From: Lachnospiraceae bacterium NE2001
Lineage (GTDB): Bacteria; Bacillota; Clostridia; Lachnospirales; Lachnospiraceae
Direction: 5' to 3'
DNA length: 61,405 bases
NCBI GenBank assembly: GCA_900110635.1
Contig: FOEK01000021.1
Span: 9,901-71,305 of the forward strand
Shown here: positions 1-61,405 of the stretch, one piece after another
Layout: every line of letters begins with the position of its first letter
Position numbering within the stretch: position 1 is the stretch's first letter
The notes under the pieces: generated by a model
Told to the model about the DNA's origin: nothing
Seen by the model: only the letters and a program-made list of their open reading frames with translations
Database searches by the model: none
Position numbers and translations under genes: made by a program

Positions 1-129
1 GGAACAGAAAAACTAAATGTAAGTTACATAAGGATTCTTATGTCTAAACTGAAGCTTACGGCTAAGCAGGCAATGGATATGTTGGAGATACCACAAAAAG
101 ATCAGGAAAAATACTTATCAATGCTTTAG
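1..129 (+). CDS. C-terminal tail of a gene cut by the window start
   Basis: The frame is open from base 1 and ends at TAG 127-129, leaving 42 residues. The tail is charged and helical (KLKLTAKQAMDMLEIP, then QEKYLSML). This resembles the C-terminal end of Rpn-type PD-(D/E)XK transposase/nuclease proteins, which often finish with an 'LTAEQAMD-IP-ER' helix pair; that match is from memory and is weak. An in-frame ATG at 40 exists, but the open frame upstream suggests the gene starts before the window. A palindromic repeat begins 15 bases after the stop. Confidence 0.45.
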   Translation, partial: GTEKLNVSYIRILMSKLKLTAKQAMDMLEIPQKDQEKYLSML

Positions 130-143
130 GATTTTAAAAATCC

Positions 144-277
144 AAGACAGGGGACGGTTCTGTGTCATAATTTTAAGACAGAGAACCGTCCCCTGTCTTG
201 AAAATAAGACAGAGAATCTTCCCCTGTCTTGAAAATAAGACACAGAACCGTCCCCTGTCTTAAATCCCCTGTCTTGG
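144..277. repeat. Cluster of GACAGGGGACGGTTCT palindromic repeats
   Basis: One long hairpin (144-199) has an AAGACAGGGGACGGTTCT arm and its inverse complement around an AT loop. Further half-copies follow at 206-230 and 238-261, with a truncated piece at 264-277. They lie directly after a stop codon. Such REP-like units are common in Clostridia; mobilisation by an HUH transposase acting in trans is inferred. Antisense open frames across them are artefacts. Confidence 0.85.
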
Positions 278-316
278 ACTTGAAATCCCTTTGAATTTAG
301 GACATAATATATTTGT

Positions 317-386
317 GCGAATGGGTATATGCGAATGGGTATATGCGAGTAGGTATATGCGAGTAGGTATATGCTAGTGGGTATGT
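317..386. repeat. 14-bp tandem repeat, five units
   Basis: The unit GCGAATGGGTATAT (variants with AGTAGG and AGTGGG) is repeated head to tail five times and runs into a small hairpin, GTGCGAG/CTCGCAC, at 385-405. It lies in the 5' region of the 195-aa membrane protein gene. The copies differ in a graded way, as expected of slippage. No function is visible. Confidence 0.8.
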
Positions 387-443
387 GCGAGTGTGATCCT
401 CGCACATTCAGTCCCCACCCACGCATTTTGAAAGGAGATTTAT

Positions 444-1031
444 ATGTCTGATAATGTTTATTCTGTTGATGTTAATGTGGAGGATTCGGTGAGAGAATAT
501 AATGGAGCCGGATTTGTTGTTTTCTTAGGTGTAGCAGGTCTTGTAGCATTTGGATCAGGAACCCTGGCCTTGGTCATTTTTCGTGATCGCTTACCTGCCT
601 ATAATTTACTGCTTAGCCTGTTTTTCACCGTTATTGGCATCATTTATTGCATTTATATAATTGTACATCATTCTTTGGAGAAAAATGCAACATATAATTA
701 CACATATAACAACGGGATTTTTGAGATTGCAAAGGTCAGAAAAAACGGCCAAAGAAAGCTTAAGTTCTCGGCAGAGTTTGAATGGCTGGAGTTTATGGGC
801 ACTTCCCGCGCATTAGTCAAGAATGGAAAATGGGATTCCAAGAAAATACAGGATTATACAAAGATGGAATTCTACGGAGAAGGTTTAGATGGCAATAGAA
901 GAGAAACTTATGAAGCGTTCTTTAATATTGAAGGTAAAAATGTAAGGGTTCAGTTTAGTCCATCGGAAGAGTTTGTCAAAGCCATAAATAGCCAGTATCC
1001 TGCTAAGGTAATATTTGAAAACAAAGGTTAA
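444..1031 (+). CDS. Hypothetical membrane protein, 195 aa
   Basis: I do not recognise the family. The start ATG follows an AAAGGAGA ribosome site. Residues 1-20 are polar. Two hydrophobic segments (about 22-45 and 54-74) anchor the protein, and a soluble domain of about 115 residues follows, rich in aromatic and charged residues; such a domain could be a PH-like or DUF-type beta fold, but no motif proves it. It probably forms a short operon with the next gene, 33 bp downstream. The repeats on both sides suggest this is native chromosome rather than the defence island. Confidence 0.75.
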   Translation: MSDNVYSVDVNVEDSVREYNGAGFVVFLGVAGLVAFGSGTLALVIFRDRLPAYNLLLSLFFTVIGIIYCIYIIVHHSLEKNATYNYTYNNGIFEIAKVRKNGQRKLKFSAEFEWLEFMGTSRALVKNGKWDSKKIQDYTKMEFYGEGLDGNRRETYEAFFNIEGKNVRVQFSPSEEFVKAINSQYPAKVIFENKG

Positions 1032-1064
1032 GAGTCATTTGCAAAGAATCATTATGGGGGTAAA

Positions 1065-1463
1065 ATGGAAAAATTGGTTACAAAGTCTGGAAATGTAGGC
1101 TATCGCTATGATGAGGGGGAACGCCCCGACTTCGATGCTTACATAAGTCGCCTTTCTGAGTTTGGCATTCCCAAATCTCATCTTTATCTTTCAATCTACG
1201 AGGCGGAGGCATTCACTGATAATTTTGACTATGATGCATTTGACAAAGAGCGTGTTGAAAGACTCGGGTATCCGATAGATTGGCTTCGCAGAGTCGGCTT
1301 AAATGCCAAAAATATGGCATTATTGCACGATGACGAAATTGTTAATATGTGCGAGGCATTAAAGGCATTTGATGAAAGCGTGACGCATTGTCACATAATG
1401 TTTGAAGGCAAAAAAAATCAGATAGTAAATCTTGCAAAAAGATTTCTTGAAGAAAATCAATAA
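1065..1463 (+). CDS. Hypothetical protein, 132 aa
   Basis: This is a small acidic soluble protein without signal peptide or membrane segment. It starts at an ATG after a weak GGGG ribosome site, 33 bp beyond the previous stop, so the two genes are likely co-transcribed. I see no catalytic motif. Its composition and helical pattern (RVERLGYPIDWLRR, ALKAFDESVTH) suggest an all-alpha fold. A palindromic repeat begins 21 bp after the stop and could serve as the transcript end. Confidence 0.65.
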   Translation: MEKLVTKSGNVGYRYDEGERPDFDAYISRLSEFGIPKSHLYLSIYEAEAFTDNFDYDAFDKERVERLGYPIDWLRRVGLNAKNMALLHDDEIVNMCEALKAFDESVTHCHIMFEGKKNQIVNLAKRFLEENQ

Positions 1464-1484
1464 AATGTCACCCAAAGACAGACA

Positions 1485-1539
1485 AAGACAGGGGGCGGTT
1501 CTGTGTGTAAAAATAAGACACAGAACCGTCCCCTGTCTG
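1485..1539. repeat. Palindromic repeat (GACAGGGGGCGGTTCTGTGT type)
   Basis: Two facing copies form a hairpin around an AT-rich loop, as at 144-199. The unit sits just after the stop codon of the 132-aa gene, where it may stop transcription or protect the 3' end. Confidence 0.85.
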
Positions 1540-1590
1540 AATTTTAAGACAGCAGAAAAAATGTGGAATAGGCAGAAAAAATGTGGAAAA

Positions 1591-1868
1591 GCAACAAAAC
1601 CAAGCGAAAAGGCATAAAATGTTGCTGGAGCCTCCTGAAATAGGCGGAATAAAGGGGTAAAAAGCAACAAAACCAAGCGAAAAGGCATAAAATGTTGCTG
1701 GAGCCTCCTGAAATAGGCGGAATAAAGGGGTAAAAAGCAACAAAACCAAGCGAAAAGGCATAAAATGTTGCTGGAGCCTCCTGAAATAGGCAGAATAAAG
1801 GGATAAAAAGCAACAAAATCAAACGAAAAGGCAGAAAATGTTGCTGGAGCCACTGAAAATAAGCAGAA
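1591..1868. repeat. 73-bp tandem repeat, about four units
   Basis: Units begin at 1591, 1664, 1737 and 1810, exactly 73 bp apart. The first three are nearly identical and the fourth decays. Each unit carries AGCAACA near its start and TGTTGCT about 24 bases later, so each transcript unit can form a 7-bp hairpin. Because 73 is not a multiple of three, the long open frames crossing it change frame in every unit and are not genes. Confidence 0.9.
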
Positions 1869-1874
1869 TTAGTT

Positions 1875-1900
1875 CAAGACACAGAACCGTCCCCTGTCTT
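1875..1900. repeat. Single palindromic repeat half-unit
   Basis: One copy of the GACACAGAACCGTCCCCTGTC arm lies directly after the 73-bp array. It is the last copy before a stretch of about 52 kb that has none. Bases 1901-2040 hold nothing I recognise. Confidence 0.8.
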
Positions 1901-2039
1901 TGTCTGGCATAGTTATCGACCAGTCTTCATGTTAGGATTAAGATGAAAAAAAAGCAACATAAAACAAGAAATAGGCAAGGTTACGAAACGTAACCACATC
2001 TATTGAAACCAACATCGCAAAGTAAGTATAATCAACTTA

Positions 2040-2190
2040 ACAAAGCAAATATAACTAACAAAAACTAATATAAAACATAACATAACATAAACCAACATAA
2101 GCCAACAAAAACTAACATAAACCAACATAAGCCAACATAAGCCAACAAAAACTAACATAAACCAACATAAACTAACAAAAACTAACATAA
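2040..2190. repeat. G-poor low-complexity tract (CCAACATAA / CTAACAAAAA)
   Basis: Short imperfect units such as CCAACATAAG and ACTAACATAAA alternate for about 150 bp, with almost no G on the + strand. The tract leads straight to the ribosome site of the next gene, and the G-poor bias continues into its first 240 coding bases. The antisense open frame here (repeated Leu-Val-Phe) is an artefact of the low complexity. Confidence 0.75.
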
Positions 2191-2220
2191 AACAATAACA
2201 AAGGAAAGGAGGCCCCGTCT

Positions 2221-3378
2221 ATGACCAACAACTACAATAAGACCAATAACTACAACAGGACCAATAACTACAACAAGACCAACATCAACAACAACACCAA
2301 CAACAAGACCAATAACTACAACAATATAAGCAACTACAACAAGACCAATAACTACAACAATATAAGCAACTACAACAAGACCAACATCAACAACAAGACC
2401 AACAACCACAACAAGACCAATAACTACAACAATATAAGCAACTACAACAAGACCAACAACAAGAAGAACAACATAGTGGTCATCACGATAGTTGCCATCT
2501 GCTGGGGCTTCTTCATCCTGCTGCTCAAGCCCTGGGTATATTTCCAGGTCAGAGGTGAGTACAACGACACCTGGCAGCTGGTATTTGACGGCAAGTACGA
2601 GAGCGCCCGGGATGAGTTCCGGCGCCTGGACAAGGAGTACTACGGCAAGACAACATACTCCCACAGCATCATTTTCAGCGAAGAGTTCTGCAAGGTCTGC
2701 AAAGATTACGCCGACGGTGATTATAGGAACGCCAAGTCCTGGATGGACTACAAGATTATGCCCGAGCTCCAGGACAAAAGCAGATACCCGAAGCTGACCA
2801 AAGAACAGAATACATTTGTCTGGAATATGGTAAATGCAGTCGATGAGAATTACACAGCGCATAAAGCAGAGTACGACGAGGAAGACAGGCTGTACAAGGA
2901 ACAGCAGGCCGCAGAAAGGCAGCAAAAGGCCGCCGAGGAAGCCGCCAGGAAGCAGGAAGCTCCGTACGTCGGCATGTCCGAGTCGAAGATCGACACAACA
3001 GATCTCGGCGTACACACCAAGTATGTAGAACATTTCAACAAAGAGTGCATAAGCGGGGAGTTTTACTCAGCCTCTATGTATTACTGGTACAGCGGTGGAA
3101 ATTGTATCTATTCCGCCAGGTGCGTCAAGGGGAAGGTCTGGAATATCAGGGACAACAGGGACCTGCAGCTATCAAATGGTGTAATGGACCATAGCGGAAG
3201 CTCCATCAGCTCCTCCAGTTCTTCCAAAAAGAAGAAAAATCAGGAAAGCACAACAGAGTTCGATCCGGACGACCACGACATCGAGCAATACTATTTGGAC
3301 TACGAGGACGAGTTCGAAGACATCGACGATGCATATGACGATTTTGAAGACAATCCAGAGTACTGGGATGATTATTAA
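2221..3378 (+). CDS. Single-pass membrane protein with Asn/Tyr/Thr repeat N-terminus, 385 aa
   Basis: A strong AAAGGAGG site precedes the ATG. The first 80 residues are nearly all Asn, Tyr, Thr and Lys, built from an 18-bp DNA repeat. One membrane segment follows (about 85-103), then a helical domain with an Ala/Glu/Gln coiled coil (about 220-245), a Ser/Lys tract (about 322-336) and a very acidic Asp/Glu/Tyr tail. From about base 2460 the codons end mostly in G or C, unlike the neighbouring genes, which suggests a separate origin. The acidic tail recalls the N-terminus of the 120-aa protein downstream. Function unknown. Confidence 0.75.
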   Translation: MTNNYNKTNNYNRTNNYNKTNINNNTNNKTNNYNNISNYNKTNNYNNISNYNKTNINNKTNNHNKTNNYNNISNYNKTNNKKNNIVVITIVAICWGFFILLLKPWVYFQVRGEYNDTWQLVFDGKYESARDEFRRLDKEYYGKTTYSHSIIFSEEFCKVCKDYADGDYRNAKSWMDYKIMPELQDKSRYPKLTKEQNTFVWNMVNAVDENYTAHKAEYDEEDRLYKEQQAAERQQKAAEEAARKQEAPYVGMSESKIDTTDLGVHTKYVEHFNKECISGEFYSASMYYWYSGGNCIYSARCVKGKVWNIRDNRDLQLSNGVMDHSGSSISSSSSSKKKKNQESTTEFDPDDHDIEQYYLDYEDEFEDIDDAYDDFEDNPEYWDDY

Positions 3379-3423
3379 ATGTATTCGCAAACACAATAAG
3401 TAAGAGAGCAGTTATAACACATT

Positions 3424-3522
3424 TAACAGGACCACAACCCCGGTTCGCCGGTCAACAGGAGTACCATTTATACTCAGAATGATAATAGCGTGCAATGTAA
3501 AATAGAGATAATCAAGAATATT
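3424..3522 (+). pseudogene. Decayed partial copy of the 120-aa gene downstream
   Basis: This stretch matches bases 4053-4220 nearly base for base (shared runs such as CAACCCCGGTTCG and GATAATAGCGTG). It lacks about 70 bp of the membrane-segment coding region, so GATAATAGCGTG is joined directly to CAATGTAAAAT. It has no start codon and no open frame. Together with the similar terminators at 3687 and 4339 it shows an old tandem duplication of gene end plus terminator. Confidence 0.8.
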
Positions 3523-3581
3523 GATAAAATACTTTACAAATCCTTTAAAATGTAAAGCTTAATACGTGAGTTTTTGGCCTT

Positions 3582-3617
3582 TTGTCCCTTTGTTTTACTA
3601 CTGATTTGTAGTATAAT
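3582..3617 (+). promoter_or_regulatory. Possible promoter (TATAAT 3612-3617)
   Basis: A perfect TATAAT lies at 3612-3617 in the 462-bp spacer between the 385-aa and 120-aa genes, but the -35 region (TTTGTT, 17 bp upstream) is poor. The hairpin terminator at 3687 lies between it and the next gene, so transcription from here would be attenuated or would make only a short RNA. Confidence 0.3.
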
Positions 3618-3686
3618 AAAAGAGGATTATGTAATTCACAAGACATATCCCTTGAGTGTGTTTTGTGTTTTCATAGTAATACCTCC

Positions 3687-3729
3687 GGCAGGGACTGCTC
3701 CATATCAGTCCCTGCTCCTTTTTTTTAGA
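3687..3729 (+). terminator. Rho-independent terminator
   Basis: GGCAGGGACTG and CAGTCCCTGC form a stem of about ten base pairs around CTCCATAT, followed by a run of eight T. Its partner at 4339-4379 has nearly the same stem and flank, as part of the duplicated block. Confidence 0.85.
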
Positions 3730-3840
3730 GAACAAGGGATGAAAAAAACATGTGCTTAAAGTTAAAATGTTAAATGAACCATTTCGAAGCATCGGAAAGC
3801 ATATTGGCGATATCATAGATGTAAGAGAGGAGGGACGACT

Positions 3841-4203
3841 ATGCGTGACTGGAATAATGATGGAAATGAAGATTATTGGGATGATGTATTCTTCCTGGAG
3901 CATATGGAGCGAGAAGATCATTCTTTAGATGACACGGATGATTTTGACCTGGATGACGATGATGTCGAAGATGATGAATATGTCGGTGGCTATACACCTG
4001 CAAGCAGCAGTCGTTCATCTTCAACAAGTAGTTATAACTCAAATAACAGGACGACAACCCCGGTTCGGCGGTCAGCAGGTGTACCATTTATACTGAGAAT
4101 GATAATAGCGTGTGTCGTTATATCCGTGATCGGGGCATTTAGCGAACTCCTGGGATTTGTAGGTCTGATTATATGGGTAATAATAGAGTTCAATGTAAAA
4201 TAA
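3841..4203 (+). CDS. Small acidic membrane protein, 120 aa
   Basis: A GAGGAGGG site precedes the ATG. Residues 1-50 are strongly acidic (Asp/Glu with DDFDLDDDD), 51-75 are Ser/Thr/Asn-rich and could be a flexible linker, and 84-118 form one or two membrane segments. No family is recognised. The acidic part resembles the C-terminal tail of the 385-aa protein upstream, so the two may act together. A decayed copy of its 3' half lies at 3424-3522. Confidence 0.75.
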   Translation: MRDWNNDGNEDYWDDVFFLEHMEREDHSLDDTDDFDLDDDDVEDDEYVGGYTPASSSRSSSTSSYNSNNRTTTPVRRSAGVPFILRMIIACVVISVIGAFSELLGFVGLIIWVIIEFNVK

Positions 4204-4338
4204 TGATAATCCTGAATATTTAAATACTGTATGTCAATAAGTAAAATGTCCCCTGACAGGCGACACGTTTATAAGTAAAATGTAATACACTAAACACATC
4301 AGATGATTGTGTTGTGTTTTCTTCATAGTAATACCTCA

Positions 4339-4379
4339 GGCAGGGGCTGATTCATATCAGTTCCTGCCCCTTTCTTTTA
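4339..4379 (+). terminator. Rho-independent terminator
   Basis: GGCAGGGGCTGA pairs with TCAGTTCCTGCC around TTCATA and is followed by CCTTTCTTTT. It is the paralogous partner of the terminator at 3687 and ends the 120-aa gene transcript. Confidence 0.8.
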
Positions 4380-4423
4380 TGAGAACAATCCTATATATAG
4401 TTCCCAATCCAAGAGTAGTCTAT

Positions 4424-4467
4424 GTCGCCTGCTATGCGACCATAATAATCCTAATAAATTATATAAT
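4424..4467 (+). promoter_or_regulatory. Operator GTCGC-N7-GCGAC plus -10 box, first of three
   Basis: GTCGCCTGCTATGCGAC lies at 4424-4440 and TATAAT at 4462-4467, a gap of 21 bp. No good -35 box is present. The palindrome centre therefore falls at about -42, typical of a class II activator. The same layout recurs at 6871 and 27367. It drives the AAA+ ATPase gene (ATG 4540). Confidence 0.7.
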
Positions 4468-4539
4468 GAGCTCACAGTAGTTATACGATATAGTCTTTCG
4501 AAATAAACGAAAAAGTAAATTAGGAGGAGGTACAGACAT

Positions 4540-6165
4540 ATGTTAACTGAGACAAGAAATGTAGTATGTTCTATGTGGAAAATAGCAAATAAACTTGATG
4601 CAAAAGGGTTAGCCAAGATAGTACCTTTTATTCCTGAAGGAAGCGATATAAGACATACAATGAAGGGAGAAGTACTATTAGTCCTCTTCAAGATTGGTGG
4701 ATTTGAGAAATATCCAAATGACAAGCAGGTGGAGTTTCTTCAGTATGTGCTTCACGCACCGATTAGCAAGAGTAATAAGGAGGAATATGTACAGACATTC
4801 AAATCTATTGATAACTTGGAGTTTAATCTACTTGTTCCATTTATGGTTCTGTTTGATAAAGAGTGTGATACTGGTCTTGCTGAAGCATACCTTAGATTTA
4901 TCCATAACATAGCCATACGATATATGAGCTTATCGAATGATATAGGAATATCCGATGCTGGAAACTTCTATTCAATAATGAAAAGGAATCAGCTGCTAAT
5001 AGAAAAGGGACTTAATACGAAACTGGACTATGATCCTTTGGATTTTATAAAGGATTCAGAAGCAAGGGATACAATGGATAGCCTATGTAATCTGTATGAT
5101 AAAATACCTATTGCAAATGATAAGACTCTAAATAAGTTTCTGGATGCGTTTGATGTTCTTGATAAGAAAAAAGAAGAAACAGATTCCGATGAAGAGAAAA
5201 GTCTTAAGAACTTTGTGAATAATTTTGAAGTTACTGATGATGAAGAAATAAATGTTATTTCGAATGAAAAAGAAGCAAATGATACTTCTAACAATAAAGA
5301 AGATAGAGTTATAGATTTTGATAGGAGTAAGAGAGACAGCGAAGATATAGAAGAGGACCTTGATAGCCTTATAGGCTTATATGAAGTAAAGCATCAGGTT
5401 AAATCTATGTTTAACGTGGTTCAGATCAGAGAGGAATGTAAGAAGCGCGGAATAGTGCGTCAGCCGATGTCATATCATATGGCTTTTCTCGGAAATCCTG
5501 GAACCGGAAAGACAACGGTGGCGAGACTGATAGCTGAGTCATATCACGATATGGGACTTCTTTCAAAAGGACAGTTAGTTGAAGTTAGCAGAGCTGACCT
5601 TGTTGCGGGATATGTTGGACAGACTGCGCTCAAGGTTAAAGAAATAATCAAGAAGGCAAAGGGTGGCGTCCTTTTCATAGATGAAGCTTACGCACTGGCA
5701 GGCGAAGGAAATGACTTTGGTAGTGAAGCTATAGCAACTCTTATAAAGGGAATGGAAGATAACAGAGACGATATGGTTGTAATAGTAGCAGGTTATCCGG
5801 ATCTGATGCAGTCATTCTTAGATTCTAATCCGGGACTTAAGTCCAGGTTTTCGAAAACTATATATTTTCCAGACTACAGTGCAGATGAACTGACGAAGAT
5901 ATTTAAGAAGTATTGTAAAGAGAATAGCATAAAAGCAGATAGTAAAGTTATCGATGCTGTAAGAGGATACTTCACAAATGAAACATCTCATAAAAAGAGA
6001 AACTTCGGTAATGGTCGCGCTGTAAGGAATTACTTCGAAGAAACTATGGTAAATCAGGCGAATAGACTCAGGCAGAAGGATGGTCTAACGGATGAACAGA
6101 TCTGCAATATTATCCTTGAAGATTTACCCAAAAGAGTTATGATGAATAAGATGAACTATTGCTAA
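4540..6165 (+). CDS. AAA+ ATPase of the SpoVK/CbbX type, 541 aa
   Basis: A cytoplasmic ATP-driven remodeller is predicted. Residues 1-200 form an unknown helical domain, 205-280 an acidic linker, and 285-510 an AAA+ module with Walker A GNPGTGKTT (about 321), Walker B VLFIDEAYAL (about 376) and a SRF arginine-finger region. This is the pattern of the CbxX/CfxQ/SpoVK family, whose single-AAA members remodel partner proteins. An AGGAGGAGG site fixes the start. It is followed 22 bp later by the HTH-like gene and then by a vWA gene; AAA+ with vWA is a recurrent chaperone pairing. The three share operator-type control with the kinase operon at 27.4 kb. Its substrate cannot be told from sequence. 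Confidence 0.85.
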   Translation: MLTETRNVVCSMWKIANKLDAKGLAKIVPFIPEGSDIRHTMKGEVLLVLFKIGGFEKYPNDKQVEFLQYVLHAPISKSNKEEYVQTFKSIDNLEFNLLVPFMVLFDKECDTGLAEAYLRFIHNIAIRYMSLSNDIGISDAGNFYSIMKRNQLLIEKGLNTKLDYDPLDFIKDSEARDTMDSLCNLYDKIPIANDKTLNKFLDAFDVLDKKKEETDSDEEKSLKNFVNNFEVTDDEEINVISNEKEANDTSNNKEDRVIDFDRSKRDSEDIEEDLDSLIGLYEVKHQVKSMFNVVQIREECKKRGIVRQPMSYHMAFLGNPGTGKTTVARLIAESYHDMGLLSKGQLVEVSRADLVAGYVGQTALKVKEIIKKAKGGVLFIDEAYALAGEGNDFGSEAIATLIKGMEDNRDDMVVIVAGYPDLMQSFLDSNPGLKSRFSKTIYFPDYSADELTKIFKKYCKENSIKADSKVIDAVRGYFTNETSHKKRNFGNGRAVRNYFEETMVNQANRLRQKDGLTDEQICNIILEDLPKRVMMNKMNYC

Positions 6166-6187
6166 GTCTAAGAAAAGAGGTGATAAG

Positions 6188-6856
6188 ATGCCTGATAATA
6201 TAGAGAATACTAAGGATAAAGCAACTCTCAAAAAAGAAGTTGGTGAGTATATAGATAAGTATTATATCCCTGCCAGAGATGATATAACTATGGACAGCGA
6301 GATGAAGTCCATATTTGATCGTATTACCACTTTCCGTAAGAAGAAAGCAGAGAGTAAAGAGGATAAAGATACACCTGAGCCGGATGCAAGCGACTACACA
6401 ATAGATGAAGCAGCAGTAGCTGAGTTTGATGCATCCACTATGAAGAAGTATAAGGTGACAAGTACTATGTCGTCGACTCTGCCTACTAATCGTAAGATAG
6501 ACAATCTGATGGAGCAGCTTGATGAGACCTTCTCGCAGAGACTTCTTCGAATGATAGATGAGAGAGGTATGACAGATTCCGAAGCTTATAATAAAGCTTA
6601 TGTGGATAGAAGACATTTCTCGAAAATTCGTAAGGATCCGAATTATGCTCCAGCGAAGAAGACTGTACTTGCCTTTGCTATAGCACTGGAACTATCTATG
6701 GACGAAACAAAGGACCTGCTGAATTGTGCCGGATTTGCTCTATCCAGGAGTTCTAAGACAGATATTATAGTGGCGTACTTCTTACAGAATCAAATCTATG
6801 ATATGTTCGAAATAAACGAAGTCCTGTATGATTATGGACAGCCAATATTTGAATAA
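6188..6856 (+). CDS. Protein with a C-terminal HTH-like domain, 222 aa
   Basis: Residues 1-110 are charged and probably disordered or helical. Residues 115-222 form a domain I know as frequent in Lachnospiraceae conflict and stress genes: a helical part like Xre regulators (LLRMIDERGMTDSEAYNKA, then RRHFSKIRKDPNYAPAKKT) and a conserved ending (DLLNCAGFALS, YFLQNQIYDMFEINEVLYDYGQP). It may bind DNA or act as a protein adaptor. An AGAGGTGATAAG site precedes the ATG. It lies between the AAA+ and vWA genes and is one candidate for the factor that binds the GTCGC-N7-GCGAC operators, but nothing in the sequence proves this. Confidence 0.65.
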   Translation: MPDNIENTKDKATLKKEVGEYIDKYYIPARDDITMDSEMKSIFDRITTFRKKKAESKEDKDTPEPDASDYTIDEAAVAEFDASTMKKYKVTSTMSSTLPTNRKIDNLMEQLDETFSQRLLRMIDERGMTDSEAYNKAYVDRRHFSKIRKDPNYAPAKKTVLAFAIALELSMDETKDLLNCAGFALSRSSKTDIIVAYFLQNQIYDMFEINEVLYDYGQPIFE

Positions 6857-6870
6857 GACAGAGACTATAT

Positions 6871-6914
6871 GTCGCCTGATATGCGACCAGCCTGTATATT
6901 CCTTTTGATAAAAT
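6871..6914 (+). promoter_or_regulatory. Operator GTCGC-N7-GCGAC plus -10 box, second of three
   Basis: GTCGCCTGATATGCGAC lies at 6871-6887 and TAAAAT at 6909-6914, again 21 bp apart and without a clear -35 box. It begins 14 bp after the stop of the HTH-like gene, so the vWA gene has its own switchable promoter. Confidence 0.65.
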
Positions 6915-6948
6915 GTGTTCATCAAATATACCGAAGGAGGTAGATCAC

Positions 6949-7635
6949 ATGAATAAGGAATTAACAGAGCTGGTTTTTATTTTGGACAGGAGCGGATCGA
7001 TGGCAGGACTTGAAGATGATACTATTGGTGGATTTAACGGAATGATAAAGAAGCAGAAAGCAGAAGGGGAACAGGTAAATGTTACTACGGTTCTTTTTGA
7101 TGATCAGATTGATATGATTCATGACAGATTCTCTATTGATGTAGTAGAGCCTTTAACTGATCAGGATTATTATGTAAGAGGATGTACAGCGCTTCTTGAT
7201 GCAGTTGGGACATCTATTAAGAAGATAGAAAATGTTCAGAACCATCTTCCAGAAGATCATAAGGCCGCAAGAGTACTCTTTGTTATAACGACTGATGGCC
7301 ACGAGAATTCAAGCAGGGAATATACTTACCCCAAAATAAAGAAAATGATAGAGGCTAAAAAGGAAATAGGATGGGATTTTATATTCCTCGGAGCAAATAT
7401 TGATTCTGTAAAAGAAGCTGGAAGAATGGGGATAGCAAGAAACAGTGTGGCTGATTATACGAATGACAGTGAAGGGATTGCTACTAACTATGAGGCTATA
7501 AGTGATGTTATAAGAGAAGCTTCAAAGTGTAGAGAAGAGAAAATGTGTTGTCGTACTCTGAGTATGGAAGAAACACGTAAAAGGGCTGAAAAAAGACTAA
7601 AAGAACGTATCAGTTCTGCTTCAGATGATGAATAA
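6949..7635 (+). CDS. von Willebrand factor A domain protein, 228 aa
   Basis: The vWA fold fills the protein. The metal site (MIDAS) is complete: DRSGSM at 13-18, the Thr of CTALLD (about 80) and TTDGHE (about 113). It has no signal peptide, so it acts in the cytoplasm, probably as a metal-dependent protein-binding partner of the AAA+ ATPase upstream. The ATG at 6949 follows CCGAAGGAGGT, which decides the start over the upstream in-frame codon at 6913. The last 40 residues are a charged helix. A hairpin at 7656 ends the unit. Confidence 0.88.
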   Translation: MNKELTELVFILDRSGSMAGLEDDTIGGFNGMIKKQKAEGEQVNVTTVLFDDQIDMIHDRFSIDVVEPLTDQDYYVRGCTALLDAVGTSIKKIENVQNHLPEDHKAARVLFVITTDGHENSSREYTYPKIKKMIEAKKEIGWDFIFLGANIDSVKEAGRMGIARNSVADYTNDSEGIATNYEAISDVIREASKCREEKMCCRTLSMEETRKRAEKRLKERISSASDDE

Positions 7636-7655
7636 ATATACTTGAATAATGGTAT

Positions 7656-7688
7656 ATAGTAGCCAAGGTTTTCAGCCTTGGCTACTAT
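7656..7688 (+). terminator. Hairpin after the vWA gene
   Basis: ATAGTAGCCAAGG pairs perfectly with CCTTGGCTACTAT around TTTTCAG, a 13-bp stem. No T tract follows, so it may be a weak terminator or an RNA-stabilising end. Confidence 0.6.
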
Positions 7689-7750
7689 TCGTGTGACTAA
7701 AATGAATTCGTCTTATGAATTATAGATAGTTATTATTTGTAATGAGAATG

Positions 7751-7805
7751 TTTCGCATGAATTTGCGAAAGAAAAATTGCTAAATAGTATGATTTTTAGT
7801 ATAAT
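7751..7805 (+). promoter_or_regulatory. BREX operon promoter with inverted-repeat operator
   Basis: TTGCTA (7777-7782), a 17-bp spacer and TATAAT (7800-7805) form a good sigma-A promoter. Directly upstream, TTTCGCA (7751-7757) and TGCGAAA (7764-7770) form a perfect 7-bp inverted repeat centred at about -51.5. The first downstream gene encodes a Cro-like regulator, the natural candidate to bind it. Its TCGCA/TGCGA half-sites resemble those of the three 17-bp operators, but the spacing is six rather than five. Confidence 0.75.
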
Positions 7806-7864
7806 ATAGAAGTGTGTTATTGCACATGGAACTATCGTTTTATTTGATAATTCGTGAGGTGGAT

Positions 7865-8071
7865 ATGAAAGTTAGTTATAAAAAATTATGGAAGCTACTT
7901 ATAGACAGGGATATGAGTAAAGCTGATCTCAGAAAAGCGGCGGAAATAGCTCCGAATACTATGACAAAACTACGCAGAGATGAAGAAGTATCAATGAGCG
8001 TTCTTATCAAGATCGCCTCTTATTTGGATTGTGATATTAGTGATATCTGTGAGTTTGTTAAAGAAGACTAG
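7865..8071 (+). CDS. Small Cro/C1-type (Xre) transcriptional regulator, 68 aa
   Basis: The whole protein is one helix-turn-helix domain: LWKLLIDRDMSKADLRKAAEIAPNT for helices 1-3, then a recognition-helix region, ending CDISDICEFV. This matches the short HTH_26-type Xre regulators. The ATG at 7865 with a GTGAGGTGG site is preferred over the upstream in-frame ATG at 7814, because the latter adds a non-conserved hydrophobic leader. It is the first gene of the BREX operon and stands where BrxR-type WYL regulators stand in other BREX loci, so a different kind of regulator seems to control this one. Confidence 0.85.
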   Translation: MKVSYKKLWKLLIDRDMSKADLRKAAEIAPNTMTKLRRDEEVSMSVLIKIASYLDCDISDICEFVKED

Positions 8072-8082
8072 ATAGGGATACG

Positions 8083-8700
8083 GTGAATAAAGTGAAAAGA
8101 AATAAGTATAGTGCCGGAGCGGTTAAATTTATGTTCTGGTTTTTGGAGTTCCGAAAAGAAGTTCAGCTTCTTGCTCAGGGAAAGTCTTTTGATGAAATAA
8201 AAAGTTTAAGCGAAGAAGAGAATATATTTGGCGCATCTACACCAGCTCGTGCAACCATGATTCAATCTACTCTTACGGCAAGAATAAAGTATATGGATCC
8301 GTCGTTTTATGATTTATTCTTGGAAAGTGATGTGGCGACTCAAAAGTTATATGCACTTACTGGGTGCTTTGTACATGACACATTGTTCTTTGATTTTATG
8401 TATGAAGTAGTTAGAGAAAAAATGATTATTGGTACAAACGTTCTTTCAGATGCTGATATACATATATTCTTCAAAAATAAACAAGAACAGAGTGAAGTGG
8501 TAGCAAAATGGACAGATCAAACGATTACTAGGCTGGGAAGAAGCTATAAAACTCAATTATTTGAAGCGGGAATTCTGGATGATAATAAAATGTCGACGGA
8601 AAGAATGATATTGAAACCGATTCTTGATCCGATTTTTAAACACTGGCTTGAAGATTTTGGGTATTCTCAGGTTGCAAAAGCTTTGGAGGGGATAAGATAA
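8083..8700 (+). CDS. brxA: BREX protein BrxA (DUF1819)
   Basis: The length of 205 aa, the position and the motifs (YSAGAVKFMFWFLEF at the N-terminus, LTARIKYMDPSFYDLF, GYSQVAKALEG at the end) fit the DUF1819 inner-membrane-like family called BrxA, a small helical protein reported to bind DNA in BREX. The start is GTG at 8083; a second GTG at 8092 is possible and the ribosome site is weak. Its stop overlaps the brxB start (TAATG), so the two are translationally coupled. Confidence 0.88.
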   Translation: MNKVKRNKYSAGAVKFMFWFLEFRKEVQLLAQGKSFDEIKSLSEEENIFGASTPARATMIQSTLTARIKYMDPSFYDLFLESDVATQKLYALTGCFVHDTLFFDFMYEVVREKMIIGTNVLSDADIHIFFKNKQEQSEVVAKWTDQTITRLGRSYKTQLFEAGILDDNKMSTERMILKPILDPIFKHWLEDFGYSQVAKALEGIR

Positions 8701-9278
8701 TGGATGATTTGAATAAAAGACTCGATAAAATGGAAGAAGCTGTACGTGATCCTTCATTCAGGAAAAGTAGTGGTAGAGCAAATGAAGTTAATTATTGGAT
8801 ATTTGATTACTCCCCTGAAGACGAGTTGATTGTTAGAGACAGAATAAAGTACATGCAAAAGAAGAATGCTAAGGGTGGAGATGATTTTGAACTAGTCGTA
8901 TTTGATCTATACGACATCATTATTGATTATTTGATAGAGAATGATTTTCTTGAGAGTTGTTTTAATTTTGAAAAGAAAAAAGGTCTAGAACGAATATCTA
9001 AGGCTGTCAGCAATTCTATGAAGCTTAGTGATGATGACAGCTATATCATTCAATATATAAATAATCATACACCGGATAATGCAGTGGTTTTCTTGACAGG
9101 GGTAGGTAAGTGTTATCCAATACTCAGATCTCATAAGGTGTTAAATACACTTCATAAAGCGTTTGTAAAGGCTCCTGTATTAATGTTTTATCCTGGATTA
9201 TATACAGAACAGGATTTGGTTTTATTTAATGAAATATCAGACGCAAATTATTATAGGGCATTTAAACTTGTAAAATAG
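8700..9278 (+). CDS. brxB: BREX protein BrxB (DUF1788)
   Basis: This 192-aa soluble protein has the DUF1788 pattern: an N-terminal helix, WIFDYSPEDEL, a central ELVVFDLYDII strand-helix, VVFLTGVGKCYPILRSH and a PVLMFYPGLY strand near the end. BrxB is needed for BREX defence, probably as a structural partner of BrxC and PglZ; its chemistry is unknown. It overlaps brxA by one base and lies 24 bp before brxC. Confidence 0.88.
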   Translation: MDDLNKRLDKMEEAVRDPSFRKSSGRANEVNYWIFDYSPEDELIVRDRIKYMQKKNAKGGDDFELVVFDLYDIIIDYLIENDFLESCFNFEKKKGLERISKAVSNSMKLSDDDSYIIQYINNHTPDNAVVFLTGVGKCYPILRSHKVLNTLHKAFVKAPVLMFYPGLYTEQDLVLFNEISDANYYRAFKLVK

Positions 9279-9302
9279 ATGAAATGATTGGAGGAACCAT
9301 AT

Positions 9303-12300
9303 ATGCAGATTAAAGATATGTTCGTAAAACCGATAGATCGAGAAATCCAAGGTGTAGTTATGGTCGGTCAGGGAGAAACTACTAATCCTTCTCAGGAACT
9401 GGAAGAATATGTAGTTACCAGAGAGTTACAACGCCATTTTTCAGATTTTTTTGAAGCATATAAAAAAGGAATAGTAGGTAATACAGTTGAAATTGGTGTT
9501 TGGATTTCAGGTTTCTTTGGAAGCGGTAAATCTCATTTCTTGAAAATTTTATCATATCTTCTGGATGATAAGTTTGATATTAACGGAAAAAAAGCAATAG
9601 ATTACTTTATAGAGGATAATAAGATTTCAGATCCTATGGTTCTTGCAGATATGCGTCTTGCCAGTGAAACTCCAACAGATGTTATTCTTTTTGATATTGA
9701 TGCTAAGAATGATAGTAGTGAAAATCAGCATAAGGATGCGATAGTTAATGTCTTTTTAAAAGTGTTTAATCAAATGCAGGGTTTTTGTGGAAGCATTCCT
9801 CATCTTGCTGACTTAGAAGCACAATTGACAGAAGTAGGTAAATATGAGGCGTTCAAGTCTGCTTTTGAGGATGAATATGGAAAACCATGGATTGATACTA
9901 GACATCATTTTGATTTTATCCAAGATAGTGTTGTAGATGCTTTAGTCGATATAAATTTTATGAGTGAGTCGGCCGCAAGAAACTGGTGCGAAAAGGCAGT
10001 TGAGCCTTATCGTATAAGTATTGAAGATTTTGCTAAAAGAGTAAAAGAGTATATAGATAAAAAAGGCAATAACCATCATGTAGTATTTATGGTTGATGAA
10101 ATGGGACAGTATATAGGCGAGGATTCAAGTCTTATGTTGAATCTTCAAACTGTAAGACATGAATTAAGCCAAGCTTGTTTTGGAAAAGCCTGGGTTATTG
10201 TTACCAGTCAGCAGGATGTAGATTCTTTGATGAGAGTCAAGGGTAACGATTTTTCTAAGATTCAAGGACGTTTTGCAACTAGAATATCTATGTCATCAGC
10301 AAATGTTGATGAAGTAATTAAAAAGAGAATTCTTGAGAAAAACGAAACGGGAGCGCAAACACTGAGACTTTTGTATGAGCAGAAGGCTACCCTTATTAAA
10401 AATTTAATTGTTTTTAATGATAGTGTTGAGAAAAAACTATATGCCAATGAAAAAGAATTTGCAGATGTTTATCCATTTGTACCATATCAGTTTAATCTCC
10501 TTGCAAGTGTACTTACATCGGTTCGTAAACATGGGGCATCAGGAAAGCATTTATCTGAAGGGGAAAGATCAATGCTGGCGTTGTTTAAAGAGTCTGCAGA
10601 CGCAATCAAGCTGGAATCAGAAGGCTCAATTGTTCCATTTCATTTGTTTTATGATTCATTGCATAAGTTCCTTGATCATAGCCATAGCAGCGTGATCATA
10701 CGAGCGTATGATAATACAAAAATTAATCCTGAGAAAAAGACAAAAGATGTCTTTGCTATAAATGTTCTAAAAACACTGTTTTTAATAAAGTATATCTTAG
10801 AAATAGAGGCAAATGTTGAGAATATTACTAGTTTAATGATAAGTAGCATAAATGATGACAGAATTGCTTTGAAGGAAAAGGTTGAATCATCATTAAAGAT
10901 TCTTAAAGAACAATCACTTATTCAAAAAAATGGAAAAATATATATTTTTCTTACTGATGAAGAACAAGAGATAGATCGTGAGATAGAAAATCAACCAGTT
11001 GAAATGGCAGAGGTTATTAATAAAGTTTCAGAAATGATTTTTGAAGATATCTATTCTGAAAAGAGATACAGATATTCATCACCAGACGGAAATAATGCGT
11101 TTAATGGAAGATATAATTTTTCATTTAATCAGACGGTTGATGATCGACCATATAAATCAAATCAGAATTATTCGATAGGTTTAAAGATTCTTACACCTTG
11201 GTATGAGCAGGGGAGTGATGATGGAACACTCCGTCTTGTATCTGGTACTGGACGAGAGGTTATCGTTTTATTACCTAATGATTCTGCATTTCTTGAGGAA
11301 ACAAGAACGTATCTTAAGATTGAAAAGTTCCTCAGATTAAATACATCTTCTCAGCTTTCTAAATATGAAATGATAAAAGAAGCAAAACGCGTTGAGATGA
11401 GAGAGAGAAATGCGAATGCGAAGCTTTATCTTACAGAAGCTCTTAAGGAAGCAACGGTTTATGTGAATGGTGATGTTGCGAGACTTTCTTCAAAAGAAGT
11501 TACAGGACGAATAAATGAAGCGCTCGGAAGATTAGTTCAGACGGTATATCATAAGCTTTCATATATTGATACTCCAATGGATGAGATATCAATCAGAAAG
11601 CTATTCAAGAATGATAATCAGATTTCTCTTGATTTAAAGGGGGGTACAGAACCCAATGTTCATGCTTTAGATGATGTACTTAATTATATCAAAGGTAATT
11701 CTGATATTCATATGAAGACTTCTATGAAGACTGTCAAGGATCGTTTTATGAGTGCTCCTTACGGATTTGTGGATGATGATGTTCATTGGTTGATTGCTAA
11801 ATTATTTAACAAGGGTGATTTAAGCTTTACTTTAAATGGTACTTCTTTAACATTGTTAAATAAATCATCAGATGAAATCATAGACTTTATTACTAAAAAG
11901 CAATTTGTGGATAAATTGCTTTTAGATGTAAGAACCAGAGTGCCGGATAAAGATAAAAAAATAGTTCAAAAAGTAATGAAACAGATGTATGGTGCATCGG
12001 TTACTTCTGATGATGAAGATATGGTAATGCGTGATTTTCAGAATTATACGCAGAAGAGAATTGATGAAATGGATAAAATTCTCACGAATTACCAGCATTA
12101 TGCATATCCAGGAAAAAAGGTGATAGATGATGGAAAGACTATATTAATTAGCATTATTCAACTTTCTGAACCTAAAGAATTCTATGAATTTGTTTCCAAG
12201 AATCAGGATGATCTGCTGGATTATTCCGATGATTATGAACCTGTGAAATCATTCTTCGGTGGAGAACAAAGACAGATATTTACACAAGCATTAGAAATGC

Positions 12301-12941
12301 TCTCAATCTATGATGATAGTAAAACATATATAGTAAATAAACCATTAGAGGATATTGTTCATCAAATGAGGGATATAGTCACTAAGGATAATCCTTATAA
12401 AGATATTCCAAAGATTCCTGATTTAATCAAAAGGTTTAAAGAAGCTTATTCTAAAATAATGGAAGAAGCTGCAAAACCTGTTATGAAAACTATCAATGAT
12501 TCACAAGATAGAGTAATGGGAGTTGTTGAAACAAAAGAGTATGTAGAAGAGAAAAAAACATATTATTTAAAACTGTATAAGGAATTACTGGAATATGCTC
12601 GTAATTGTAACAATTTATCTGTTCTCAGGGGATATGCTGACAAAGCAGAAGCTTTAAAACTTCGTCTTCTAAATGAGATGGATGCAATGGACGCTGTAAT
12701 TGCTAAAAAGAAGGCTGAAGAACAGAGCGGTAATAATGGTGGTGGAGATAATCAGGATAATATCGAAATAAATGTTCCAGTTAAAAAGACTAAAAATATA
12801 ACGATAAAAAGTGTTGCACATTCATCATCTTGGAGAATAGAGAGTGAGGCTGATGTGGATCAGTACATAAATAATCTTCGTACCAATCTTTTAGAAGAAC
12901 TAGGTAAAGATGATGTAGATATTTTAAATGTTGAATTATAG
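9303..12941 (+). CDS. brxC: BREX P-loop ATPase BrxC
   Basis: This 1212-aa protein has the size and signature of BrxC/PglY. Walker A GFFGSGKSHF lies at about 68-77 in the typical 'GSGKSH' context, with a Walker B-like VVFMVDEMGQY at about 260-270. The C-terminal third is helical and charged, with a Gly/Asn-rich linker (about 1142-1152). BrxC is thought to be the ATP-driven core that couples PglX methylation and phage exclusion. The ATG at 9303 follows TTGGAGGAACC; an in-frame TTG at 9288 would place the start inside the ribosome site and is rejected. Confidence 0.93.
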   Translation: MQIKDMFVKPIDREIQGVVMVGQGETTNPSQELEEYVVTRELQRHFSDFFEAYKKGIVGNTVEIGVWISGFFGSGKSHFLKILSYLLDDKFDINGKKAIDYFIEDNKISDPMVLADMRLASETPTDVILFDIDAKNDSSENQHKDAIVNVFLKVFNQMQGFCGSIPHLADLEAQLTEVGKYEAFKSAFEDEYGKPWIDTRHHFDFIQDSVVDALVDINFMSESAARNWCEKAVEPYRISIEDFAKRVKEYIDKKGNNHHVVFMVDEMGQYIGEDSSLMLNLQTVRHELSQACFGKAWVIVTSQQDVDSLMRVKGNDFSKIQGRFATRISMSSANVDEVIKKRILEKNETGAQTLRLLYEQKATLIKNLIVFNDSVEKKLYANEKEFADVYPFVPYQFNLLASVLTSVRKHGASGKHLSEGERSMLALFKESADAIKLESEGSIVPFHLFYDSLHKFLDHSHSSVIIRAYDNTKINPEKKTKDVFAINVLKTLFLIKYILEIEANVENITSLMISSINDDRIALKEKVESSLKILKEQSLIQKNGKIYIFLTDEEQEIDREIENQPVEMAEVINKVSEMIFEDIYSEKRYRYSSPDGNNAFNGRYNFSFNQTVDDRPYKSNQNYSIGLKILTPWYEQGSDDGTLRLVSGTGREVIVLLPNDSAFLEETRTYLKIEKFLRLNTSSQLSKYEMIKEAKRVEMRERNANAKLYLTEALKEATVYVNGDVARLSSKEVTGRINEALGRLVQTVYHKLSYIDTPMDEISIRKLFKNDNQISLDLKGGTEPNVHALDDVLNYIKGNSDIHMKTSMKTVKDRFMSAPYGFVDDDVHWLIAKLFNKGDLSFTLNGTSLTLLNKSSDEIIDFITKKQFVDKLLLDVRTRVPDKDKKIVQKVMKQMYGASVTSDDEDMVMRDFQNYTQKRIDEMDKILTNYQHYAYPGKKVIDDGKTILISIIQLSEPKEFYEFVSKNQDDLLDYSDDYEPVKSFFGGEQRQIFTQALEMLSIYDDSKTYIVNKPLEDIVHQMRDIVTKDNPYKDIPKIPDLIKRFKEAYSKIMEEAAKPVMKTINDSQDRVMGVVETKEYVEEKKTYYLKLYKELLEYARNCNNLSVLRGYADKAEALKLRLLNEMDAMDAVIAKKKAEEQSGNNGGGDNQDNIEINVPVKKTKNITIKSVAHSSSWRIESEADVDQYINNLRTNLLEELGKDDVDILNVEL

Positions 12942-12958
12942 ATTGGAGAGTTGTTTAT

Positions 12959-15900
12959 ATGAATAAAACAGCTATCAAAACCTTTGCAATATGGGCAAGA
13001 AACAAGCTTATTGCAGATATCCAGTATAAAGCAGGACTTATGGGAATCACAGACGAAGGCATAAAGTCTGCTCTTCCTCAGTCTACTAAAGAAAATGAAT
13101 TCTATGATATCGGTACTGCTGAGCCATATTCCATTTCAGGAGAAGCTATCGATCAGCGAAAAAGTCTCGTAAATGTTTTAGAACAGAAGGCTGATGAGAC
13201 CAACTATAAGACCGCTTATAAATATATTATCGAGGGCGTTGCATATACATGGTTTAATCGTCTGATAGCAGTGCGATTCATGGAAATCAATGATTATCTT
13301 CCGTCACATATTCGTGTTCTTTCTTCTGATAGCGGAAAGATGGAGCCGGATCTGGTAACGACTCCTTTTGATGCCGAACTTAACTTTACGGATAATGAGA
13401 AGCAAGAAATCATCAATCTTAAGAATGATAATAATCTGGACGAAGTGTTCCGTAGACTATTCATTAAACAATGCAATGCCTTGAATGATGTGCTACCTGA
13501 TTTGTTTGAAAAGACAGCGGACTATACAGAACTTCTTTTGAACATATCTGCAATAGATAAAGAAGGTGTGGTCTATCATCTTGTGAATGATATTTCAGAG
13601 GATGATTTCAATATTGAGAAGGGTGGACAGGTTGAGATAATTGGATGGCTCTATCAGTACTATAATACCGAGCCTAAGAATGCTGCCTTTGCAAAGAATG
13701 GAAAGATTACGAAGGAGGAAATACCTGCCGTAACACAGCTCTTTACACCGGACTGGATCGTTCGGTATATGGTAGAGAATAGTCTGGGACGTTTATGGAT
13801 AGAGGGACATCCAAATGATTCACTGAAATCTAAGTGGAAATACTATCTGGAAGAGGCTGAACAGGAACCTGAAGTGCAGGCAAAGCTAGATGAAATACAC
13901 AAGGAATATGCAAAGCTGAATCCTGAGGATATTCATTTTATAGATCCCTGCATGGGAAGCGGACATATCCTTGTGTATGCCTTTGATGTTTTGATGCAGA
14001 TCTATGAGTCTGTCGGTTATTCACAGAGAGATGCGGCTAAGAGCATTCTTGAGAACAACCTGTATGGCCTTGATATTGATGATAGAGCATACCAGATGGC
14101 ATACTTTGCAGTGATGATGAAAGCAAGGAATTATAACCGAAGAATACTGTCAACAGATACAGCATGTCATGTTTATTCTATACAAGATAGTAATAATGTG
14201 AATAGAAATCAACTCAAATACTTCGGGGCTGATTTAAGCGAAAAAGAAAAGAAAGATGCAATGAATCAGATTACTGGTTTGCTTGATACATTCAGAGAAG
14301 CTAAAGAATATGGATCTATTCTGAACGTAGATAACTATAACTGGAATCTACTTCGTAAATTTGCAGAGAATGCTAGTGTTGAAGGTCAGATGACCTTAGA
14401 TACAGTTGGACTTTCGCGGACACAGGAGAGAATAATGCAACTTATTGACATCGGAGAGACGATGGCAAGGAAGTATGAGGCCGTTGTTACAAATCCTCCA
14501 TATATGGGAATTAGTAACGGATCTGGAAAACTTAATGATTATGTTAAGAAGCATTATCCAGATAGTAAATCGGATTTGTATTCGGTTTTTATTGAAAAAT
14601 GTCTAGAGATGATATGTATTGATGGTTATCTTTCTATGATTACACAGCACTCATGGATGTTTATATCAACATATCAGAAATTGCGAGAAAGAATTCAACA
14701 TGTTGATACCATAAATATGGCGCATTTAGGGGCACGTGCATTTGAAGAAATTGCTGGAGAAGTTGTTCAAACAGTTTCATTTGTATTTAGAAATGTACGT
14801 TTGAGAGGATATAAGGCAGTTTATTCACGACTTGTAAAAGCAAATTCTCAGACAGAGAAAGAACAGGCGTATTTAAGTGGGAAATATCAGTTTGTTTCAA
14901 ATAAGGAAGTTTTTGAAAGAGTTAATGGAACGCCTGTAGCATACTGGATTCCTTCATCATCTTTCGATGTTTTTGGGAAAAAGTGCATATCTGATTATTT
15001 TACCGCATCTGTTGGAATTCAGTCGGGAGACAATGATAAATTTCTACATTTGTGGTGGGAGATTGTTTATGATTTTATAAAGTTTGATTGTAAATCGAAA
15101 GAAGAGTCATATCAGGGAAAAAAATGGTTTCCGTATAACAAAGGAGGAGAGTTCAGAAAATGGTTTGGAAACGATTCTTCCGTGATTAATTGGCGTAATG
15201 ATGGAGAAGATATAAAAAGAAACAGTGAGGCTACAGGGCATCATTATCAGCAGTATGCTGACGAATTAAAATTTCGTCCATTAGTAACATGGTCTAGAAT
15301 TTCAACAGGAACTCCTGCTTTCAGATTCAAAAACTATGGATATTTATCTGATATGGCTGGGTTTAGTTTGTTTTCAACTGAGCAAAGGTTGAAATATGTT
15401 TTGGGTTATTGTAATTCTGTCGTTGCAAGGTATTATCTCGATTTTTTGGCCCCCACATTAAACATAATGATTGGATCAATAATGTCGATGCCATATATAG
15501 AAGATAATAGACAAACAGTAATTTGTGATTTGGTTGATAAAACCATTGATTTATCGAAGTACGACTGGGATTCATCTGAATTATCATGGAAGTATAAAAG
15601 AAATGCTATGACTGGAGGTGCATATATGAGTAAGTTGATCTCAGACAAATACAAGGAATGGGAAGAAGAATGTGATAACCGTTTCAACCAACTTAAAGCA
15701 AACGAAGAGGAATTAAATCGTATATTTATTGATATATACGGGTTGCAAGATGAACTTACACCAGAAGTTGACGACAAGGATGTTACAGTTCGCAAGGCTG
15801 ATTTGAAGAGGGATATAAAGAGCTTGATTTCATATGCGGTAGGCTGTATGTTTGGCCGTTATTCCTTGGATGTAGAAGGACTTGCATACGCTGGTGGTGA

Positions 15901-16579
15901 CTGGGATGCAAGTAAGTATTCTACATTTATTCCAGATGCCGATAACATCATCCCTATTACAGATGAGGAATATTTTGAAGATGATATTCTTGGACTCTTT
16001 TGCGGATGGTTGAAGAAGGTATATGGTTCTGATACTTTGGAACAGAATCTTGATTTCATTGCGGCTGCACTGGGTAACAAGGGCAGTACATCGAGAGAGA
16101 TTATCAGGAACTATTTTGTGAATGATTTCTTTAAGGATCACTGCCAGACATATTCTGTTACAGGTTCGGGAAAGAGACCTATCTATTGGCTCTTTGACAG
16201 TGGTAAGCAGAATGGATTTAAGGCACTAATCTACCTGCATAGATATAATGCTGACACCGTAGGAAATCTCCGTGTCGATTACCTGCATAGAATGCAGAGG
16301 GTATACGAATCGGAGATAGGACGTATGCAGGAAACTATTGATCACAGCACAAATAGCCGTGAGGTAGGAGCTGCAACAAAACGTAAGGAGAAACTTCAGA
16401 AGCAGCTTAAAGAATGCCGTGATTATGATGAGAAAATCGGACACCTTGCCTTGGCACGTATCGAACTGGATCTGGATGATGGTGTCAAGGTGAATTACAG
16501 AAAGCTTCAGACAGCTGCTGATGGGAAATTTTACGAGGTACTTGCGGATTCTAAAAACATAATGGTGAAGGAAAAATAA
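12959..16579 (+). CDS. pglX: BREX adenine-specific DNA methyltransferase PglX, full length
   Basis: This 1206-aa protein has the family's usual length. S-adenosylmethionine motif I DPCMGSGHIL lies at about 328 and catalytic motif IV NPPY at about 511. A variable target-recognition region follows (about 640-870), then a C-terminal helical domain (870-1206). PglX marks host DNA at N6-adenine in a non-palindromic site and is also needed for restriction. The N-terminus (MNKTAIKTFAIWARNKL) is almost repeated at the start of the next gene. Spacing is 17 bp from brxC and one base to the second pglX. Confidence 0.95.
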   Translation: MNKTAIKTFAIWARNKLIADIQYKAGLMGITDEGIKSALPQSTKENEFYDIGTAEPYSISGEAIDQRKSLVNVLEQKADETNYKTAYKYIIEGVAYTWFNRLIAVRFMEINDYLPSHIRVLSSDSGKMEPDLVTTPFDAELNFTDNEKQEIINLKNDNNLDEVFRRLFIKQCNALNDVLPDLFEKTADYTELLLNISAIDKEGVVYHLVNDISEDDFNIEKGGQVEIIGWLYQYYNTEPKNAAFAKNGKITKEEIPAVTQLFTPDWIVRYMVENSLGRLWIEGHPNDSLKSKWKYYLEEAEQEPEVQAKLDEIHKEYAKLNPEDIHFIDPCMGSGHILVYAFDVLMQIYESVGYSQRDAAKSILENNLYGLDIDDRAYQMAYFAVMMKARNYNRRILSTDTACHVYSIQDSNNVNRNQLKYFGADLSEKEKKDAMNQITGLLDTFREAKEYGSILNVDNYNWNLLRKFAENASVEGQMTLDTVGLSRTQERIMQLIDIGETMARKYEAVVTNPPYMGISNGSGKLNDYVKKHYPDSKSDLYSVFIEKCLEMICIDGYLSMITQHSWMFISTYQKLRERIQHVDTINMAHLGARAFEEIAGEVVQTVSFVFRNVRLRGYKAVYSRLVKANSQTEKEQAYLSGKYQFVSNKEVFERVNGTPVAYWIPSSSFDVFGKKCISDYFTASVGIQSGDNDKFLHLWWEIVYDFIKFDCKSKEESYQGKKWFPYNKGGEFRKWFGNDSSVINWRNDGEDIKRNSEATGHHYQQYADELKFRPLVTWSRISTGTPAFRFKNYGYLSDMAGFSLFSTEQRLKYVLGYCNSVVARYYLDFLAPTLNIMIGSIMSMPYIEDNRQTVICDLVDKTIDLSKYDWDSSELSWKYKRNAMTGGAYMSKLISDKYKEWEEECDNRFNQLKANEEELNRIFIDIYGLQDELTPEVDDKDVTVRKADLKRDIKSLISYAVGCMFGRYSLDVEGLAYAGGDWDASKYSTFIPDADNIIPITDEEYFEDDILGLFCGWLKKVYGSDTLEQNLDFIAAALGNKGSTSREIIRNYFVNDFFKDHCQTYSVTGSGKRPIYWLFDSGKQNGFKALIYLHRYNADTVGNLRVDYLHRMQRVYESEIGRMQETIDHSTNSREVGAATKRKEKLQKQLKECRDYDEKIGHLALARIELDLDDGVKVNYRKLQTAADGKFYEVLADSKNIMVKEK

Positions 16580-16580
16580 T

Positions 16581-19193
16581 ATGAATAAAACAGCAATTCG
16601 TAACTTCGCCGTATGGGCGAGGAATAAGTTAATAGCTGATGTGAGCTACCATGCTGGACTTATGGGAATCACAAAGAATGGGATTTCTCAAGCGTTGCCG
16701 CAATCTACAAAAGATGTGGAGTTCTTTGATATTGGAACGGCAGAACCATATGCGGTACGTGGTGAAGCTATACAGCAGAGAAAGAGTCTTGTTGAGGCTA
16801 TCCGTCATAAGGAAAAGGATTCAAATTATGAAATTGCATATAGCAGTTTGATGGAAGAGGTTGCTTATACATGGTTTAACCGGCTAATTGCAGTCCGCTT
16901 TATGGAGGTGAATGACTATCTTCCTGCACACGTTAGAGTCCTTTCATCTGAAAGCGGTAAGCAGGAGCCAGATATAGTTACGAATCCATTTGATGCTGAA
17001 CTGTTCTTTACAGAGGGAGAGAATCAGAAAATCATCCAGATGAAGAACGATAATAAGTTGGATGAGGTATTTCGAATTCTTTTTATTAAACAATGCAGAG
17101 AATTATCAAGGATTTTACCAAGGTTATTTGAGGGAACCAATGATTATACAGAATTACTTCTCAGCGTATCGTTTATCGATCAAAAAGGGGTAGTCTATCA
17201 TATGGTACATGATATCCCGGAAGAGGATTTCAATGTCGAACAGGGTGGTCAGGTAGAAATCATAGGCTGGCTTTATCAATATTACAATGCAGAGCTTAAG
17301 GATGAGACTTTTGCGCTACTTAAAAATAATGTGAAAGTTACCAAAGAAAGAATTCCTTCTGCAACTCAGCTTTTCACACCTGACTGGATTGTCCGTTATA
17401 TGGTTGAAAACAGCCTTGGAAGACTTTGGATAGAAGGTCATCCGAATGATTTGTTGAAGTCGGACTGGAAATATTATTTAGATGAAGCTGAGCAAGAAGC
17501 GTTCGTAAAGCAGGAACTGGAAAAGAATCGTGAAGAATATGCGAAGTTAGGTCCTGAGGATATCAAGGTGATTGATCCCTGTATGGGTAGTGGTCACATA
17601 CTCGTATATGCCTTCGATGTTTTGATGCAGATTTATGAAAGTGCAGGATACACCCAGCGTGATGCGGCAAAGAGCATAATAGAAAAGAACCTATTCGGAT
17701 TAGATGTAGATGATCGAGCTGCACAGCTTGCTTATTTTGCAGTTATGATGAAGGCAAGACAGTATAACCGTCGTATCCTTGATGGAGAAGCAGATTGCAA
17801 AGTCTATGCTATCAAAGAAAGCAATGGATTTGATAGAACAGCACTTGTAAAGATAGGAGATGATCTGCGACCTGTAGCTGAAAAACTTCTTAACACATTT
17901 GTAGATGCTAAAGAGTATGGATCAATTCTTAATGTAGATATAACGTTTGAAGAACTGGATGCACTTGATAAAAGGCTGGACGATGTTGATAGAATGTCGG
18001 ATTACGGAAATCTTTTTGATGTGATGTATGCTAGCGTTTTATGTAATGAATTGAGCTTGTTGATAAGACAGGCGCGAGTTATGGTGCAGAAATACGATGC
18101 AGTAATAACTAACCCTCCATATATGAGTTCAGCCAATATGAGTAGCAAATTATATGAATTTGCAGAGAATAATTATCCATTAGCAAAATCCGATTTGAGT
18201 ACAATGTTTATGGATAAAACAATAAGGATGCTAACTACGATAGGATATATGTCAATGATAAATATACCTATGTGGATGTCTATTCCTACTTACGAAAAAT
18301 TCCGAGATGAATTTATGCATAAATGTACGTTTATCAATGCATCTCATAATGGAAGAGGAGTATTTGGATCAGATTTTGGATCTATAGCCTTTGTAGTTTC
18401 TAGTTGGTATCAGCCATACTATAAAGCAGTATATTGTCAGTTGTTTAAAGAAAAGGGACAAGTGGATTCTGTTGAGGAAAAAGAAGGAATGTTTCTTTCT
18501 GGATTTAATAGACACATATATCAACAGAAGACCAGCTTTGATATTCCTGGCTCACCTTTATCCTATTGGGAAAGCGAAAACTCCATAAACGTTTTTTCAC
18601 AAAAAAAGTTATATGAATATGTTGATGCTAAAACAGGAGTAACAACAGGAGATAATGAAACATTCCTTAGGCTATGGTATGAACCAAGTCAAATGAAGTG
18701 GCGGATAAAATGGTTTCCGTTAAATAAAGGCGGAGAATATAGAAAATGGTTTGGTAATAATTTTTATGTAATTGATTGGGAGTACGATGGGATTTCCATA
18801 AAGAACTCAAGTGGATCAACGATAAGGAATGAGGAGTTTTATTTCAAAGAAGGCGTTACATGGTCAAAGATTACGGCAGCAAAGTTTAGTGCTAGATTTT
18901 CACCATCATCAAATATGTTTGATGCGGTTGGATTAACGTGTTTTGCAAGAAAACCAGTCTCTACAGCCTATTTATTGGGGTATTTATGCTCCTGTGTTGC
19001 TCAAAAATACGTGAAAGTATTAAATCAAACTGTAAGTTATACTGTTGGAACTATCAATAATCTACCATTTATTTATTCTGAAGAGGAAGCCAAGCAAGTG
19101 GAAGATTTGGTAGAAGAGAATATTTCTATCAGTGAAGAAGATTGGAATGATAGTGAATTATCGTGGGGATTTAAAAAACATCCTCTTGTGTAG
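16581..19193 (+). CDS. pglX: Second PglX-type methyltransferase, lacking the C-terminal third
   Basis: This 870-aa protein aligns from its first residue with PglX 1 (by eye about 70% identical over the first 140 residues). It keeps motif I DPCMGSGHIL (about 331) and NPPY (about 511), and ends at the WNDSELSW stretch that precedes the C-terminal domain of PglX 1. The target-recognition region differs clearly from the first copy, so it probably has another specificity. It is not a fresh duplicate: silent and protein differences are spread throughout. The missing C-terminal domain might be supplied by PglX 1, or the copy may be a methylation-only variant; both are inferences. Confidence 0.9.
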   Translation: MNKTAIRNFAVWARNKLIADVSYHAGLMGITKNGISQALPQSTKDVEFFDIGTAEPYAVRGEAIQQRKSLVEAIRHKEKDSNYEIAYSSLMEEVAYTWFNRLIAVRFMEVNDYLPAHVRVLSSESGKQEPDIVTNPFDAELFFTEGENQKIIQMKNDNKLDEVFRILFIKQCRELSRILPRLFEGTNDYTELLLSVSFIDQKGVVYHMVHDIPEEDFNVEQGGQVEIIGWLYQYYNAELKDETFALLKNNVKVTKERIPSATQLFTPDWIVRYMVENSLGRLWIEGHPNDLLKSDWKYYLDEAEQEAFVKQELEKNREEYAKLGPEDIKVIDPCMGSGHILVYAFDVLMQIYESAGYTQRDAAKSIIEKNLFGLDVDDRAAQLAYFAVMMKARQYNRRILDGEADCKVYAIKESNGFDRTALVKIGDDLRPVAEKLLNTFVDAKEYGSILNVDITFEELDALDKRLDDVDRMSDYGNLFDVMYASVLCNELSLLIRQARVMVQKYDAVITNPPYMSSANMSSKLYEFAENNYPLAKSDLSTMFMDKTIRMLTTIGYMSMINIPMWMSIPTYEKFRDEFMHKCTFINASHNGRGVFGSDFGSIAFVVSSWYQPYYKAVYCQLFKEKGQVDSVEEKEGMFLSGFNRHIYQQKTSFDIPGSPLSYWESENSINVFSQKKLYEYVDAKTGVTTGDNETFLRLWYEPSQMKWRIKWFPLNKGGEYRKWFGNNFYVIDWEYDGISIKNSSGSTIRNEEFYFKEGVTWSKITAAKFSARFSPSSNMFDAVGLTCFARKPVSTAYLLGYLCSCVAQKYVKVLNQTVSYTVGTINNLPFIYSEEEAKQVEDLVEENISISEEDWNDSELSWGFKKHPLV

Positions 19194-19251
19194 TGTGTTG
19201 AATTTATAAGCGCAGACTATAAGATAAACAGTGATAAAGAAGGTATATAAT

Positions 19252-21765
19252 ATGGCAGAATTAAATCTAAAACAGATTATAGACAGGCTGAATGCAGAGT
19301 TTACAGGGGAAACCCGTAAGCTGGTTTTCTGGTACGATGATAAGGCAGAGTTTGAGGAGGATATGGATTCCGTAGAACTTCAGAATGCTAAGGTGTATCG
19401 TCTGTCTAAAGATAATCAGTTTTATACGAAGTATTTCCTTGAAAGACAGGATACAGAGAGCAATTATCTGATTTATGCCCCGTTCCCGAAACCGGAAGTG
19501 AAGGATAATCATTTAGAAGATATGTTGCTTTATTCTAAAAGATTCTTTGCAGATAGAGCCTCCCTCTTATCAGTTGATCTTGGGATAAAAGATAGATATA
19601 AGCCTATTATTGAGAAACATATTAAATTCTTTGCTAATAAAGAAAGAACACAGCGTTTCTATGATCTTGAAATTGAGAATTTCAATGAAGAGAATATTCT
19701 TGTAGGATTATTATCTGCAATTTGTAAGACCAAAACATGTTCTTTCGAAGAGGTACTTCGTATTGTTATTTCTGAAGAAGAAATAAATGATAATAAGTAT
19801 CTGGAAGAAATGGAAAAGTATGACCTTCTGGAATCATTTTGGAAACTATGTGAGCAGCAATTTGGATACGTGGATACAAATCCTACATTGGAGCATCTTA
19901 TAGTTACACTATTTGTGACATATATAGATAGATATATGCAAGATGGTGTTCCAAGTGCATGGCGTTCATTTGTTTCTATGAAACAGGGGAATATTATAGC
20001 TTTTCTCAATAATATGATGAACAGTATTCTTTACAGAGAAGATTACGATAGATTATCAGACTTTGTTTCTGATTATACTAATGCTAAAGATGTAATATAC
20101 AGTGTAAGTGCGGATAGTATCCTTCAATGTGATTCTTTTAAATTGTTTGATATGTCTGTAATTAAATGGATTTCTGAGAGATTAGTAGCTGAAGATTTAG
20201 GGGCTAAGATTAATGAACAGGATATAGTTCAGATTTGCGATTCGCGTTCTAAGATGCATTACGGAATAATATATGAAAATGAGTATTTAATGCTTAAAAA
20301 TGCATATTATGTTATTTCAGCCTCATCATATAGTTCAGCTGAAGATATGAAATCAATTGTTAAGAACTATCAGGAAAAAGACTACCTTATTGATTACGCG
20401 TACCGAATGTTCTATTACTACTTAGACTTAATTGAAGAAACTGATAGTTTTGAAAAATTACAGACACTTGTTGAAAACATATATACAAATGAATATCTGA
20501 ATAATCTTACTCCGGCTTGGAATAAAGCTTTCAGCGGAGAAGACGGATTACTTGTTTTACCGTTACAGAGAAACTTTTATAATAAGTATGTTGAATATGC
20601 TAAGGAAAGAACCGTAGTTATTATTTCTGATGCATTACGATATGAAGTTGGAAGAGAATTATTTGAAAAAATGAAAGATAATCCTAAATGTACTGCTAAG
20701 ATATCCCCTATGATGAGTACACTTCCTTCATATACGCGCCTTGGAATGGCAGCTTTACTACCTCATAAATCATTGGTTATGAAAGATGACTTTGAAGTCT
20801 ATGTAGATGATTTATTATGCAATGATTTACCTAATAGAGAAAAAACTCTTCAAAAATATTGTAAGGATTCGGTGTGTGTCCATTACGATGATATAAAAAA
20901 TCTTAAGAAGACGGCTCTGAGAGACATATTTACCGGAAAGCAGGTAGTATATATCTATCATGATCAGATTGATGCTAGGGGTGATGAAACAAAAACAGAA
21001 GATGAGGTGTTTGTTGCGTGTGAAGAAGCTGTTAAAGAAATATCTGATATAATAAATAAGATATCAACAAATGCCAATACATATCATTTTATTGTTACTG
21101 CTGATCATGGATTTATATATAAAAGAAATAAACTTCCAGAGAGTGACAAAATAGGAAATGTGAAAGAAAAGGGAACTTGGACAACTAGAAGATACATTGT
21201 ATCTAAGGATAAAGTTGAAGAGGAAGGCGTACAGAGTCTGAATCTCGGATATCTTTTGGGGTATGATGACGATAAAATAGTCAGTTATCCAACAAGTAGC
21301 AGTGTATTTAAGGCTTCTGGCGGACTTAATTTTGTTCATGGTGGTTCATCGCCTCAAGAGATGATTATTCCATTAATAGATATCAAGATGGAAAAGGGAC
21401 ACATGGATACAAGACCAGCTCAGATAAATCTTGTAAGTATAGTTCAAAAGATTACTAATCTGATTACAAGTATGGACTTTATCCAGTCTGAGGCAGTAAG
21501 TGAATCGGTAAAAGAGGCGAAGTATAGATTAGTATTCTTGTCTGAAGATGGCGAAAGAATTTCTAACGAGAATATATATGTAGCAGATAGTAGAGAACCT
21601 GATTCATCAAAACGAATATTCAGATTACGGTTTAATTTCAAAAACCAGAAATATGATAAAGATAAAATGTATTATTTGGTTGTTACAGATGATAATACAG
21701 GGGTTGAACTATTTAGGCACCCAGTAATTATGGATATAACATTTGCTGATGATTTTGGTTTTTAA
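19252..21765 (+). CDS. pglZ: BREX alkaline-phosphatase-superfamily protein PglZ
   Basis: This 837-aa protein carries the PglZ domain: VVIISDALRYEVGRE (about 457), the YHDQIDARGDE stretch and VTADHGFIYKR (about 616), which contain the metal-ligand Asp/His residues of the alkaline phosphatase superfamily. PglZ is essential in all BREX types. The ATG at 19252 (AAAGAAGGTAT site) is preferred over the in-frame GTG at 19231. It follows the second pglX by 58 bp. The last 200 residues form a beta-rich domain. Confidence 0.93.
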   Translation: MAELNLKQIIDRLNAEFTGETRKLVFWYDDKAEFEEDMDSVELQNAKVYRLSKDNQFYTKYFLERQDTESNYLIYAPFPKPEVKDNHLEDMLLYSKRFFADRASLLSVDLGIKDRYKPIIEKHIKFFANKERTQRFYDLEIENFNEENILVGLLSAICKTKTCSFEEVLRIVISEEEINDNKYLEEMEKYDLLESFWKLCEQQFGYVDTNPTLEHLIVTLFVTYIDRYMQDGVPSAWRSFVSMKQGNIIAFLNNMMNSILYREDYDRLSDFVSDYTNAKDVIYSVSADSILQCDSFKLFDMSVIKWISERLVAEDLGAKINEQDIVQICDSRSKMHYGIIYENEYLMLKNAYYVISASSYSSAEDMKSIVKNYQEKDYLIDYAYRMFYYYLDLIEETDSFEKLQTLVENIYTNEYLNNLTPAWNKAFSGEDGLLVLPLQRNFYNKYVEYAKERTVVIISDALRYEVGRELFEKMKDNPKCTAKISPMMSTLPSYTRLGMAALLPHKSLVMKDDFEVYVDDLLCNDLPNREKTLQKYCKDSVCVHYDDIKNLKKTALRDIFTGKQVVYIYHDQIDARGDETKTEDEVFVACEEAVKEISDIINKISTNANTYHFIVTADHGFIYKRNKLPESDKIGNVKEKGTWTTRRYIVSKDKVEEEGVQSLNLGYLLGYDDDKIVSYPTSSSVFKASGGLNFVHGGSSPQEMIIPLIDIKMEKGHMDTRPAQINLVSIVQKITNLITSMDFIQSEAVSESVKEAKYRLVFLSEDGERISNENIYVADSREPDSSKRIFRLRFNFKNQKYDKDKMYYLVVTDDNTGVELFRHPVIMDITFADDFGF

Positions 21766-21778
21766 AAGGACTCATTTT

Positions 21779-22273
21779 ATGAAAGTATACGGTGTTATTC
21801 AAGGAAAAAAGAAAAATATTAGTAAAAGAATAATAGTAAAAAGTGATGTGTTAAGAATAAAACTGGAATCAAACATGATAAAAACTAAAGCTTTATCGCC
21901 TAGAATTAAGATCAACAAAATGTATTGGTATTTCAGAAAAGGAGACGCTGATTTTAATCCCTCGGTTCCTCATGGACATTCTATAGAAGGCAATTATAAA
22001 CTTTAATTATGGACAGGTAATATTATAGACGAAAGAACAAAACAGGTGATTAAACAAGCAAGAATAAAAGATATGCTTGAACTGTATAATTTCCCCGGAT
22101 TTTTAGACTTTGTAGAGGAATGCAGAAAAGATTATTGTGATTTACATCCAGGGTTTAAACTTAAACCATTGATATATCCTGAAGGTATAATGAAGGTGTC
22201 TAGAAGAATAAATTATAATAAGAAGTATAGATATGATGGAATTATAGTAGAGAGTGATGTTTTACCAATTTAG
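21779..22273 (+). pseudogene. Small BREX-associated gene broken by an in-frame TAA
   Basis: An ATG at 21779 with an AAAGGA site opens 75 codons ending HSIEGNYKL and TAA (22004-22006). The same frame continues at once with LWTGNIIDERTKQVIKQAR and runs 88 codons to 22273. The joined peptide of 164 residues reads as one protein, since 'YKL-x-LWTG' looks like an unbroken motif. A point change to TAA is the simplest explanation. The C-terminal part could be re-initiated at the GTG at 22046, which lacks a convincing ribosome site. I do not recognise the family. It lies between pglZ and the Schlafen-type gene, where BREX loci hold accessory genes. Confidence 0.75.
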
Positions 22274-22298
22274 AAATATCGCTTAAGGAGTTTTATAT

Positions 22299-24014
22299 AT
22301 GTCTGCATTTTATGAATTAAATGATAACTCAATGGAAAGAGAATTGCTTCTTGTGCTGGATAATCTTATTAAGAATTGGGAATATGAGGTTGTAGAGTTC
22401 AAGGAAGCAAATAATGATTTTGATAAGAATAAGATAGGACAGTATTTTTCTGCCATTAGTAATGAGGCTAATTTGAAATCTCTACAATATGGTTGGCTTG
22501 TTTTTGGTGTCAGAAATAAAGGGAAGATTATTGTTGGAACTGATTATAGAGATACTAAAGGTCTGGATACTTTAAAGTATGAGATTGCTCAAGGAACAAC
22601 AGGTGGAATACAGTTTATCGATATCTATGAATTATATCCTGAAGTTGATGGACAGAAACTCAGGGTTATTATGTTTCAAATTCCGGCGGCAATGACTGCC
22701 ACACCTACCGCTTGGAAGGGGCATTATTATGGTCGTGATGGGGAGTCGCTGGGGCCACTATCTGATGAAGAAAGAGATAGGATCAGAGGACAGGAGAAGA
22801 AAGATTGGTCCAAGCAGATAGTTAATGGTGCGACTATTGATGATTTGGACAAAGAAGCAATTAAGATAGCTCGCCTTAAATACAAAGAAAAGATGAATAA
22901 GCCTCATATATCTGAGGAAGTGGATAAGATGACAGATTCTGTTTTTCTTGAAAAACTTAAGCTTGTTGTAGATGGTAAAGTCACAAATGCAGCAATGCTT
23001 TTATTGGGAAATGAAGATAAGGATTATCTATTTAATCTATCTCCAGAGGCTTCTTGGAGGCTATATAATTCCAAAAATGATATAAGTGATTATGAGATAT
23101 TTAAGATACCATATATCACATTGAGTGACAGATTGTTTTCTAGAATCAGAAATCTTACTTACAGATATATGCCAAATCAGATGACATTATTTCCTATGGA
23201 AACTACACAATATGATATGTGGCTCCTTAGGGAGTTATTGAACAATTGTATCGCACATTCTGAATATACGCTCGGAGGTAGGATATATTTAAATGAATTT
23301 GAAGATAAATTGATTCTTACAAATCCAGGATCGTTTCTTCCTGGGGCAATTGAAAAGGTATTAAATCCAAGTTTCAATCCTCCGTTTTATCGTAATCAGC
23401 TATTGGCAGAAACAATGGTCAAGTTTAATATGATTGATTCTCAATCTATGGGAATAAGGCGTGTTTACAGAATTCAGCAGGAAAGATTTTTCCCAATGCC
23501 GGACTATGATCTAACAAATTATCAGCAGGTTAATGTATGCGTTTACGGTAAGACATTAGACGATAACTATATGCATATATTATTTGATAATCCGGATATG
23601 GATCTTCAGACGGTCTTTTTATTAGATCAGGTTCAGAAAAAGAGAAAAATATCCAAAGAAGCAATCGCCTACCTTAGAAAACAGAAGCTTATTGAAGGGA
23701 GAGTGAATAATCTTTATGTTTCGGCATCAGTCGCTAAAAGCACTGATCAGGAAGTGGATTATATTAAACAAAAAGCTTTTGATGATAAGTATTATAAAGA
23801 CTTAATCATTAAATACATTGAACAGTGGGGAAAAGCACAGAAAAAAGACATTAAAAATCTATTATGGGATAAACTTCCGGATGGATTAAGTGACAGTCAG
23901 AAAAATTCAAAGATAAAAAATCTTATGTATTCAATGGCGAAAGAAGGAATTATAGAAACTGATTCAGATAATAAAAGATTGGCTAATTGGATATTAAAAA
24001 ATAAAATAATCTGA
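22299..24014 (+). CDS. Schlafen/AlbA-type ATP-binding protein in BREX operon, 571 aa
   Basis: Residues 15-160 form an AlbA_2/Schlafen-like domain (VVEFKEANNDFDK, QYGWLVFGVRNKGKIIVGTD, WKGHYYGRDG). Residues about 290-370 match the GHKL-like part of COG2865 proteins (LLNNCIAHSEYT, LTNPGSFLPG). The last 70 residues look like a winged helix. Proteins of this type sit between pglZ and brxL in several clostridial BREX operons and may regulate DNA or RNA contacts; their role is not established. The ATG follows AAGGAG, 25 bp after the broken small gene. Confidence 0.85.
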   Translation: MSAFYELNDNSMERELLLVLDNLIKNWEYEVVEFKEANNDFDKNKIGQYFSAISNEANLKSLQYGWLVFGVRNKGKIIVGTDYRDTKGLDTLKYEIAQGTTGGIQFIDIYELYPEVDGQKLRVIMFQIPAAMTATPTAWKGHYYGRDGESLGPLSDEERDRIRGQEKKDWSKQIVNGATIDDLDKEAIKIARLKYKEKMNKPHISEEVDKMTDSVFLEKLKLVVDGKVTNAAMLLLGNEDKDYLFNLSPEASWRLYNSKNDISDYEIFKIPYITLSDRLFSRIRNLTYRYMPNQMTLFPMETTQYDMWLLRELLNNCIAHSEYTLGGRIYLNEFEDKLILTNPGSFLPGAIEKVLNPSFNPPFYRNQLLAETMVKFNMIDSQSMGIRRVYRIQQERFFPMPDYDLTNYQQVNVCVYGKTLDDNYMHILFDNPDMDLQTVFLLDQVQKKRKISKEAIAYLRKQKLIEGRVNNLYVSASVAKSTDQEVDYIKQKAFDDKYYKDLIIKYIEQWGKAQKKDIKNLLWDKLPDGLSDSQKNSKIKNLMYSMAKEGIIETDSDNKRLANWILKNKII

Positions 24015-24083
24015 TTTTAGCCAATAAATTAGCCAATAAATATTTAAATACTTCCTATTTTGGCGGCTCTATGATTGGCTAAT
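24015..24083. repeat. TTAGCCAAT repeats before brxL
   Basis: TTAGCCAATAAA occurs twice in direct tandem at about 24017-24040 and in inverse form (ATTGGCTAAT) at about 24074-24083. Another inverse copy lies in the end of the upstream gene (23981-23990). The arrangement suggests a protein-binding site or a weak hairpin in the 132-bp gap between the Schlafen-type gene and brxL. Confidence 0.5.
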
Positions 24084-24146
24084 ACATATTTATTATCTGA
24101 TAATGAAGTAAATAATATCCAGTAACTATAGATTTGGAGGCGAGTT

Positions 24147-26240
24147 ATGGACGAGTTTAACAATGTTGCAGCATCTGAATCAGTGAGTGAAACAGATGAT
24201 AGAAGAGAAGAGATTAAGGTAAAGCTTCGTCAGTATTTTGATGGAAAGATTGTAAGAAAGGATCTTACTAAATCCATTAGAGAAGGAGCTAATGTTCCGG
24301 TATATGTTCTTGAGTATCTTCTTGGACAGTATTGTAATTCTGATGATGAGGAAATCATTGAGGAAGGTATAGAGAATGTAAAGCGTATTCTTAGGGATAA
24401 TTATGTTCGTCCTGATGAAGCGCAGAAGATCCTTTCTATTCTTCGTGAGAGAGGTAGTTATACGGTCATTGATAGACTGACAGTTGCTCTTAATACGAAG
24501 GAAGATAGATATGAGGCGACATTCTCTAATCTTGATATCAAGAATATTCCTATCCATCCGGACTATGTAACGAAATATGATAGGCTTCTCTGTGGTGGTA
24601 TCTGGTGTATCCTTCAGCTTGATTACGAGTTTATAGAAGAAGAGAAGAAGAATATGCAGCCTATTCATATCAGGAAGCTGACACCTATTCAGATGCCTCA
24701 TGTAGATATGGATGATATGAAGAATGGTCGTAAGGCTTTTTCGAAGGAAGAGTGGATTGATATACTTCTTCGTTCTATTGGTATGGAACCAGATAGGCTT
24801 TCTGAAAGAGTTAAATGGCTTCTTATAGCTCGTATGATTCCACTTGTAGAGAACAATTTCAATCTCTGTGAGTTGGGCCCTCGTTCAACCGGTAAATCGT
24901 ATATCTATGAGCAGATATCTCCAAATAGTATTCTTGTAGCAGGTGGTCAGTCTACTGTCGCAAATCTGTTCTACAATATGTCAAACAATCAGGTTGGACT
25001 TGTTGGACTCTGGGATGTTGTTGCATTTGATGAGGTTGCAGGTATCAAGTTTAAGGATAAGGACGGAGTTCAGATAATGAAGGGCTTTATGGCTTCCGGA
25101 CAGTTTTCAAGAGGTAAAGCTCAGATACAGGCAAAGGCATCTATGGTATTTGTGGGAAATATCAATCAAAGTGTTGAAACTTTGCTTAAGACATCCAGTC
25201 TCTTTGATCCATTTCCTCCTGAAATGGGTAAGGATACAGCATTTCTTGACAGATTCCATTGCTATATTCCTGGATGGGAGATTCCGAAGTACAGACCGGA
25301 TTCATTCACAGATGATTATGGTTTTATCACTGATTATATGTCTGAGTTTATGCGTGAGCTTAGAAAGGATAATTACAGTGATATTGTTGAGAAGTATTTC
25401 AGATTAGGAAATAACCTCAATCAGAGAGATATGATAGCTGTTCGTAAGCTTATCTCTGGATTCATGAAACTTGTATATCCTGATGGAGAAGCTTCTAAAG
25501 AAGAAATCAGAGAGATTGTTGAGATTTCTCTTGAATTAAGACGCAGGGTAAAGGAACAGCTCAAGAAAATAGGTGGTATGGAGTTCTATGATGTGAACTT
25601 CTCATACTTCGATAATGATAGCTTTGAGGAACATTTTGTATCTGTTCCAGAGCAAGGTGGTGGCAAACTGATCCCTGAAGGTATGGGGAAACCTGGATGT
25701 GTCTATTCAGTGGCAAAATCAAAAACTGATAACATGATCGGTTGCTACAGACTTGAAACACAGATGATGCCTGGTAATGGAAAGCTTACTTGTATGGGTA
25801 TCGGAGTTGGTTCTGAGATTAAGCAGGGACCTAATACAGCATTGAACTATATCAAGGCGAATGGGAATGCTATTTCAGGGCAGATTAGCACAACGACCAA
25901 GGACTACATAGTAAATTATCAGGATATGCAGGGGATTGGAATGACAACAAGTTTAGCTCTCCCTACACTTATAGCTCTATGTTCAGCAGCTCTTGATAGA
26001 ACTCCATTAAATAGTATGGCAATTCTTGGCGATATAACGATAGGAGGCTCTCTTATAAAAGTTGAGGATCTGGCAAGTACTCTTCAGGTGTGTCTTGATA
26101 GTGGAGCAAAGAAGGTTCTGCTTCCTATAACATCAGCTGGAGATCTTGGCTCGGTGCCATCTGATCTTGTTGGAGCATTCAGTCTTATATTTTATTCTTC
26201 ACCGGAAGAAGCAGTATTTAAGGGGCTTGGTGTTGAGTAG
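24147..26240 (+). CDS. brxL: BREX AAA+/Lon-like protein BrxL
   Basis: This 697-aa protein has the BrxL layout: N-terminal domain (1-200), AAA+ core with Walker A GPRSTGKSY (about 246) and Walker B VVAFDEVAG (about 291), and a Lon-protease-like domain (about 520-697, with AILGDITIGGSLIKVEDLA). When I align this with Lon by eye, the catalytic Ser (GPSAG) is replaced by Thr in GMTTS and the catalytic Lys by Ala. A protease function is therefore unlikely, in line with the view of BrxL as a DNA-binding AAA+ ring. A GGAGG site precedes the ATG. It is the last canonical BREX gene. Confidence 0.93.
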   Translation: MDEFNNVAASESVSETDDRREEIKVKLRQYFDGKIVRKDLTKSIREGANVPVYVLEYLLGQYCNSDDEEIIEEGIENVKRILRDNYVRPDEAQKILSILRERGSYTVIDRLTVALNTKEDRYEATFSNLDIKNIPIHPDYVTKYDRLLCGGIWCILQLDYEFIEEEKKNMQPIHIRKLTPIQMPHVDMDDMKNGRKAFSKEEWIDILLRSIGMEPDRLSERVKWLLIARMIPLVENNFNLCELGPRSTGKSYIYEQISPNSILVAGGQSTVANLFYNMSNNQVGLVGLWDVVAFDEVAGIKFKDKDGVQIMKGFMASGQFSRGKAQIQAKASMVFVGNINQSVETLLKTSSLFDPFPPEMGKDTAFLDRFHCYIPGWEIPKYRPDSFTDDYGFITDYMSEFMRELRKDNYSDIVEKYFRLGNNLNQRDMIAVRKLISGFMKLVYPDGEASKEEIREIVEISLELRRRVKEQLKKIGGMEFYDVNFSYFDNDSFEEHFVSVPEQGGGKLIPEGMGKPGCVYSVAKSKTDNMIGCYRLETQMMPGNGKLTCMGIGVGSEIKQGPNTALNYIKANGNAISGQISTTTKDYIVNYQDMQGIGMTTSLALPTLIALCSAALDRTPLNSMAILGDITIGGSLIKVEDLASTLQVCLDSGAKKVLLPITSAGDLGSVPSDLVGAFSLIFYSSPEEAVFKGLGVE

Positions 26241-26266
26241 GAATTAATTGGAGAGGAGACGAAGCT

Positions 26267-27364
26267 GTGTTTGAACAGGATTTTGAAAATATGCTTCGTA
26301 AGCATCTGGATATTATAACAGATAAGAAGAAGTTCTCCGGACTTGTAAAAGACTACTTTCCGGATAATGCTAAGAATATGAATCTTCTTCTTATGGCTTA
26401 TAACATGGGAATAGCCGATGATATGCAGAATGCTTCTGTAATAAATAATACATTTGCATTTAGATATGTGAAGCAGCTTATGGATGATTTTGGACTCAGT
26501 CGTGCAAATGCTGACTGGATCGTATCCGTATGGTGTGTCTGCTATGGACAGAGGATTTTGGGGAAGCCTTGTGATATAAAGATACAGAGTAAAGCTTCTG
26601 CCGGTCCTGCCATAAAGGAAGAACAACCAACTGCTTCAGGTGGAAAGTATGGAGATCTCTTTATCTATAAGAACAGTTTTTTTGGAAATGGACTTGCTGT
26701 TGCTGGCTTTAGGGGAAGCAAGCGACAGACGATCATATTTCAAAATAGATATAGTGGAAAGAATGTAGTTGAAATCGGTGATAATACATTTGTTGGGGAA
26801 CAGATAGAAGAAGCTATTATCACTGATGGTATTACAAGTATAGGCAATGGTGCGTTTGAAGATTGCAGACAGCTTCATCAGGTAGTTATGCCTATAAGTA
26901 TAAGAGAGATTGGAGAGAGAACATTTGCCGGATGTACAGGACTTAAATCAGTGTCTTTTCCGTTACAGATAGAGAGTATCGGATCCGAGGCATTTAGGGG
27001 GACCGGACTTCGTACAGTAGATATACCCAAGAGTTTATGTTTTATGGGTGATGGTATATTTGCTGATTGTCAGGATATGGATAATGTAGTTATTCCGTCA
27101 AATGTAGACAAGATAACAAAAGGAATGTTTGAGAATTGTACTAATCTGAAGAAGATACAGCTGTCTGATAGTGTTACATCAATAGATGACAGAGCATTCT
27201 TTGGATGTACAGAGCTTGCATTCATTATTATTCCGGATAGTGTAAAGCATATTGGGGTAGATGCTTTCACTGGAACTAATAAGATGTTTATTATTTCTTG
27301 TTCAATGGGTTCATATACAGAGGAATATTGCCGAAAGAATAAGATCAAATATCAGTTAGTATGA
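26267..27364 (+). CDS. BspA-type leucine-rich-repeat protein with N-terminal adaptor-like domain, 365 aa
   Basis: The start is GTG after GAGAGGAG, 26 bp beyond brxL, so it is likely read with BREX. Residues 15-105 form a helical domain (DYFPDNAKNMNLLLMAYNMG, FGLSRANADWIVSVW) that recurs at the C-terminus of the 260-aa protein at 31024. From about 145 to 345 there are about seven LRR_5 repeats of the BspA kind (ITSIGNGAFEDC, IREIGERTFAGC, VTSIDDRAFFGC). There is no signal peptide, unlike the surface BspA proteins, so it is a cytoplasmic protein-binding scaffold. Context suggests a sensor or adaptor linking BREX to the kinase block, an inference. Confidence 0.85.
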   Translation: MFEQDFENMLRKHLDIITDKKKFSGLVKDYFPDNAKNMNLLLMAYNMGIADDMQNASVINNTFAFRYVKQLMDDFGLSRANADWIVSVWCVCYGQRILGKPCDIKIQSKASAGPAIKEEQPTASGGKYGDLFIYKNSFFGNGLAVAGFRGSKRQTIIFQNRYSGKNVVEIGDNTFVGEQIEEAIITDGITSIGNGAFEDCRQLHQVVMPISIREIGERTFAGCTGLKSVSFPLQIESIGSEAFRGTGLRTVDIPKSLCFMGDGIFADCQDMDNVVIPSNVDKITKGMFENCTNLKKIQLSDSVTSIDDRAFFGCTELAFIIIPDSVKHIGVDAFTGTNKMFIISCSMGSYTEEYCRKNKIKYQLV

Positions 27365-27366
27365 TT

Positions 27367-27410
27367 GTCGCATAGTATGCGACACAAACGAGCTTTGGAG
27401 AAGGTATAAT
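27367..27410 (+). promoter_or_regulatory. Operator GTCGCATA-G-TATGCGAC plus -10 box, third of three
   Basis: The palindrome at 27367-27383 is perfect (8-bp arms). TATAAT lies at 27405-27410, again exactly 21 bp downstream and with no -35 consensus. It starts two bases after the stop of the leucine-rich-repeat gene and drives the PH-like/kinase/vWA/PP2C operon. Confidence 0.75.
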
Positions 27411-27432
27411 TGGGAAAAAATGAGGTGAGCAA

Positions 27433-27939
27433 ATGGGTTTACTTGACGCACTTCTTGGTAAAAATCAAATACCAACCGTAACATCTATTCTGCCGTTAGC
27501 TGCAAAGCAGGAGATTCAGGCAGGAAGACTCCCGATTCTGAATACAGACAAAGTGTTTCTCAAAAAAGGTGAGAAAATACACTACATAGATAAGGCTGTA
27601 AACCTTGAAATTAAAACGGTTAAACAATACCGGCATGTAGGACATAGTGGTCCGGGAATTCTCAAAGGTAACAGATACAATGTTGGTGTAGCCAAGCCTT
27701 ACGAATATGAGGAATATGTTCAGCACCGAGGGATTCTTTATGTGACGAATCAGCGGATCATCTTTCAGGCTTCAGAGTGGGCTTTCGACAAAACCTACAG
27801 ATATCTGACAGCCATCCAGCCATATTCAAATGCTTGTGAAATCCAGTTTGGTAATAAAACATATAACCTGATAGTAGCAGATGGTGATCTGCTGTATCAG
27901 ACATTGCAGTTAATAAAGCAAAGGAGGCAGATGCCATGA
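27433..27939 (+). CDS. PH-like domain protein, 168 aa
   Basis: A TGAGGTGAG site precedes the ATG, with only about 16 bases of leader after the predicted -10 box. Residues 35-160 show a beta-rich pattern (VFLKKGEKIHYIDKAV, HRGILYVTNQRIIFQ, AIQPYSNACEIQFGNKTYNLIV) like bacterial PH/GRAM-type domains, in which 'G-LYVTNQRI-F' is typical. Such domains dock proteins to partners or membranes. The stop overlaps the kinase start, so the two are coupled. It may be a kinase substrate or tether. Confidence 0.7.
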   Translation: MGLLDALLGKNQIPTVTSILPLAAKQEIQAGRLPILNTDKVFLKKGEKIHYIDKAVNLEIKTVKQYRHVGHSGPGILKGNRYNVGVAKPYEYEEYVQHRGILYVTNQRIIFQASEWAFDKTYRYLTAIQPYSNACEIQFGNKTYNLIVADGDLLYQTLQLIKQRRQMP

Positions 27940-29237
27940 TGGAAGGACAGTTAAAAAACGGGACATTTCTAACATCAGAAAGCGGTAATAAGTATAAGGT
28001 CGTTAGTCTTCTTGGCGCAGGCGGCCAGGGTGAAGTATATGATGTTGAATGTAATGGAAAACACTATGCTCTAAAGTGGTATTTTAAGGGGAGCGCAACA
28101 GCGAGGCAGAAGAAGATTCTGGAGACTATTATTGCAAAAGGGGCTCCTGATACATCGTTCCTCTGGCCTATGGAAATGGTCATCCCGGCACAGGGAAGTC
28201 TTTACGGATATATAATGCCACTCAGACCTAAAAGTTATAAGAGTATAGTTGATCTGATGAAGCAGAGAGTCAATCCATCATTCCATGTACTTTGCAGAAC
28301 TGCATTTAATCTTACAAAGGGTTATCAGAAGCTTCACGCAACAGGTGCTAAGTATCAGGATATTTCATTTGGTAATCTGTTCTTTAATCCAGACAATGGA
28401 GATGTGCTTATCTGTGATAATGATAATGTATCTTACGACAGCACTAAACCTGGCGGGATTCTTGGAACCCCGGGCTTTATGGCTCCTGAGATTGTAAGAG
28501 GTGAAGCTAAACCTTCAAGAGAGACGGATAGATATTCGCTGGCTGTTCTTTTGTTCTATCTCTTTATGGTAAATCATCCTCTTGATGGTAAGAGGGAAGC
28601 AAATATAAAGTGTCTGGACTATGCTGCAAGAGTAGAACTCTACGGAAAGAATCCGATATTTATATTTGATCCAAATGATACATCCAATAGACCAGATAAA
28701 GAGACACATAATAACGCTAATATCTACTGGCCGCTTTATCCAGATAAGATGAGACAGCTCTTTACCAAGTCTTTTACAACCGGACTCAAGGATCCTAATA
28801 AGAGAGTTACTGAACCGGAATGGATGAGTCTTTTCGCCAATATGATGAGTGGTCAGATAATGTGTCAATGTGGAGCAAGGAATTTCTATGATAAGGATCT
28901 TGAAGATAATGGAAAGCCTCATATCTGCTGGAACTGTGGAAAGCAGATTCAGGTACCAAGCAAGATTGTCATTGGAAAGAACAGAGTGTTACTTGTTCCT
29001 AATATGACCTTAAAGAGACATCATTTATATAACGATTATGATATGGAAACTGTTGTAGGTACAGTTGTTCAGAATCCAAAGAATCCTGCAATGTGGGGAA
29101 TCAGAAATGATGATTCAGTGAATTGGACTTATGAAAAGCCTGATGGGTCGCAGATTCCGATAGAAGTTGGCAGAACAGCTGGAATAGCTAAAGGTGTAAA
29201 GATACATTTCTCTGAGAGCGATGGAGAGTTTAAGTAG
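27936..29237 (+). CDS. Eukaryote-like protein kinase with zinc ribbon and FHA-like tail, 433 aa
   Basis: The kinase fold is clear: glycine loop GAGGQGEVY (27-35), Lys47 in YALKWY, catalytic loop YQDISFGN (Asp142 and Asn147 kept, the usual HRD and Lys changed to YQD and Ser), DND in place of DFG (about 160) and APE (about 183). A zinc ribbon follows (CQCG about 309, CWNCG about 331), then a beta-rich tail that could be FHA-like. The changed loop suggests an atypical but probably active kinase. With the vWA and PP2C genes it forms the TerY-P-type triad described for stress and defence loci. Two ATGs overlap the previous stop. Confidence 0.85.
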   Translation: MMEGQLKNGTFLTSESGNKYKVVSLLGAGGQGEVYDVECNGKHYALKWYFKGSATARQKKILETIIAKGAPDTSFLWPMEMVIPAQGSLYGYIMPLRPKSYKSIVDLMKQRVNPSFHVLCRTAFNLTKGYQKLHATGAKYQDISFGNLFFNPDNGDVLICDNDNVSYDSTKPGGILGTPGFMAPEIVRGEAKPSRETDRYSLAVLLFYLFMVNHPLDGKREANIKCLDYAARVELYGKNPIFIFDPNDTSNRPDKETHNNANIYWPLYPDKMRQLFTKSFTTGLKDPNKRVTEPEWMSLFANMMSGQIMCQCGARNFYDKDLEDNGKPHICWNCGKQIQVPSKIVIGKNRVLLVPNMTLKRHHLYNDYDMETVVGTVVQNPKNPAMWGIRNDDSVNWTYEKPDGSQIPIEVGRTAGIAKGVKIHFSESDGEFK

Positions 29238-29267
29238 ATAGAGTATATAAGTAGATAGAGTATATAA
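29234..29267. repeat. 17-bp direct duplication after the kinase gene
   Basis: GTAGATAGAGTATATAA occurs twice in tandem and includes the kinase stop codon. It looks like a slippage duplication and may affect only the 93-bp gap before the vWA gene. Confidence 0.7.
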
Positions 29268-29330
29268 GTAGAATCAATACAGATTAATAGAACTGATTCA
29301 AATATAGTATAAACACAGGAGGTATTAAAA

Positions 29331-30104
29331 ATGGCAGAATTACAGAGACCAGGTGGAGAACTTGCAAGTAGACCACTTCATTTCTTTTGGGTGGTAGATT
29401 GTTCAGGTTCAATGATTGCAGAAGGAAAGATGGGAATAGTTAATAATGCGATTCAAGAGTGTATTCCAGAGATGGAGTCAGCTGCAGATAATAATCCGAA
29501 TGCCCAGCTTCTTATTAGAGCGCTTCAGTTTTCAACGGGCGCAAGCTGGCTTACATCAGATCCAGTTCCAGTAGAACAATACTCCTGGGCACCACTTGAG
29601 GCAAATGGTGTTACAGAGATGGGAAAGGCTTTTGATCTTCTGGCAGCACAGTTGAGCATACCGCCTATGCCGGATAGAGCCCTTCCTCCAGTTATTGTTC
29701 TTTTGTCTGATGGACAGCCAACTGATAATTATAGGTCAGGACTTGATAAGCTAAAGAAACTTCCTTGGTTCAGAAAGGCAGTTAAAATAGCCATATCAAT
29801 CGGTAGTGATGCTGATGACGATGTTCTTATGGATTTTACAGGAAATAGGGAACTGGTTCTTCAGGCTAACAATCCTACAGCTCTAGTAAAGATGATCAAG
29901 TGGGCATCGACAACAGCCTCAATGGTATCTGCGCCTTCAAGCAAGCCTATGAATTCCGTTGCCGCTTCAGTTCCATCTGGTGGATCAGTAGCAGGCGGTT
30001 CTACACCAGTAGATGATCCATTTGCAGGTGGTGGAGCTCCTCTTATCCTTGATATGAGTAATATACCAAATCCTGATGACTTTGATGATGGGGCTGTTTG
30101 GTAA
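29331..30104 (+). CDS. TerY-like vWA protein, 257 aa
   Basis: The vWA domain spans residues 12-205. The metal site is DCSGSM (about 23-28), the Thr of GVTEMG (about 101) and LLSDGQPTD (about 124), a full MIDAS set. The sequence HFFWVVDCSGSM, then NNAIQECIPEM and SNNPNAQL-like stretches, is typical of TerY. A flexible Ser/Gly/Ala-rich tail ends in a short acidic peptide. In TerY-P triads the vWA partner is thought to be phosphorylated or to scaffold the kinase and phosphatase. CAGGAGGT precedes the ATG, and the phosphatase gene starts 12 bp after the stop. Confidence 0.88.
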   Translation: MAELQRPGGELASRPLHFFWVVDCSGSMIAEGKMGIVNNAIQECIPEMESAADNNPNAQLLIRALQFSTGASWLTSDPVPVEQYSWAPLEANGVTEMGKAFDLLAAQLSIPPMPDRALPPVIVLLSDGQPTDNYRSGLDKLKKLPWFRKAVKIAISIGSDADDDVLMDFTGNRELVLQANNPTALVKMIKWASTTASMVSAPSSKPMNSVAASVPSGGSVAGGSTPVDDPFAGGGAPLILDMSNIPNPDDFDDGAVW

Positions 30105-30116
30105 AGGGGGGATTCG

Positions 30117-30962
30117 ATGAAGCGTTACATTTTCGGAGAATGTGTAAAAGGCGCTACCCATGAACGAACTGGAGTTTCTCTTCAAGACAGTAAAAAGATA
30201 GTTGAAGTATCTGAGGATATCACAATCATTTCAGTTGCTGATGGTCACGGAAGTCAGAAGTGTCCTCTCAGCGAATATGGCTCAAAGATGGCTGTGAATG
30301 TTTTCTGTGATGTCATGAAAAGATATATAGAGAGCTATGGAAGTTCAAAGAAGGAACTCGCCGGGCTCGTGTCATATCTTAATCGTGAAGGAGATACCAG
30401 ATTTGCTCAGGAAATCTGCGAAGAGTGGCAGACGAGGGTAAGAAGATCCTTTGTTAAGAGAAAAGATAAGAATGAAAAATACGGTCATCTCTTGGATGAA
30501 GATGAGATCAAGGATATAGAAGGTGTGTATTCGTTATATGGAACAACTCTTCTTGGGATGCTCATTACAGATACATTTGTCTTCTCCTTTCAGATAGGTG
30601 ATGGCGATATAAATATGGTGACAACTGATGATATAGCACCACTGGTTGAACCAGAGAAGTTCCTTGGAACAGAGACCCATTCATTGTCCAAAATAGATGC
30701 GTGGAAGAAGTCAGTTTCATCAGTAAAGATGAAGAATGCCAAGTCAGATCTCCCATACCTATATATGCTTTCAACTGATGGTTTTGCCAATAGTTATAAG
30801 AATAATGATGAGTTCTACAAGACCTGTAGAGATTACTTCGATATGATCGGTCAACACGGTTTCGAAGCTATAAAGGAAAACCTTGGGGGATGGCTCAAAG
30901 AAACAAGTCAGCTTGGATGTGGGGATGATATAACGCTTGTACTGGCGTATTTTTGCAGATAA
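30117..30962 (+). CDS. PP2C-type Ser/Thr phosphatase, 281 aa
   Basis: All PP2C metal motifs are present: VADGHGS (about 40-46), IGDGDIN (about 160), LSTDGFANS (about 218) and CGDDITLVL near the C-terminus. The enzyme removes phosphate from Ser/Thr using two metal ions and is expected to reverse the action of the kinase two genes upstream. No membrane segment is present. The ribosome site AAAGGGGGG lies seven bases before the ATG. It closes the tightly packed part of the operon; the next gene starts after 61 bp. Confidence 0.92.
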   Translation: MKRYIFGECVKGATHERTGVSLQDSKKIVEVSEDITIISVADGHGSQKCPLSEYGSKMAVNVFCDVMKRYIESYGSSKKELAGLVSYLNREGDTRFAQEICEEWQTRVRRSFVKRKDKNEKYGHLLDEDEIKDIEGVYSLYGTTLLGMLITDTFVFSFQIGDGDINMVTTDDIAPLVEPEKFLGTETHSLSKIDAWKKSVSSVKMKNAKSDLPYLYMLSTDGFANSYKNNDEFYKTCRDYFDMIGQHGFEAIKENLGGWLKETSQLGCGDDITLVLAYFCR

Positions 30963-31023
30963 TGAATAAAAAAATACATATATCATAAATTTTTTAGAAC
31001 AATAATAAAGTAGGAGGCTTTAA

Positions 31024-31806
31024 ATGCGACGTATTAGGTCACACAGTGAATATATTAATCTCTTAACTTATCAAGTTAAACAGTATGATAATAGGACTTT
31101 GGATAGTACGCGCATAAATAGATTTATCAGGCAATATAGTATATATGATACTGATTATATGGATGTAAAAAGAGATAGTTGTGAGATTGCAAAAAGACTA
31201 AATAATAACAGTGTTGATAAGAGAGTAAATAATTATGATCAATATGTAGAAATTTTAAGAAAAGAATTAATTAATAATGATAATAAAAAACTGAATCAGT
31301 GGCAGGTGGATAGATTTCTTTGGTGGAATGATTTGTACAATAATTTGGGAATAACTAGTAATGATGTTTACAAAGATATGGAAATGATTCTTAATGATGT
31401 ATCAAGTGATAATCATAATCTGAGTTCCACAATCAAGTTAGTAGAAAAAAATAATATTCTTGTTAACAATACACTTAATAAAACTATTACACAGCAAACA
31501 TATAAACACTATACAGATGTTTGTTTAATGAAAATAGTAAAGGATTATGCTTATTTACTTGAGGATAACAAGAGAATGAAAGCTATTCTTATGGATTTTT
31601 ATCCAAATGAAAAATTAAAAAGAAATCTATTACTTGCTTGTGTAGAAGAAAATATAGTAAAGGAACTTATAAATAAAACTATATGTGAAAGAACAGATAT
31701 TTACAGGTTTGAAAAAAGGATTATAGATGCTTATGGTTGTTCGCCAGAAAAGGCTCGCGAAATGGTTGATTTATGGATTTCTGCCTTAGAGATAAAAATT
31801 ATATAA
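31024..31806 (+). CDS. Adaptor-like protein with internal N-terminal duplication, 260 aa
   Basis: Two similar N-terminal units are visible (about 9-40 and 77-110): YINLLTYQVKQYDNRTL-INRFIRQY and YVEILRKELINNDNKKL-VDRFLWWN. The C-terminal 80 residues (DFYPNEKLKRNLLLACVEENI, then YGCSPEKAREMVDLW) match the N-terminal domain of the leucine-rich-repeat protein at 26267. Such small shared domains in signalling operons often work as plug-in adaptors, so it may connect kinase output to an effector. The ATG follows TAGGAGGC. Codons are very AT-rich compared with the neighbours, which suggests a different source. No enzyme motif is seen. Confidence 0.65.
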   Translation: MRRIRSHSEYINLLTYQVKQYDNRTLDSTRINRFIRQYSIYDTDYMDVKRDSCEIAKRLNNNSVDKRVNNYDQYVEILRKELINNDNKKLNQWQVDRFLWWNDLYNNLGITSNDVYKDMEMILNDVSSDNHNLSSTIKLVEKNNILVNNTLNKTITQQTYKHYTDVCLMKIVKDYAYLLEDNKRMKAILMDFYPNEKLKRNLLLACVEENIVKELINKTICERTDIYRFEKRIIDAYGCSPEKAREMVDLWISALEIKII

Positions 31807-31856
31807 ATTTGCCAAGAACTGTATGCGATGATAAAAACATGATGGAGACGTATTAA

Positions 31857-32894
31857 TTGATTATTGATAGATATTATTATCATCAACTGAATAATGATGA
31901 GAAGAAGATATATAAGATCTTCTATGATGGAGTTATGGAACATAAGGACATCATTCCTATTCCAATGAAAGGTCTCCCATCTCAAGAGTTTATGGATAAC
32001 GTCTTTTTTGCGCTGACAAGAGATAATCCACTTATATATTTCCTTAATCAGTCAGCATTTAATTATGCACAGGATGACTCGGGAAATGTGGCAATAGTTC
32101 CACAGTACTTCTTTAATAAGGACATCGTTAAGGAATACAACAGGAAGATAGAAGAGACAGTAAATGGTTTAGCGGCACAGTTAAATCTTACTGATGGAAC
32201 AGATTATGAAAAAGAACTGAAGATACACGATTGGATCTGTCAGAATGTAGATTATGATGAGAAGGGACATAATCCGAAGAACGTTGCTAAGTTTATCTTG
32301 TCTCATAACATTATTGGTGTATTCGCTCATCATAAAGCACAATGCGAAGGAATCGCCAAAGCTGCAAAAGTTCTTTTAAATGCTGTTGATATCAAGTGTA
32401 TAGTTGCAACCGGTAAAGCTGTTGGAAATGACCAGAATGGTCCTCATGCCTGGAATATAGTAAAAATAGATGATAAGCCTTATCACGTTGATATGACTTG
32501 GGATATTGGTTCAAATCAGGGTAAAGCAGCTAACAAAATTTCCGGTGGAAGAGTCTATTATGATTATTTCAATATAACGGATGCAGAGATATCTAAGAAT
32601 CATACTATGGAGAAACAACTTCCGGTGTGTGATTCTACTGATATGAATTATTTTCGACTGAATAATATTATCTTTAAATCCAAAGCACAAGCTATCAAAC
32701 ACGTTGAAAAAGAATTATTAAAAGGAAATACAGAATTCTATTTTCGTATAGAAGGTCGTACAAGCCTGAAGAGTACATACAAGGAAGTTCGAGAGGTAAT
32801 ATACAAGTATTGTAATGAGCATAATATAAAGGGACTTAAGATATGGGATAAGATAAATGACTGTATGAAAACCATATGGATTAGACTCATATAA
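31857..32894 (+). CDS. Transglutaminase-like protein, cytoplasmic, 345 aa
   Basis: The papain-like triad of transglutaminase-core proteins is present: Cys in AQCEGIAKA (about 163), His in HAWNIVKID (about 198) and Asp in HVDMTWD (about 212). The HDWICQNVDYD helix before it is also typical. Such domains act as proteases or transglutaminases; many have a signal peptide, but this one has none. The start is TTG at 31857 with a GATGGAGAC site eight bases before; no better start exists. It could be the effector of the kinase/vWA/PP2C operon, an inference from position only. Confidence 0.8.
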   Translation: MIIDRYYYHQLNNDEKKIYKIFYDGVMEHKDIIPIPMKGLPSQEFMDNVFFALTRDNPLIYFLNQSAFNYAQDDSGNVAIVPQYFFNKDIVKEYNRKIEETVNGLAAQLNLTDGTDYEKELKIHDWICQNVDYDEKGHNPKNVAKFILSHNIIGVFAHHKAQCEGIAKAAKVLLNAVDIKCIVATGKAVGNDQNGPHAWNIVKIDDKPYHVDMTWDIGSNQGKAANKISGGRVYYDYFNITDAEISKNHTMEKQLPVCDSTDMNYFRLNNIIFKSKAQAIKHVEKELLKGNTEFYFRIEGRTSLKSTYKEVREVIYKYCNEHNIKGLKIWDKINDCMKTIWIRLI

Positions 32895-32970
32895 AGAGTG
32901 CGTTCATTTATAGGAGTATGGGTTGCAGGATAATGAGAAGGTATAGATAAGTTTAAATAAGGGGTGGCAT

Positions 32971-35900
32971 ATGGCTTTGTATAAACAAGGACAAGTAGTT
33001 GTTTTAAAATCGGACAGTTCCGTTAGAGGAGCAGTAATTAGTATTATTGATGATCCTGCAGAAATCAGATATCAGATATTTACTAATACTATGGGAGTCC
33101 AAGTTTATTATGAATCTCAACTATTAGCTGAAGAGGTTCAAGAAGATCTTTGTAAAGTAGATGCTGAGAGGTTTCATGCAGGGTTAACAGCTTCACTGAT
33201 AAGAAATCCAACTATATCCAGTCTATATTCTCTTAATTCGGCTAAAATTGATTTTATTCCGCATCAGTTTAGACCTGTTCTAAAGTTTATAAAATCAGAC
33301 AGACCTCGACTTCTTATTGCTGACGGCGTAGGTGTCGGAAAAACTATAGAAGCTGGGCTTATTATTCGTGAGCTAGAAGCACGAAGAAATATAGAGTCTA
33401 TACTTATTATTTGTCCTCGTCCACTTGTTTCAGAAAGAAAATGGGAAAGTGAAATGAAACGTTTTGATGAAGATTTCACTGCTTTGGACGGGGATCTTTT
33501 TAGATACTGTATAAGAGAAATGGATTTGGAAGGAGAGTGGCCAGATAAATATAAAAAATGTATTATTCCATACTCACTATTTGATGAAGGTAGTGTATTT
33601 GGCAGTAATAAAGGAAAAACTGCTAAACTTGGACTTATGAATGTTGATCCACCTAAGTTTGATCTTGTGATTGTGGACGAAGCTCACCATATAAGAAATA
33701 CAGCAACATATGCTTATCGAGCTGTTGAGAGATTCACAGACGAGGCTGAGGCTGCTGTATTTTTGACCGCGACACCAGTACAGTTGGCGCAGGATGATCT
33801 GTTTGTATTATTAAGATTGTTACGACCAGATCTTATAATTGATAAAAACACATTTTATGATATGTCGGAGCCTAATACATTTGTTAATTATGCTTCTATG
33901 GCTGTAAGAGCTCAAAAGGATAACTGGCAGCAGGAAGCAATAGCTCAGATTGAGGCAGCATGTGGTACTTCCTGGGGGCACAAAGTATTTCGGAATAATC
34001 CTGCTGTACAGGACATATTAGATGTTCTCCATCAGAAAGAAATTACAGTGGAAGACAGGGTGCAGCTTATATCTGATATTGAGAATCTGCATACATTTTC
34101 AAACCTTATTAGCAGAACCAGGCGTAGAGATATAGGTGAATTTACAGTAAGAAAGCCTATTACTGTTACGGTGGATTTCACACCGGAACAAAGAATTATA
34201 CATGATAGTATTCTTGAAATTACACATGGGATTCTATCGGCTATTCATTGTACAGATAACACTAAGTTTATGATGACAACCATAAGAAGGCAGACTGCAA
34301 GCTGTCTTTTTGGACTTGTTCCTTTACTTAGAGGAATCCTATACAAACATGTCCACGAACTTATAGATGATGATGAGTTTGATGGAAGTCTGTTTGATAT
34401 GGATAAGGATTCGGGAACCATAAAGGCAGAAATTGAAGAAATAATAAAGATGGCTGAGGGGTTGCCGGAGAAAGATCCTAAACTGGATGCTTTATTAGAG
34501 GTAATCGAAACAAAACGCCAGGATGAATTAAACAATAAAATAATGATTTTCAGTAGCTTTAGACATACTTTAGGATATCTGCATAAAAAGCTAACTGAAA
34601 AAGGATATAGAGTTGGACTCATACATGGGGGCGTTGTAGATGAAGAAAGACGACTTCTCAGAAGAAGGTTCAATCCGGCTGAAACACCAATAACCAGCAA
34701 GGAAGCAATAGATATTCTTCTTTTCTCTGAGGTTGGCTGTGAAGGACTTGATTATCAGTTTTGTGATTGTATGATCAACTATGATCTTCCTTGGAATCCT
34801 ATGAGGGTTGAACAGAGAATCGGACGTATAGACAGAAATGGACAGAAGAGTGAAAGTGTAGCTATTTATAATCTTATTACTCCTGGAACAGTTGATGCAG
34901 ATATATATGAGAGATGCCTTATGAGAATAGGAGTTTTTCATAGTTCTATTGGTGACTGTGAAGATATTCTTGGTGATCTGACCAGTGAGATTAAGAAAAT
35001 AGTTGATAATTTTGAATTGACTGATGAAGAACGTCAAGCAAAGCTTCAGCAGATGACTGATAATAAGGTCAGATATATCAAAGAGCAGGAAGAACTTGAG
35101 GAAAAACAGCGAGATCTGTTTGGTGTGCATATGCCTCAGTCAGCATTTGATTCTGAACTTAGTAATGCTACAAACTTCTGGTTATCATCTGATAATATTC
35201 ATAATCTTATTTCGATATATCTGAAGGAAAGGACTGGAGAGAATAAGGAGTATATTCTTGGTGAAAAAGAGTTAAAAACACTCCGCTTATCACAAGAAGC
35301 AAGGTTTATGCTCCTGGATGATTTTAAGAAAGCAAAATTCGTGCGTACTGAAATAAACAGAAACTGGAAGAAATGGCTTGAATCCGGAGAGCAGCATTTA
35401 CAGGTGACCTTTAGTAGTGAATGCAGCATGAAGAATGCTGGAGTTACATTACTTTCGATTACACATCCTTTAGTAAAGCAGGCTTCGGTCTATCTTCAGA
35501 GTAAAGGAAAAGTAGTTAGTGTATTAAAGGTTAAAACAAATAAGTTTTATCCAGGAGAATATCCATTTGCAGTATATCAATGGAAGCTCTCAGGCGAGAA
35601 AGAAGATTTACAGATGAAAACTATTTCTGCAAATACTTCTTTGAATCGTCATATATTTGATTTGTTAAAAGAAAGTTATGGATCAAACTTTAAGCTGGAT
35701 CTTAATTCTTCCAAGTGGGAAGATGTTGAGAATATGCATCATAGCATATGGACTACATCGCTGAAAGAACATAAAGAGAAAACCAAAGAAGTTATTAAAT
35801 ATCGTGAGAGCAGTCTTCAAACAAGTCATAATGCAAGAATAGCCGTATTAAAGGAGCAGTTAGCTAATAGCAAGAATGATACATATAGAGTTCTTACGGA

Positions 35901-36330
35901 AGGTAAGATAAAACGTGCTGATGAAGATTTTGCTTTTAGAATGGAAGAGCTAGAAAAGGCTAAGGATAAAGCAGACATATTGTTTGAATTATTGGCTTAT
36001 GGTTTATTAGTAGTTTCGCCGGAGGGTGATACGGAAGTTGAGGCAAATTCGGATCTAAAGGAAGTTATAGATAAGATATTTCTTACATATGGAAAGAGTA
36101 TCATTAATGAACCGAAAAAAATATTAGGGCTGCTTTCTGATTATGCACCGACACTAACAACTGAAAGAAAGCACATACGTATGCTCTTTGAGGTAGGGGC
36201 ATTTGAGTGTATAAAAGCTAATGGAATGGAAGATATATATGCTGCTTGCATACTTGCGGAAAATGAACTGGGATTTGAGAAAGCAACAACAGAAAATTAT
36301 ATAAAATATTTTGAGGAATTCTTGATATAA
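32971..36330 (+). CDS. SNF2-family (HepA/RapA-like) helicase, 1119 aa
   Basis: Two RecA lobes carry all SNF2 motifs: Walker A GVGVGKT (about 119), DEAH at about 235, TATP (about 267), GCEGLDYQ (about 590) and QRIGRIDRNGQ (about 615). This pattern matches the RapA/HepA branch that moves along duplex DNA rather than unwinding it. A coiled-coil region and an unknown domain (about 680-1119) follow. SNF2 proteins of this class occur in DISARM and other defence loci. AAGGGGTGG precedes the ATG. The next gene begins 11 bp after the stop, so the pair is surely one unit. Confidence 0.92.
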   Translation: MALYKQGQVVVLKSDSSVRGAVISIIDDPAEIRYQIFTNTMGVQVYYESQLLAEEVQEDLCKVDAERFHAGLTASLIRNPTISSLYSLNSAKIDFIPHQFRPVLKFIKSDRPRLLIADGVGVGKTIEAGLIIRELEARRNIESILIICPRPLVSERKWESEMKRFDEDFTALDGDLFRYCIREMDLEGEWPDKYKKCIIPYSLFDEGSVFGSNKGKTAKLGLMNVDPPKFDLVIVDEAHHIRNTATYAYRAVERFTDEAEAAVFLTATPVQLAQDDLFVLLRLLRPDLIIDKNTFYDMSEPNTFVNYASMAVRAQKDNWQQEAIAQIEAACGTSWGHKVFRNNPAVQDILDVLHQKEITVEDRVQLISDIENLHTFSNLISRTRRRDIGEFTVRKPITVTVDFTPEQRIIHDSILEITHGILSAIHCTDNTKFMMTTIRRQTASCLFGLVPLLRGILYKHVHELIDDDEFDGSLFDMDKDSGTIKAEIEEIIKMAEGLPEKDPKLDALLEVIETKRQDELNNKIMIFSSFRHTLGYLHKKLTEKGYRVGLIHGGVVDEERRLLRRRFNPAETPITSKEAIDILLFSEVGCEGLDYQFCDCMINYDLPWNPMRVEQRIGRIDRNGQKSESVAIYNLITPGTVDADIYERCLMRIGVFHSSIGDCEDILGDLTSEIKKIVDNFELTDEERQAKLQQMTDNKVRYIKEQEELEEKQRDLFGVHMPQSAFDSELSNATNFWLSSDNIHNLISIYLKERTGENKEYILGEKELKTLRLSQEARFMLLDDFKKAKFVRTEINRNWKKWLESGEQHLQVTFSSECSMKNAGVTLLSITHPLVKQASVYLQSKGKVVSVLKVKTNKFYPGEYPFAVYQWKLSGEKEDLQMKTISANTSLNRHIFDLLKESYGSNFKLDLNSSKWEDVENMHHSIWTTSLKEHKEKTKEVIKYRESSLQTSHNARIAVLKEQLANSKNDTYRVLTEGKIKRADEDFAFRMEELEKAKDKADILFELLAYGLLVVSPEGDTEVEANSDLKEVIDKIFLTYGKSIINEPKKILGLLSDYAPTLTTERKHIRMLFEVGAFECIKANGMEDIYAACILAENELGFEKATTENYIKYFEEFLI

Positions 36331-36340
36331 GGGGATGCGT

Positions 36341-39300
36341 ATGGGCTTTTATGAGAAGGTAAGACAAGAAAACGTCATTAAGTATGGTACAAGGGTATCC
36401 AGCTATATTCCGATTATTATTAATCAGTATAGTGATCGTACTCATTTTATATATGAAATAATACAGAATGCAGAAGATGCAAGAGCTACTTATATCAAGT
36501 TTCATCTCTATAAGGATCGTCTTGCAATATATCATAATGGTCGTCCTTTTAATGAGAAGGATGTTAATGGTGTCTGCGGAATTGCTGATGGAACTAAGGA
36601 AGATGGTACAAGAATAGGTCATTTTGGTATCGGATTTAAAGCGGTCTATGGATATACTTCTACACCGGAAATCTATTCAGGGGATTTTTGTTTTAAGATA
36701 GTAGATTACCTGAATCCATATGAAATTGATAATTCTATAGGTATTCCTAAGTCTGAGACCTGCGTTGTTTTACCTTTTGACAAAAAGGCTGTATCGAAAG
36801 ATATTGCTTTTAGTGAGATACGAGAGGCATTAACATCAAAGATTTCAGCAGAAAGTATCCTGATGTTGGATTCTATCTCAGATGTTGAGATAAGTATTGA
36901 TGGTAATAGAGAAAATATCAGGATTAACAAAGAAAAAGGTTCAATAAAAGGTTCCAGGAATGTTTTTGATGTGAGTTTATTAACTACTCATGAGAATAAG
37001 CAGACTGGAGAAGAAAAAGAAGTCGAGTCAAATTATCTTTTCTTTACGGATGCAGAAGAAAGACCGACAGCTATAGTATTTAAGGTTCAAGGGAAAGAAC
37101 TTCAGGAGATAAAGAACAATAAAATCTATGCATTCTTCCCGATGGCTATTGAATCTCATCAGAGCTTTCTTATACATGCTCCGTTTGATACCAATCCTGC
37201 AAGAAATGAGATATTACAAGGTGCAGAGTATGGGCGAAACAATCTGGTTCTGATAGATAGTATATGCAAGCTTATTAACCTGGCATTTATTTGGTTAAGA
37301 GATAATGGATATCTATCTTTTGCCGGACTTAATAAAACATATCCTATTTATGAGTACGACGAATCTAATATCTTATATTCAATATATCAGAATAGTATAG
37401 ATATTATTAATGATGGTGAACCGATTCTTCCAACTAATACTCCGGGAGTGTTTAAGAGTATTAGTGAGATATGCGTTCCAGAAAATATGGGAATCACTAA
37501 TGTTTTTTCTGATAATGATCTGCAGGAGCTTACAGGTGATAAGAGTCTCTTTTGGATTTCAAAAGAAATATCTACAAAAGAATATTCAGATTTTAAGAAT
37601 TTCCTGGATAAAAACTTTAATCTTAAGACATATGAATGGAGACATCTTGTATTAAAGCTGACTGCTCCATTTCTTAAGCGAAAGAGAGTTGAATGGATTG
37701 ACCTTTTAATGTTCAACATTGAAAGCTTCTGTGTCAGAAGAGGTGCTCAACAAAGTCATTTTATTGATGTTTCCAATATACCTTTTGTAAGACTTACATC
37801 TGGAGAACATATTTGCGCTCGTAAAGATGGTAAGCTGCAAGTATATCTTAATAATCCTGCTATATGTGCCAATAAGATATCAGCAGATTATTTAAAGCGC
37901 GAGAGTATCAAGTCTTTTCTTCAACGTGCTCTTGGTATTCCTGTTTATGATATAGAACGTGAAACCATTGATAAGATTCTTCCGAAGTATGCAAGTAAGG
38001 ATATTGCGTTCAAAACGGATAATCATATCAGAGAGAATATAGAAGATCTAAAAGAAATAAAGGATGCAATTGGGATTAATCCGGCTATCATTGATCAGTT
38101 ACAGGACAAATATGTTGTGACCGATGGTAAAGATTGGTATAAACCGGCTGATTTATATATTCGTTCGATGGATAAGTATCGAACAGGATACTTTCTCGTA
38201 AGAGGTATAGTAGATATCAAGTATCTTGCTAATAATTATTTTGATGACACAGTAATGAATATCAAGCTTGATGAGGATTTTTTCAGGAAGATAGGATGCT
38301 CTTTAGGACTTAAATCAATTCATGCTGATAAGAATGAATATCTTCGTGCTGTCAAAAAATATATAGACAGCAAAACATCTCAGGAAATAAACAGTAGAGT
38401 ATTATGCAAGACATACATATCTAAGAAATGGGATTGGTCTTTCAATTTTGAAGGGTTCCCTGAACTCTTTAGCGATATTACTCCTGAAAGATCTCGGGAT
38501 ATAGCAAAGTTTTTAAATGGTCATATTCAGAAGTTTGATATACAGGGAGAGTTAGTTGGAGCGAATGATCAGCATTTTAGTGGTAGCGGTGTTGACAGTG
38601 TTGGCGCTTACTCCATGCTTGGGCTTATTCTTTGTCATGAAAAATGGGTATATATCAATGGTAATCCTGAGCCTCAGCGTCCGATAGATGTTGATAAAAA
38701 TGACTTAATCAGTGGTTATGAGCCTGCAAAAAGGCTTCTGAATATCATTCCTTTCAAGGAAGTAAAAAATGCTTTATTTGAATACCTTGAGTCCACTTAT
38801 AAGAATAAAGGCGATGTTGATCTTATAAGAAAAATGATGGCTGATCCTGAAGAATTACTTAAACTTGCAAAAGCTAAGGCAAAAAGTGATGCCAAAATCG
38901 CAGCGCAGGAAGAGAAAAAGGGCGGCTTAAAAGAGAGATATGAGAAGGCTGATAAGGCACAGACTGAAAGCACAGGAAAGGATGAAGAATCGCTTGAGAT
39001 AAATCCTATATCAGAAAAAGGATTGAATAAAAGAAGTGAAAAACTTGAAAAAGAGCTTATTGAGTCTCTGAATGAGGATACAAAAATTGCTCGAGGATTA
39101 CATTATACAAGGAGTAATTGCGATAGTAATGAAGTAAAAGTATTCCTTAATGAACAATATCGAGGTTTCTGTCAGATATGCCAGAAGAAAATTCAAAAAT
39201 GGAATGGGGAGAACTATTTTGAAGCAATTAATATAATAAAGCCTCATAAATTATACGATAATCTTGCAAACAGTATGGGATTAGGATGGAATACCTTGGC

Positions 39301-39517
39301 ACTTTGTCCTAACTGTGCTGCTGAATACAATTATTGTTCAAAGAAGATATCTACCTTCTATGAACAGGTTATGTCCCAGGAGGTTATACCGGATTCTGAA
39401 GATCCTATTGAGATATATGTTGAGATACCGGAAGGAAAGGAACGAAGAATTGTATATACACCGAGACATTTCCTTGCATTAAAGAAAGCATTTGAAGTTT
39501 TTGCTGAAGAGGAGTGA
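36341..39517 (+). CDS. Sacsin/Hsp90-type GHKL ATPase with C-terminal HNH-like zinc module, 1058 aa
   Basis: Residues 30-110 hold the GHKL ATP site in sacsin form: FIYEIIQNAEDARA, IYHNGRPF and IGHFGIGFKAVYGY. The middle is a large unknown helical region. Residues 860-910 are a charged coiled coil. The end (about 945-1010) has GFCQICQKKI, a NIIKPHKLYDN stretch and LALCPNCAAEYNY, which reads as an HNH-type zinc fold in which the usual second His is hard to place. ATG 36341 is chosen over 36335 because the GGGG ribosome site would touch the latter. I do not know a named defence system with this SNF2-plus-sacsin-HNH pair. Confidence 0.8.
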   Translation: MGFYEKVRQENVIKYGTRVSSYIPIIINQYSDRTHFIYEIIQNAEDARATYIKFHLYKDRLAIYHNGRPFNEKDVNGVCGIADGTKEDGTRIGHFGIGFKAVYGYTSTPEIYSGDFCFKIVDYLNPYEIDNSIGIPKSETCVVLPFDKKAVSKDIAFSEIREALTSKISAESILMLDSISDVEISIDGNRENIRINKEKGSIKGSRNVFDVSLLTTHENKQTGEEKEVESNYLFFTDAEERPTAIVFKVQGKELQEIKNNKIYAFFPMAIESHQSFLIHAPFDTNPARNEILQGAEYGRNNLVLIDSICKLINLAFIWLRDNGYLSFAGLNKTYPIYEYDESNILYSIYQNSIDIINDGEPILPTNTPGVFKSISEICVPENMGITNVFSDNDLQELTGDKSLFWISKEISTKEYSDFKNFLDKNFNLKTYEWRHLVLKLTAPFLKRKRVEWIDLLMFNIESFCVRRGAQQSHFIDVSNIPFVRLTSGEHICARKDGKLQVYLNNPAICANKISADYLKRESIKSFLQRALGIPVYDIERETIDKILPKYASKDIAFKTDNHIRENIEDLKEIKDAIGINPAIIDQLQDKYVVTDGKDWYKPADLYIRSMDKYRTGYFLVRGIVDIKYLANNYFDDTVMNIKLDEDFFRKIGCSLGLKSIHADKNEYLRAVKKYIDSKTSQEINSRVLCKTYISKKWDWSFNFEGFPELFSDITPERSRDIAKFLNGHIQKFDIQGELVGANDQHFSGSGVDSVGAYSMLGLILCHEKWVYINGNPEPQRPIDVDKNDLISGYEPAKRLLNIIPFKEVKNALFEYLESTYKNKGDVDLIRKMMADPEELLKLAKAKAKSDAKIAAQEEKKGGLKERYEKADKAQTESTGKDEESLEINPISEKGLNKRSEKLEKELIESLNEDTKIARGLHYTRSNCDSNEVKVFLNEQYRGFCQICQKKIQKWNGENYFEAINIIKPHKLYDNLANSMGLGWNTLALCPNCAAEYNYCSKKISTFYEQVMSQEVIPDSEDPIEIYVEIPEGKERRIVYTPRHFLALKKAFEVFAEEE

Positions 39518-39525
39518 TTTCATAA

Positions 39526-42500
39526 ATGCCATTTGTACTGTTTAATCAAAGATACATTGATAATATAGACATAAATGATATCCCTGAAGAGTTCATAAAC
39601 TACTTTGAAGGGTTAGAGTATGATGCCCAGAAAAGAATAATAGAATCACGCCCTGATCTTGCTGGTGCACTCGGTTTTAAGAATACCGATTCTGAAGATA
39701 TTAGGATTCAGGAAAGCGATTCTGACTTTGTCAGTGATGATGAGACCGATGCTTTGGATGATGGTGATGACTATGAAGATTCGGTTTTTATCGATGGAGA
39801 TGATCAGGAATTAGCTCAGATTGTGAATGATGTTCCGCAGGAGTTGTTTGAAAATATTTATGAAGACTATGATATGGATTCCATAAGTGGAACAGCACTT
39901 CTTCCGATTCATTTACTTACAATCCCAGATGGTCAGGAAAAATGCAAAGCTCATAGATGTGAGTTAGAAAAAGTATCACTTTCATATAAAGTTAAAGGTA
40001 CTTATGGTATGGCATCCTTTGGGTTTGCTCCTTTCTGTTGTAAAAAGTGTAAAAGACTTTTTATATATGAATCTGAAGTAGAAGGCTGGGTAAAAAGATT
40101 TGATGAACACGAATTAGAATATAAGATTATTACTCGTGAGGATTCTCATAAAATAATAATGAGTCAGATGGAAGAGATTGAGGTTGATTCTACTTCGGCA
40201 TTGTATATTCCTGATGCATGGGCAGAAGATAATCCAATATGTCCGATTCATAGAACAAAACTGAACGTGTATCCTTATTATATTGGTAGTGAAGGTAATA
40301 AGATATCTTTCCATGGATATATATGTGATGAGTGTAATAAGACTCTTGTCCGTAGAACTGTTGCACTTGATATTGAAGAAGAATGTGAAAAAAGAGGTAT
40401 TTCTTGTCCAGAACTTAAGCCGATTCGTGAGGAAGTAAAGGCAACAAAAGCTGTGGTAAGAAAGATAGTTCCACAGTACATGATTGAAGATGGAAAAAGA
40501 AGTGATTTTCCGTATAAGGTAATCAATGAAAATACTTACTATCTAAATGATGATAATACTGTAGTTATTTCGGATTCTTCTTATTGCAGATTAGAAGGAC
40601 ATAATACTATTGAAGTTGATGCTGTGTATTTAGTTTATGATAAGAAGAATCATAATCAAGGTTATATATCAAGTATCGGTTATTGTACTCAGTGTCAGAA
40701 GTTCTATATGGACGAGGATGATTATAAGGTCATTTATTCTTATGGTCGTCCTGAATTTTCAATTATTCGAGATCTAGTTGATGACGAATATTTTATTACA
40801 TCTGGAGAAGTCTATAATCTTGAGAATGACCATTTAACTGCTCTTGAGAAAGAGATTCGTGCTGATATAAAAGATATAGAAGATAGAGAAGATTATCGTG
40901 ATATGTATGAAACTGTTCTTGGTGGTGACTATGATGCTATTAGTGCTTTACAGGCTAAGAAAGCCTGGAGTAACGAAAAGTATGGCGCACGTTTAAATGA
41001 GTTATATTCTTATAAATCTTCGCCGTATCGTTATCGTGTCGATATTATATTCAAAAATAAAACAGAAACCTATTATATAGGTGCAAATGATATTTTATTA
41101 AATGACGAGAAAAAAGTAATATCAATGGCCAGTGATATGGGCAGAGAGCTTATTAATACAAGGACTATTCATTATATTAAAGATGGCAAGCAATATGATG
41201 TTAAATTATCTCGAGAGTTTGATATAAAAGACGCGTATTTATTTGGATATAAAAATATTAAAACTGATGAGGATGCAATTTTCAGAGCAGGTATTACAGA
41301 TCCTTTTCTTGTTCGTGTTCTTAATCAGAGAAAAAGGCAACATGAACTGGTTGATATATTTGTAACTATTCAGGAAAATCAGAATACTATAGTAGATGAG
41401 TCAATTAATACGAATATTATTGTACAGGGATGTGCTGGTTCGGGAAAGACAATGGTACTTCTACATAGACTATACACCCTTAAGTATAACCATCCTGAAT
41501 TTGATTTTGGAAATGCTCTTATATTGACACCAAATGACAGATTTAGTCTGCACATAAAGGGGCTTGCTGAGAGTCTTCAGATTGGTAATATAGATAGAGT
41601 TTCTATAGAAAGCTATTATCTTTTAATGACAAGAAGGTATACGTTTAATATCCCTAATACTTATAAGATATCATCTGAAATATCAGTTAATAAGAAGTTT
41701 GTAGACTATATATATTCAAATGAATTTCTGGATGGCTTTAATGCTTCATATACGAAGGTCTTGGAAGATAAGAAAAAAATTATTGCTGTTATAGAAAGAT
41801 TATATGCCGGACTTAATGAGATGTATTCACCAATTCAGATGTCCAAAGATTCAGACCTTCTTCCGGAGATTAATAGAAGATATACTCATTTATCCAGTAT
41901 TGTACAGAAAAATGATAAGAGAATTGCTGATGCTGAAAAGACACTCTCTGATTTAATGAGTGAAAAGCAGCGTATATCAGATAGATTACCGGAGGTTGAG
42001 CAAAGATCAACAGGCATAATTAATGAGATACTTGTAAGTGTAAATGGTAAGTTAAAAACTCTATTTGAAAATACTAAATATAATGTATCACACTATGATG
42101 AACAGATATTGTCTTTGAAGGCTGAGGAGCAGGGATTACAATCTCAGATTTTAGTGTTTGGGAAAAGTGCAAAATTAGAGGATATCAATAAAAGATTTAA
42201 TATTGCTGAAAGGCATCGTAGAGAAGAAAAAGAAATACTTAATTTGATTGAACAGGCACTTCAGTACAATGCTAAGGATAAGGGTGAGGATGAAATCATT
42301 TCTTGGTTAAAAAGTCTTAAAGTAATAGATATGTCTATTCAGGAAGAGATATCTTTATATGAAGGAGTCAAAAATCAGTATTCAAATCTTAAAAGAGACA
42401 GTATCGATATCGATGATAAGATCCAAATAGCGACCGGAGAAGCAGAGCGACTTAGAAAAGAAAAATATCCAGATGATGTATATAAAGCTTTAAGGTATAT

Positions 42501-44493
42501 TGAAACATTTATGGAGGATAACAAGGACTATAACATTTTTAGAGAAGTCTTTGCTGATGCAACACGTGATTTCAAAGAGAAAAATAATATACGAACAACC
42601 GGTGGACTGCATAGATATGATCTGTATGCAGCTTTATGGTTTTGCAAGAAATATTATAGTGAGAAGATTGGTAAATCAAGATTTATCTGCTTTGATGAAG
42701 GACAGGATGTTGCGTTCAATGAATATAAACTTATAAGAGAATTGAATGGACCGGATACTATCTTTAACATATACGGAGATACAAATCAGTTATTAAAGAT
42801 AGGACGAGGTATTTCTTCATGGGATGCTTTGGAAAATGAGTATTCTATGAAAATGTTCTACCTTAATGAGAATTATAGAAACACTAACCAGATTACACGG
42901 TATTGCAATGAAAACTTTGATATGAAGGTAAAGACAACCGGAGTTGATGGATGCGCTGTTAGGGAGATTCCTCGACGAGATCTTGAAAAAGAATTATCAA
43001 AACTCAACCTAAATAACGATAAGGTGGCTATTCTTTTACCTAGAAAAGTTAAGAATAAGAACGAGTATGTTGAAAAAGATATTCTTCCTGAAGAAATAAG
43101 GAGGGCAATGGGTGATCAAATTGATAATGGTCGTATAGTTATTATGTATGTTGATGAAGTTAAGGGAATCGAGTTTGATAAAGTATTCGTTGTATCATAT
43201 AGAATGTTGCCTAATGAAAAATATATTGCTTATACTCGTGCTCTTTCTGAATTAATAATTGTAGTTGATGAAAGTATTCCAGATATTTCTGATACAGACT
43301 CTGAAAAGAGTCTAGTTGGTGAAATAGTTGACTGTTTAAGGAAGAATAATACTGAAGAAGCAAAAACGTTATATGAAGAAATATCCTTTGATTGGAGTGG
43401 GAAGAATAGAGTTGGATTCTTTATTCATCTATTTTCTCGTGTTAATCAGTATGAACATATTTATAAGCTGATGGGAACTGTACTATCGGCTGAAGAAATA
43501 AAGCGAGTTTATACTGGTTTGGAAGAAGATATAAAAGGATTAGTGAAACAACGCTGTAATTCAGAAGTCACTTCTTATTTAGCAACTTATCTTCATAAAA
43601 TGGGTAAAGATGATAGTATTATAGCTATATTTGATATTTTAAAAATATGGGGAGAGATTACTAGTATTCCTGGCATTGATATGCAGGAGCTTCTATTAAA
43701 ATCGACTTCCAAATCAGCAGGAGAGGCTTGGCTTAGTGAATTATTAAATGATGAGCTAAATATTTTTGATATTATTATGGAATCAAGGATAGATTCTTTA
43801 AAACCTACAGTAGCCTTTAATATATGTGTTATTGCCTGGAAGAGAGGAGATATCGATAAGATCCAGATTTCTAAAGTGGTTGAAATGTATTCTAAGAAAA
43901 ATGCAAAAGGAAACATGCAATATAGTTGTCCTCGTGAGTATTTATTGCAGTTTGCTATTTCATCTTCTGCTGAAGAATGGGACATTGTAGAGAATATTGT
44001 TAGAAAGTGTTCTGCACGTTATTTTTCTGATGAACGAATCAAGAGCTATCCGAAGGAAACGCTTTCACCAAAGGTTGTAAAAGCTTTGGAACAGCTCGTA
44101 GATTCTAAACTTACGCTCGCTCAGAAGATTTTTATGTATATGAATACATCTTTAAGAGAAGAAGCGCAAATGGATAGGTTTTTAACAATGCTTAAGGACA
44201 GACAAGGTATTCAAATAGATAAGTCCTTAAGTGAATTGAGAAATTATTGGATGGTGGGCATAATAAAGTATGTTACAGAAGATGGGTTTGTAAGGGTTGT
44301 TCCTCAGAATATGACTTCCTCTAGACTTATTTGTTTTTGGTCGTCTGATATTCATATAACAGGAGAAGATGGTACTTGGGTAGAACCTAAAGAAGGAGTA
44401 AAAATATACTTTCTTCTTAGAAGATTTGACGATGAGAAGAGTTTCTTTACATTACATTATCCGTGTATTAAACCTATTGAAATTAAGAGTTAG
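39526..44493 (+). CDS. HelD/UvrD-like superfamily 1 helicase with N-terminal zinc fingers, 1655 aa
   Basis: The N-terminal 600 residues contain an acidic segment and several Cys/His pairs (CKAHRC about 140, CCKKCK about 170, CPIHRTK about 239, CDECNK about 267, CTQCQK about 387), suggesting zinc ribbons that bind nucleic acid. A superfamily 1 motor follows: Walker A GCAGSGKT (about 635), an inserted coiled coil (about 790-1000), Walker B FDEGQD (about 1055), NENYRNT, KGIEFDK (about 1212) and AYTRA (about 1235). The insertion between lobes recalls HelD. About 400 further residues are unknown. It starts eight bp after the sacsin-like gene, so all three large proteins are one operon. Confidence 0.88.
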   Translation: MPFVLFNQRYIDNIDINDIPEEFINYFEGLEYDAQKRIIESRPDLAGALGFKNTDSEDIRIQESDSDFVSDDETDALDDGDDYEDSVFIDGDDQELAQIVNDVPQELFENIYEDYDMDSISGTALLPIHLLTIPDGQEKCKAHRCELEKVSLSYKVKGTYGMASFGFAPFCCKKCKRLFIYESEVEGWVKRFDEHELEYKIITREDSHKIIMSQMEEIEVDSTSALYIPDAWAEDNPICPIHRTKLNVYPYYIGSEGNKISFHGYICDECNKTLVRRTVALDIEEECEKRGISCPELKPIREEVKATKAVVRKIVPQYMIEDGKRSDFPYKVINENTYYLNDDNTVVISDSSYCRLEGHNTIEVDAVYLVYDKKNHNQGYISSIGYCTQCQKFYMDEDDYKVIYSYGRPEFSIIRDLVDDEYFITSGEVYNLENDHLTALEKEIRADIKDIEDREDYRDMYETVLGGDYDAISALQAKKAWSNEKYGARLNELYSYKSSPYRYRVDIIFKNKTETYYIGANDILLNDEKKVISMASDMGRELINTRTIHYIKDGKQYDVKLSREFDIKDAYLFGYKNIKTDEDAIFRAGITDPFLVRVLNQRKRQHELVDIFVTIQENQNTIVDESINTNIIVQGCAGSGKTMVLLHRLYTLKYNHPEFDFGNALILTPNDRFSLHIKGLAESLQIGNIDRVSIESYYLLMTRRYTFNIPNTYKISSEISVNKKFVDYIYSNEFLDGFNASYTKVLEDKKKIIAVIERLYAGLNEMYSPIQMSKDSDLLPEINRRYTHLSSIVQKNDKRIADAEKTLSDLMSEKQRISDRLPEVEQRSTGIINEILVSVNGKLKTLFENTKYNVSHYDEQILSLKAEEQGLQSQILVFGKSAKLEDINKRFNIAERHRREEKEILNLIEQALQYNAKDKGEDEIISWLKSLKVIDMSIQEEISLYEGVKNQYSNLKRDSIDIDDKIQIATGEAERLRKEKYPDDVYKALRYIETFMEDNKDYNIFREVFADATRDFKEKNNIRTTGGLHRYDLYAALWFCKKYYSEKIGKSRFICFDEGQDVAFNEYKLIRELNGPDTIFNIYGDTNQLLKIGRGISSWDALENEYSMKMFYLNENYRNTNQITRYCNENFDMKVKTTGVDGCAVREIPRRDLEKELSKLNLNNDKVAILLPRKVKNKNEYVEKDILPEEIRRAMGDQIDNGRIVIMYVDEVKGIEFDKVFVVSYRMLPNEKYIAYTRALSELIIVVDESIPDISDTDSEKSLVGEIVDCLRKNNTEEAKTLYEEISFDWSGKNRVGFFIHLFSRVNQYEHIYKLMGTVLSAEEIKRVYTGLEEDIKGLVKQRCNSEVTSYLATYLHKMGKDDSIIAIFDILKIWGEITSIPGIDMQELLLKSTSKSAGEAWLSELLNDELNIFDIIMESRIDSLKPTVAFNICVIAWKRGDIDKIQISKVVEMYSKKNAKGNMQYSCPREYLLQFAISSSAEEWDIVENIVRKCSARYFSDERIKSYPKETLSPKVVKALEQLVDSKLTLAQKIFMYMNTSLREEAQMDRFLTMLKDRQGIQIDKSLSELRNYWMVGIIKYVTEDGFVRVVPQNMTSSRLICFWSSDIHITGEDGTWVEPKEGVKIYFLLRRFDDEKSFFTLHYPCIKPIEIKS

Positions 44494-44498
44494 ATTCA

Positions 44499-44517
44499 TT
44501 AGTCTTCAATAGACTAA
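44499..44517 (+). terminator. Short hairpin after the giant helicase gene
   Basis: TTAGTCT and AGACTAA form a 7-bp stem around TCAAT six bases after the stop. No T run follows, so it is at best a weak transcription end. Confidence 0.35.
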
Positions 44518-44571
44518 CAAAGAATAACGGGTTATTGTATGTAGGAATATGTTATGGATGAGGGGTTTTAT

Positions 44572-44619
44572 ATGAAACTTAACATTAGTGTTTTGGAAGG
44601 AGATAACCTTGGCCACTAG
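44572..44619 (+). CDS. Possible 15-codon leader peptide
   Basis: An ATG after GAGGGGTTTTAT opens a 15-residue frame (MKLNISVLEGDNLGH) whose TAG overlaps the TTG start region of the next gene. The frame contains that gene's ribosome site, so translating it could expose or block the site. It may equally be chance. Confidence 0.3.
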   Translation: MKLNISVLEGDNLGH

Positions 44620-45976
44620 AACAAAATGTTTGTATAACGGAAATACAATTGGTATAGAGAGTATCTACACAGCTAAAAACGGAAAGCAGATAAATATACC
44701 CGAAAAAGTTGAAAGGCTTCGTGAGTTGGGGAGAAAAGGGTTATTATTCTGTCCATGTGGTTGTGGTTCGAATCTTATTCTTGTTGCTGGGGACAAAAAT
44801 CTCCGTGAACAACATTTTAGAATTAAAAATGATAATGAAACTAATACTGAATGCAAAGTTACATATGAAGGAGAAGAATCCCTTAATACAAAGATTGCTT
44901 TGAAATGCTGGCTTGAGGATAAACTTAAAAAAACAGATTTGCAGTGTGAGGTTTCTGTTAGCACTTTTGATGATATAAATCGAAAATATGAATATACAGT
45001 ATATGAACCTGAAAATAGAATTGGCATAGGATATTGGCGAAATAGGTCAAATATTACGGATGAAAAGATTGAAGTACTTAATTCATCAGCAACTAAGGTT
45101 ATCTATGTTGTAGGTAATGAGAATGAAGGTGCTGAAGGTCAATATCCTGAGTTTATGATGAAAATACAAAAATCTCAGGGGTTTAATTTGTATATAAATA
45201 TTTGTGATAAAGATAGAGTATATGAATCTTCTGTTCTTACAGCTACTATATTTGCCCAAAACATAGATGGTGAGTGGGATGAAATATATGCTTGTAGTGG
45301 TTCGATGGTTGATTTTGGTATTGATATTAATGGTATTCTTTATTATTTAAAGTCTGCGGTTGTTGATATTGTTAATGTTAGATTATCTGAGTTTCGAGAT
45401 AAGCAATTCAATGAAAAGAAGAAAAGAGAGGCCGAGGCTGAAAAGCAAAGACAAAGAGAAGAAAAAGCACTTTCAGAACGAAAGAAGCGTCAGGCTGATT
45501 GGGAAGAACGTCAAAAGCTTTTAAAGCTTGAAGCTGAGAAACGCCAGGAACAGTTAAGACTTGAAGAAGAAAAAAGAAGAGAAGAAGAAAGACGTGCTGA
45601 AGAAAAAAAAGAGCAAGATAGGATAACATTTAAGAATCAAGTGGCAGAATTACTTAATCAGCAAACAGATAGAGTAGTCGATCCAGATGGAAATCGATGG
45701 ATTAAATGTGAATTCTGTGGAAAAATTGATACTGATTCTGCTTTTTCTTCTTACGGCGGTAAAAATCATATTAATCTTGGAATATGTAAAGAATGTAGTG
45801 ATAAAGGAAAAATGCCTACTCAAATAGAACTTCCTAAAGAGGAGAATATCTCTCGGAAAATTGATTTGGATAATTGCCCTATTTGTGGAGGAAGGCTACA
45901 GGTTAGAAATGGAAGATTTGGAGAATTCTATGGATGTAGTAATTTTCCAAAGTGTAGATTTACAAAGAATAAATGA
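44609..45976 (+). CDS. CoiA-like protein with coiled coil and topoisomerase-type zinc finger, 455 aa
   Basis: The start is probably TTG 44609, because AAGGAG lies eight bases before it; the in-frame GTG at 44588 is too early. Residues 40-75 (FCPCGCGSNLIL, LREQHFRIK) look like the zinc and HF motif of CoiA-type competence nucleases. A long Glu/Arg/Lys coiled coil spans about 268-345. Then come two CxxC pairs (CEFCGK, CKECSD) and a C-terminal C4 zinc finger of the topoisomerase I kind (CPICGGRLQVRNG, CSNFPKCRF). It is likely a single-strand DNA-binding partner or nuclease for the helicases upstream. The next gene starts 11 bp later. Confidence 0.7.
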   Translation: MATRTKCLYNGNTIGIESIYTAKNGKQINIPEKVERLRELGRKGLLFCPCGCGSNLILVAGDKNLREQHFRIKNDNETNTECKVTYEGEESLNTKIALKCWLEDKLKKTDLQCEVSVSTFDDINRKYEYTVYEPENRIGIGYWRNRSNITDEKIEVLNSSATKVIYVVGNENEGAEGQYPEFMMKIQKSQGFNLYINICDKDRVYESSVLTATIFAQNIDGEWDEIYACSGSMVDFGIDINGILYYLKSAVVDIVNVRLSEFRDKQFNEKKKREAEAEKQRQREEKALSERKKRQADWEERQKLLKLEAEKRQEQLRLEEEKRREEERRAEEKKEQDRITFKNQVAELLNQQTDRVVDPDGNRWIKCEFCGKIDTDSAFSSYGGKNHINLGICKECSDKGKMPTQIELPKEENISRKIDLDNCPICGGRLQVRNGRFGEFYGCSNFPKCRFTKNK

Positions 45977-45987
45977 AAGGATGAGAG

Positions 45988-46764
45988 ATGACGACTAAAG
46001 AAAAAAATAAATTAATATATGAAGTTGCGTGTGAATATCTGTTGTCTATTGTTCCAGAAAGCATAGAAGATATAGAAAAATATTTACAGAATAACAATGA
46101 ATTGGTTTCATTGAATCAGGTGTATGAGATTCTTATTCAATCAGCCCAAGAATATCAAAGTCTCCCCAATGTTATAAAGTTTATTGAACGAAAAGAACAA
46201 ATTAAAGAAATATTATATGGTTATGATATACAAAAAATATCGGAATTGGATTTCGAAGCCTTATATTACCAATTCAGGGAAACTTTTGATGTAAAATCCA
46301 AAGATAGCAATATGAATCTTTGGTATAAATGGTCTAGAGCTGTTGTTGATAGTGCATCTTATTTATCACAGTTTAAAGATATAGATGATTTTAAAGAATA
46401 TGTAAATATGTTTGATAATAATACAAAAACAAGAATAGCCTTACCTCTTGTTATTTCAACAAAAATTCGTGGTGTAGGTTTTGCTTTGGCTTGCAATTTT
46501 CTTAAGGAATTAGGGTATATTAATTATCCTAAACCAGATGTTCATTTAAAAGATATTTGCTTTGGATTAAATCTATGCGATAAGAATCAATACGAAGTAT
46601 TTGATACTATTATTCAAATTGCTGATGATAATAGTGTTTCTCCGTATAGAGTTGATAAGATTTTTTGGCTGATTGGTTCTGGTTTCTTCTATGATGATAA
46701 TATAAGGATTGGAAGTCATAAAGTTGATTTTATTGAAAAGGTAAACGAAGAATTAAATGGCTAA
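45988..46764 (+). CDS. HhH-GPD-like DNA glycosylase-fold protein, 258 aa
   Basis: Residues 155-235 read as a helix-hairpin-helix plus Asp region: TKIRGVGFALACNFLKELG, then YPKPDVHLKDICF, with the Asp of PDVH at about 185 where HhH-GPD enzymes have their catalytic Asp. The N-terminal 120 residues are helical and unknown. The family removes damaged bases, but here the substrate is unknown and the catalytic Lys of bifunctional members was not found. AAAGGATGAGAG precedes the ATG. It is the last gene before the first 114-bp repeat. Confidence 0.6.
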   Translation: MTTKEKNKLIYEVACEYLLSIVPESIEDIEKYLQNNNELVSLNQVYEILIQSAQEYQSLPNVIKFIERKEQIKEILYGYDIQKISELDFEALYYQFRETFDVKSKDSNMNLWYKWSRAVVDSASYLSQFKDIDDFKEYVNMFDNNTKTRIALPLVISTKIRGVGFALACNFLKELGYINYPKPDVHLKDICFGLNLCDKNQYEVFDTIIQIADDNSVSPYRVDKIFWLIGSGFFYDDNIRIGSHKVDFIEKVNEELNG

Positions 46765-46775
46765 AAATAACGAGA

Positions 46776-46889
46776 TTAATGGATAGTAACGACTGTTCAA
46801 GGCGAGTCTGGCTTCGGCTGGATAACCTGCGTGACTCTTTTTTCAATATGCGTAGGCGATGTGGAGCATTCACCAGGTTGCAGGCGTTT
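46776..46889 (+). ncRNA. 114-bp structured repeat, copy 1
   Basis: This copy differs from copy 2 (51934-52047) at only two positions. Its ends, AACGACTG and CAGGCGTT, pair with one mismatch. Inside are GAGTC/GACTC followed by six T, a hairpin CTGGC-TTCG-GCTGG, and AACCTG/CAGGTT. The last helix crosses GAGTC/GACTC, giving a possible pseudoknot. It lies 75 bp before the SbcD-like gene. It may be a small RNA, a leader attenuator or a recombination repeat. Confidence 0.55.
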
Positions 46890-46964
46890 TTATATATAAG
46901 TGTTTAATGGAATAATTGGTTTTGAATTAGATAAAGACAATATAAGCAAATGGAGGGGTTCTAA

Positions 46965-48092
46965 ATGGTAAAGATATTTGTTACAGGTGATAATCATATT
47001 GGGAGAAAATTTGACAATTATAGCATTAAGGATCAACTAATAGAGAGTAGATTTACATGTCTTAAGAATATGGTAGAGATTGCAGAAAAGGAACAATGTC
47101 AGTTTTTCGCAATAACGGGAGATCTTTTTGATAATACTTATTCCATTGCAAAGAGGGACATTAAACGTGTTGTTGAAATTCTTGCTAGCTTTAGTCAAAG
47201 CGTTCTGGTACTTCCAGGAAACCACGATTTTTATTCGGGGAATGAGCAGCTATGGAATGTTTTTATGGATGTTGCTGGTACATATAGTAATATCATCGTG
47301 TTTAACGAGTACAAGCCGTATGAGTTTGATTGTGGCGATGGTACAATTGTTTTCTATCCGGCACATTGTGATAGTAAACATAGTGAAACAAATCGCTTAG
47401 ATTGGATGAAAGCTGAGGAAATAGATGGGAATAAGTACAATATTGGGATAGCTCATGGTGCTCTTGAAGGTCTTGCGATTGATACTGAGGGAGTCTATTT
47501 TCCAATGAGTAGAACTGAGCTGCACAGCATTCCGATGGATGTGTGGCTGCTTGGTCATGCTCATGTAACTGAACCTGCCATTCTTGCAGATGAGGAAGTG
47601 ACAGGTTATACCATTTTTAATCCTGGAACTCATGAACAGTTAGATTTGCATAATAATACTGAGGGTAATGCATTTGTAATTACATTACAAAATAATGATG
47701 GAATTAAAAAGGTTCTTGCTAAACGAGTTGTAACAGGAAAAATAAGATACTTTGATGAGGCATTAATCTTTAATGCCACAAATAATGAATCGTTGGAGAA
47801 AAAAATCGAGGATCTCGTGAAGGATTATCCGAGCTGTTCTATTGTAAGACTTTCTATTTCAGGAAGTATAGATGATTCTGATTATAATTGCAGGGAGGAA
47901 ATCTATGATACACAACTAAGCCGCTTTCTATGTTACAAGATTAATGATAATGACTTGAGTGAGAAGATTACTCGGGACAAGATTGAGAATGAGTTTTCTG
48001 AAATTGGATTTGCAGCCCAGTTTTTGGAAGAACTTCTAGATGATCCAGTCGAACTTCAGATGGCATATGATATTGTTAAATCGTTGAAATAG
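46965..48092 (+). CDS. SbcD/Mre11-like metallophosphoesterase, 375 aa
   Basis: All calcineurin-like motifs are present: GDNHIGR (8-14), GDLFDN (about 52), PGNHDFY (about 84), AHGA (about 163) and GHAHV (about 196). This is the nuclease half of SbcCD/Mre11-Rad50, which cuts DNA ends and hairpins with two metal ions. The C-terminal 120 residues would contact the ATPase. It is followed 13 bp later by the SbcC-like gene. Length and motifs fit a small SbcD subfamily of accessory loci rather than the housekeeping enzyme. Confidence 0.9.
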   Translation: MVKIFVTGDNHIGRKFDNYSIKDQLIESRFTCLKNMVEIAEKEQCQFFAITGDLFDNTYSIAKRDIKRVVEILASFSQSVLVLPGNHDFYSGNEQLWNVFMDVAGTYSNIIVFNEYKPYEFDCGDGTIVFYPAHCDSKHSETNRLDWMKAEEIDGNKYNIGIAHGALEGLAIDTEGVYFPMSRTELHSIPMDVWLLGHAHVTEPAILADEEVTGYTIFNPGTHEQLDLHNNTEGNAFVITLQNNDGIKKVLAKRVVTGKIRYFDEALIFNATNNESLEKKIEDLVKDYPSCSIVRLSISGSIDDSDYNCREEIYDTQLSRFLCYKINDNDLSEKITRDKIENEFSEIGFAAQFLEELLDDPVELQMAYDIVKSLK

Positions 48093-48105
48093 AAGGAGAC
48101 CAGCT

Positions 48106-50484
48106 ATGAATATTAAATCTATTAAAACCAGACAGTTTGCAGGTATTAAGAATACAGAGGTTGCTCTTGATGACGGTTTAAACATTCTTGTTGGTAAAAA
48201 TGAAACTGGAAAGAGTACTATTATTGAGCTTATCTACCAGATTCTTTATAGAAACGCTAAGCTAGATGCGAGAAAAGATAAGGACTTCAAAACAAGATTT
48301 ATGCCTTCCGATTCCAAGGGTGATGTTGTAGATGGGACTTTAGTTTTTTCAACTGTTGATGGAGAATATACACTTCAAAAAAAATGGGGAGCTTCCGAGG
48401 CGTGTGAGCTTGTTTCTTCGGATGGCACTATTATTGCTAATGAAGATATAATTCGTGAAATTATCGCAGGAGAACTTGTTTATAAGAAAGGTCTCTATGA
48501 TGATGTTGTTTTTGCATCTCAAAAGAGTCAGGCAAATGTTGTTGAGCATATTTTGAATAAACTTGATAAAAATGCTCTAGCTAAGCAGGATCTTGTTTCT
48601 ATTATTGCTTCTGAGGGGATGTCTTCTACTGAGGGAATTGCTCCGGAGGATATTGAGAAAAAAATTCAGGAAAATATTGATGGCTATATCGGTAATTGGG
48701 ATTTTACGATTGATTTGCCTAAAAACAGACGTGGTATTGATAATCAATGGATTAAAGGAAATGGAAGTATTATAAAAGCATATTATGATCTTGCAACTTT
48801 GGAGGGACAATTACGTAATTGTGAGATTACTGAAAAAGCAATTGATAATGATAATGCAAATATTCGTAAAGCAAAAGAAAAGTTGAAAGAATATCAGGAT
48901 GAGAAGGAGAATTATGAGCGATTTGCTAAGGTTCTTGCTTCTTATAAAAGTGATATGGAGCTTCGACAAAAGTATTTTGATGAACAAGTAAAGCTTAAGA
49001 AAAATCTTGATGAATATCCTAAAGCTCTTGCGTCTTATGGCAATGCATTACATTTAAGTACTCTTGTTAAAGCTGAGACTATAATTAATCAGTATAAAAG
49101 AATCCAAGGAGCTAAACAAAAACTTGATGAAGCAAAGAAGTCATTGGATGGAAAGATTGAAATAACTGACGTCGACGAGAAGAATCTTAATTCGATTGAC
49201 AGAAAGATTGACAGTCTCCAATCAAAGCTATCTAATCTAAATCTTGTAGCTAATATTAAGAAGCTCGGCAATACAGATATACAGGTTAAGTCTGTTGTTA
49301 CAGGAAAGGTAATTGAATTATCTGAAGGTGAGTTTGATATCAATGAAACTGTAGAGATTACAGTACCTGGTATTATGAGTATGACTATTGCTTCAAAGGG
49401 TGTTGATGTGGAAGAAATCCAGAAAGAGCTATTGGAGAAGAAGAAAGAGCGAGATGTACTTCTTAGTAGATGTAGAGCAAAGGATCTTGATGATCTTAGA
49501 AAACAGAAGGGTGACTATGAAAAAGCTTCCGGTGAATTAAATACTGCACAAAATACATACAATGATCTTGTTGTTGGTATTAATCTAAGTGATCTTGAAG
49601 AAGAATTTATCCTCGCTAAAGAAAATGAAACGGAATTGGATGATCTTGCTAAAAAGATTAATGAATTATGTGGATCTGAATCAATTGATGGGTTTATAGC
49701 TAAGCAGGAACAGATAATACTGTCTATAGAAGAAGAATACGGAAAGGAAAATGCTCTGGATTGCATGAATAATAGATTATCTGAAGTAAGTGTTAAACTT
49801 GAAAAGCTTGAATCTGTAAAGGAAGATGCTACTAATATTCCAGATGAGTATCTATTGATTGAAGATGTGGATGTGTACGAATCAAGGCTTAAATCAAACA
49901 TTGAAAATGCAAATGAAAAGCTTGATGAGGCAGTGGGATCTCTTCGTGGACATGAGAATGAACTAGGAGATGTTGATCCAGATGATTTAAGAAATAAGAT
50001 TTCTGATGCGAGAATGGAACTACAGAAGCTTAAAGATGATTACAAGAGATGGAATCACATTTTAATGGTACTAAAGATCACACGTGATAATATGGCTGGA
50101 GAAAGCACTATGTCAGATGTGCAGGATAAATTTGCTGATTATCTTTCTGTTATCACAGACGGTAGAATTGTTCTTAAATTTATGGATGAAAATATGGATG
50201 TAAACATCCAAAGTGGCGGAAATCATATGAATTATGAAATCTTATCGGAAGGTACCAAGGATACTATTGCTCTTGCTTTTAGGCTCGCTATGCTCGATCA
50301 TCTATTCCCTGATGGTGGCGGCCTTGTTGTATTTGATGATCCTTTTACAGAGATGGATGAGGATAGAACTAAGCAGGCTTGTAAATTAGTCCAGAAGTTT
50401 GCGGATAATGGGAATCAGGTTATTTTCGTTACTTGTGATAATAAATATAAAGAATTATTGTCTGGTAATACAATTGAAATGTGA
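48106..50484 (+). CDS. SbcC/Rad50-like ATPase, short form, 792 aa
   Basis: It has the SMC/Rad50 split ATPase: Walker A GKNETGKST (about 29) and, near the end, signature LSEGTKDTIALAF (about 712) and Walker B LVVFDDPFTEMDEDR (about 739). Coiled coil fills about 215-330 and 460-690. There is no CxxC, so no zinc hook, and the arms are shorter than in housekeeping SbcC (over 1000 residues). It should pair with the SbcD-like protein in an ATP-gated nuclease. AGAAGGAGA precedes the ATG, and a strong hairpin follows the stop. Confidence 0.9.
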   Translation: MNIKSIKTRQFAGIKNTEVALDDGLNILVGKNETGKSTIIELIYQILYRNAKLDARKDKDFKTRFMPSDSKGDVVDGTLVFSTVDGEYTLQKKWGASEACELVSSDGTIIANEDIIREIIAGELVYKKGLYDDVVFASQKSQANVVEHILNKLDKNALAKQDLVSIIASEGMSSTEGIAPEDIEKKIQENIDGYIGNWDFTIDLPKNRRGIDNQWIKGNGSIIKAYYDLATLEGQLRNCEITEKAIDNDNANIRKAKEKLKEYQDEKENYERFAKVLASYKSDMELRQKYFDEQVKLKKNLDEYPKALASYGNALHLSTLVKAETIINQYKRIQGAKQKLDEAKKSLDGKIEITDVDEKNLNSIDRKIDSLQSKLSNLNLVANIKKLGNTDIQVKSVVTGKVIELSEGEFDINETVEITVPGIMSMTIASKGVDVEEIQKELLEKKKERDVLLSRCRAKDLDDLRKQKGDYEKASGELNTAQNTYNDLVVGINLSDLEEEFILAKENETELDDLAKKINELCGSESIDGFIAKQEQIILSIEEEYGKENALDCMNNRLSEVSVKLEKLESVKEDATNIPDEYLLIEDVDVYESRLKSNIENANEKLDEAVGSLRGHENELGDVDPDDLRNKISDARMELQKLKDDYKRWNHILMVLKITRDNMAGESTMSDVQDKFADYLSVITDGRIVLKFMDENMDVNIQSGGNHMNYEILSEGTKDTIALAFRLAMLDHLFPDGGGLVVFDDPFTEMDEDRTKQACKLVQKFADNGNQVIFVTCDNKYKELLSGNTIEM

Positions 50485-50499
50485 TAATAGAATCACTTG

Positions 50500-50540
50500 A
50501 ACAGTTATTATAGCCCCCTCTTGTGGGGGCTCAAACTGTT
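50500..50540 (+). terminator. Two-part hairpin after the SbcC-like gene
   Basis: AGCCCCC and GGGGGCT form an inner stem around TCTTGT. AACAGTT and AACTGTT form a second 7-bp stem outside it. No T run follows, so it may act as a bidirectional or RNA-protecting hairpin. Confidence 0.6.
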
Positions 50541-50590
50541 ATATATCGTAGCAAGAAGAATTATGGAGAAGTATATAGGAAAAAGAAAGC

Positions 50591-51886
50591 ATGGAGGATT
50601 GTTTTTTTAACAATATAGGGTTTTCTTGCAAGAAAGATGATGAGAAACAAATAAAAAGATTGCTGGAAATCATAGGGGTTGATTTCAGCGCGTCGCTTGA
50701 ACCTTGTTTTTGTATGAATTTTGATTATTTTTCAAATGCATGTATGGGCAGGAATAATACCTCCTTAGGACTGGATGAAATATTCTCCATATTAAACAGG
50801 AGTTTTGAGGAGTTTATTTTATTGGGCGAATACGAGGATTATGAAAGCTGGTGTGATAGACATATTCGACATGAAGAAGTATATGACTCAAAAACTAATA
50901 AGATTTATATAGGTGATAACGAGTATTGCTATGGCAATATGACGATGTTTGGTCATAGCGTATATGATTTAATAAAAGAAGAGTGCGAAAGAAAAGCGTT
51001 GGAACGGGATGTTCCAGTAAAATGGAAAGAGTATGATCTCGGTGTAGGAGTTTATCCTGTTGGAGCTGATTTTTCTGATATATGTGAAGATGTATTAGAT
51101 GAAAAAGGTGATTTGGAAGAACTAGGTCAAAAAACTGAGATAAAGAATATAACAATAGTAAATATTGCAGAGGAAAAAATAAAAAAGATAATAGATGAAG
51201 CGGCTAAATATGGCTATGAAGATATAGTTCAACTTCTTAATGATTCATTTGATTTAAAGTATAATCCATCTCGTCCTGCAATTATTAAACATAAACCCAA
51301 TCAAGTTCAACGATATTTTGCAGATATGATCGATCATTTTTTGGAAAGCTGGGATTCATATACTGTTGAGGACTTGGTCAATCCGTGTGACAAAGAGATG
51401 TTAAATAATATTGGCAATGACGAGTATCTTCAAATCAGAAATATTCGATGGCATGAAGATTATCACGATTATATATTGGATTATTATTATAACGATAAGT
51501 ATCTGGGAACAGCAAGGGTACCTACAGATGGAATACTAGGCGGAGCGTTAGAATTAAAAGTTTTGGTGTCAGATTCCCCTGTTTATACTGGAAAAAAATC
51601 TTTATGGTATGAATATAGATTTCTGAATCTTGATTACAAGGCTATAAAAAAACATATATTAAGACTGTTTTCGGATGAAGTAGATAAGATAGAAGTTATT
51701 GATGAATACAAGACGGGTGATCCTGAGAATGATTATATAAGTCGCGAGGATATAAAGAAAATAACAATTAAGAAAAATGATTCAGGTGATTCATTAAAAG
51801 CATATAATTATGAAAATAAGAAAAAACTAATTGATGTTGCTAGAAGGTTTGGGATTGATTATTTAAAGTTTGATATACAGGAATAA
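50591..51886 (+). CDS. Hypothetical protein, 431 aa
   Basis: I do not recognise the family. The protein is soluble and acidic with many aromatic residues, several Cys in the first 40 residues (without a clear CxxC pair) and a predominantly beta-like C-terminal half (WHEDYHDYILDYYYNDKYLG). The ribosome site is weak. It lies inside the repeat-bounded module with the SbcCD pair, but behind their hairpin, so it may be separately expressed. It could be the immunity or effector part of that module, an inference from location only. Confidence 0.6.
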   Translation: MEDCFFNNIGFSCKKDDEKQIKRLLEIIGVDFSASLEPCFCMNFDYFSNACMGRNNTSLGLDEIFSILNRSFEEFILLGEYEDYESWCDRHIRHEEVYDSKTNKIYIGDNEYCYGNMTMFGHSVYDLIKEECERKALERDVPVKWKEYDLGVGVYPVGADFSDICEDVLDEKGDLEELGQKTEIKNITIVNIAEEKIKKIIDEAAKYGYEDIVQLLNDSFDLKYNPSRPAIIKHKPNQVQRYFADMIDHFLESWDSYTVEDLVNPCDKEMLNNIGNDEYLQIRNIRWHEDYHDYILDYYYNDKYLGTARVPTDGILGGALELKVLVSDSPVYTGKKSLWYEYRFLNLDYKAIKKHILRLFSDEVDKIEVIDEYKTGDPENDYISREDIKKITIKKNDSGDSLKAYNYENKKKLIDVARRFGIDYLKFDIQE

Positions 51887-51933
51887 TAAGGTTTGATATG
51901 GGGATAAAAAATGGAAGCTGACTATGTATTTAT

Positions 51934-52047
51934 TTAATGGATAGTAACGCCTGTTCATGGCGAGTCTGGCTTCGGCTGGATAACCTGCGTGACTCTTTTT
52001 TCAATATGCGTAGGCGATGTGGAGCATTCACCAGGTTGCAGGCGTTT
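51934..52047 (+). ncRNA. 114-bp structured repeat, copy 2
   Basis: This copy has the perfect outer pair AACGCCTG/CAGGCGTT and the same internal helices as copy 1. It lies 5158 bp downstream in the same orientation, 47 bp after the 431-aa gene and 98 bp before the next start. The T-rich end (GTTTCTTTTT) could serve as a transcript stop. Confidence 0.55.
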
Positions 52048-52145
52048 CTTTTTATATAATATTGAACCAGTCCTTGAATATGCGTCAATATTTGAATCAT
52101 ACAATGCAAGAAATACATTGATAGATAAAATAGGTTTTAGATTTT

Positions 52146-52877
52146 ATGAAGAATCAATATGTTGCTGATATTGGAGATTATGGTAAGTATTCTCTATTGA
52201 AAGCATTTACTGATGAAAAAATAAAAGTTGGTATAAACTGGTATTTGACATCGGATGATGGATCAACTGACGGAAGATTTACTGACTATTTGAATAATGA
52301 TAATCTTCGGAATTATAATCCACTGGTTTTTGACAAGCTGAAGATAATTTCAGCTAAACCAGAAAAATCAGTTCAGGATATAGAATATTCCAATATGCTA
52401 GTTGGCGCTAAATACTATAGTGAAAAAATAGAGTTTGAAGGTTCGCCCCAAGAACGTGAAAACCTGAGAAAAAGATGGTTTGATAAATCTTTAGAAGTGC
52501 TTGCTGGTTCTGAGTTGATTTTTATGGATCCGGATAATGGATTGCTTGAAACTGGAGATGCTAAAAAAATAAGGGCAGAGAAGTATATCTTACCAGACGA
52601 GGCAAAACAATACTATGAATCAGGATGTAATGTTGTATTTTACTGCCATAAGGGTCGGAGATCGTTAGAAAAATGGGACGAGTATAAGTCTTTTTTGCCT
52701 TGTTTTATTCCAGAAGCAAAGCCGGTTGTTATAACATTTCATAAGGGGACTCAAAGGTCATATATTTTTTTGATTCATCCCCATAACTATATAAATCTTA
52801 AGCATATAATAGATAAAGTATTGGTTACATGGAATCGGGTTTTTACTGAAGAATATATAAACTATATAAAAAATTGA
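52146..52877 (+). CDS. Conserved hypothetical 'DIGDYGKY' family protein, 243 aa
   Basis: The N-terminus YVADIGDYGKYSLLK and the middle motif LIFMDPDNGLL (about 125) mark a widespread unnamed family seen on phages, plasmids and islands. The FMDPDNG strand end and a YCHKGRRS segment recall a Rossmann-like fold of methyltransferase type, but no standard cofactor motif is visible. The protein has no signal peptide. It is the first gene after the second 114-bp repeat. The ribosome site is poor and the spacer may hold its control element. Confidence 0.65.
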   Translation: MKNQYVADIGDYGKYSLLKAFTDEKIKVGINWYLTSDDGSTDGRFTDYLNNDNLRNYNPLVFDKLKIISAKPEKSVQDIEYSNMLVGAKYYSEKIEFEGSPQERENLRKRWFDKSLEVLAGSELIFMDPDNGLLETGDAKKIRAEKYILPDEAKQYYESGCNVVFYCHKGRRSLEKWDEYKSFLPCFIPEAKPVVITFHKGTQRSYIFLIHPHNYINLKHIIDKVLVTWNRVFTEEYINYIKN

Positions 52878-52988
52878 TGTATTAATAGAAAAATCGTTTG
52901 TTTATTGGTTCGTCTAATATAGCGTTATTTTGTGTCATAAACAGTTTGAAAAGGTTATAAAATATTACAAAGGATAGATTGATAGCAA

Positions 52989-53840
52989 ATGGGACTATTT
53001 AATAATTCGGAAGTTGTAATTTTAAAAGAATCCAGTGATTCCAAAGAGTACTTGAACAAACTTCAAACTCTCAAAACTGAATTGGGTAACAATCCTGTAG
53101 TAGCTGCAAAGATTGATAAAGAAATAGCAGTTGTCGAAGCTGGAATCTATGGGGAAGATAGTATTCTTTTTGAACTAAAGAATAGTGGGATGGATCTGGT
53201 TGTTCTTCATGATATCTATATTGAAACAGAAGATGGTCGTGGGGCGCAGATAGATTTTTTTGTAACTACTCCCTATGTGAATGTAATAATCGAATGTAAG
53301 AATCTATTTGGTAATATTGAAATAAACAACAAGGGTGATTTCATAAGAACATTTGAATATAAAGGCAAGAAATATAAAGAGGGTATCTATAGTCCTATTA
53401 CACAGAATGAAAGACATTTGATGGTATATAAGGATTGCAGGAAGTCTGATAAGAACATTGCTTCAAAGCTTCTCTTTGAAAAATACTTTGATAGATATAA
53501 TAAGTCTGTAGTAGTGTTGGCTAATCCGAAAACCGTAGTAAATGATAGATTTGCAAAGAAAGAGATTAAAGAACAGGTAATAAGATGTGATCAACTTACT
53601 ACGTATTTAAAGGGCTTAAAATCAGACATAAAATCTAACAAGAAGGAAATGCTTAAAATTGGAGAGAATATTCTTTCGATGAATATTGATGATCGAAAGG
53701 ATTATATCGAGAAATTTAATAAACTTATAGAAGAAGCAAAGAGCGATGCTCTCAGTGTATCTTCTGAACCAGATGAACTGATCTGTCCTAGATGTGGAAA
53801 CAAGCTCGTTCTAAGGACAGCACAAAAAGGACCAAATTAA
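52989..53840 (+). CDS. NERD-domain nuclease with truncated zinc ribbon, 283 aa
   Basis: Residues 65-180 carry the NERD nuclease core: LHDIYIETEDGRGAQIDFF, VNVIIECKN (Asp and Glu-x-Lys of the PD-(D/E)xK fold) and an ITQNERHL stretch. Related proteins end in a C4 topoisomerase-type zinc ribbon. Here only the first half, CPRCGNKLVLRT, remains and the frame stops at once after KGPN, so the ribbon is cut off. The DNA after the stop does not encode the missing half in any frame I read. Nuclease activity may remain, but DNA binding is likely weaker. Confidence 0.8.
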   Translation: MGLFNNSEVVILKESSDSKEYLNKLQTLKTELGNNPVVAAKIDKEIAVVEAGIYGEDSILFELKNSGMDLVVLHDIYIETEDGRGAQIDFFVTTPYVNVIIECKNLFGNIEINNKGDFIRTFEYKGKKYKEGIYSPITQNERHLMVYKDCRKSDKNIASKLLFEKYFDRYNKSVVVLANPKTVVNDRFAKKEIKEQVIRCDQLTTYLKGLKSDIKSNKKEMLKIGENILSMNIDDRKDYIEKFNKLIEEAKSDALSVSSEPDELICPRCGNKLVLRTAQKGPN

Positions 53841-53872
53841 AATGTGATTATAAGTCTGAAAGAGAGAATGAA

Positions 53873-54283
53873 ATGGTAAAACCGATAGTTAGAGATATAT
53901 TTTACCTCGGTCAGAAATCTGAGGAATCAACAAAAGACGATATGCAGGTTGCAAAGGATCTTCAAGATACATTGGCTGCAAACCGTGCCGGTTGTGTCGG
54001 AATGGCAGCCAACATGATTGGATATAAGAAACGTACCATCATAGTGTCTATGGGAATCCTTGACCTTATAATGAATAATCCTGTTCTTATCAGTAAATCC
54101 GGAGAGTACGAGGCTGAAGAAGGCTGCCTTTCGCTGGATGGTACACGTAAGACAACCAGATATAAAGAAATTGAAGTTGAATATGAAGATATAAACTTCA
54201 AGAAGCAAAAACAGAAGTTCACAGGCTTCCCTGCACAAATAGTCCAGCATGAGATGGACCACCTGGAGGGGAAGATTATATAA
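53873..54283 (+). CDS. Peptide deformylase-like protein (Gln-to-Met variant), 136 aa
   Basis: Motifs 2 and 3 are intact: EGCLS (about 83) and QHEMDHLEG (about 125), giving the Cys and two His metal ligands and the catalytic Glu. Motif 1, usually GxGLAAxQ, is GVGMAANM, so the oxyanion-binding Gln is Met. I recall this 'GMAANMIG' form as a common second deformylase type in Clostridia. It removes formyl groups from new proteins or acts on peptides. The ATG at 53873 is chosen because the upstream in-frame part overlaps the NERD gene. A repeat follows three bases after the stop. Confidence 0.82.
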   Translation: MVKPIVRDIFYLGQKSEESTKDDMQVAKDLQDTLAANRAGCVGMAANMIGYKKRTIIVSMGILDLIMNNPVLISKSGEYEAEEGCLSLDGTRKTTRYKEIEVEYEDINFKKQKQKFTGFPAQIVQHEMDHLEGKII

Positions 54284-54285
54284 AC

Positions 54286-54327
54286 AAGACAGGGGGACGC
54301 TCAAGACAGGGGACGGTTCTCCGTCTT
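54286..54327. repeat. Palindromic repeat, first after the 52-kb gap
   Basis: AAGACAGGGGGACGCT is followed by AAGACAGGGGACGGTTCTCC and GTCTTG. It lies between the deformylase gene and the AlkZ-like gene and marks the return of this repeat family after its absence since base 1900. Confidence 0.85.
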
Positions 54328-54346
54328 GTATAGGTTGGATGATATT

Positions 54347-55042
54347 ATGACATTTTTCGATGATTTTAAAATAGATTCAATGGAAGATCTGATCGAGCTG
54401 ATCGATGAGGTTGGCTTTGTTCCATTTTTTGAAAATGAAATAGAGGGTTTTTCTATAGAAGAGCATATGGCTCCGGGCCATTGGTATAATGACTCGGGTG
54501 ATGGCTTTTGGGATGCGTGGGAATGGAAAGGCCCTGTCATAAGAACGGCCAAATGCGCATATGGCAAGTTTCTCAGAGGTAAAGCTATGTATGTCAGCGC
54601 CAAATGGTTCCCGGACTTTGCAAATTATCGTCGAAATGGATACGACTTCGATGCCAGATTTGAGGATGGGCTTGCTTCATTTGACGACAAGGACTTGTAT
54701 GAAATGCTTTCTGAAAATGCACCAATCCTGTCTAAACCATTGAAGCAACTTGGAAACTATCGTAAGGGCGGTCGCAAGGGCTTTGACAGTTCTATTACCA
54801 GACTTCAGAAACAGTGCTATGTTATCATTTCAGATTTCAGATATGCCACTGATAGGTTTGGAAATGAATACGGCTGGGGCATTGCGGAGTACTCAACTCC
54901 GGAGCGCTTCTTCGGGAATAAGTTTACGAACAAGGTTTATAAGCGAAAACCAGAAGAATCCTATGAAAGGCTGTTTAAACATTTCACAAAGATACTACCT
55001 GGTGTTGAGGATAAGTGGATAGAGAAGCTCCTTAAAGGCTAA
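54347..55042 (+). CDS. AlkZ-related winged-helix protein, 231 aa
   Basis: The ATG at 54347 is preferred over a TTG at 54326 inside the repeat. Residues 60-90 (GPVIRTAKCAYGKFLRGKAMYVSAKWF) and 140-190 (YRKGGRKGFDSSITRLQKQCYVIISDFRY, YGWGIAEYSTPERFFG) recall winged-helix proteins annotated as AlkZ-related in Firmicutes. AlkZ/YcaQ proteins open interstrand crosslinks by base excision. This protein lacks the full length of true AlkZ, so its activity is uncertain. It stands alone, flanked by repeat pieces on both sides. Confidence 0.55.
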   Translation: MTFFDDFKIDSMEDLIELIDEVGFVPFFENEIEGFSIEEHMAPGHWYNDSGDGFWDAWEWKGPVIRTAKCAYGKFLRGKAMYVSAKWFPDFANYRRNGYDFDARFEDGLASFDDKDLYEMLSENAPILSKPLKQLGNYRKGGRKGFDSSITRLQKQCYVIISDFRYATDRFGNEYGWGIAEYSTPERFFGNKFTNKVYKRKPEESYERLFKHFTKILPGVEDKWIEKLLKG

Positions 55043-55147
55043 GACAAGACAGAGAAAGTCTAAACCAGATGATAGAAAAATTGGGGTGTTTTTTCTTGCT
55101 TAGTTATAAAGCTAAAGTTTAGTAATAAAAAACTAGGAGGGTTGCAT

Positions 55148-55990
55148 ATGGATATATTAGATAACAAATGGTATTTCGACGAGGTCAAAGCGGTTCTTGA
55201 ATCATTAAGTCCTGACGACTATCCTGAAACATATGGATATCTTAAGGCCGTGGTTGAGGTTAATGAGGAGGTTGAGGATGATGAGATAGTTGCGGATGCG
55301 TTCGATGTTGCAACAAATCTCACTCAGCTGGATGCAGGTATCGACTGGACGCCCGAACTAATTGATCTTATCACACATCTCTATACCTATGAGATTGATA
55401 ACCAGAACGCTGATGCTATGAATGACCTTGGCGCTCAGTATTACGATGGAAATCGTGGCTTCGAGCAAAGCTTCGAAAAAGCCATCGAGTACTACCAGAT
55501 GGCGTCTGACCTCGGCAATCGCCAGGCTCAGGAAAACCTTGGTTATTGTTATTACTATGGCCGCGCAGGAGAGCCCGACTATGAGAAGGCATTTAACTAT
55601 TTTGCCCTCGGCGCCTTCGACGACCATATCATTTCACTCTACAAGATCGGCGATATGTACTACAACGGCTACTACGTAAAGAAGAATCTTGCCGAAGCAT
55701 TCACCATCTATTGTCACTGTCTCAACATCATGACCGATGTGGCAGCACGCATGGCTGCCGGTCCGGTCTATCTCCGTCTTGCAAAATGCTATTTCTATGG
55801 CTACGGCGTCGAAAAGGACTTAATGTCCGCCCTCAGCTGCTATCAGCAAGCCGAGTTCTACCTCACAAAGATGGTCATCGAGGATGGCGACTATATGTAC
55901 AAAAAGAGTCTGGACGGAGCAATCAAAGGCCAGCAAAAAGTTCGCGAAGAACTAGCAAAACAAATGCCGCCAAAAGACTGGATAGACTAA
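55148..55990 (+). CDS. Sel1-repeat (TPR-like) protein, 280 aa
   Basis: An AACTAGGAGGG site fixes the ATG at 55148. From about residue 95 there are four Sel1-type repeats (AMNDLGAQYYDG, AQENLGYCYYYG, SLYKIGDMYYNG, VYLRLAKCYFYG) with their A-EYY-MA partner helices. Sel1 repeats form protein-binding superhelices. The N-terminal 90 residues are acidic. No signal peptide is seen, so it is cytoplasmic. The second half uses many C-ending codons and is richer in GC than the island genes. A palindromic repeat overlaps the stop codon region. Confidence 0.88.
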   Translation: MDILDNKWYFDEVKAVLESLSPDDYPETYGYLKAVVEVNEEVEDDEIVADAFDVATNLTQLDAGIDWTPELIDLITHLYTYEIDNQNADAMNDLGAQYYDGNRGFEQSFEKAIEYYQMASDLGNRQAQENLGYCYYYGRAGEPDYEKAFNYFALGAFDDHIISLYKIGDMYYNGYYVKKNLAEAFTIYCHCLNIMTDVAARMAAGPVYLRLAKCYFYGYGVEKDLMSALSCYQQAEFYLTKMVIEDGDYMYKKSLDGAIKGQQKVREELAKQMPPKDWID

Positions 55991-56034
55991 GACAGGGGAC
56001 GGTTCTCCGTCTTAAAAATCGGACAGGGGGACAG
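55989..56034. repeat. Palindromic repeat with partial second copy
   Basis: AGACAGGGGACGGTTCTCCGTCTT directly follows the TAA, and GGACAGGGGGACAGGG follows eight bases later. They separate the Sel1 gene from the 553-aa gene. Confidence 0.8.
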
Positions 56035-56113
56035 GGTGGATTATTAATATATTAAAATAATAAACGACATAGCTTCATTCTTGCTTAGTAATATATTTTG
56101 GGAGGTATTTTAA

Positions 56114-57775
56114 ATGCAGTCATTAGATCAAATCTTTACTAACAATTCATATCAAGGTGTTTTTGATATCATCTGTGATGAAGAACATGGAGTTAAAGGT
56201 ACATTTGTATATGCTACAAGGATTATCCAAAAGTGGATACAACTAAAGTTTAAAGGTTCTATTCCAGATAAACCGAGAACATTTCATTGGGAAAGGGCCT
56301 CTAGAAAGGTAGATATAATATACGATTTTGACAATATGTTTTTCTGCGCTAAGGCTGTTCATAATGACAGTAATGTGCCAGATAAAACGTGGATTACGGA
56401 GGTTGAGATATCTCGTAAGGATTTGTCTGGGATTAACAGTGTTCTTAAGTTTGCTGTAAAAAACCAATTTACTTCAGATTATTATACCTCTGATTATAAG
56501 CAATATTCTGTTCCAAGCTTTGTGCGCAGATTGGATGAAAAGGTTGGTTTATATGATGCTGGACAAAGGGTAAAGGGGTTAAATGTTATTTCATCCAAGG
56601 ATGATTTAGAGGAATTTACCATTGTCTTGGACGACGCTTCAAGATTTTTCCCAGTTATTATCATTTCACAGGATGAAATAAATGATCCGGCGGTCGCTCA
56701 TTATTTTGAGGCGGATGAAGGTTACTATGTAGATGGAAACAAATTCGCTGAATCGCTGTCTCTTCTAGGCCACGTTTATTATCTGCCATTAGAATACCAA
56801 TATGAATTAGGTGAAATGCTTGGGCGTGAATGGGCCATCTTTAATGGCGCGGTCAGAACCTATTATCCAGGCTTTTCGATAGATAAAAAGGATGAAATGA
56901 ATACCTACGATCATCCATTTATTGCGAAGAATAAGATACTCTCTATGGAATATATTAAAGAGGATGATGAACAGTGCTACGGTGGACATGCATTTAGACA
57001 TATTCTTACTCATATTACTAAGGTAGAAAATATGAGTAGGCGAGTTGACTGGAATAAATACGGTATAGATTTATATTATATAGCGAGCAAAAAGGAGCAG
57101 GCTAGATCTGAAAATGAAATAAATCAGATAAAGGAATCTGACAGCTTTTATCAGGAGCTTTGTGATACATTAGAGCAGGAAAAGAAGCAGCAGGAGCTTG
57201 AGATAGACTATCTGAAGAATCAATTAAAGGAGGCGAAGAATACTAACAGCTTTAATCAGCTGCAAATAAGCCAGCTGAAAAACAAGATAAAAGAGCTGCA
57301 GGCCAGTGTGAATGACGAATATCCGACACAGTACAGCGAGATTCAGGATTGGGTTGAAAAAAATTTCAGTGGTCGAATTACGCTTCATAAAAGAGCTATA
57401 AAATGTATAAATGACAACCCTGTCTATCCGGATGTTGAATTGCTATGCAAGTCCATAGAGATGCTGGGCACCGCTTATTATGATCTGAAGATGGGCTTTT
57501 CCGAGGACCGAAATGCATGTCGAGACCTTTGCAACCAGCTGGGTATCATCAATTGCGCTACCGACAGTGAAAAATCCTCCGGAACTCAAAAAAAATCCTA
57601 CGAGGTTGACTATCAGGGCGGACGAAGACGCCTGGATATGCACGTCAAAGGTGGCAAATCCATCAACTCCCACGACGATACAGAACGCTTCAGAATCTAC
57701 TACTTCTGGGACGACGATAACAACCGCGTTGTGATCGGCTACCTGCCAGGCCACCTGCACACCGATCAAAGCTAA
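56114..57775 (+). CDS. Hypothetical coiled-coil protein, 553 aa
   Basis: I do not recognise the N-terminal 320 residues, which look like a mixed alpha/beta domain (ISSKDDLEEFTIVLDDASRF, YYLPLEYQYELGEML). A coiled coil with Gln/Lys/Glu heptads spans about 333-402. The C-terminal 65 residues (RRRLDMHVKGG, FRIYYFWDDDNNRVVIGYLPGHL) form a compact beta domain seen in several defence-type proteins; this is from memory and unsure. The last 250 bp turn GC-richer than the rest, as if the end had a different origin. GGGAGGT precedes the ATG. Confidence 0.65.
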   Translation: MQSLDQIFTNNSYQGVFDIICDEEHGVKGTFVYATRIIQKWIQLKFKGSIPDKPRTFHWERASRKVDIIYDFDNMFFCAKAVHNDSNVPDKTWITEVEISRKDLSGINSVLKFAVKNQFTSDYYTSDYKQYSVPSFVRRLDEKVGLYDAGQRVKGLNVISSKDDLEEFTIVLDDASRFFPVIIISQDEINDPAVAHYFEADEGYYVDGNKFAESLSLLGHVYYLPLEYQYELGEMLGREWAIFNGAVRTYYPGFSIDKKDEMNTYDHPFIAKNKILSMEYIKEDDEQCYGGHAFRHILTHITKVENMSRRVDWNKYGIDLYYIASKKEQARSENEINQIKESDSFYQELCDTLEQEKKQQELEIDYLKNQLKEAKNTNSFNQLQISQLKNKIKELQASVNDEYPTQYSEIQDWVEKNFSGRITLHKRAIKCINDNPVYPDVELLCKSIEMLGTAYYDLKMGFSEDRNACRDLCNQLGIINCATDSEKSSGTQKKSYEVDYQGGRRRLDMHVKGGKSINSHDDTERFRIYYFWDDDNNRVVIGYLPGHLHTDQS

Positions 57776-57782
57776 GAAAACC

Positions 57783-57839
57783 AAGACAGGGGGACGGTTC
57801 TCCGTCTTAAAAAACGGACAGAGAACCGTCCCCTGTCTT
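57783..57839. repeat. Palindromic repeat hairpin
   Basis: AAGACAGGGGGACGGTTCTCC faces GGACAGAGAACCGTCCCC around an AT loop. This full hairpin lies between the 553-aa and 129-aa genes and is 18 bp from the next ATG. Confidence 0.85.
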
Positions 57840-57857
57840 CTAAGAAGGCCAAATGAG

Positions 57858-58247
57858 ATGTTAGAGAAATTAAAGAAAAATCCAGTATTAATATTTTCAA
57901 TCACCCTATTCGTTGTAGCTATATCTTTCGGATTATTACAGCTAAATACTAACAGGAAATACGACAAGAAGGTTGTGGCTGTTGTGACTTCTACTGATAG
58001 CTACTACGATAAACGCAATGATGTAGAAAAATTTAGAGCGAACTGTGAATACGATGTTGGTGGAAAAACCTACCGCTTTTCCACGGATTATTCAACCCGT
58101 CGTTACAGAACGAATGATGAGATAGAAATCTATATTAATTCCGATTACCCAGATAGAACCAATAACCACGTTTTGTCAAAAGTGGGCGTGTTCTTTCTGA
58201 TCTTCGGGTTTATCTTTTTGTTGGTCAGTTTTAAAGTTAAAGCTTAG
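57858..58247 (+). CDS. DUF3592-like membrane protein, 129 aa
   Basis: Two membrane segments (about 9-28 and 107-126) enclose an extracytoplasmic beta-rich domain of about 75 residues (RANCEYDVGGKTYRFSTDYS, EIEIYINSDYPDR). This layout matches DUF3592 proteins, in which a short 'Y-v-G-kY' beta domain sits between two helices. The function is unknown. The ribosome site is GAAGGCCAA, which is weak. It stands between two repeats and shows no operon partner. Confidence 0.7.
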   Translation: MLEKLKKNPVLIFSITLFVVAISFGLLQLNTNRKYDKKVVAVVTSTDSYYDKRNDVEKFRANCEYDVGGKTYRFSTDYSTRRYRTNDEIEIYINSDYPDRTNNHVLSKVGVFFLIFGFIFLLVSFKVKA

Positions 58248-58250
58248 AAT

Positions 58251-58277
58251 GTGCAATGGGGTCTGTCCCCATTGCAC
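58251..58277. repeat. 27-bp perfect palindrome (GTGCAATGGGG type)
   Basis: GTGCAATGGGG and CCCCATTGCAC form 11-bp arms around TCTGT. An identical copy lies at 60029-60055. A decayed piece (GGTCTGTCCCC) follows at 58281 and a degenerate GAGAACCGTCCCCGGTCTTG at 58320-58338. It is a second short palindrome family in this region. Confidence 0.9.
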
Positions 58278-58359
58278 CTAGGTCTGTCCCCTTTTGCATA
58301 TTTGTGAAATGGACAATCGAGAACCGTCCCCGGTCTTGTGTAGGAGAAAGGAGATTTTT

Positions 58360-59988
58360 ATGCTTACTTTACAAGGGAGAGTTAAGAGGAGATTAGCAGT
58401 TCTTATGGCATTAGCCGTACTTATGTCCGCGATAGCATTTTACCCGCTTAAGTCGGACGCTGTTAGTGGCAGCTGGAAGGCTAATAGCGTTGGCTGGTGG
58501 TTTGAATATTCAAATGGTAGTTGTCCAAGGGGGCAGTGGCTAGAGATTAGTGGTGGCTGGTACTACTACAAGGACGATGGCTATATGGACTCATGTGGCT
58601 ATAGAGATGGATATTGGCTGAGTGGTAGCGGTGCCTGGGATCCGGCCTATTCCGGTGGGCATTGGTGCTGTAATTCTGTTGGCTGGTGGTATGAGGATTC
58701 AGGATGGTATCCAACTTCGCAGTGGCTGCAGATAAATGGCAGCTGGTACTATTTTAAAGCTGATGGATATATGGCTACCAATCAGTGGATAGATGGCTGC
58801 TATCTTGGAGAGAGTGGTGCATGGATACCTGATTACACTGAAGGAAGCGGATCTGGTTCTTCGGGAAGTGGTTCGAGTGAATCTGAAGCAGAAAGTGCAT
58901 CCAAGCCAAATGCTACGAGTGATAGTAAAGAGAATTATGATGAATCACCTGCTTATTGGCATTGGCTCGCTGATCAGGTTTCTCATTCATATGAGAAGGT
59001 TGCCACTATAGATGAAATAGATTTTGCCAGAGCTTACTCATCTGTTAATGACAGGACAGAATACGACTGGTACTATTCGGATGAAGATGATCTTGGTATT
59101 ATACATTATTACCTATATGTTTCTAAAGATGTTGATATCAAAAACATTTATATAAAATATAATGGTGATGATGGATTTTTGGATATTGGTGATGGTTATA
59201 AGCAGTATATACCTAATTGCAGTGATACGAAGGTTACTGCTTATGCTGAGCTGTGTACGGATGATTACCAATTAGGTATTGCAAATGATGCTCCTACATC
59301 ACGCAAAAGATACGAATATATGTCAGGCCAGGGTTATAATAAATATATTGACCTGGAAATTCAGTACATTGCACAAGGCGCAGTCACCCTTGATGTCTGC
59401 TATAAAGATACAAAGCTTACTACAATAAGTTTGAGTTCAAATGTTACAACGAATTCACATAACATTTCATTAAGTGAAAAGTCTGTTTATGATGAAGTGA
59501 TAAAATATAAATCTAATATGACTGACCGTGAGCTTGTCGAGGCTTCCAAGTACTGGTACATGCAGCAGGATTATAATGCGGGATATACCTGTTTTTGCTG
59601 TCATAAAGTTGCAGATATAATGAAGTTAAGGGGGCGTTCATCAATTTGTCTATCCTGCTGTTATCTAAGGAATAATAAGGCTGTGAATGATTATAATTCC
59701 TATTACGCAGTATCTTCAAATAGAAAAGTAAATAATGGAGATGAATATGACTTGGGCCACAGAATTTGTCTTGTATTCTTAGATTCAACGCACTATGCAT
59801 ATGTTGAAGTTCAAGGCTATGGAGACCATTTTGAAAAGGCATGGGAGCCATCCGAATGCAAAATATACTCAATATATGACAGTTTTGAAGAACTAAGAGA
59901 TTATGAAACTGTATACGACATGGTAAAAGGCGACTATGGAATAGACCTAAAAACCTTCGATCCAATGGACAGCACCACCTGGTACTAA
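58360..59988 (+). CDS. Secreted choline-binding-type wall repeat protein, 542 aa
   Basis: GAAAGGAG precedes the ATG at 58360. A signal peptide spans about 1-33 (VKRRLAVLMALAVLM, then SDA). Residues 35-165 hold aromatic wall-binding repeats (NSVGWWFEY, GWYYYKDDGYM, GWWYEDSGWYPTS, GSWYYFKADGYM). A Gly/Ser linker leads to an unknown domain and a C-terminal part with several Cys and a His (CFCCHK, ICLSCCYL, THYAYVEVQGYG) that might be a degenerate transglutaminase fold. It is probably bound to the cell wall outside. The upstream TTG frame runs through a repeat and is rejected. Confidence 0.82.
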   Translation: MLTLQGRVKRRLAVLMALAVLMSAIAFYPLKSDAVSGSWKANSVGWWFEYSNGSCPRGQWLEISGGWYYYKDDGYMDSCGYRDGYWLSGSGAWDPAYSGGHWCCNSVGWWYEDSGWYPTSQWLQINGSWYYFKADGYMATNQWIDGCYLGESGAWIPDYTEGSGSGSSGSGSSESEAESASKPNATSDSKENYDESPAYWHWLADQVSHSYEKVATIDEIDFARAYSSVNDRTEYDWYYSDEDDLGIIHYYLYVSKDVDIKNIYIKYNGDDGFLDIGDGYKQYIPNCSDTKVTAYAELCTDDYQLGIANDAPTSRKRYEYMSGQGYNKYIDLEIQYIAQGAVTLDVCYKDTKLTTISLSSNVTTNSHNISLSEKSVYDEVIKYKSNMTDRELVEASKYWYMQQDYNAGYTCFCCHKVADIMKLRGRSSICLSCCYLRNNKAVNDYNSYYAVSSNRKVNNGDEYDLGHRICLVFLDSTHYAYVEVQGYGDHFEKAWEPSECKIYSIYDSFEELRDYETVYDMVKGDYGIDLKTFDPMDSTTWY

Positions 59989-59991
59989 ATG

Positions 59992-60055
59992 CAAGACAGG
60001 GCAGACAGGGGACGGTTCTCTGTCTTATGTGCAATGGGGTCTGTCCCCATTGCAC
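59992..60055. repeat. GACAGGGGACGGTTCT repeat plus 27-bp palindrome
   Basis: AAGACAGGGCAGACAGGGGACGGTT leads to TCTGTCTTA, directly followed by the second copy of the GTGCAATGGGG palindrome (60029-60055). The block lies between the convergent wall-protein and esterase genes and may end both transcripts. Confidence 0.85.
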
Positions 60056-60071
60056 ATTTTGAATTATATGA

Positions 60072-60965
60072 TTATCTCCAGTTCTCGAAGAATTCCAGAA
60101 TGAGCTCATTCGCGCTGAAGCTGTTAAGATCCTCAGTTGGCCATCCGTGCTTCCCTTCCTTCACAACGACGCTCCACACAATGTCTTTATCCGAGTCCGT
60201 TCCGTACTTGCAGATGGTTGAACCGTCGCCTATCTCGCTTTCGGACTGCTTCTCGAGTCCATTTGAAGAAGCCATGTAATCCATGACGTCTTCAATAGCG
60301 GGATCAAGAGCTGTCTTTGCGGAATCATCTAAATTCTTCGGAACGGCTTCGTCGAGCTCTCCGTAGATTGCAAGCATTCCAACGTCGTTCTTTTCGGGAC
60401 GATTGTCCCAGAGCGTCTTACAAAGATCACCGCTGACACTTACGCAAGCAAGAAATGTATCCTGAGCTTCAAGCGCGAGTCTGAAGTTCATGAATCCGCC
60501 GTTTGAGAAACCGGCGCAGAACACATGATCCTCGTCGAGCGAGTACTCATCAACAAGATAGTTTACGAGAGCTTTGATGAATCCGACATCGTTGTAATCA
60601 GCCTCAATCCTTCCGTAGTTCCAGCTCCTATAGTTTCTTCCGGCCTTCGTGTTGACAGTTCCTGAAACATAGCAGACAGCGTAGCCCTTCGGAAGCGCAT
60701 CATCATCAAAACCGCTGGTGAGGCGGAAGTTTTCAGCTGAATCACCAGCTCCGTGAAGCATCACTATGAGAGGGGCGTTCTTACTCTCCTGTGGAAGACT
60801 GACGACAAATTCGTGCTCTATATCTTCAAAAGTACAGCTATACTTGTCGTCCTTTTCTAGCGTCACATTCTCAAGTTTGGGATCCGATGATGACGAGCAT
60901 CCCATAAGGATGCAGGCAACCGTGAGCCCGATCAACATAAGCGTTAAACGAATTATCTTCTTCAT
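60072..60965 (-). CDS. Lipoprotein esterase of the LpqC/PHB-depolymerase type, 297 aa
   Basis: The only clear - strand gene. A lipobox LMGC puts the lipid anchor at Cys23, so it acts outside the membrane. The alpha/beta-hydrolase triad is Ser154 in GFSNGG, Asp205 in YGELDEAVP and His273 in GKHGWP, with an oxyanion HGAGDS motif at 71-76. This matches LpqC-like and feruloyl/acetyl esterases that act on plant cell-wall sugars, in keeping with a rumen habit. GGAAAGGATAAAT precedes the ATG. GC content is higher than in the island. Confidence 0.9.
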   Translation of the reverse strand: MKKIIRLTLMLIGLTVACILMGCSSSSDPKLENVTLEKDDKYSCTFEDIEHEFVVSLPQESKNAPLIVMLHGAGDSAENFRLTSGFDDDALPKGYAVCYVSGTVNTKAGRNYRSWNYGRIEADYNDVGFIKALVNYLVDEYSLDEDHVFCAGFSNGGFMNFRLALEAQDTFLACVSVSGDLCKTLWDNRPEKNDVGMLAIYGELDEAVPKNLDDSAKTALDPAIEDVMDYMASSNGLEKQSESEIGDGSTICKYGTDSDKDIVWSVVVKEGKHGWPTEDLNSFSANELILEFFENWR

Positions 60966-61030
60966 ATTTATCCTTTCCCGGGGCTCTTCCCCAAACTGAT
61001 AGATTTCCTTCAGCTCTTTAATATGTTTTC

Positions 61031-61058
61031 ATTCTAACATAATTCTTTATGAAAGCAA
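61031..61058 (-). promoter_or_regulatory. Promoter of the esterase gene
   Basis: On the - strand TTGCTT (61058-61053) and TAGAAT (61036-61031) stand 16 bp apart, about 65 bp before the esterase start codon. This is a good sigma-A promoter. No operator was recognised. Confidence 0.6.
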
Positions 61059-61129
61059 TGGGATTATATGTAGTCAAAACGAGCTGAATAATAGTCTAAA
61101 ATTATTCCCTTTGTATCATTTGATAACTA

Positions 61130-61405
61130 GCCGCCTCACACTTGTGACTTTAGTCGTGAGTTAGGCGGCATTTTTTTTGTAAAAAGCATAATCATATGGT
61201 ATAATTAAAACATGGATAAAACAGTGTATTTCTCAATGCCTAAAGATGTTACGCATGGTCGAGGATATATATACTCTTTGCAGTATCATATCGTATGGGT
61301 TACAAAGTATAGAAAACCCATATTTGTAGGTGAAATAGAGAAGGATGTCAGAAATTATCTTCTTGAAACACTTAAATCTTTAGATATGGTACCTATTGCA
61401 ATGGA
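61130..61405 (+). mobile_element. Left part of an IS200/IS605 element, cut by the window end
   Basis: A hairpin (GCCGCCTCAC at 61130, GTGAG and AGGCGGC to 61169) followed by eight T precedes the transposase gene. Sub-terminal hairpins mark the ends of IS200/IS605 elements, and a leader terminator is also usual. TTGTAA (61177-61182), 17 bp and TATAAT (61200-61205) give the transposase promoter. The exact left border and the right end are not visible. Confidence 0.75.
61212..61405 (+). CDS. tnpA: IS200/IS605-type Y1 transposase TnpA, N-terminal part
   Basis: The ATG at 61212 opens a frame of 64 residues to the window end. HGRGYIYSLQYHIVWVTKYR and the following PIF are the family's typical N-terminal strand. 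The HUH and catalytic Tyr motifs lie beyond the window. The enzyme cuts and joins single-stranded DNA with a Tyr. Related enzymes are known to move REP-like palindromes, which may explain the repeats on this side of the window. Confidence 0.9.
   Translation, partial: MDKTVYFSMPKDVTHGRGYIYSLQYHIVWVTKYRKPIFVGEIEKDVRNYLLETLKSLDMVPIAM

Follow-up and report, generated by a model that had tools for sequence, protein, structure and literature searches.

The RsaE class of Gram-positive base-pairing small RNAs is transcribed from its own promoter, ends in a T-run, has no fixed neighbouring gene and carries a pyrimidine-rich loop. Bacterial Y RNAs, the partners of the Ro60/Rsr proteins, have paired ends and a cloverleaf-like body, and the attC sites of integrons have paired ends around an imperfect hairpin. 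We analyse here two near-identical repeats found in a 61,405-nucleotide stretch of DNA (the window). They are likely two copies of a free-standing gene encoding a stable structured RNA of ~105 nt, which probably acts in trans.

The repeats occupy positions 46776–46889 (copy 1) and 51934–52047 (copy 2), in direct orientation, with 5158 bp from start to start. They are identical in 112 of 114 bases; the only differences are A at 46792 against C at 51950 and A at 46800 against T at 51958. Each copy is intergenic and lies between co-directional ORFs (45988–46764 and 46965–48092 for copy 1; 50591–51886 and 52146–52877 for copy 2). A minus-strand ORF of 62 aa overlaps copy 2. The positions, identity and gene gaps given in a preliminary description of this DNA were all confirmed, and the motifs it named are present in both copies. 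The copies already differ at the base that precedes their start, and downstream their likeness decays inside the T-rich tail. A covariance model built from 16 copies, both window copies among them (model R1), scores copy 2 at 131.1 bits and copy 1 at 126.5 bits. The scores with model R2 are 113.9 and 108.9 bits, copy 2 being the higher with both models. These scores, together with the matches found across the genus, place the repeat far beyond chance. The same genome holds a third, degenerate copy on contig C56 (41.9 bits). One window copy probably arose from the other by recent duplication. Copy 2 looks intact, and copy 1 has a weaker −10 sequence and one broken pair in its closing stem.

Relatives of the element were searched in samples with one genome per species, scans of more than 40 genomes having stricter filters at which weak matches are lost. 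Within the genus it was found by BLAST in 18 of 61 genomes and by covariance models in 19 of 61 (at E ≤ 0.01 as at E ≤ 0.001). The family sample has 10 (R1) or 17 (R2) positive genomes among 397, the order sample 5 among 295, all from the same family, and the phylum sample 1 among 398, which is the genome of the window; that genome is included in every count. A weak match in G143 (E 0.0017 in the R1 scan) is attributed to chance as it scores 15.5 bits with R2. With partial and degenerate copies counted, most positive genus genomes (15 of 19) have a single match; there are three each in G000 (the genome of the window) and G029, and two each in G020 and G044. No match was found in 42 of the 61 genus genomes, several of them incomplete, so the RNA is dispensable. 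A scan of named contigs gave matches in 17 stretches, all titled Lachnospiraceae or Eubacterium, from which we infer that the family is the Lachnospiraceae; carriers include Eubacterium ruminantium ATCC 17233 and Lachnospiraceae AC2031.

A first alignment of 16 copies (A1), from which the truncated, hybrid, insertion-bearing or near-duplicate loci L003, L009, L010 and L020–L025 were omitted, showed double-sided changes in 13 of 23 pairs. The wider alignment A3 comprises 27 homologues, including ones from other genera; it omits the matching longer loci L082, L092, L093, L094 and L096, and also L052. The five helices P1–P5 defined in A3 comprise 29 pairs, 22 of which have double-sided changes with pairing kept. 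Pairing is found in 97.4% of 771 alignment cells against 78.4% in shuffled data and 35–44% when the partners are slid, and none of 500 shuffles reached the observed covariation count. Compensatory changes among homologues had been named in the preliminary description as the check on its proposal of a structured RNA under selection; both alignments now back that proposal. RNAalifold, with the alignment as its only input, returned the same nested four-way junction, made of the closing stem P1, the tiny hairpin P2, the hairpin P3 and the long P4/P5 arm. This arm is tipped by the loop CUC-UUUUUUC...GCGUAGGC...GAG, whose apical part (UUUUUUC and GCGUAGGC) is the most conserved part of A3. Comparison of the homologous sequences thus establishes a nested four-way junction with a conserved apical loop. 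The model R1 that found the distant members contained P1, P3 and a GAGTC/GACTC helix and none of P2, P4 and P5, so the covariation of these three helices is not an artefact of the search. The sense strand is plain from the alignment, with 79 GU cells against 6 AC cells. It is not visible in single-sequence folding: the z-score is −1.55 for copy 2 and lower, −2.19, for the opposite strand.

All elements of the fold lie on the plus strand of the window. Copy 1 extends from P1 to P1′ over 46788–46888. The P1 5′ strand AACGACTG (46788–46795) pairs with CAGGCGTT (46881–46888), one pair being broken by the A at 46792. P2, a small UC..GA hairpin, is at 46797–46805 and has G-C in place of U-A in 4 of 27 sequences. 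It is followed by P3 with its TTCG loop (46806–46823; double-sided changes in 6 of 7 pairs) and by the P4 5′ strand AACCTGcGTGA (46824–46834), which pairs with TCACCAGGTT (46870–46879; double-sided changes in 7 of 9 counted pairs). P5 (CTC/GAG) with the apical loop TTTTTTC...GCGTAGGC spans 46835–46866; its pair changes from U-A to A-U in 5 of 27 sequences and the loop columns are invariant or nearly so. Copy 2 extends over 51946–52046, with the P1 5′ strand AACGCCTG (51946–51953) paired to 52039–52046, P3 at 51964–51981 according to the pair table of the 27-copy alignment, and the P4 and P5 arm at 51982–52037, in which TTTTTTC occupies 51996–52002 and GCGTAGGC 52008–52015.

The preliminary description had proposed a pseudoknot formed by AACCTG/CAGGTT crossing GAGTC/GACTC, and the initial 16-copy structure also included the crossing GAGTC/GACTC helix. 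The wider alignment overturned it. GAGTC/GACTC has no double-sided change, and 6 of 27 sequences cannot form its A-U pair, whereas CUC, from the second arm of this helix, covaries with a GAG in the 3′ part (UA in 22 and AU in 5 of the 27 sequences). Because CUC pairs and changes together with this more 3′ GAG, there is no evidence for a pseudoknot and the fold is nested. AACCTG/CAGGTT is real and, once GAGTC/GACTC is dropped, becomes an ordinary helix. The absence of double-sided changes in GAGTC/GACTC was observed although model R1 rewarded that helix.

Transcription signals were assessed as statistics over 33 of 40 loci, L079, L082 and L089 (flanks shared with another row), L093, L094, L096 and L158 being dropped; by eye a few retained rows, such as L104 and L151, still have common upstream sequence. 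A −10 box (a hexamer agreeing with TATAAT in at least 5 of 6 positions and starting 12–18 nt before P1) is present in 28 of the 33 copies, compared to a mean of 3.3 and a maximum of 8 in 25 control windows from the same flanks. The box is of the TGn-extended type in 12 of 33 copies (0.1 in controls). A run of at least five T's follows P1′ in 19 of 33 (1.4 in controls); the remaining tails have four T's in 6 copies and fewer in 8. The tails of L099, L102 and L157 have no two adjacent T's and lead within a few nt to genes for tRNA-Gly, tRNA-Val and tRNA-Val, respectively. L156 (TTTT) also leads straight into a tRNA-Val gene, so that by ARAGORN the RNA runs directly into a tRNA gene in 4 of 41 loci. 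No adjoining tRNA gene was found at three further loci examined. In L077, L080, L085, L090 and L154 the longest T-run has only 2–3 T's and no tRNA gene adjoins. Copy 2 has a −10-like hexamer TTTAAT (5/6) at 51933–51938 and a T-rich tail TTTCTTTTT at 52045–52053. Copy 1, one of the five copies failing the −10 cut, has a weak ATTAAT hexamer, seen by eye, at 46775–46780, a place that fits the family −10, and a T-run at 46887–46891 that overlaps P1′ and extends past it. Full sigma-70 promoter scans of both window copies and a terminator hairpin scan were negative. An own promoter and terminator are therefore supported as statistics of the family only. Since P1 encloses the entire RNA, it does not have the form of a classical terminator hairpin.

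The inheritance of the element was compared with an rpoB tree of 18 of 30 chosen genomes (19 positive and 11 negative; 7 without match and 5 with a partial match only). Presence is clustered on this tree (3 changes against 6.2 with shuffled labels; 4 of 500 shuffles as low), and in one clade all seven rows have the RNA. The more alike two species are in rpoB, the more alike are their RNAs (correlation of identities, rho 0.62; 36 pairs from 9 species). Both observations are as expected for a retained gene. In the close trio G000, G004 and G007 the RNA nevertheless lies beside mostly different genes (the G007 contig is only 6 kb long), and the RNA of G020 has a closer counterpart in the distant G045 (0.85) than in five genomes from the clade of G020 (0.55–0.71). 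A G029 copy on contig C43 joins the 5′ half of one type to the 3′ half of the other. In G032 the RNA occupies the spacer between the patatin and birA genes. Seven other species have this gene pair without the RNA between the two genes; one of the seven, G001, carries the RNA elsewhere. This could reflect an insertion in one lineage or several losses; neither is proved, as the spacers are too diverged for the exact junction to be seen. The picture suggested by these comparisons is of an RNA gene mostly inherited and sometimes exchanged, at changing places. Its sequence also varies in kind. A second subclass (G186, G287, G312 and G323; by eye also G1047 and G120) keeps P1–P4 and has a different apical loop, by eye UCAC/UCAA..AUCC in place of the UUUUUUC..GCGUAGGC of the first. 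A palindromic insert occurs in the apical loop of a G029 copy; in G020 one adjoins a copy reduced to its 3′ half, and other hairpins occur in G387. Such variants fit a scaffold with a changeable head, and some of these copies may be dead.

The two window copies flank three genes, and the preliminary description considered that they could be the ends of a mobile SbcCD cassette. The paired ends are superficially attC-like, and deletions at gene borders close to the element distinguish locus L081 from L082. Recombination sites of this kind are highly unlikely in view of the other carriers: a solitary match is the rule (15 of 19 positive genus genomes), mostly between other genes, instead of site arrays bounding cassettes, and the centre of the element is conserved while its paired ends vary. 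Moreover, pieces of an SbcD/SbcC-like pair lie together in G002, a genome without RNA match; we reject cassette ends and attC sites on these grounds. The label SbcCD is itself approximate: the proteins are Mre11/Rad50-like, but far below the SbcD and Rad50 cut-offs. The module also has a Lamassu LmuB match. The flanking genes differ between most loci. Among the 50 flanking proteins scanned (40 outside the window) are PNPOx, NUDIX, macro, patatin, biotin ligase, flavodoxin, EAL, permease and other families, and clustering of neighbours within 6 kb revealed no partner shared by the loci; the most widespread clusters extend to 7 loci, at scattered distances. Flanks are held in common by L077 and L079 on both sides, by L081 and L082 upstream and by L078 and L081 downstream. 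The loci of G000 and G004 have no nucleotide likeness outside the element; a NERD-domain gene is the second gene after copy 2 in G000 and the first gene 3′ of the RNA in G004, so the two contexts are not wholly unrelated. A cis-acting operon element (an attenuator, antiterminator or processing site between co-directional genes) is quite unlikely, if not to the same degree as cassette ends. In a count of 32 loci based on crude calling of ORFs of at least 80 aa, some loci having common flanks, the nearest ORF is on the same strand upstream in 24 of the 31 loci showing one and downstream in 27 of 30, and the element often lies 0–50 nt past the upstream stop codon. Against this stand the −10 box that closely precedes P1 in 28 of 33 copies, the upstream ORF on the opposite strand in 7 of 31 loci and the tRNA genes directly downstream in 4 loci. 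The attenuator put forward in the preliminary description also fails for want of a common regulated gene: no downstream gene or gene type is common to the loci examined and the flanking proteins scanned. Likewise, a type III toxin-antitoxin RNA (ToxI) finds no ToxN-family match among the 40 flanking proteins scanned, which include some of the downstream genes' products, and no common neighbour.

The occurrence of copies at different sites across many species agrees also with a non-autonomous mobile DNA element (MITE/REP-like), whose hairpins would serve a transposase and whose RNA features would be by-products. The window copies have in common only the ~115-bp unit, the patatin-birA spacer is filled in G032 and empty in the seven other species, and some copies have palindromic elements inside them. 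We consider this improbable, yet the least so of the rival explanations. A mobile element does not account for the single match in 15 of 19 positive genomes, for a promoter and a T-run at a fixed place or for the GU-biased strand, nor for the vertical signal on the rpoB tree and the locus kept by the sister species L077/L079 and L081/L082. Carriage by mobile vectors is not indicated either. BLAST of copy 2 against phage and plasmid records gave no match, and the six viral contigs matched by one pattern are chance hits in unrelated sequence, with no hit by the covariance model. A small self-cleaving ribozyme, which the compact junction, the conserved loop and the scattered positions might bring to mind, is very unlikely given the promoter and T-run statistics and the lack of a match to any Rfam 15 ribozyme family.

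Under the favoured interpretation of a stand-alone RNA gene, transcription would start at the gene's own, often extended, −10 promoter, as the family statistics suggest, and the transcript would end at P1 plus the T-run. At four loci the RNA would run into the following tRNA gene and then be cut from the tRNA, presumably by tRNA processing. It would fold as the four-way junction presenting the conserved apical loop, and through this loop could act in trans on a partner encoded elsewhere. Our leading guess for its action, a tentative one, is regulation of mRNAs by base pairing; the next, held more tentatively still, is a dedicated protein partner. When compared with 35 start codons of the window, CUCUUUUUUC shows a preference for the regions upstream of them; shuffled loops were as good in 42 of 100 cases, and an anti-Shine-Dalgarno role of the loop is thus without specific support. 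It is a doubtful, but conceivable, extension that the RNA represents a new class of stable RNAs in which a four-way-junction scaffold carries an exchangeable apical loop, is inherited within clades and relocates as a bare ~120-bp promoter-to-terminator unit by some copying mechanism, and has a putative partner. If such relocation is true, it would offer a tractable case of small RNA genes that move while their sequence is inherited.

No Rfam 15 family matched the window at the gathering threshold or copy 2 with its flanks at E ≤ 5, and 17 loci with relatives gave only tRNA matches at E ≤ 0.5. Together with the covariation and the promoter and T-run statistics, this upholds the small RNA, new to Rfam 15, suggested in the preliminary description. 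A literature search found no paper describing this RNA family. Queries with the loop GCGUAGGC and on Eubacterium ruminantium small RNA returned papers unrelated by title, in the case of the loop among the matches listed. Candidate structured RNAs from human microbiomes were reported earlier (PMC8040213) on the same kind of evidence and from a possibly overlapping habitat, and that candidate set could include the present family; the term “Lachnospir” is absent from the main text of PMC8040213. With the present analysis, a large bacterial family of the gut and rumen gains a well-supported RNA family that Rfam 15 does not contain. The consensus structure of this RNA suffices for probing and pull-down, and named strains are known for two of the carriers.

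When compared with known systems, the RNA family resembles the RsaE-class RNAs in its promoter, its T-run, the lack of a fixed neighbour and the pyrimidine-rich loop. It differs from them by a four-way junction closed by P1, by having no Rfam 15 match and by a pairing to ribosome-binding regions that is not above that of shuffled loops. With Y RNAs it shares the paired ends and the cloverleaf-like body, but no match to their partner, the Ro protein (TROVE, PF05731), was found in the 61 genus genomes, the control Deinobacterium chartae being positive, and a Y RNA identity is rejected on this ground. Paired ends around an imperfect hairpin are also a property of attC sites, from which the RNA family is distinguished by its conserved centre, its promoter and T-run, and its mostly solitary occurrence.

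Palindromes of the REP type, centred about AAGACAGGGGACGGTTCTCTGTCTT, are found in the window at 144-261, 1485, 1876, 54303, 55989, 57784 and 60002, and are accompanied by the start of an IS200-type transposase gene, recognised by eye at 61212. Palindromic sequences also occur at loci that carry the RNA gene or its copies in related bacteria. A GC-rich palindromic element (GCGCTCGATTGCGAAGCAATCGA..) lies within the RNA gene copies or at their end at L021/L094 and L023/L106; at L094 it splits GCGTAGGC, and L020/L093 has a related element. Intergenic repeated palindromes of the type GGTACCTGGCACCTTTTGGCGAAAAGGTACCGTGTACC are present at L077 and L079. The arrays of co-directional genes at L081, on the one hand, and at L082 and L078, on the other, are distinguished by deletions whose ends fall nearly exactly at stop/start codon junctions.

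PADLOC matches mark a BREX island in the window (8083-26240) coding for BrxA, BrxB, BrxC, PglZ, BrxL and two PglX-like proteins of 1206 and 870 aa, the second matching only positions 1-869 of the 1174-position profile. The consecutive genes at 27936-30962 are a kinase, named from weak PADLOC matches, and vWA-like and PP2C-like genes, named from reading their N-termini by eye. At 39526-44493 is a 1655-aa protein that has helicase-type matches and weak similarity to HelD, the RNA polymerase recycling motor; the protein beside it, at 36335-39517, contains an ATP-binding domain of the sacsin-like type.

The gene pair at 46965-50484, named SbcCD in the preliminary description, is only Mre11/Rad50-like: the SbcD subfamily score is 34.7 bits (cut-off 77.65) and the Rad50 score 61.9 (cut-off 700). 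The pair also has a PADLOC match (4.1e-19) to LmuB of Lamassu.
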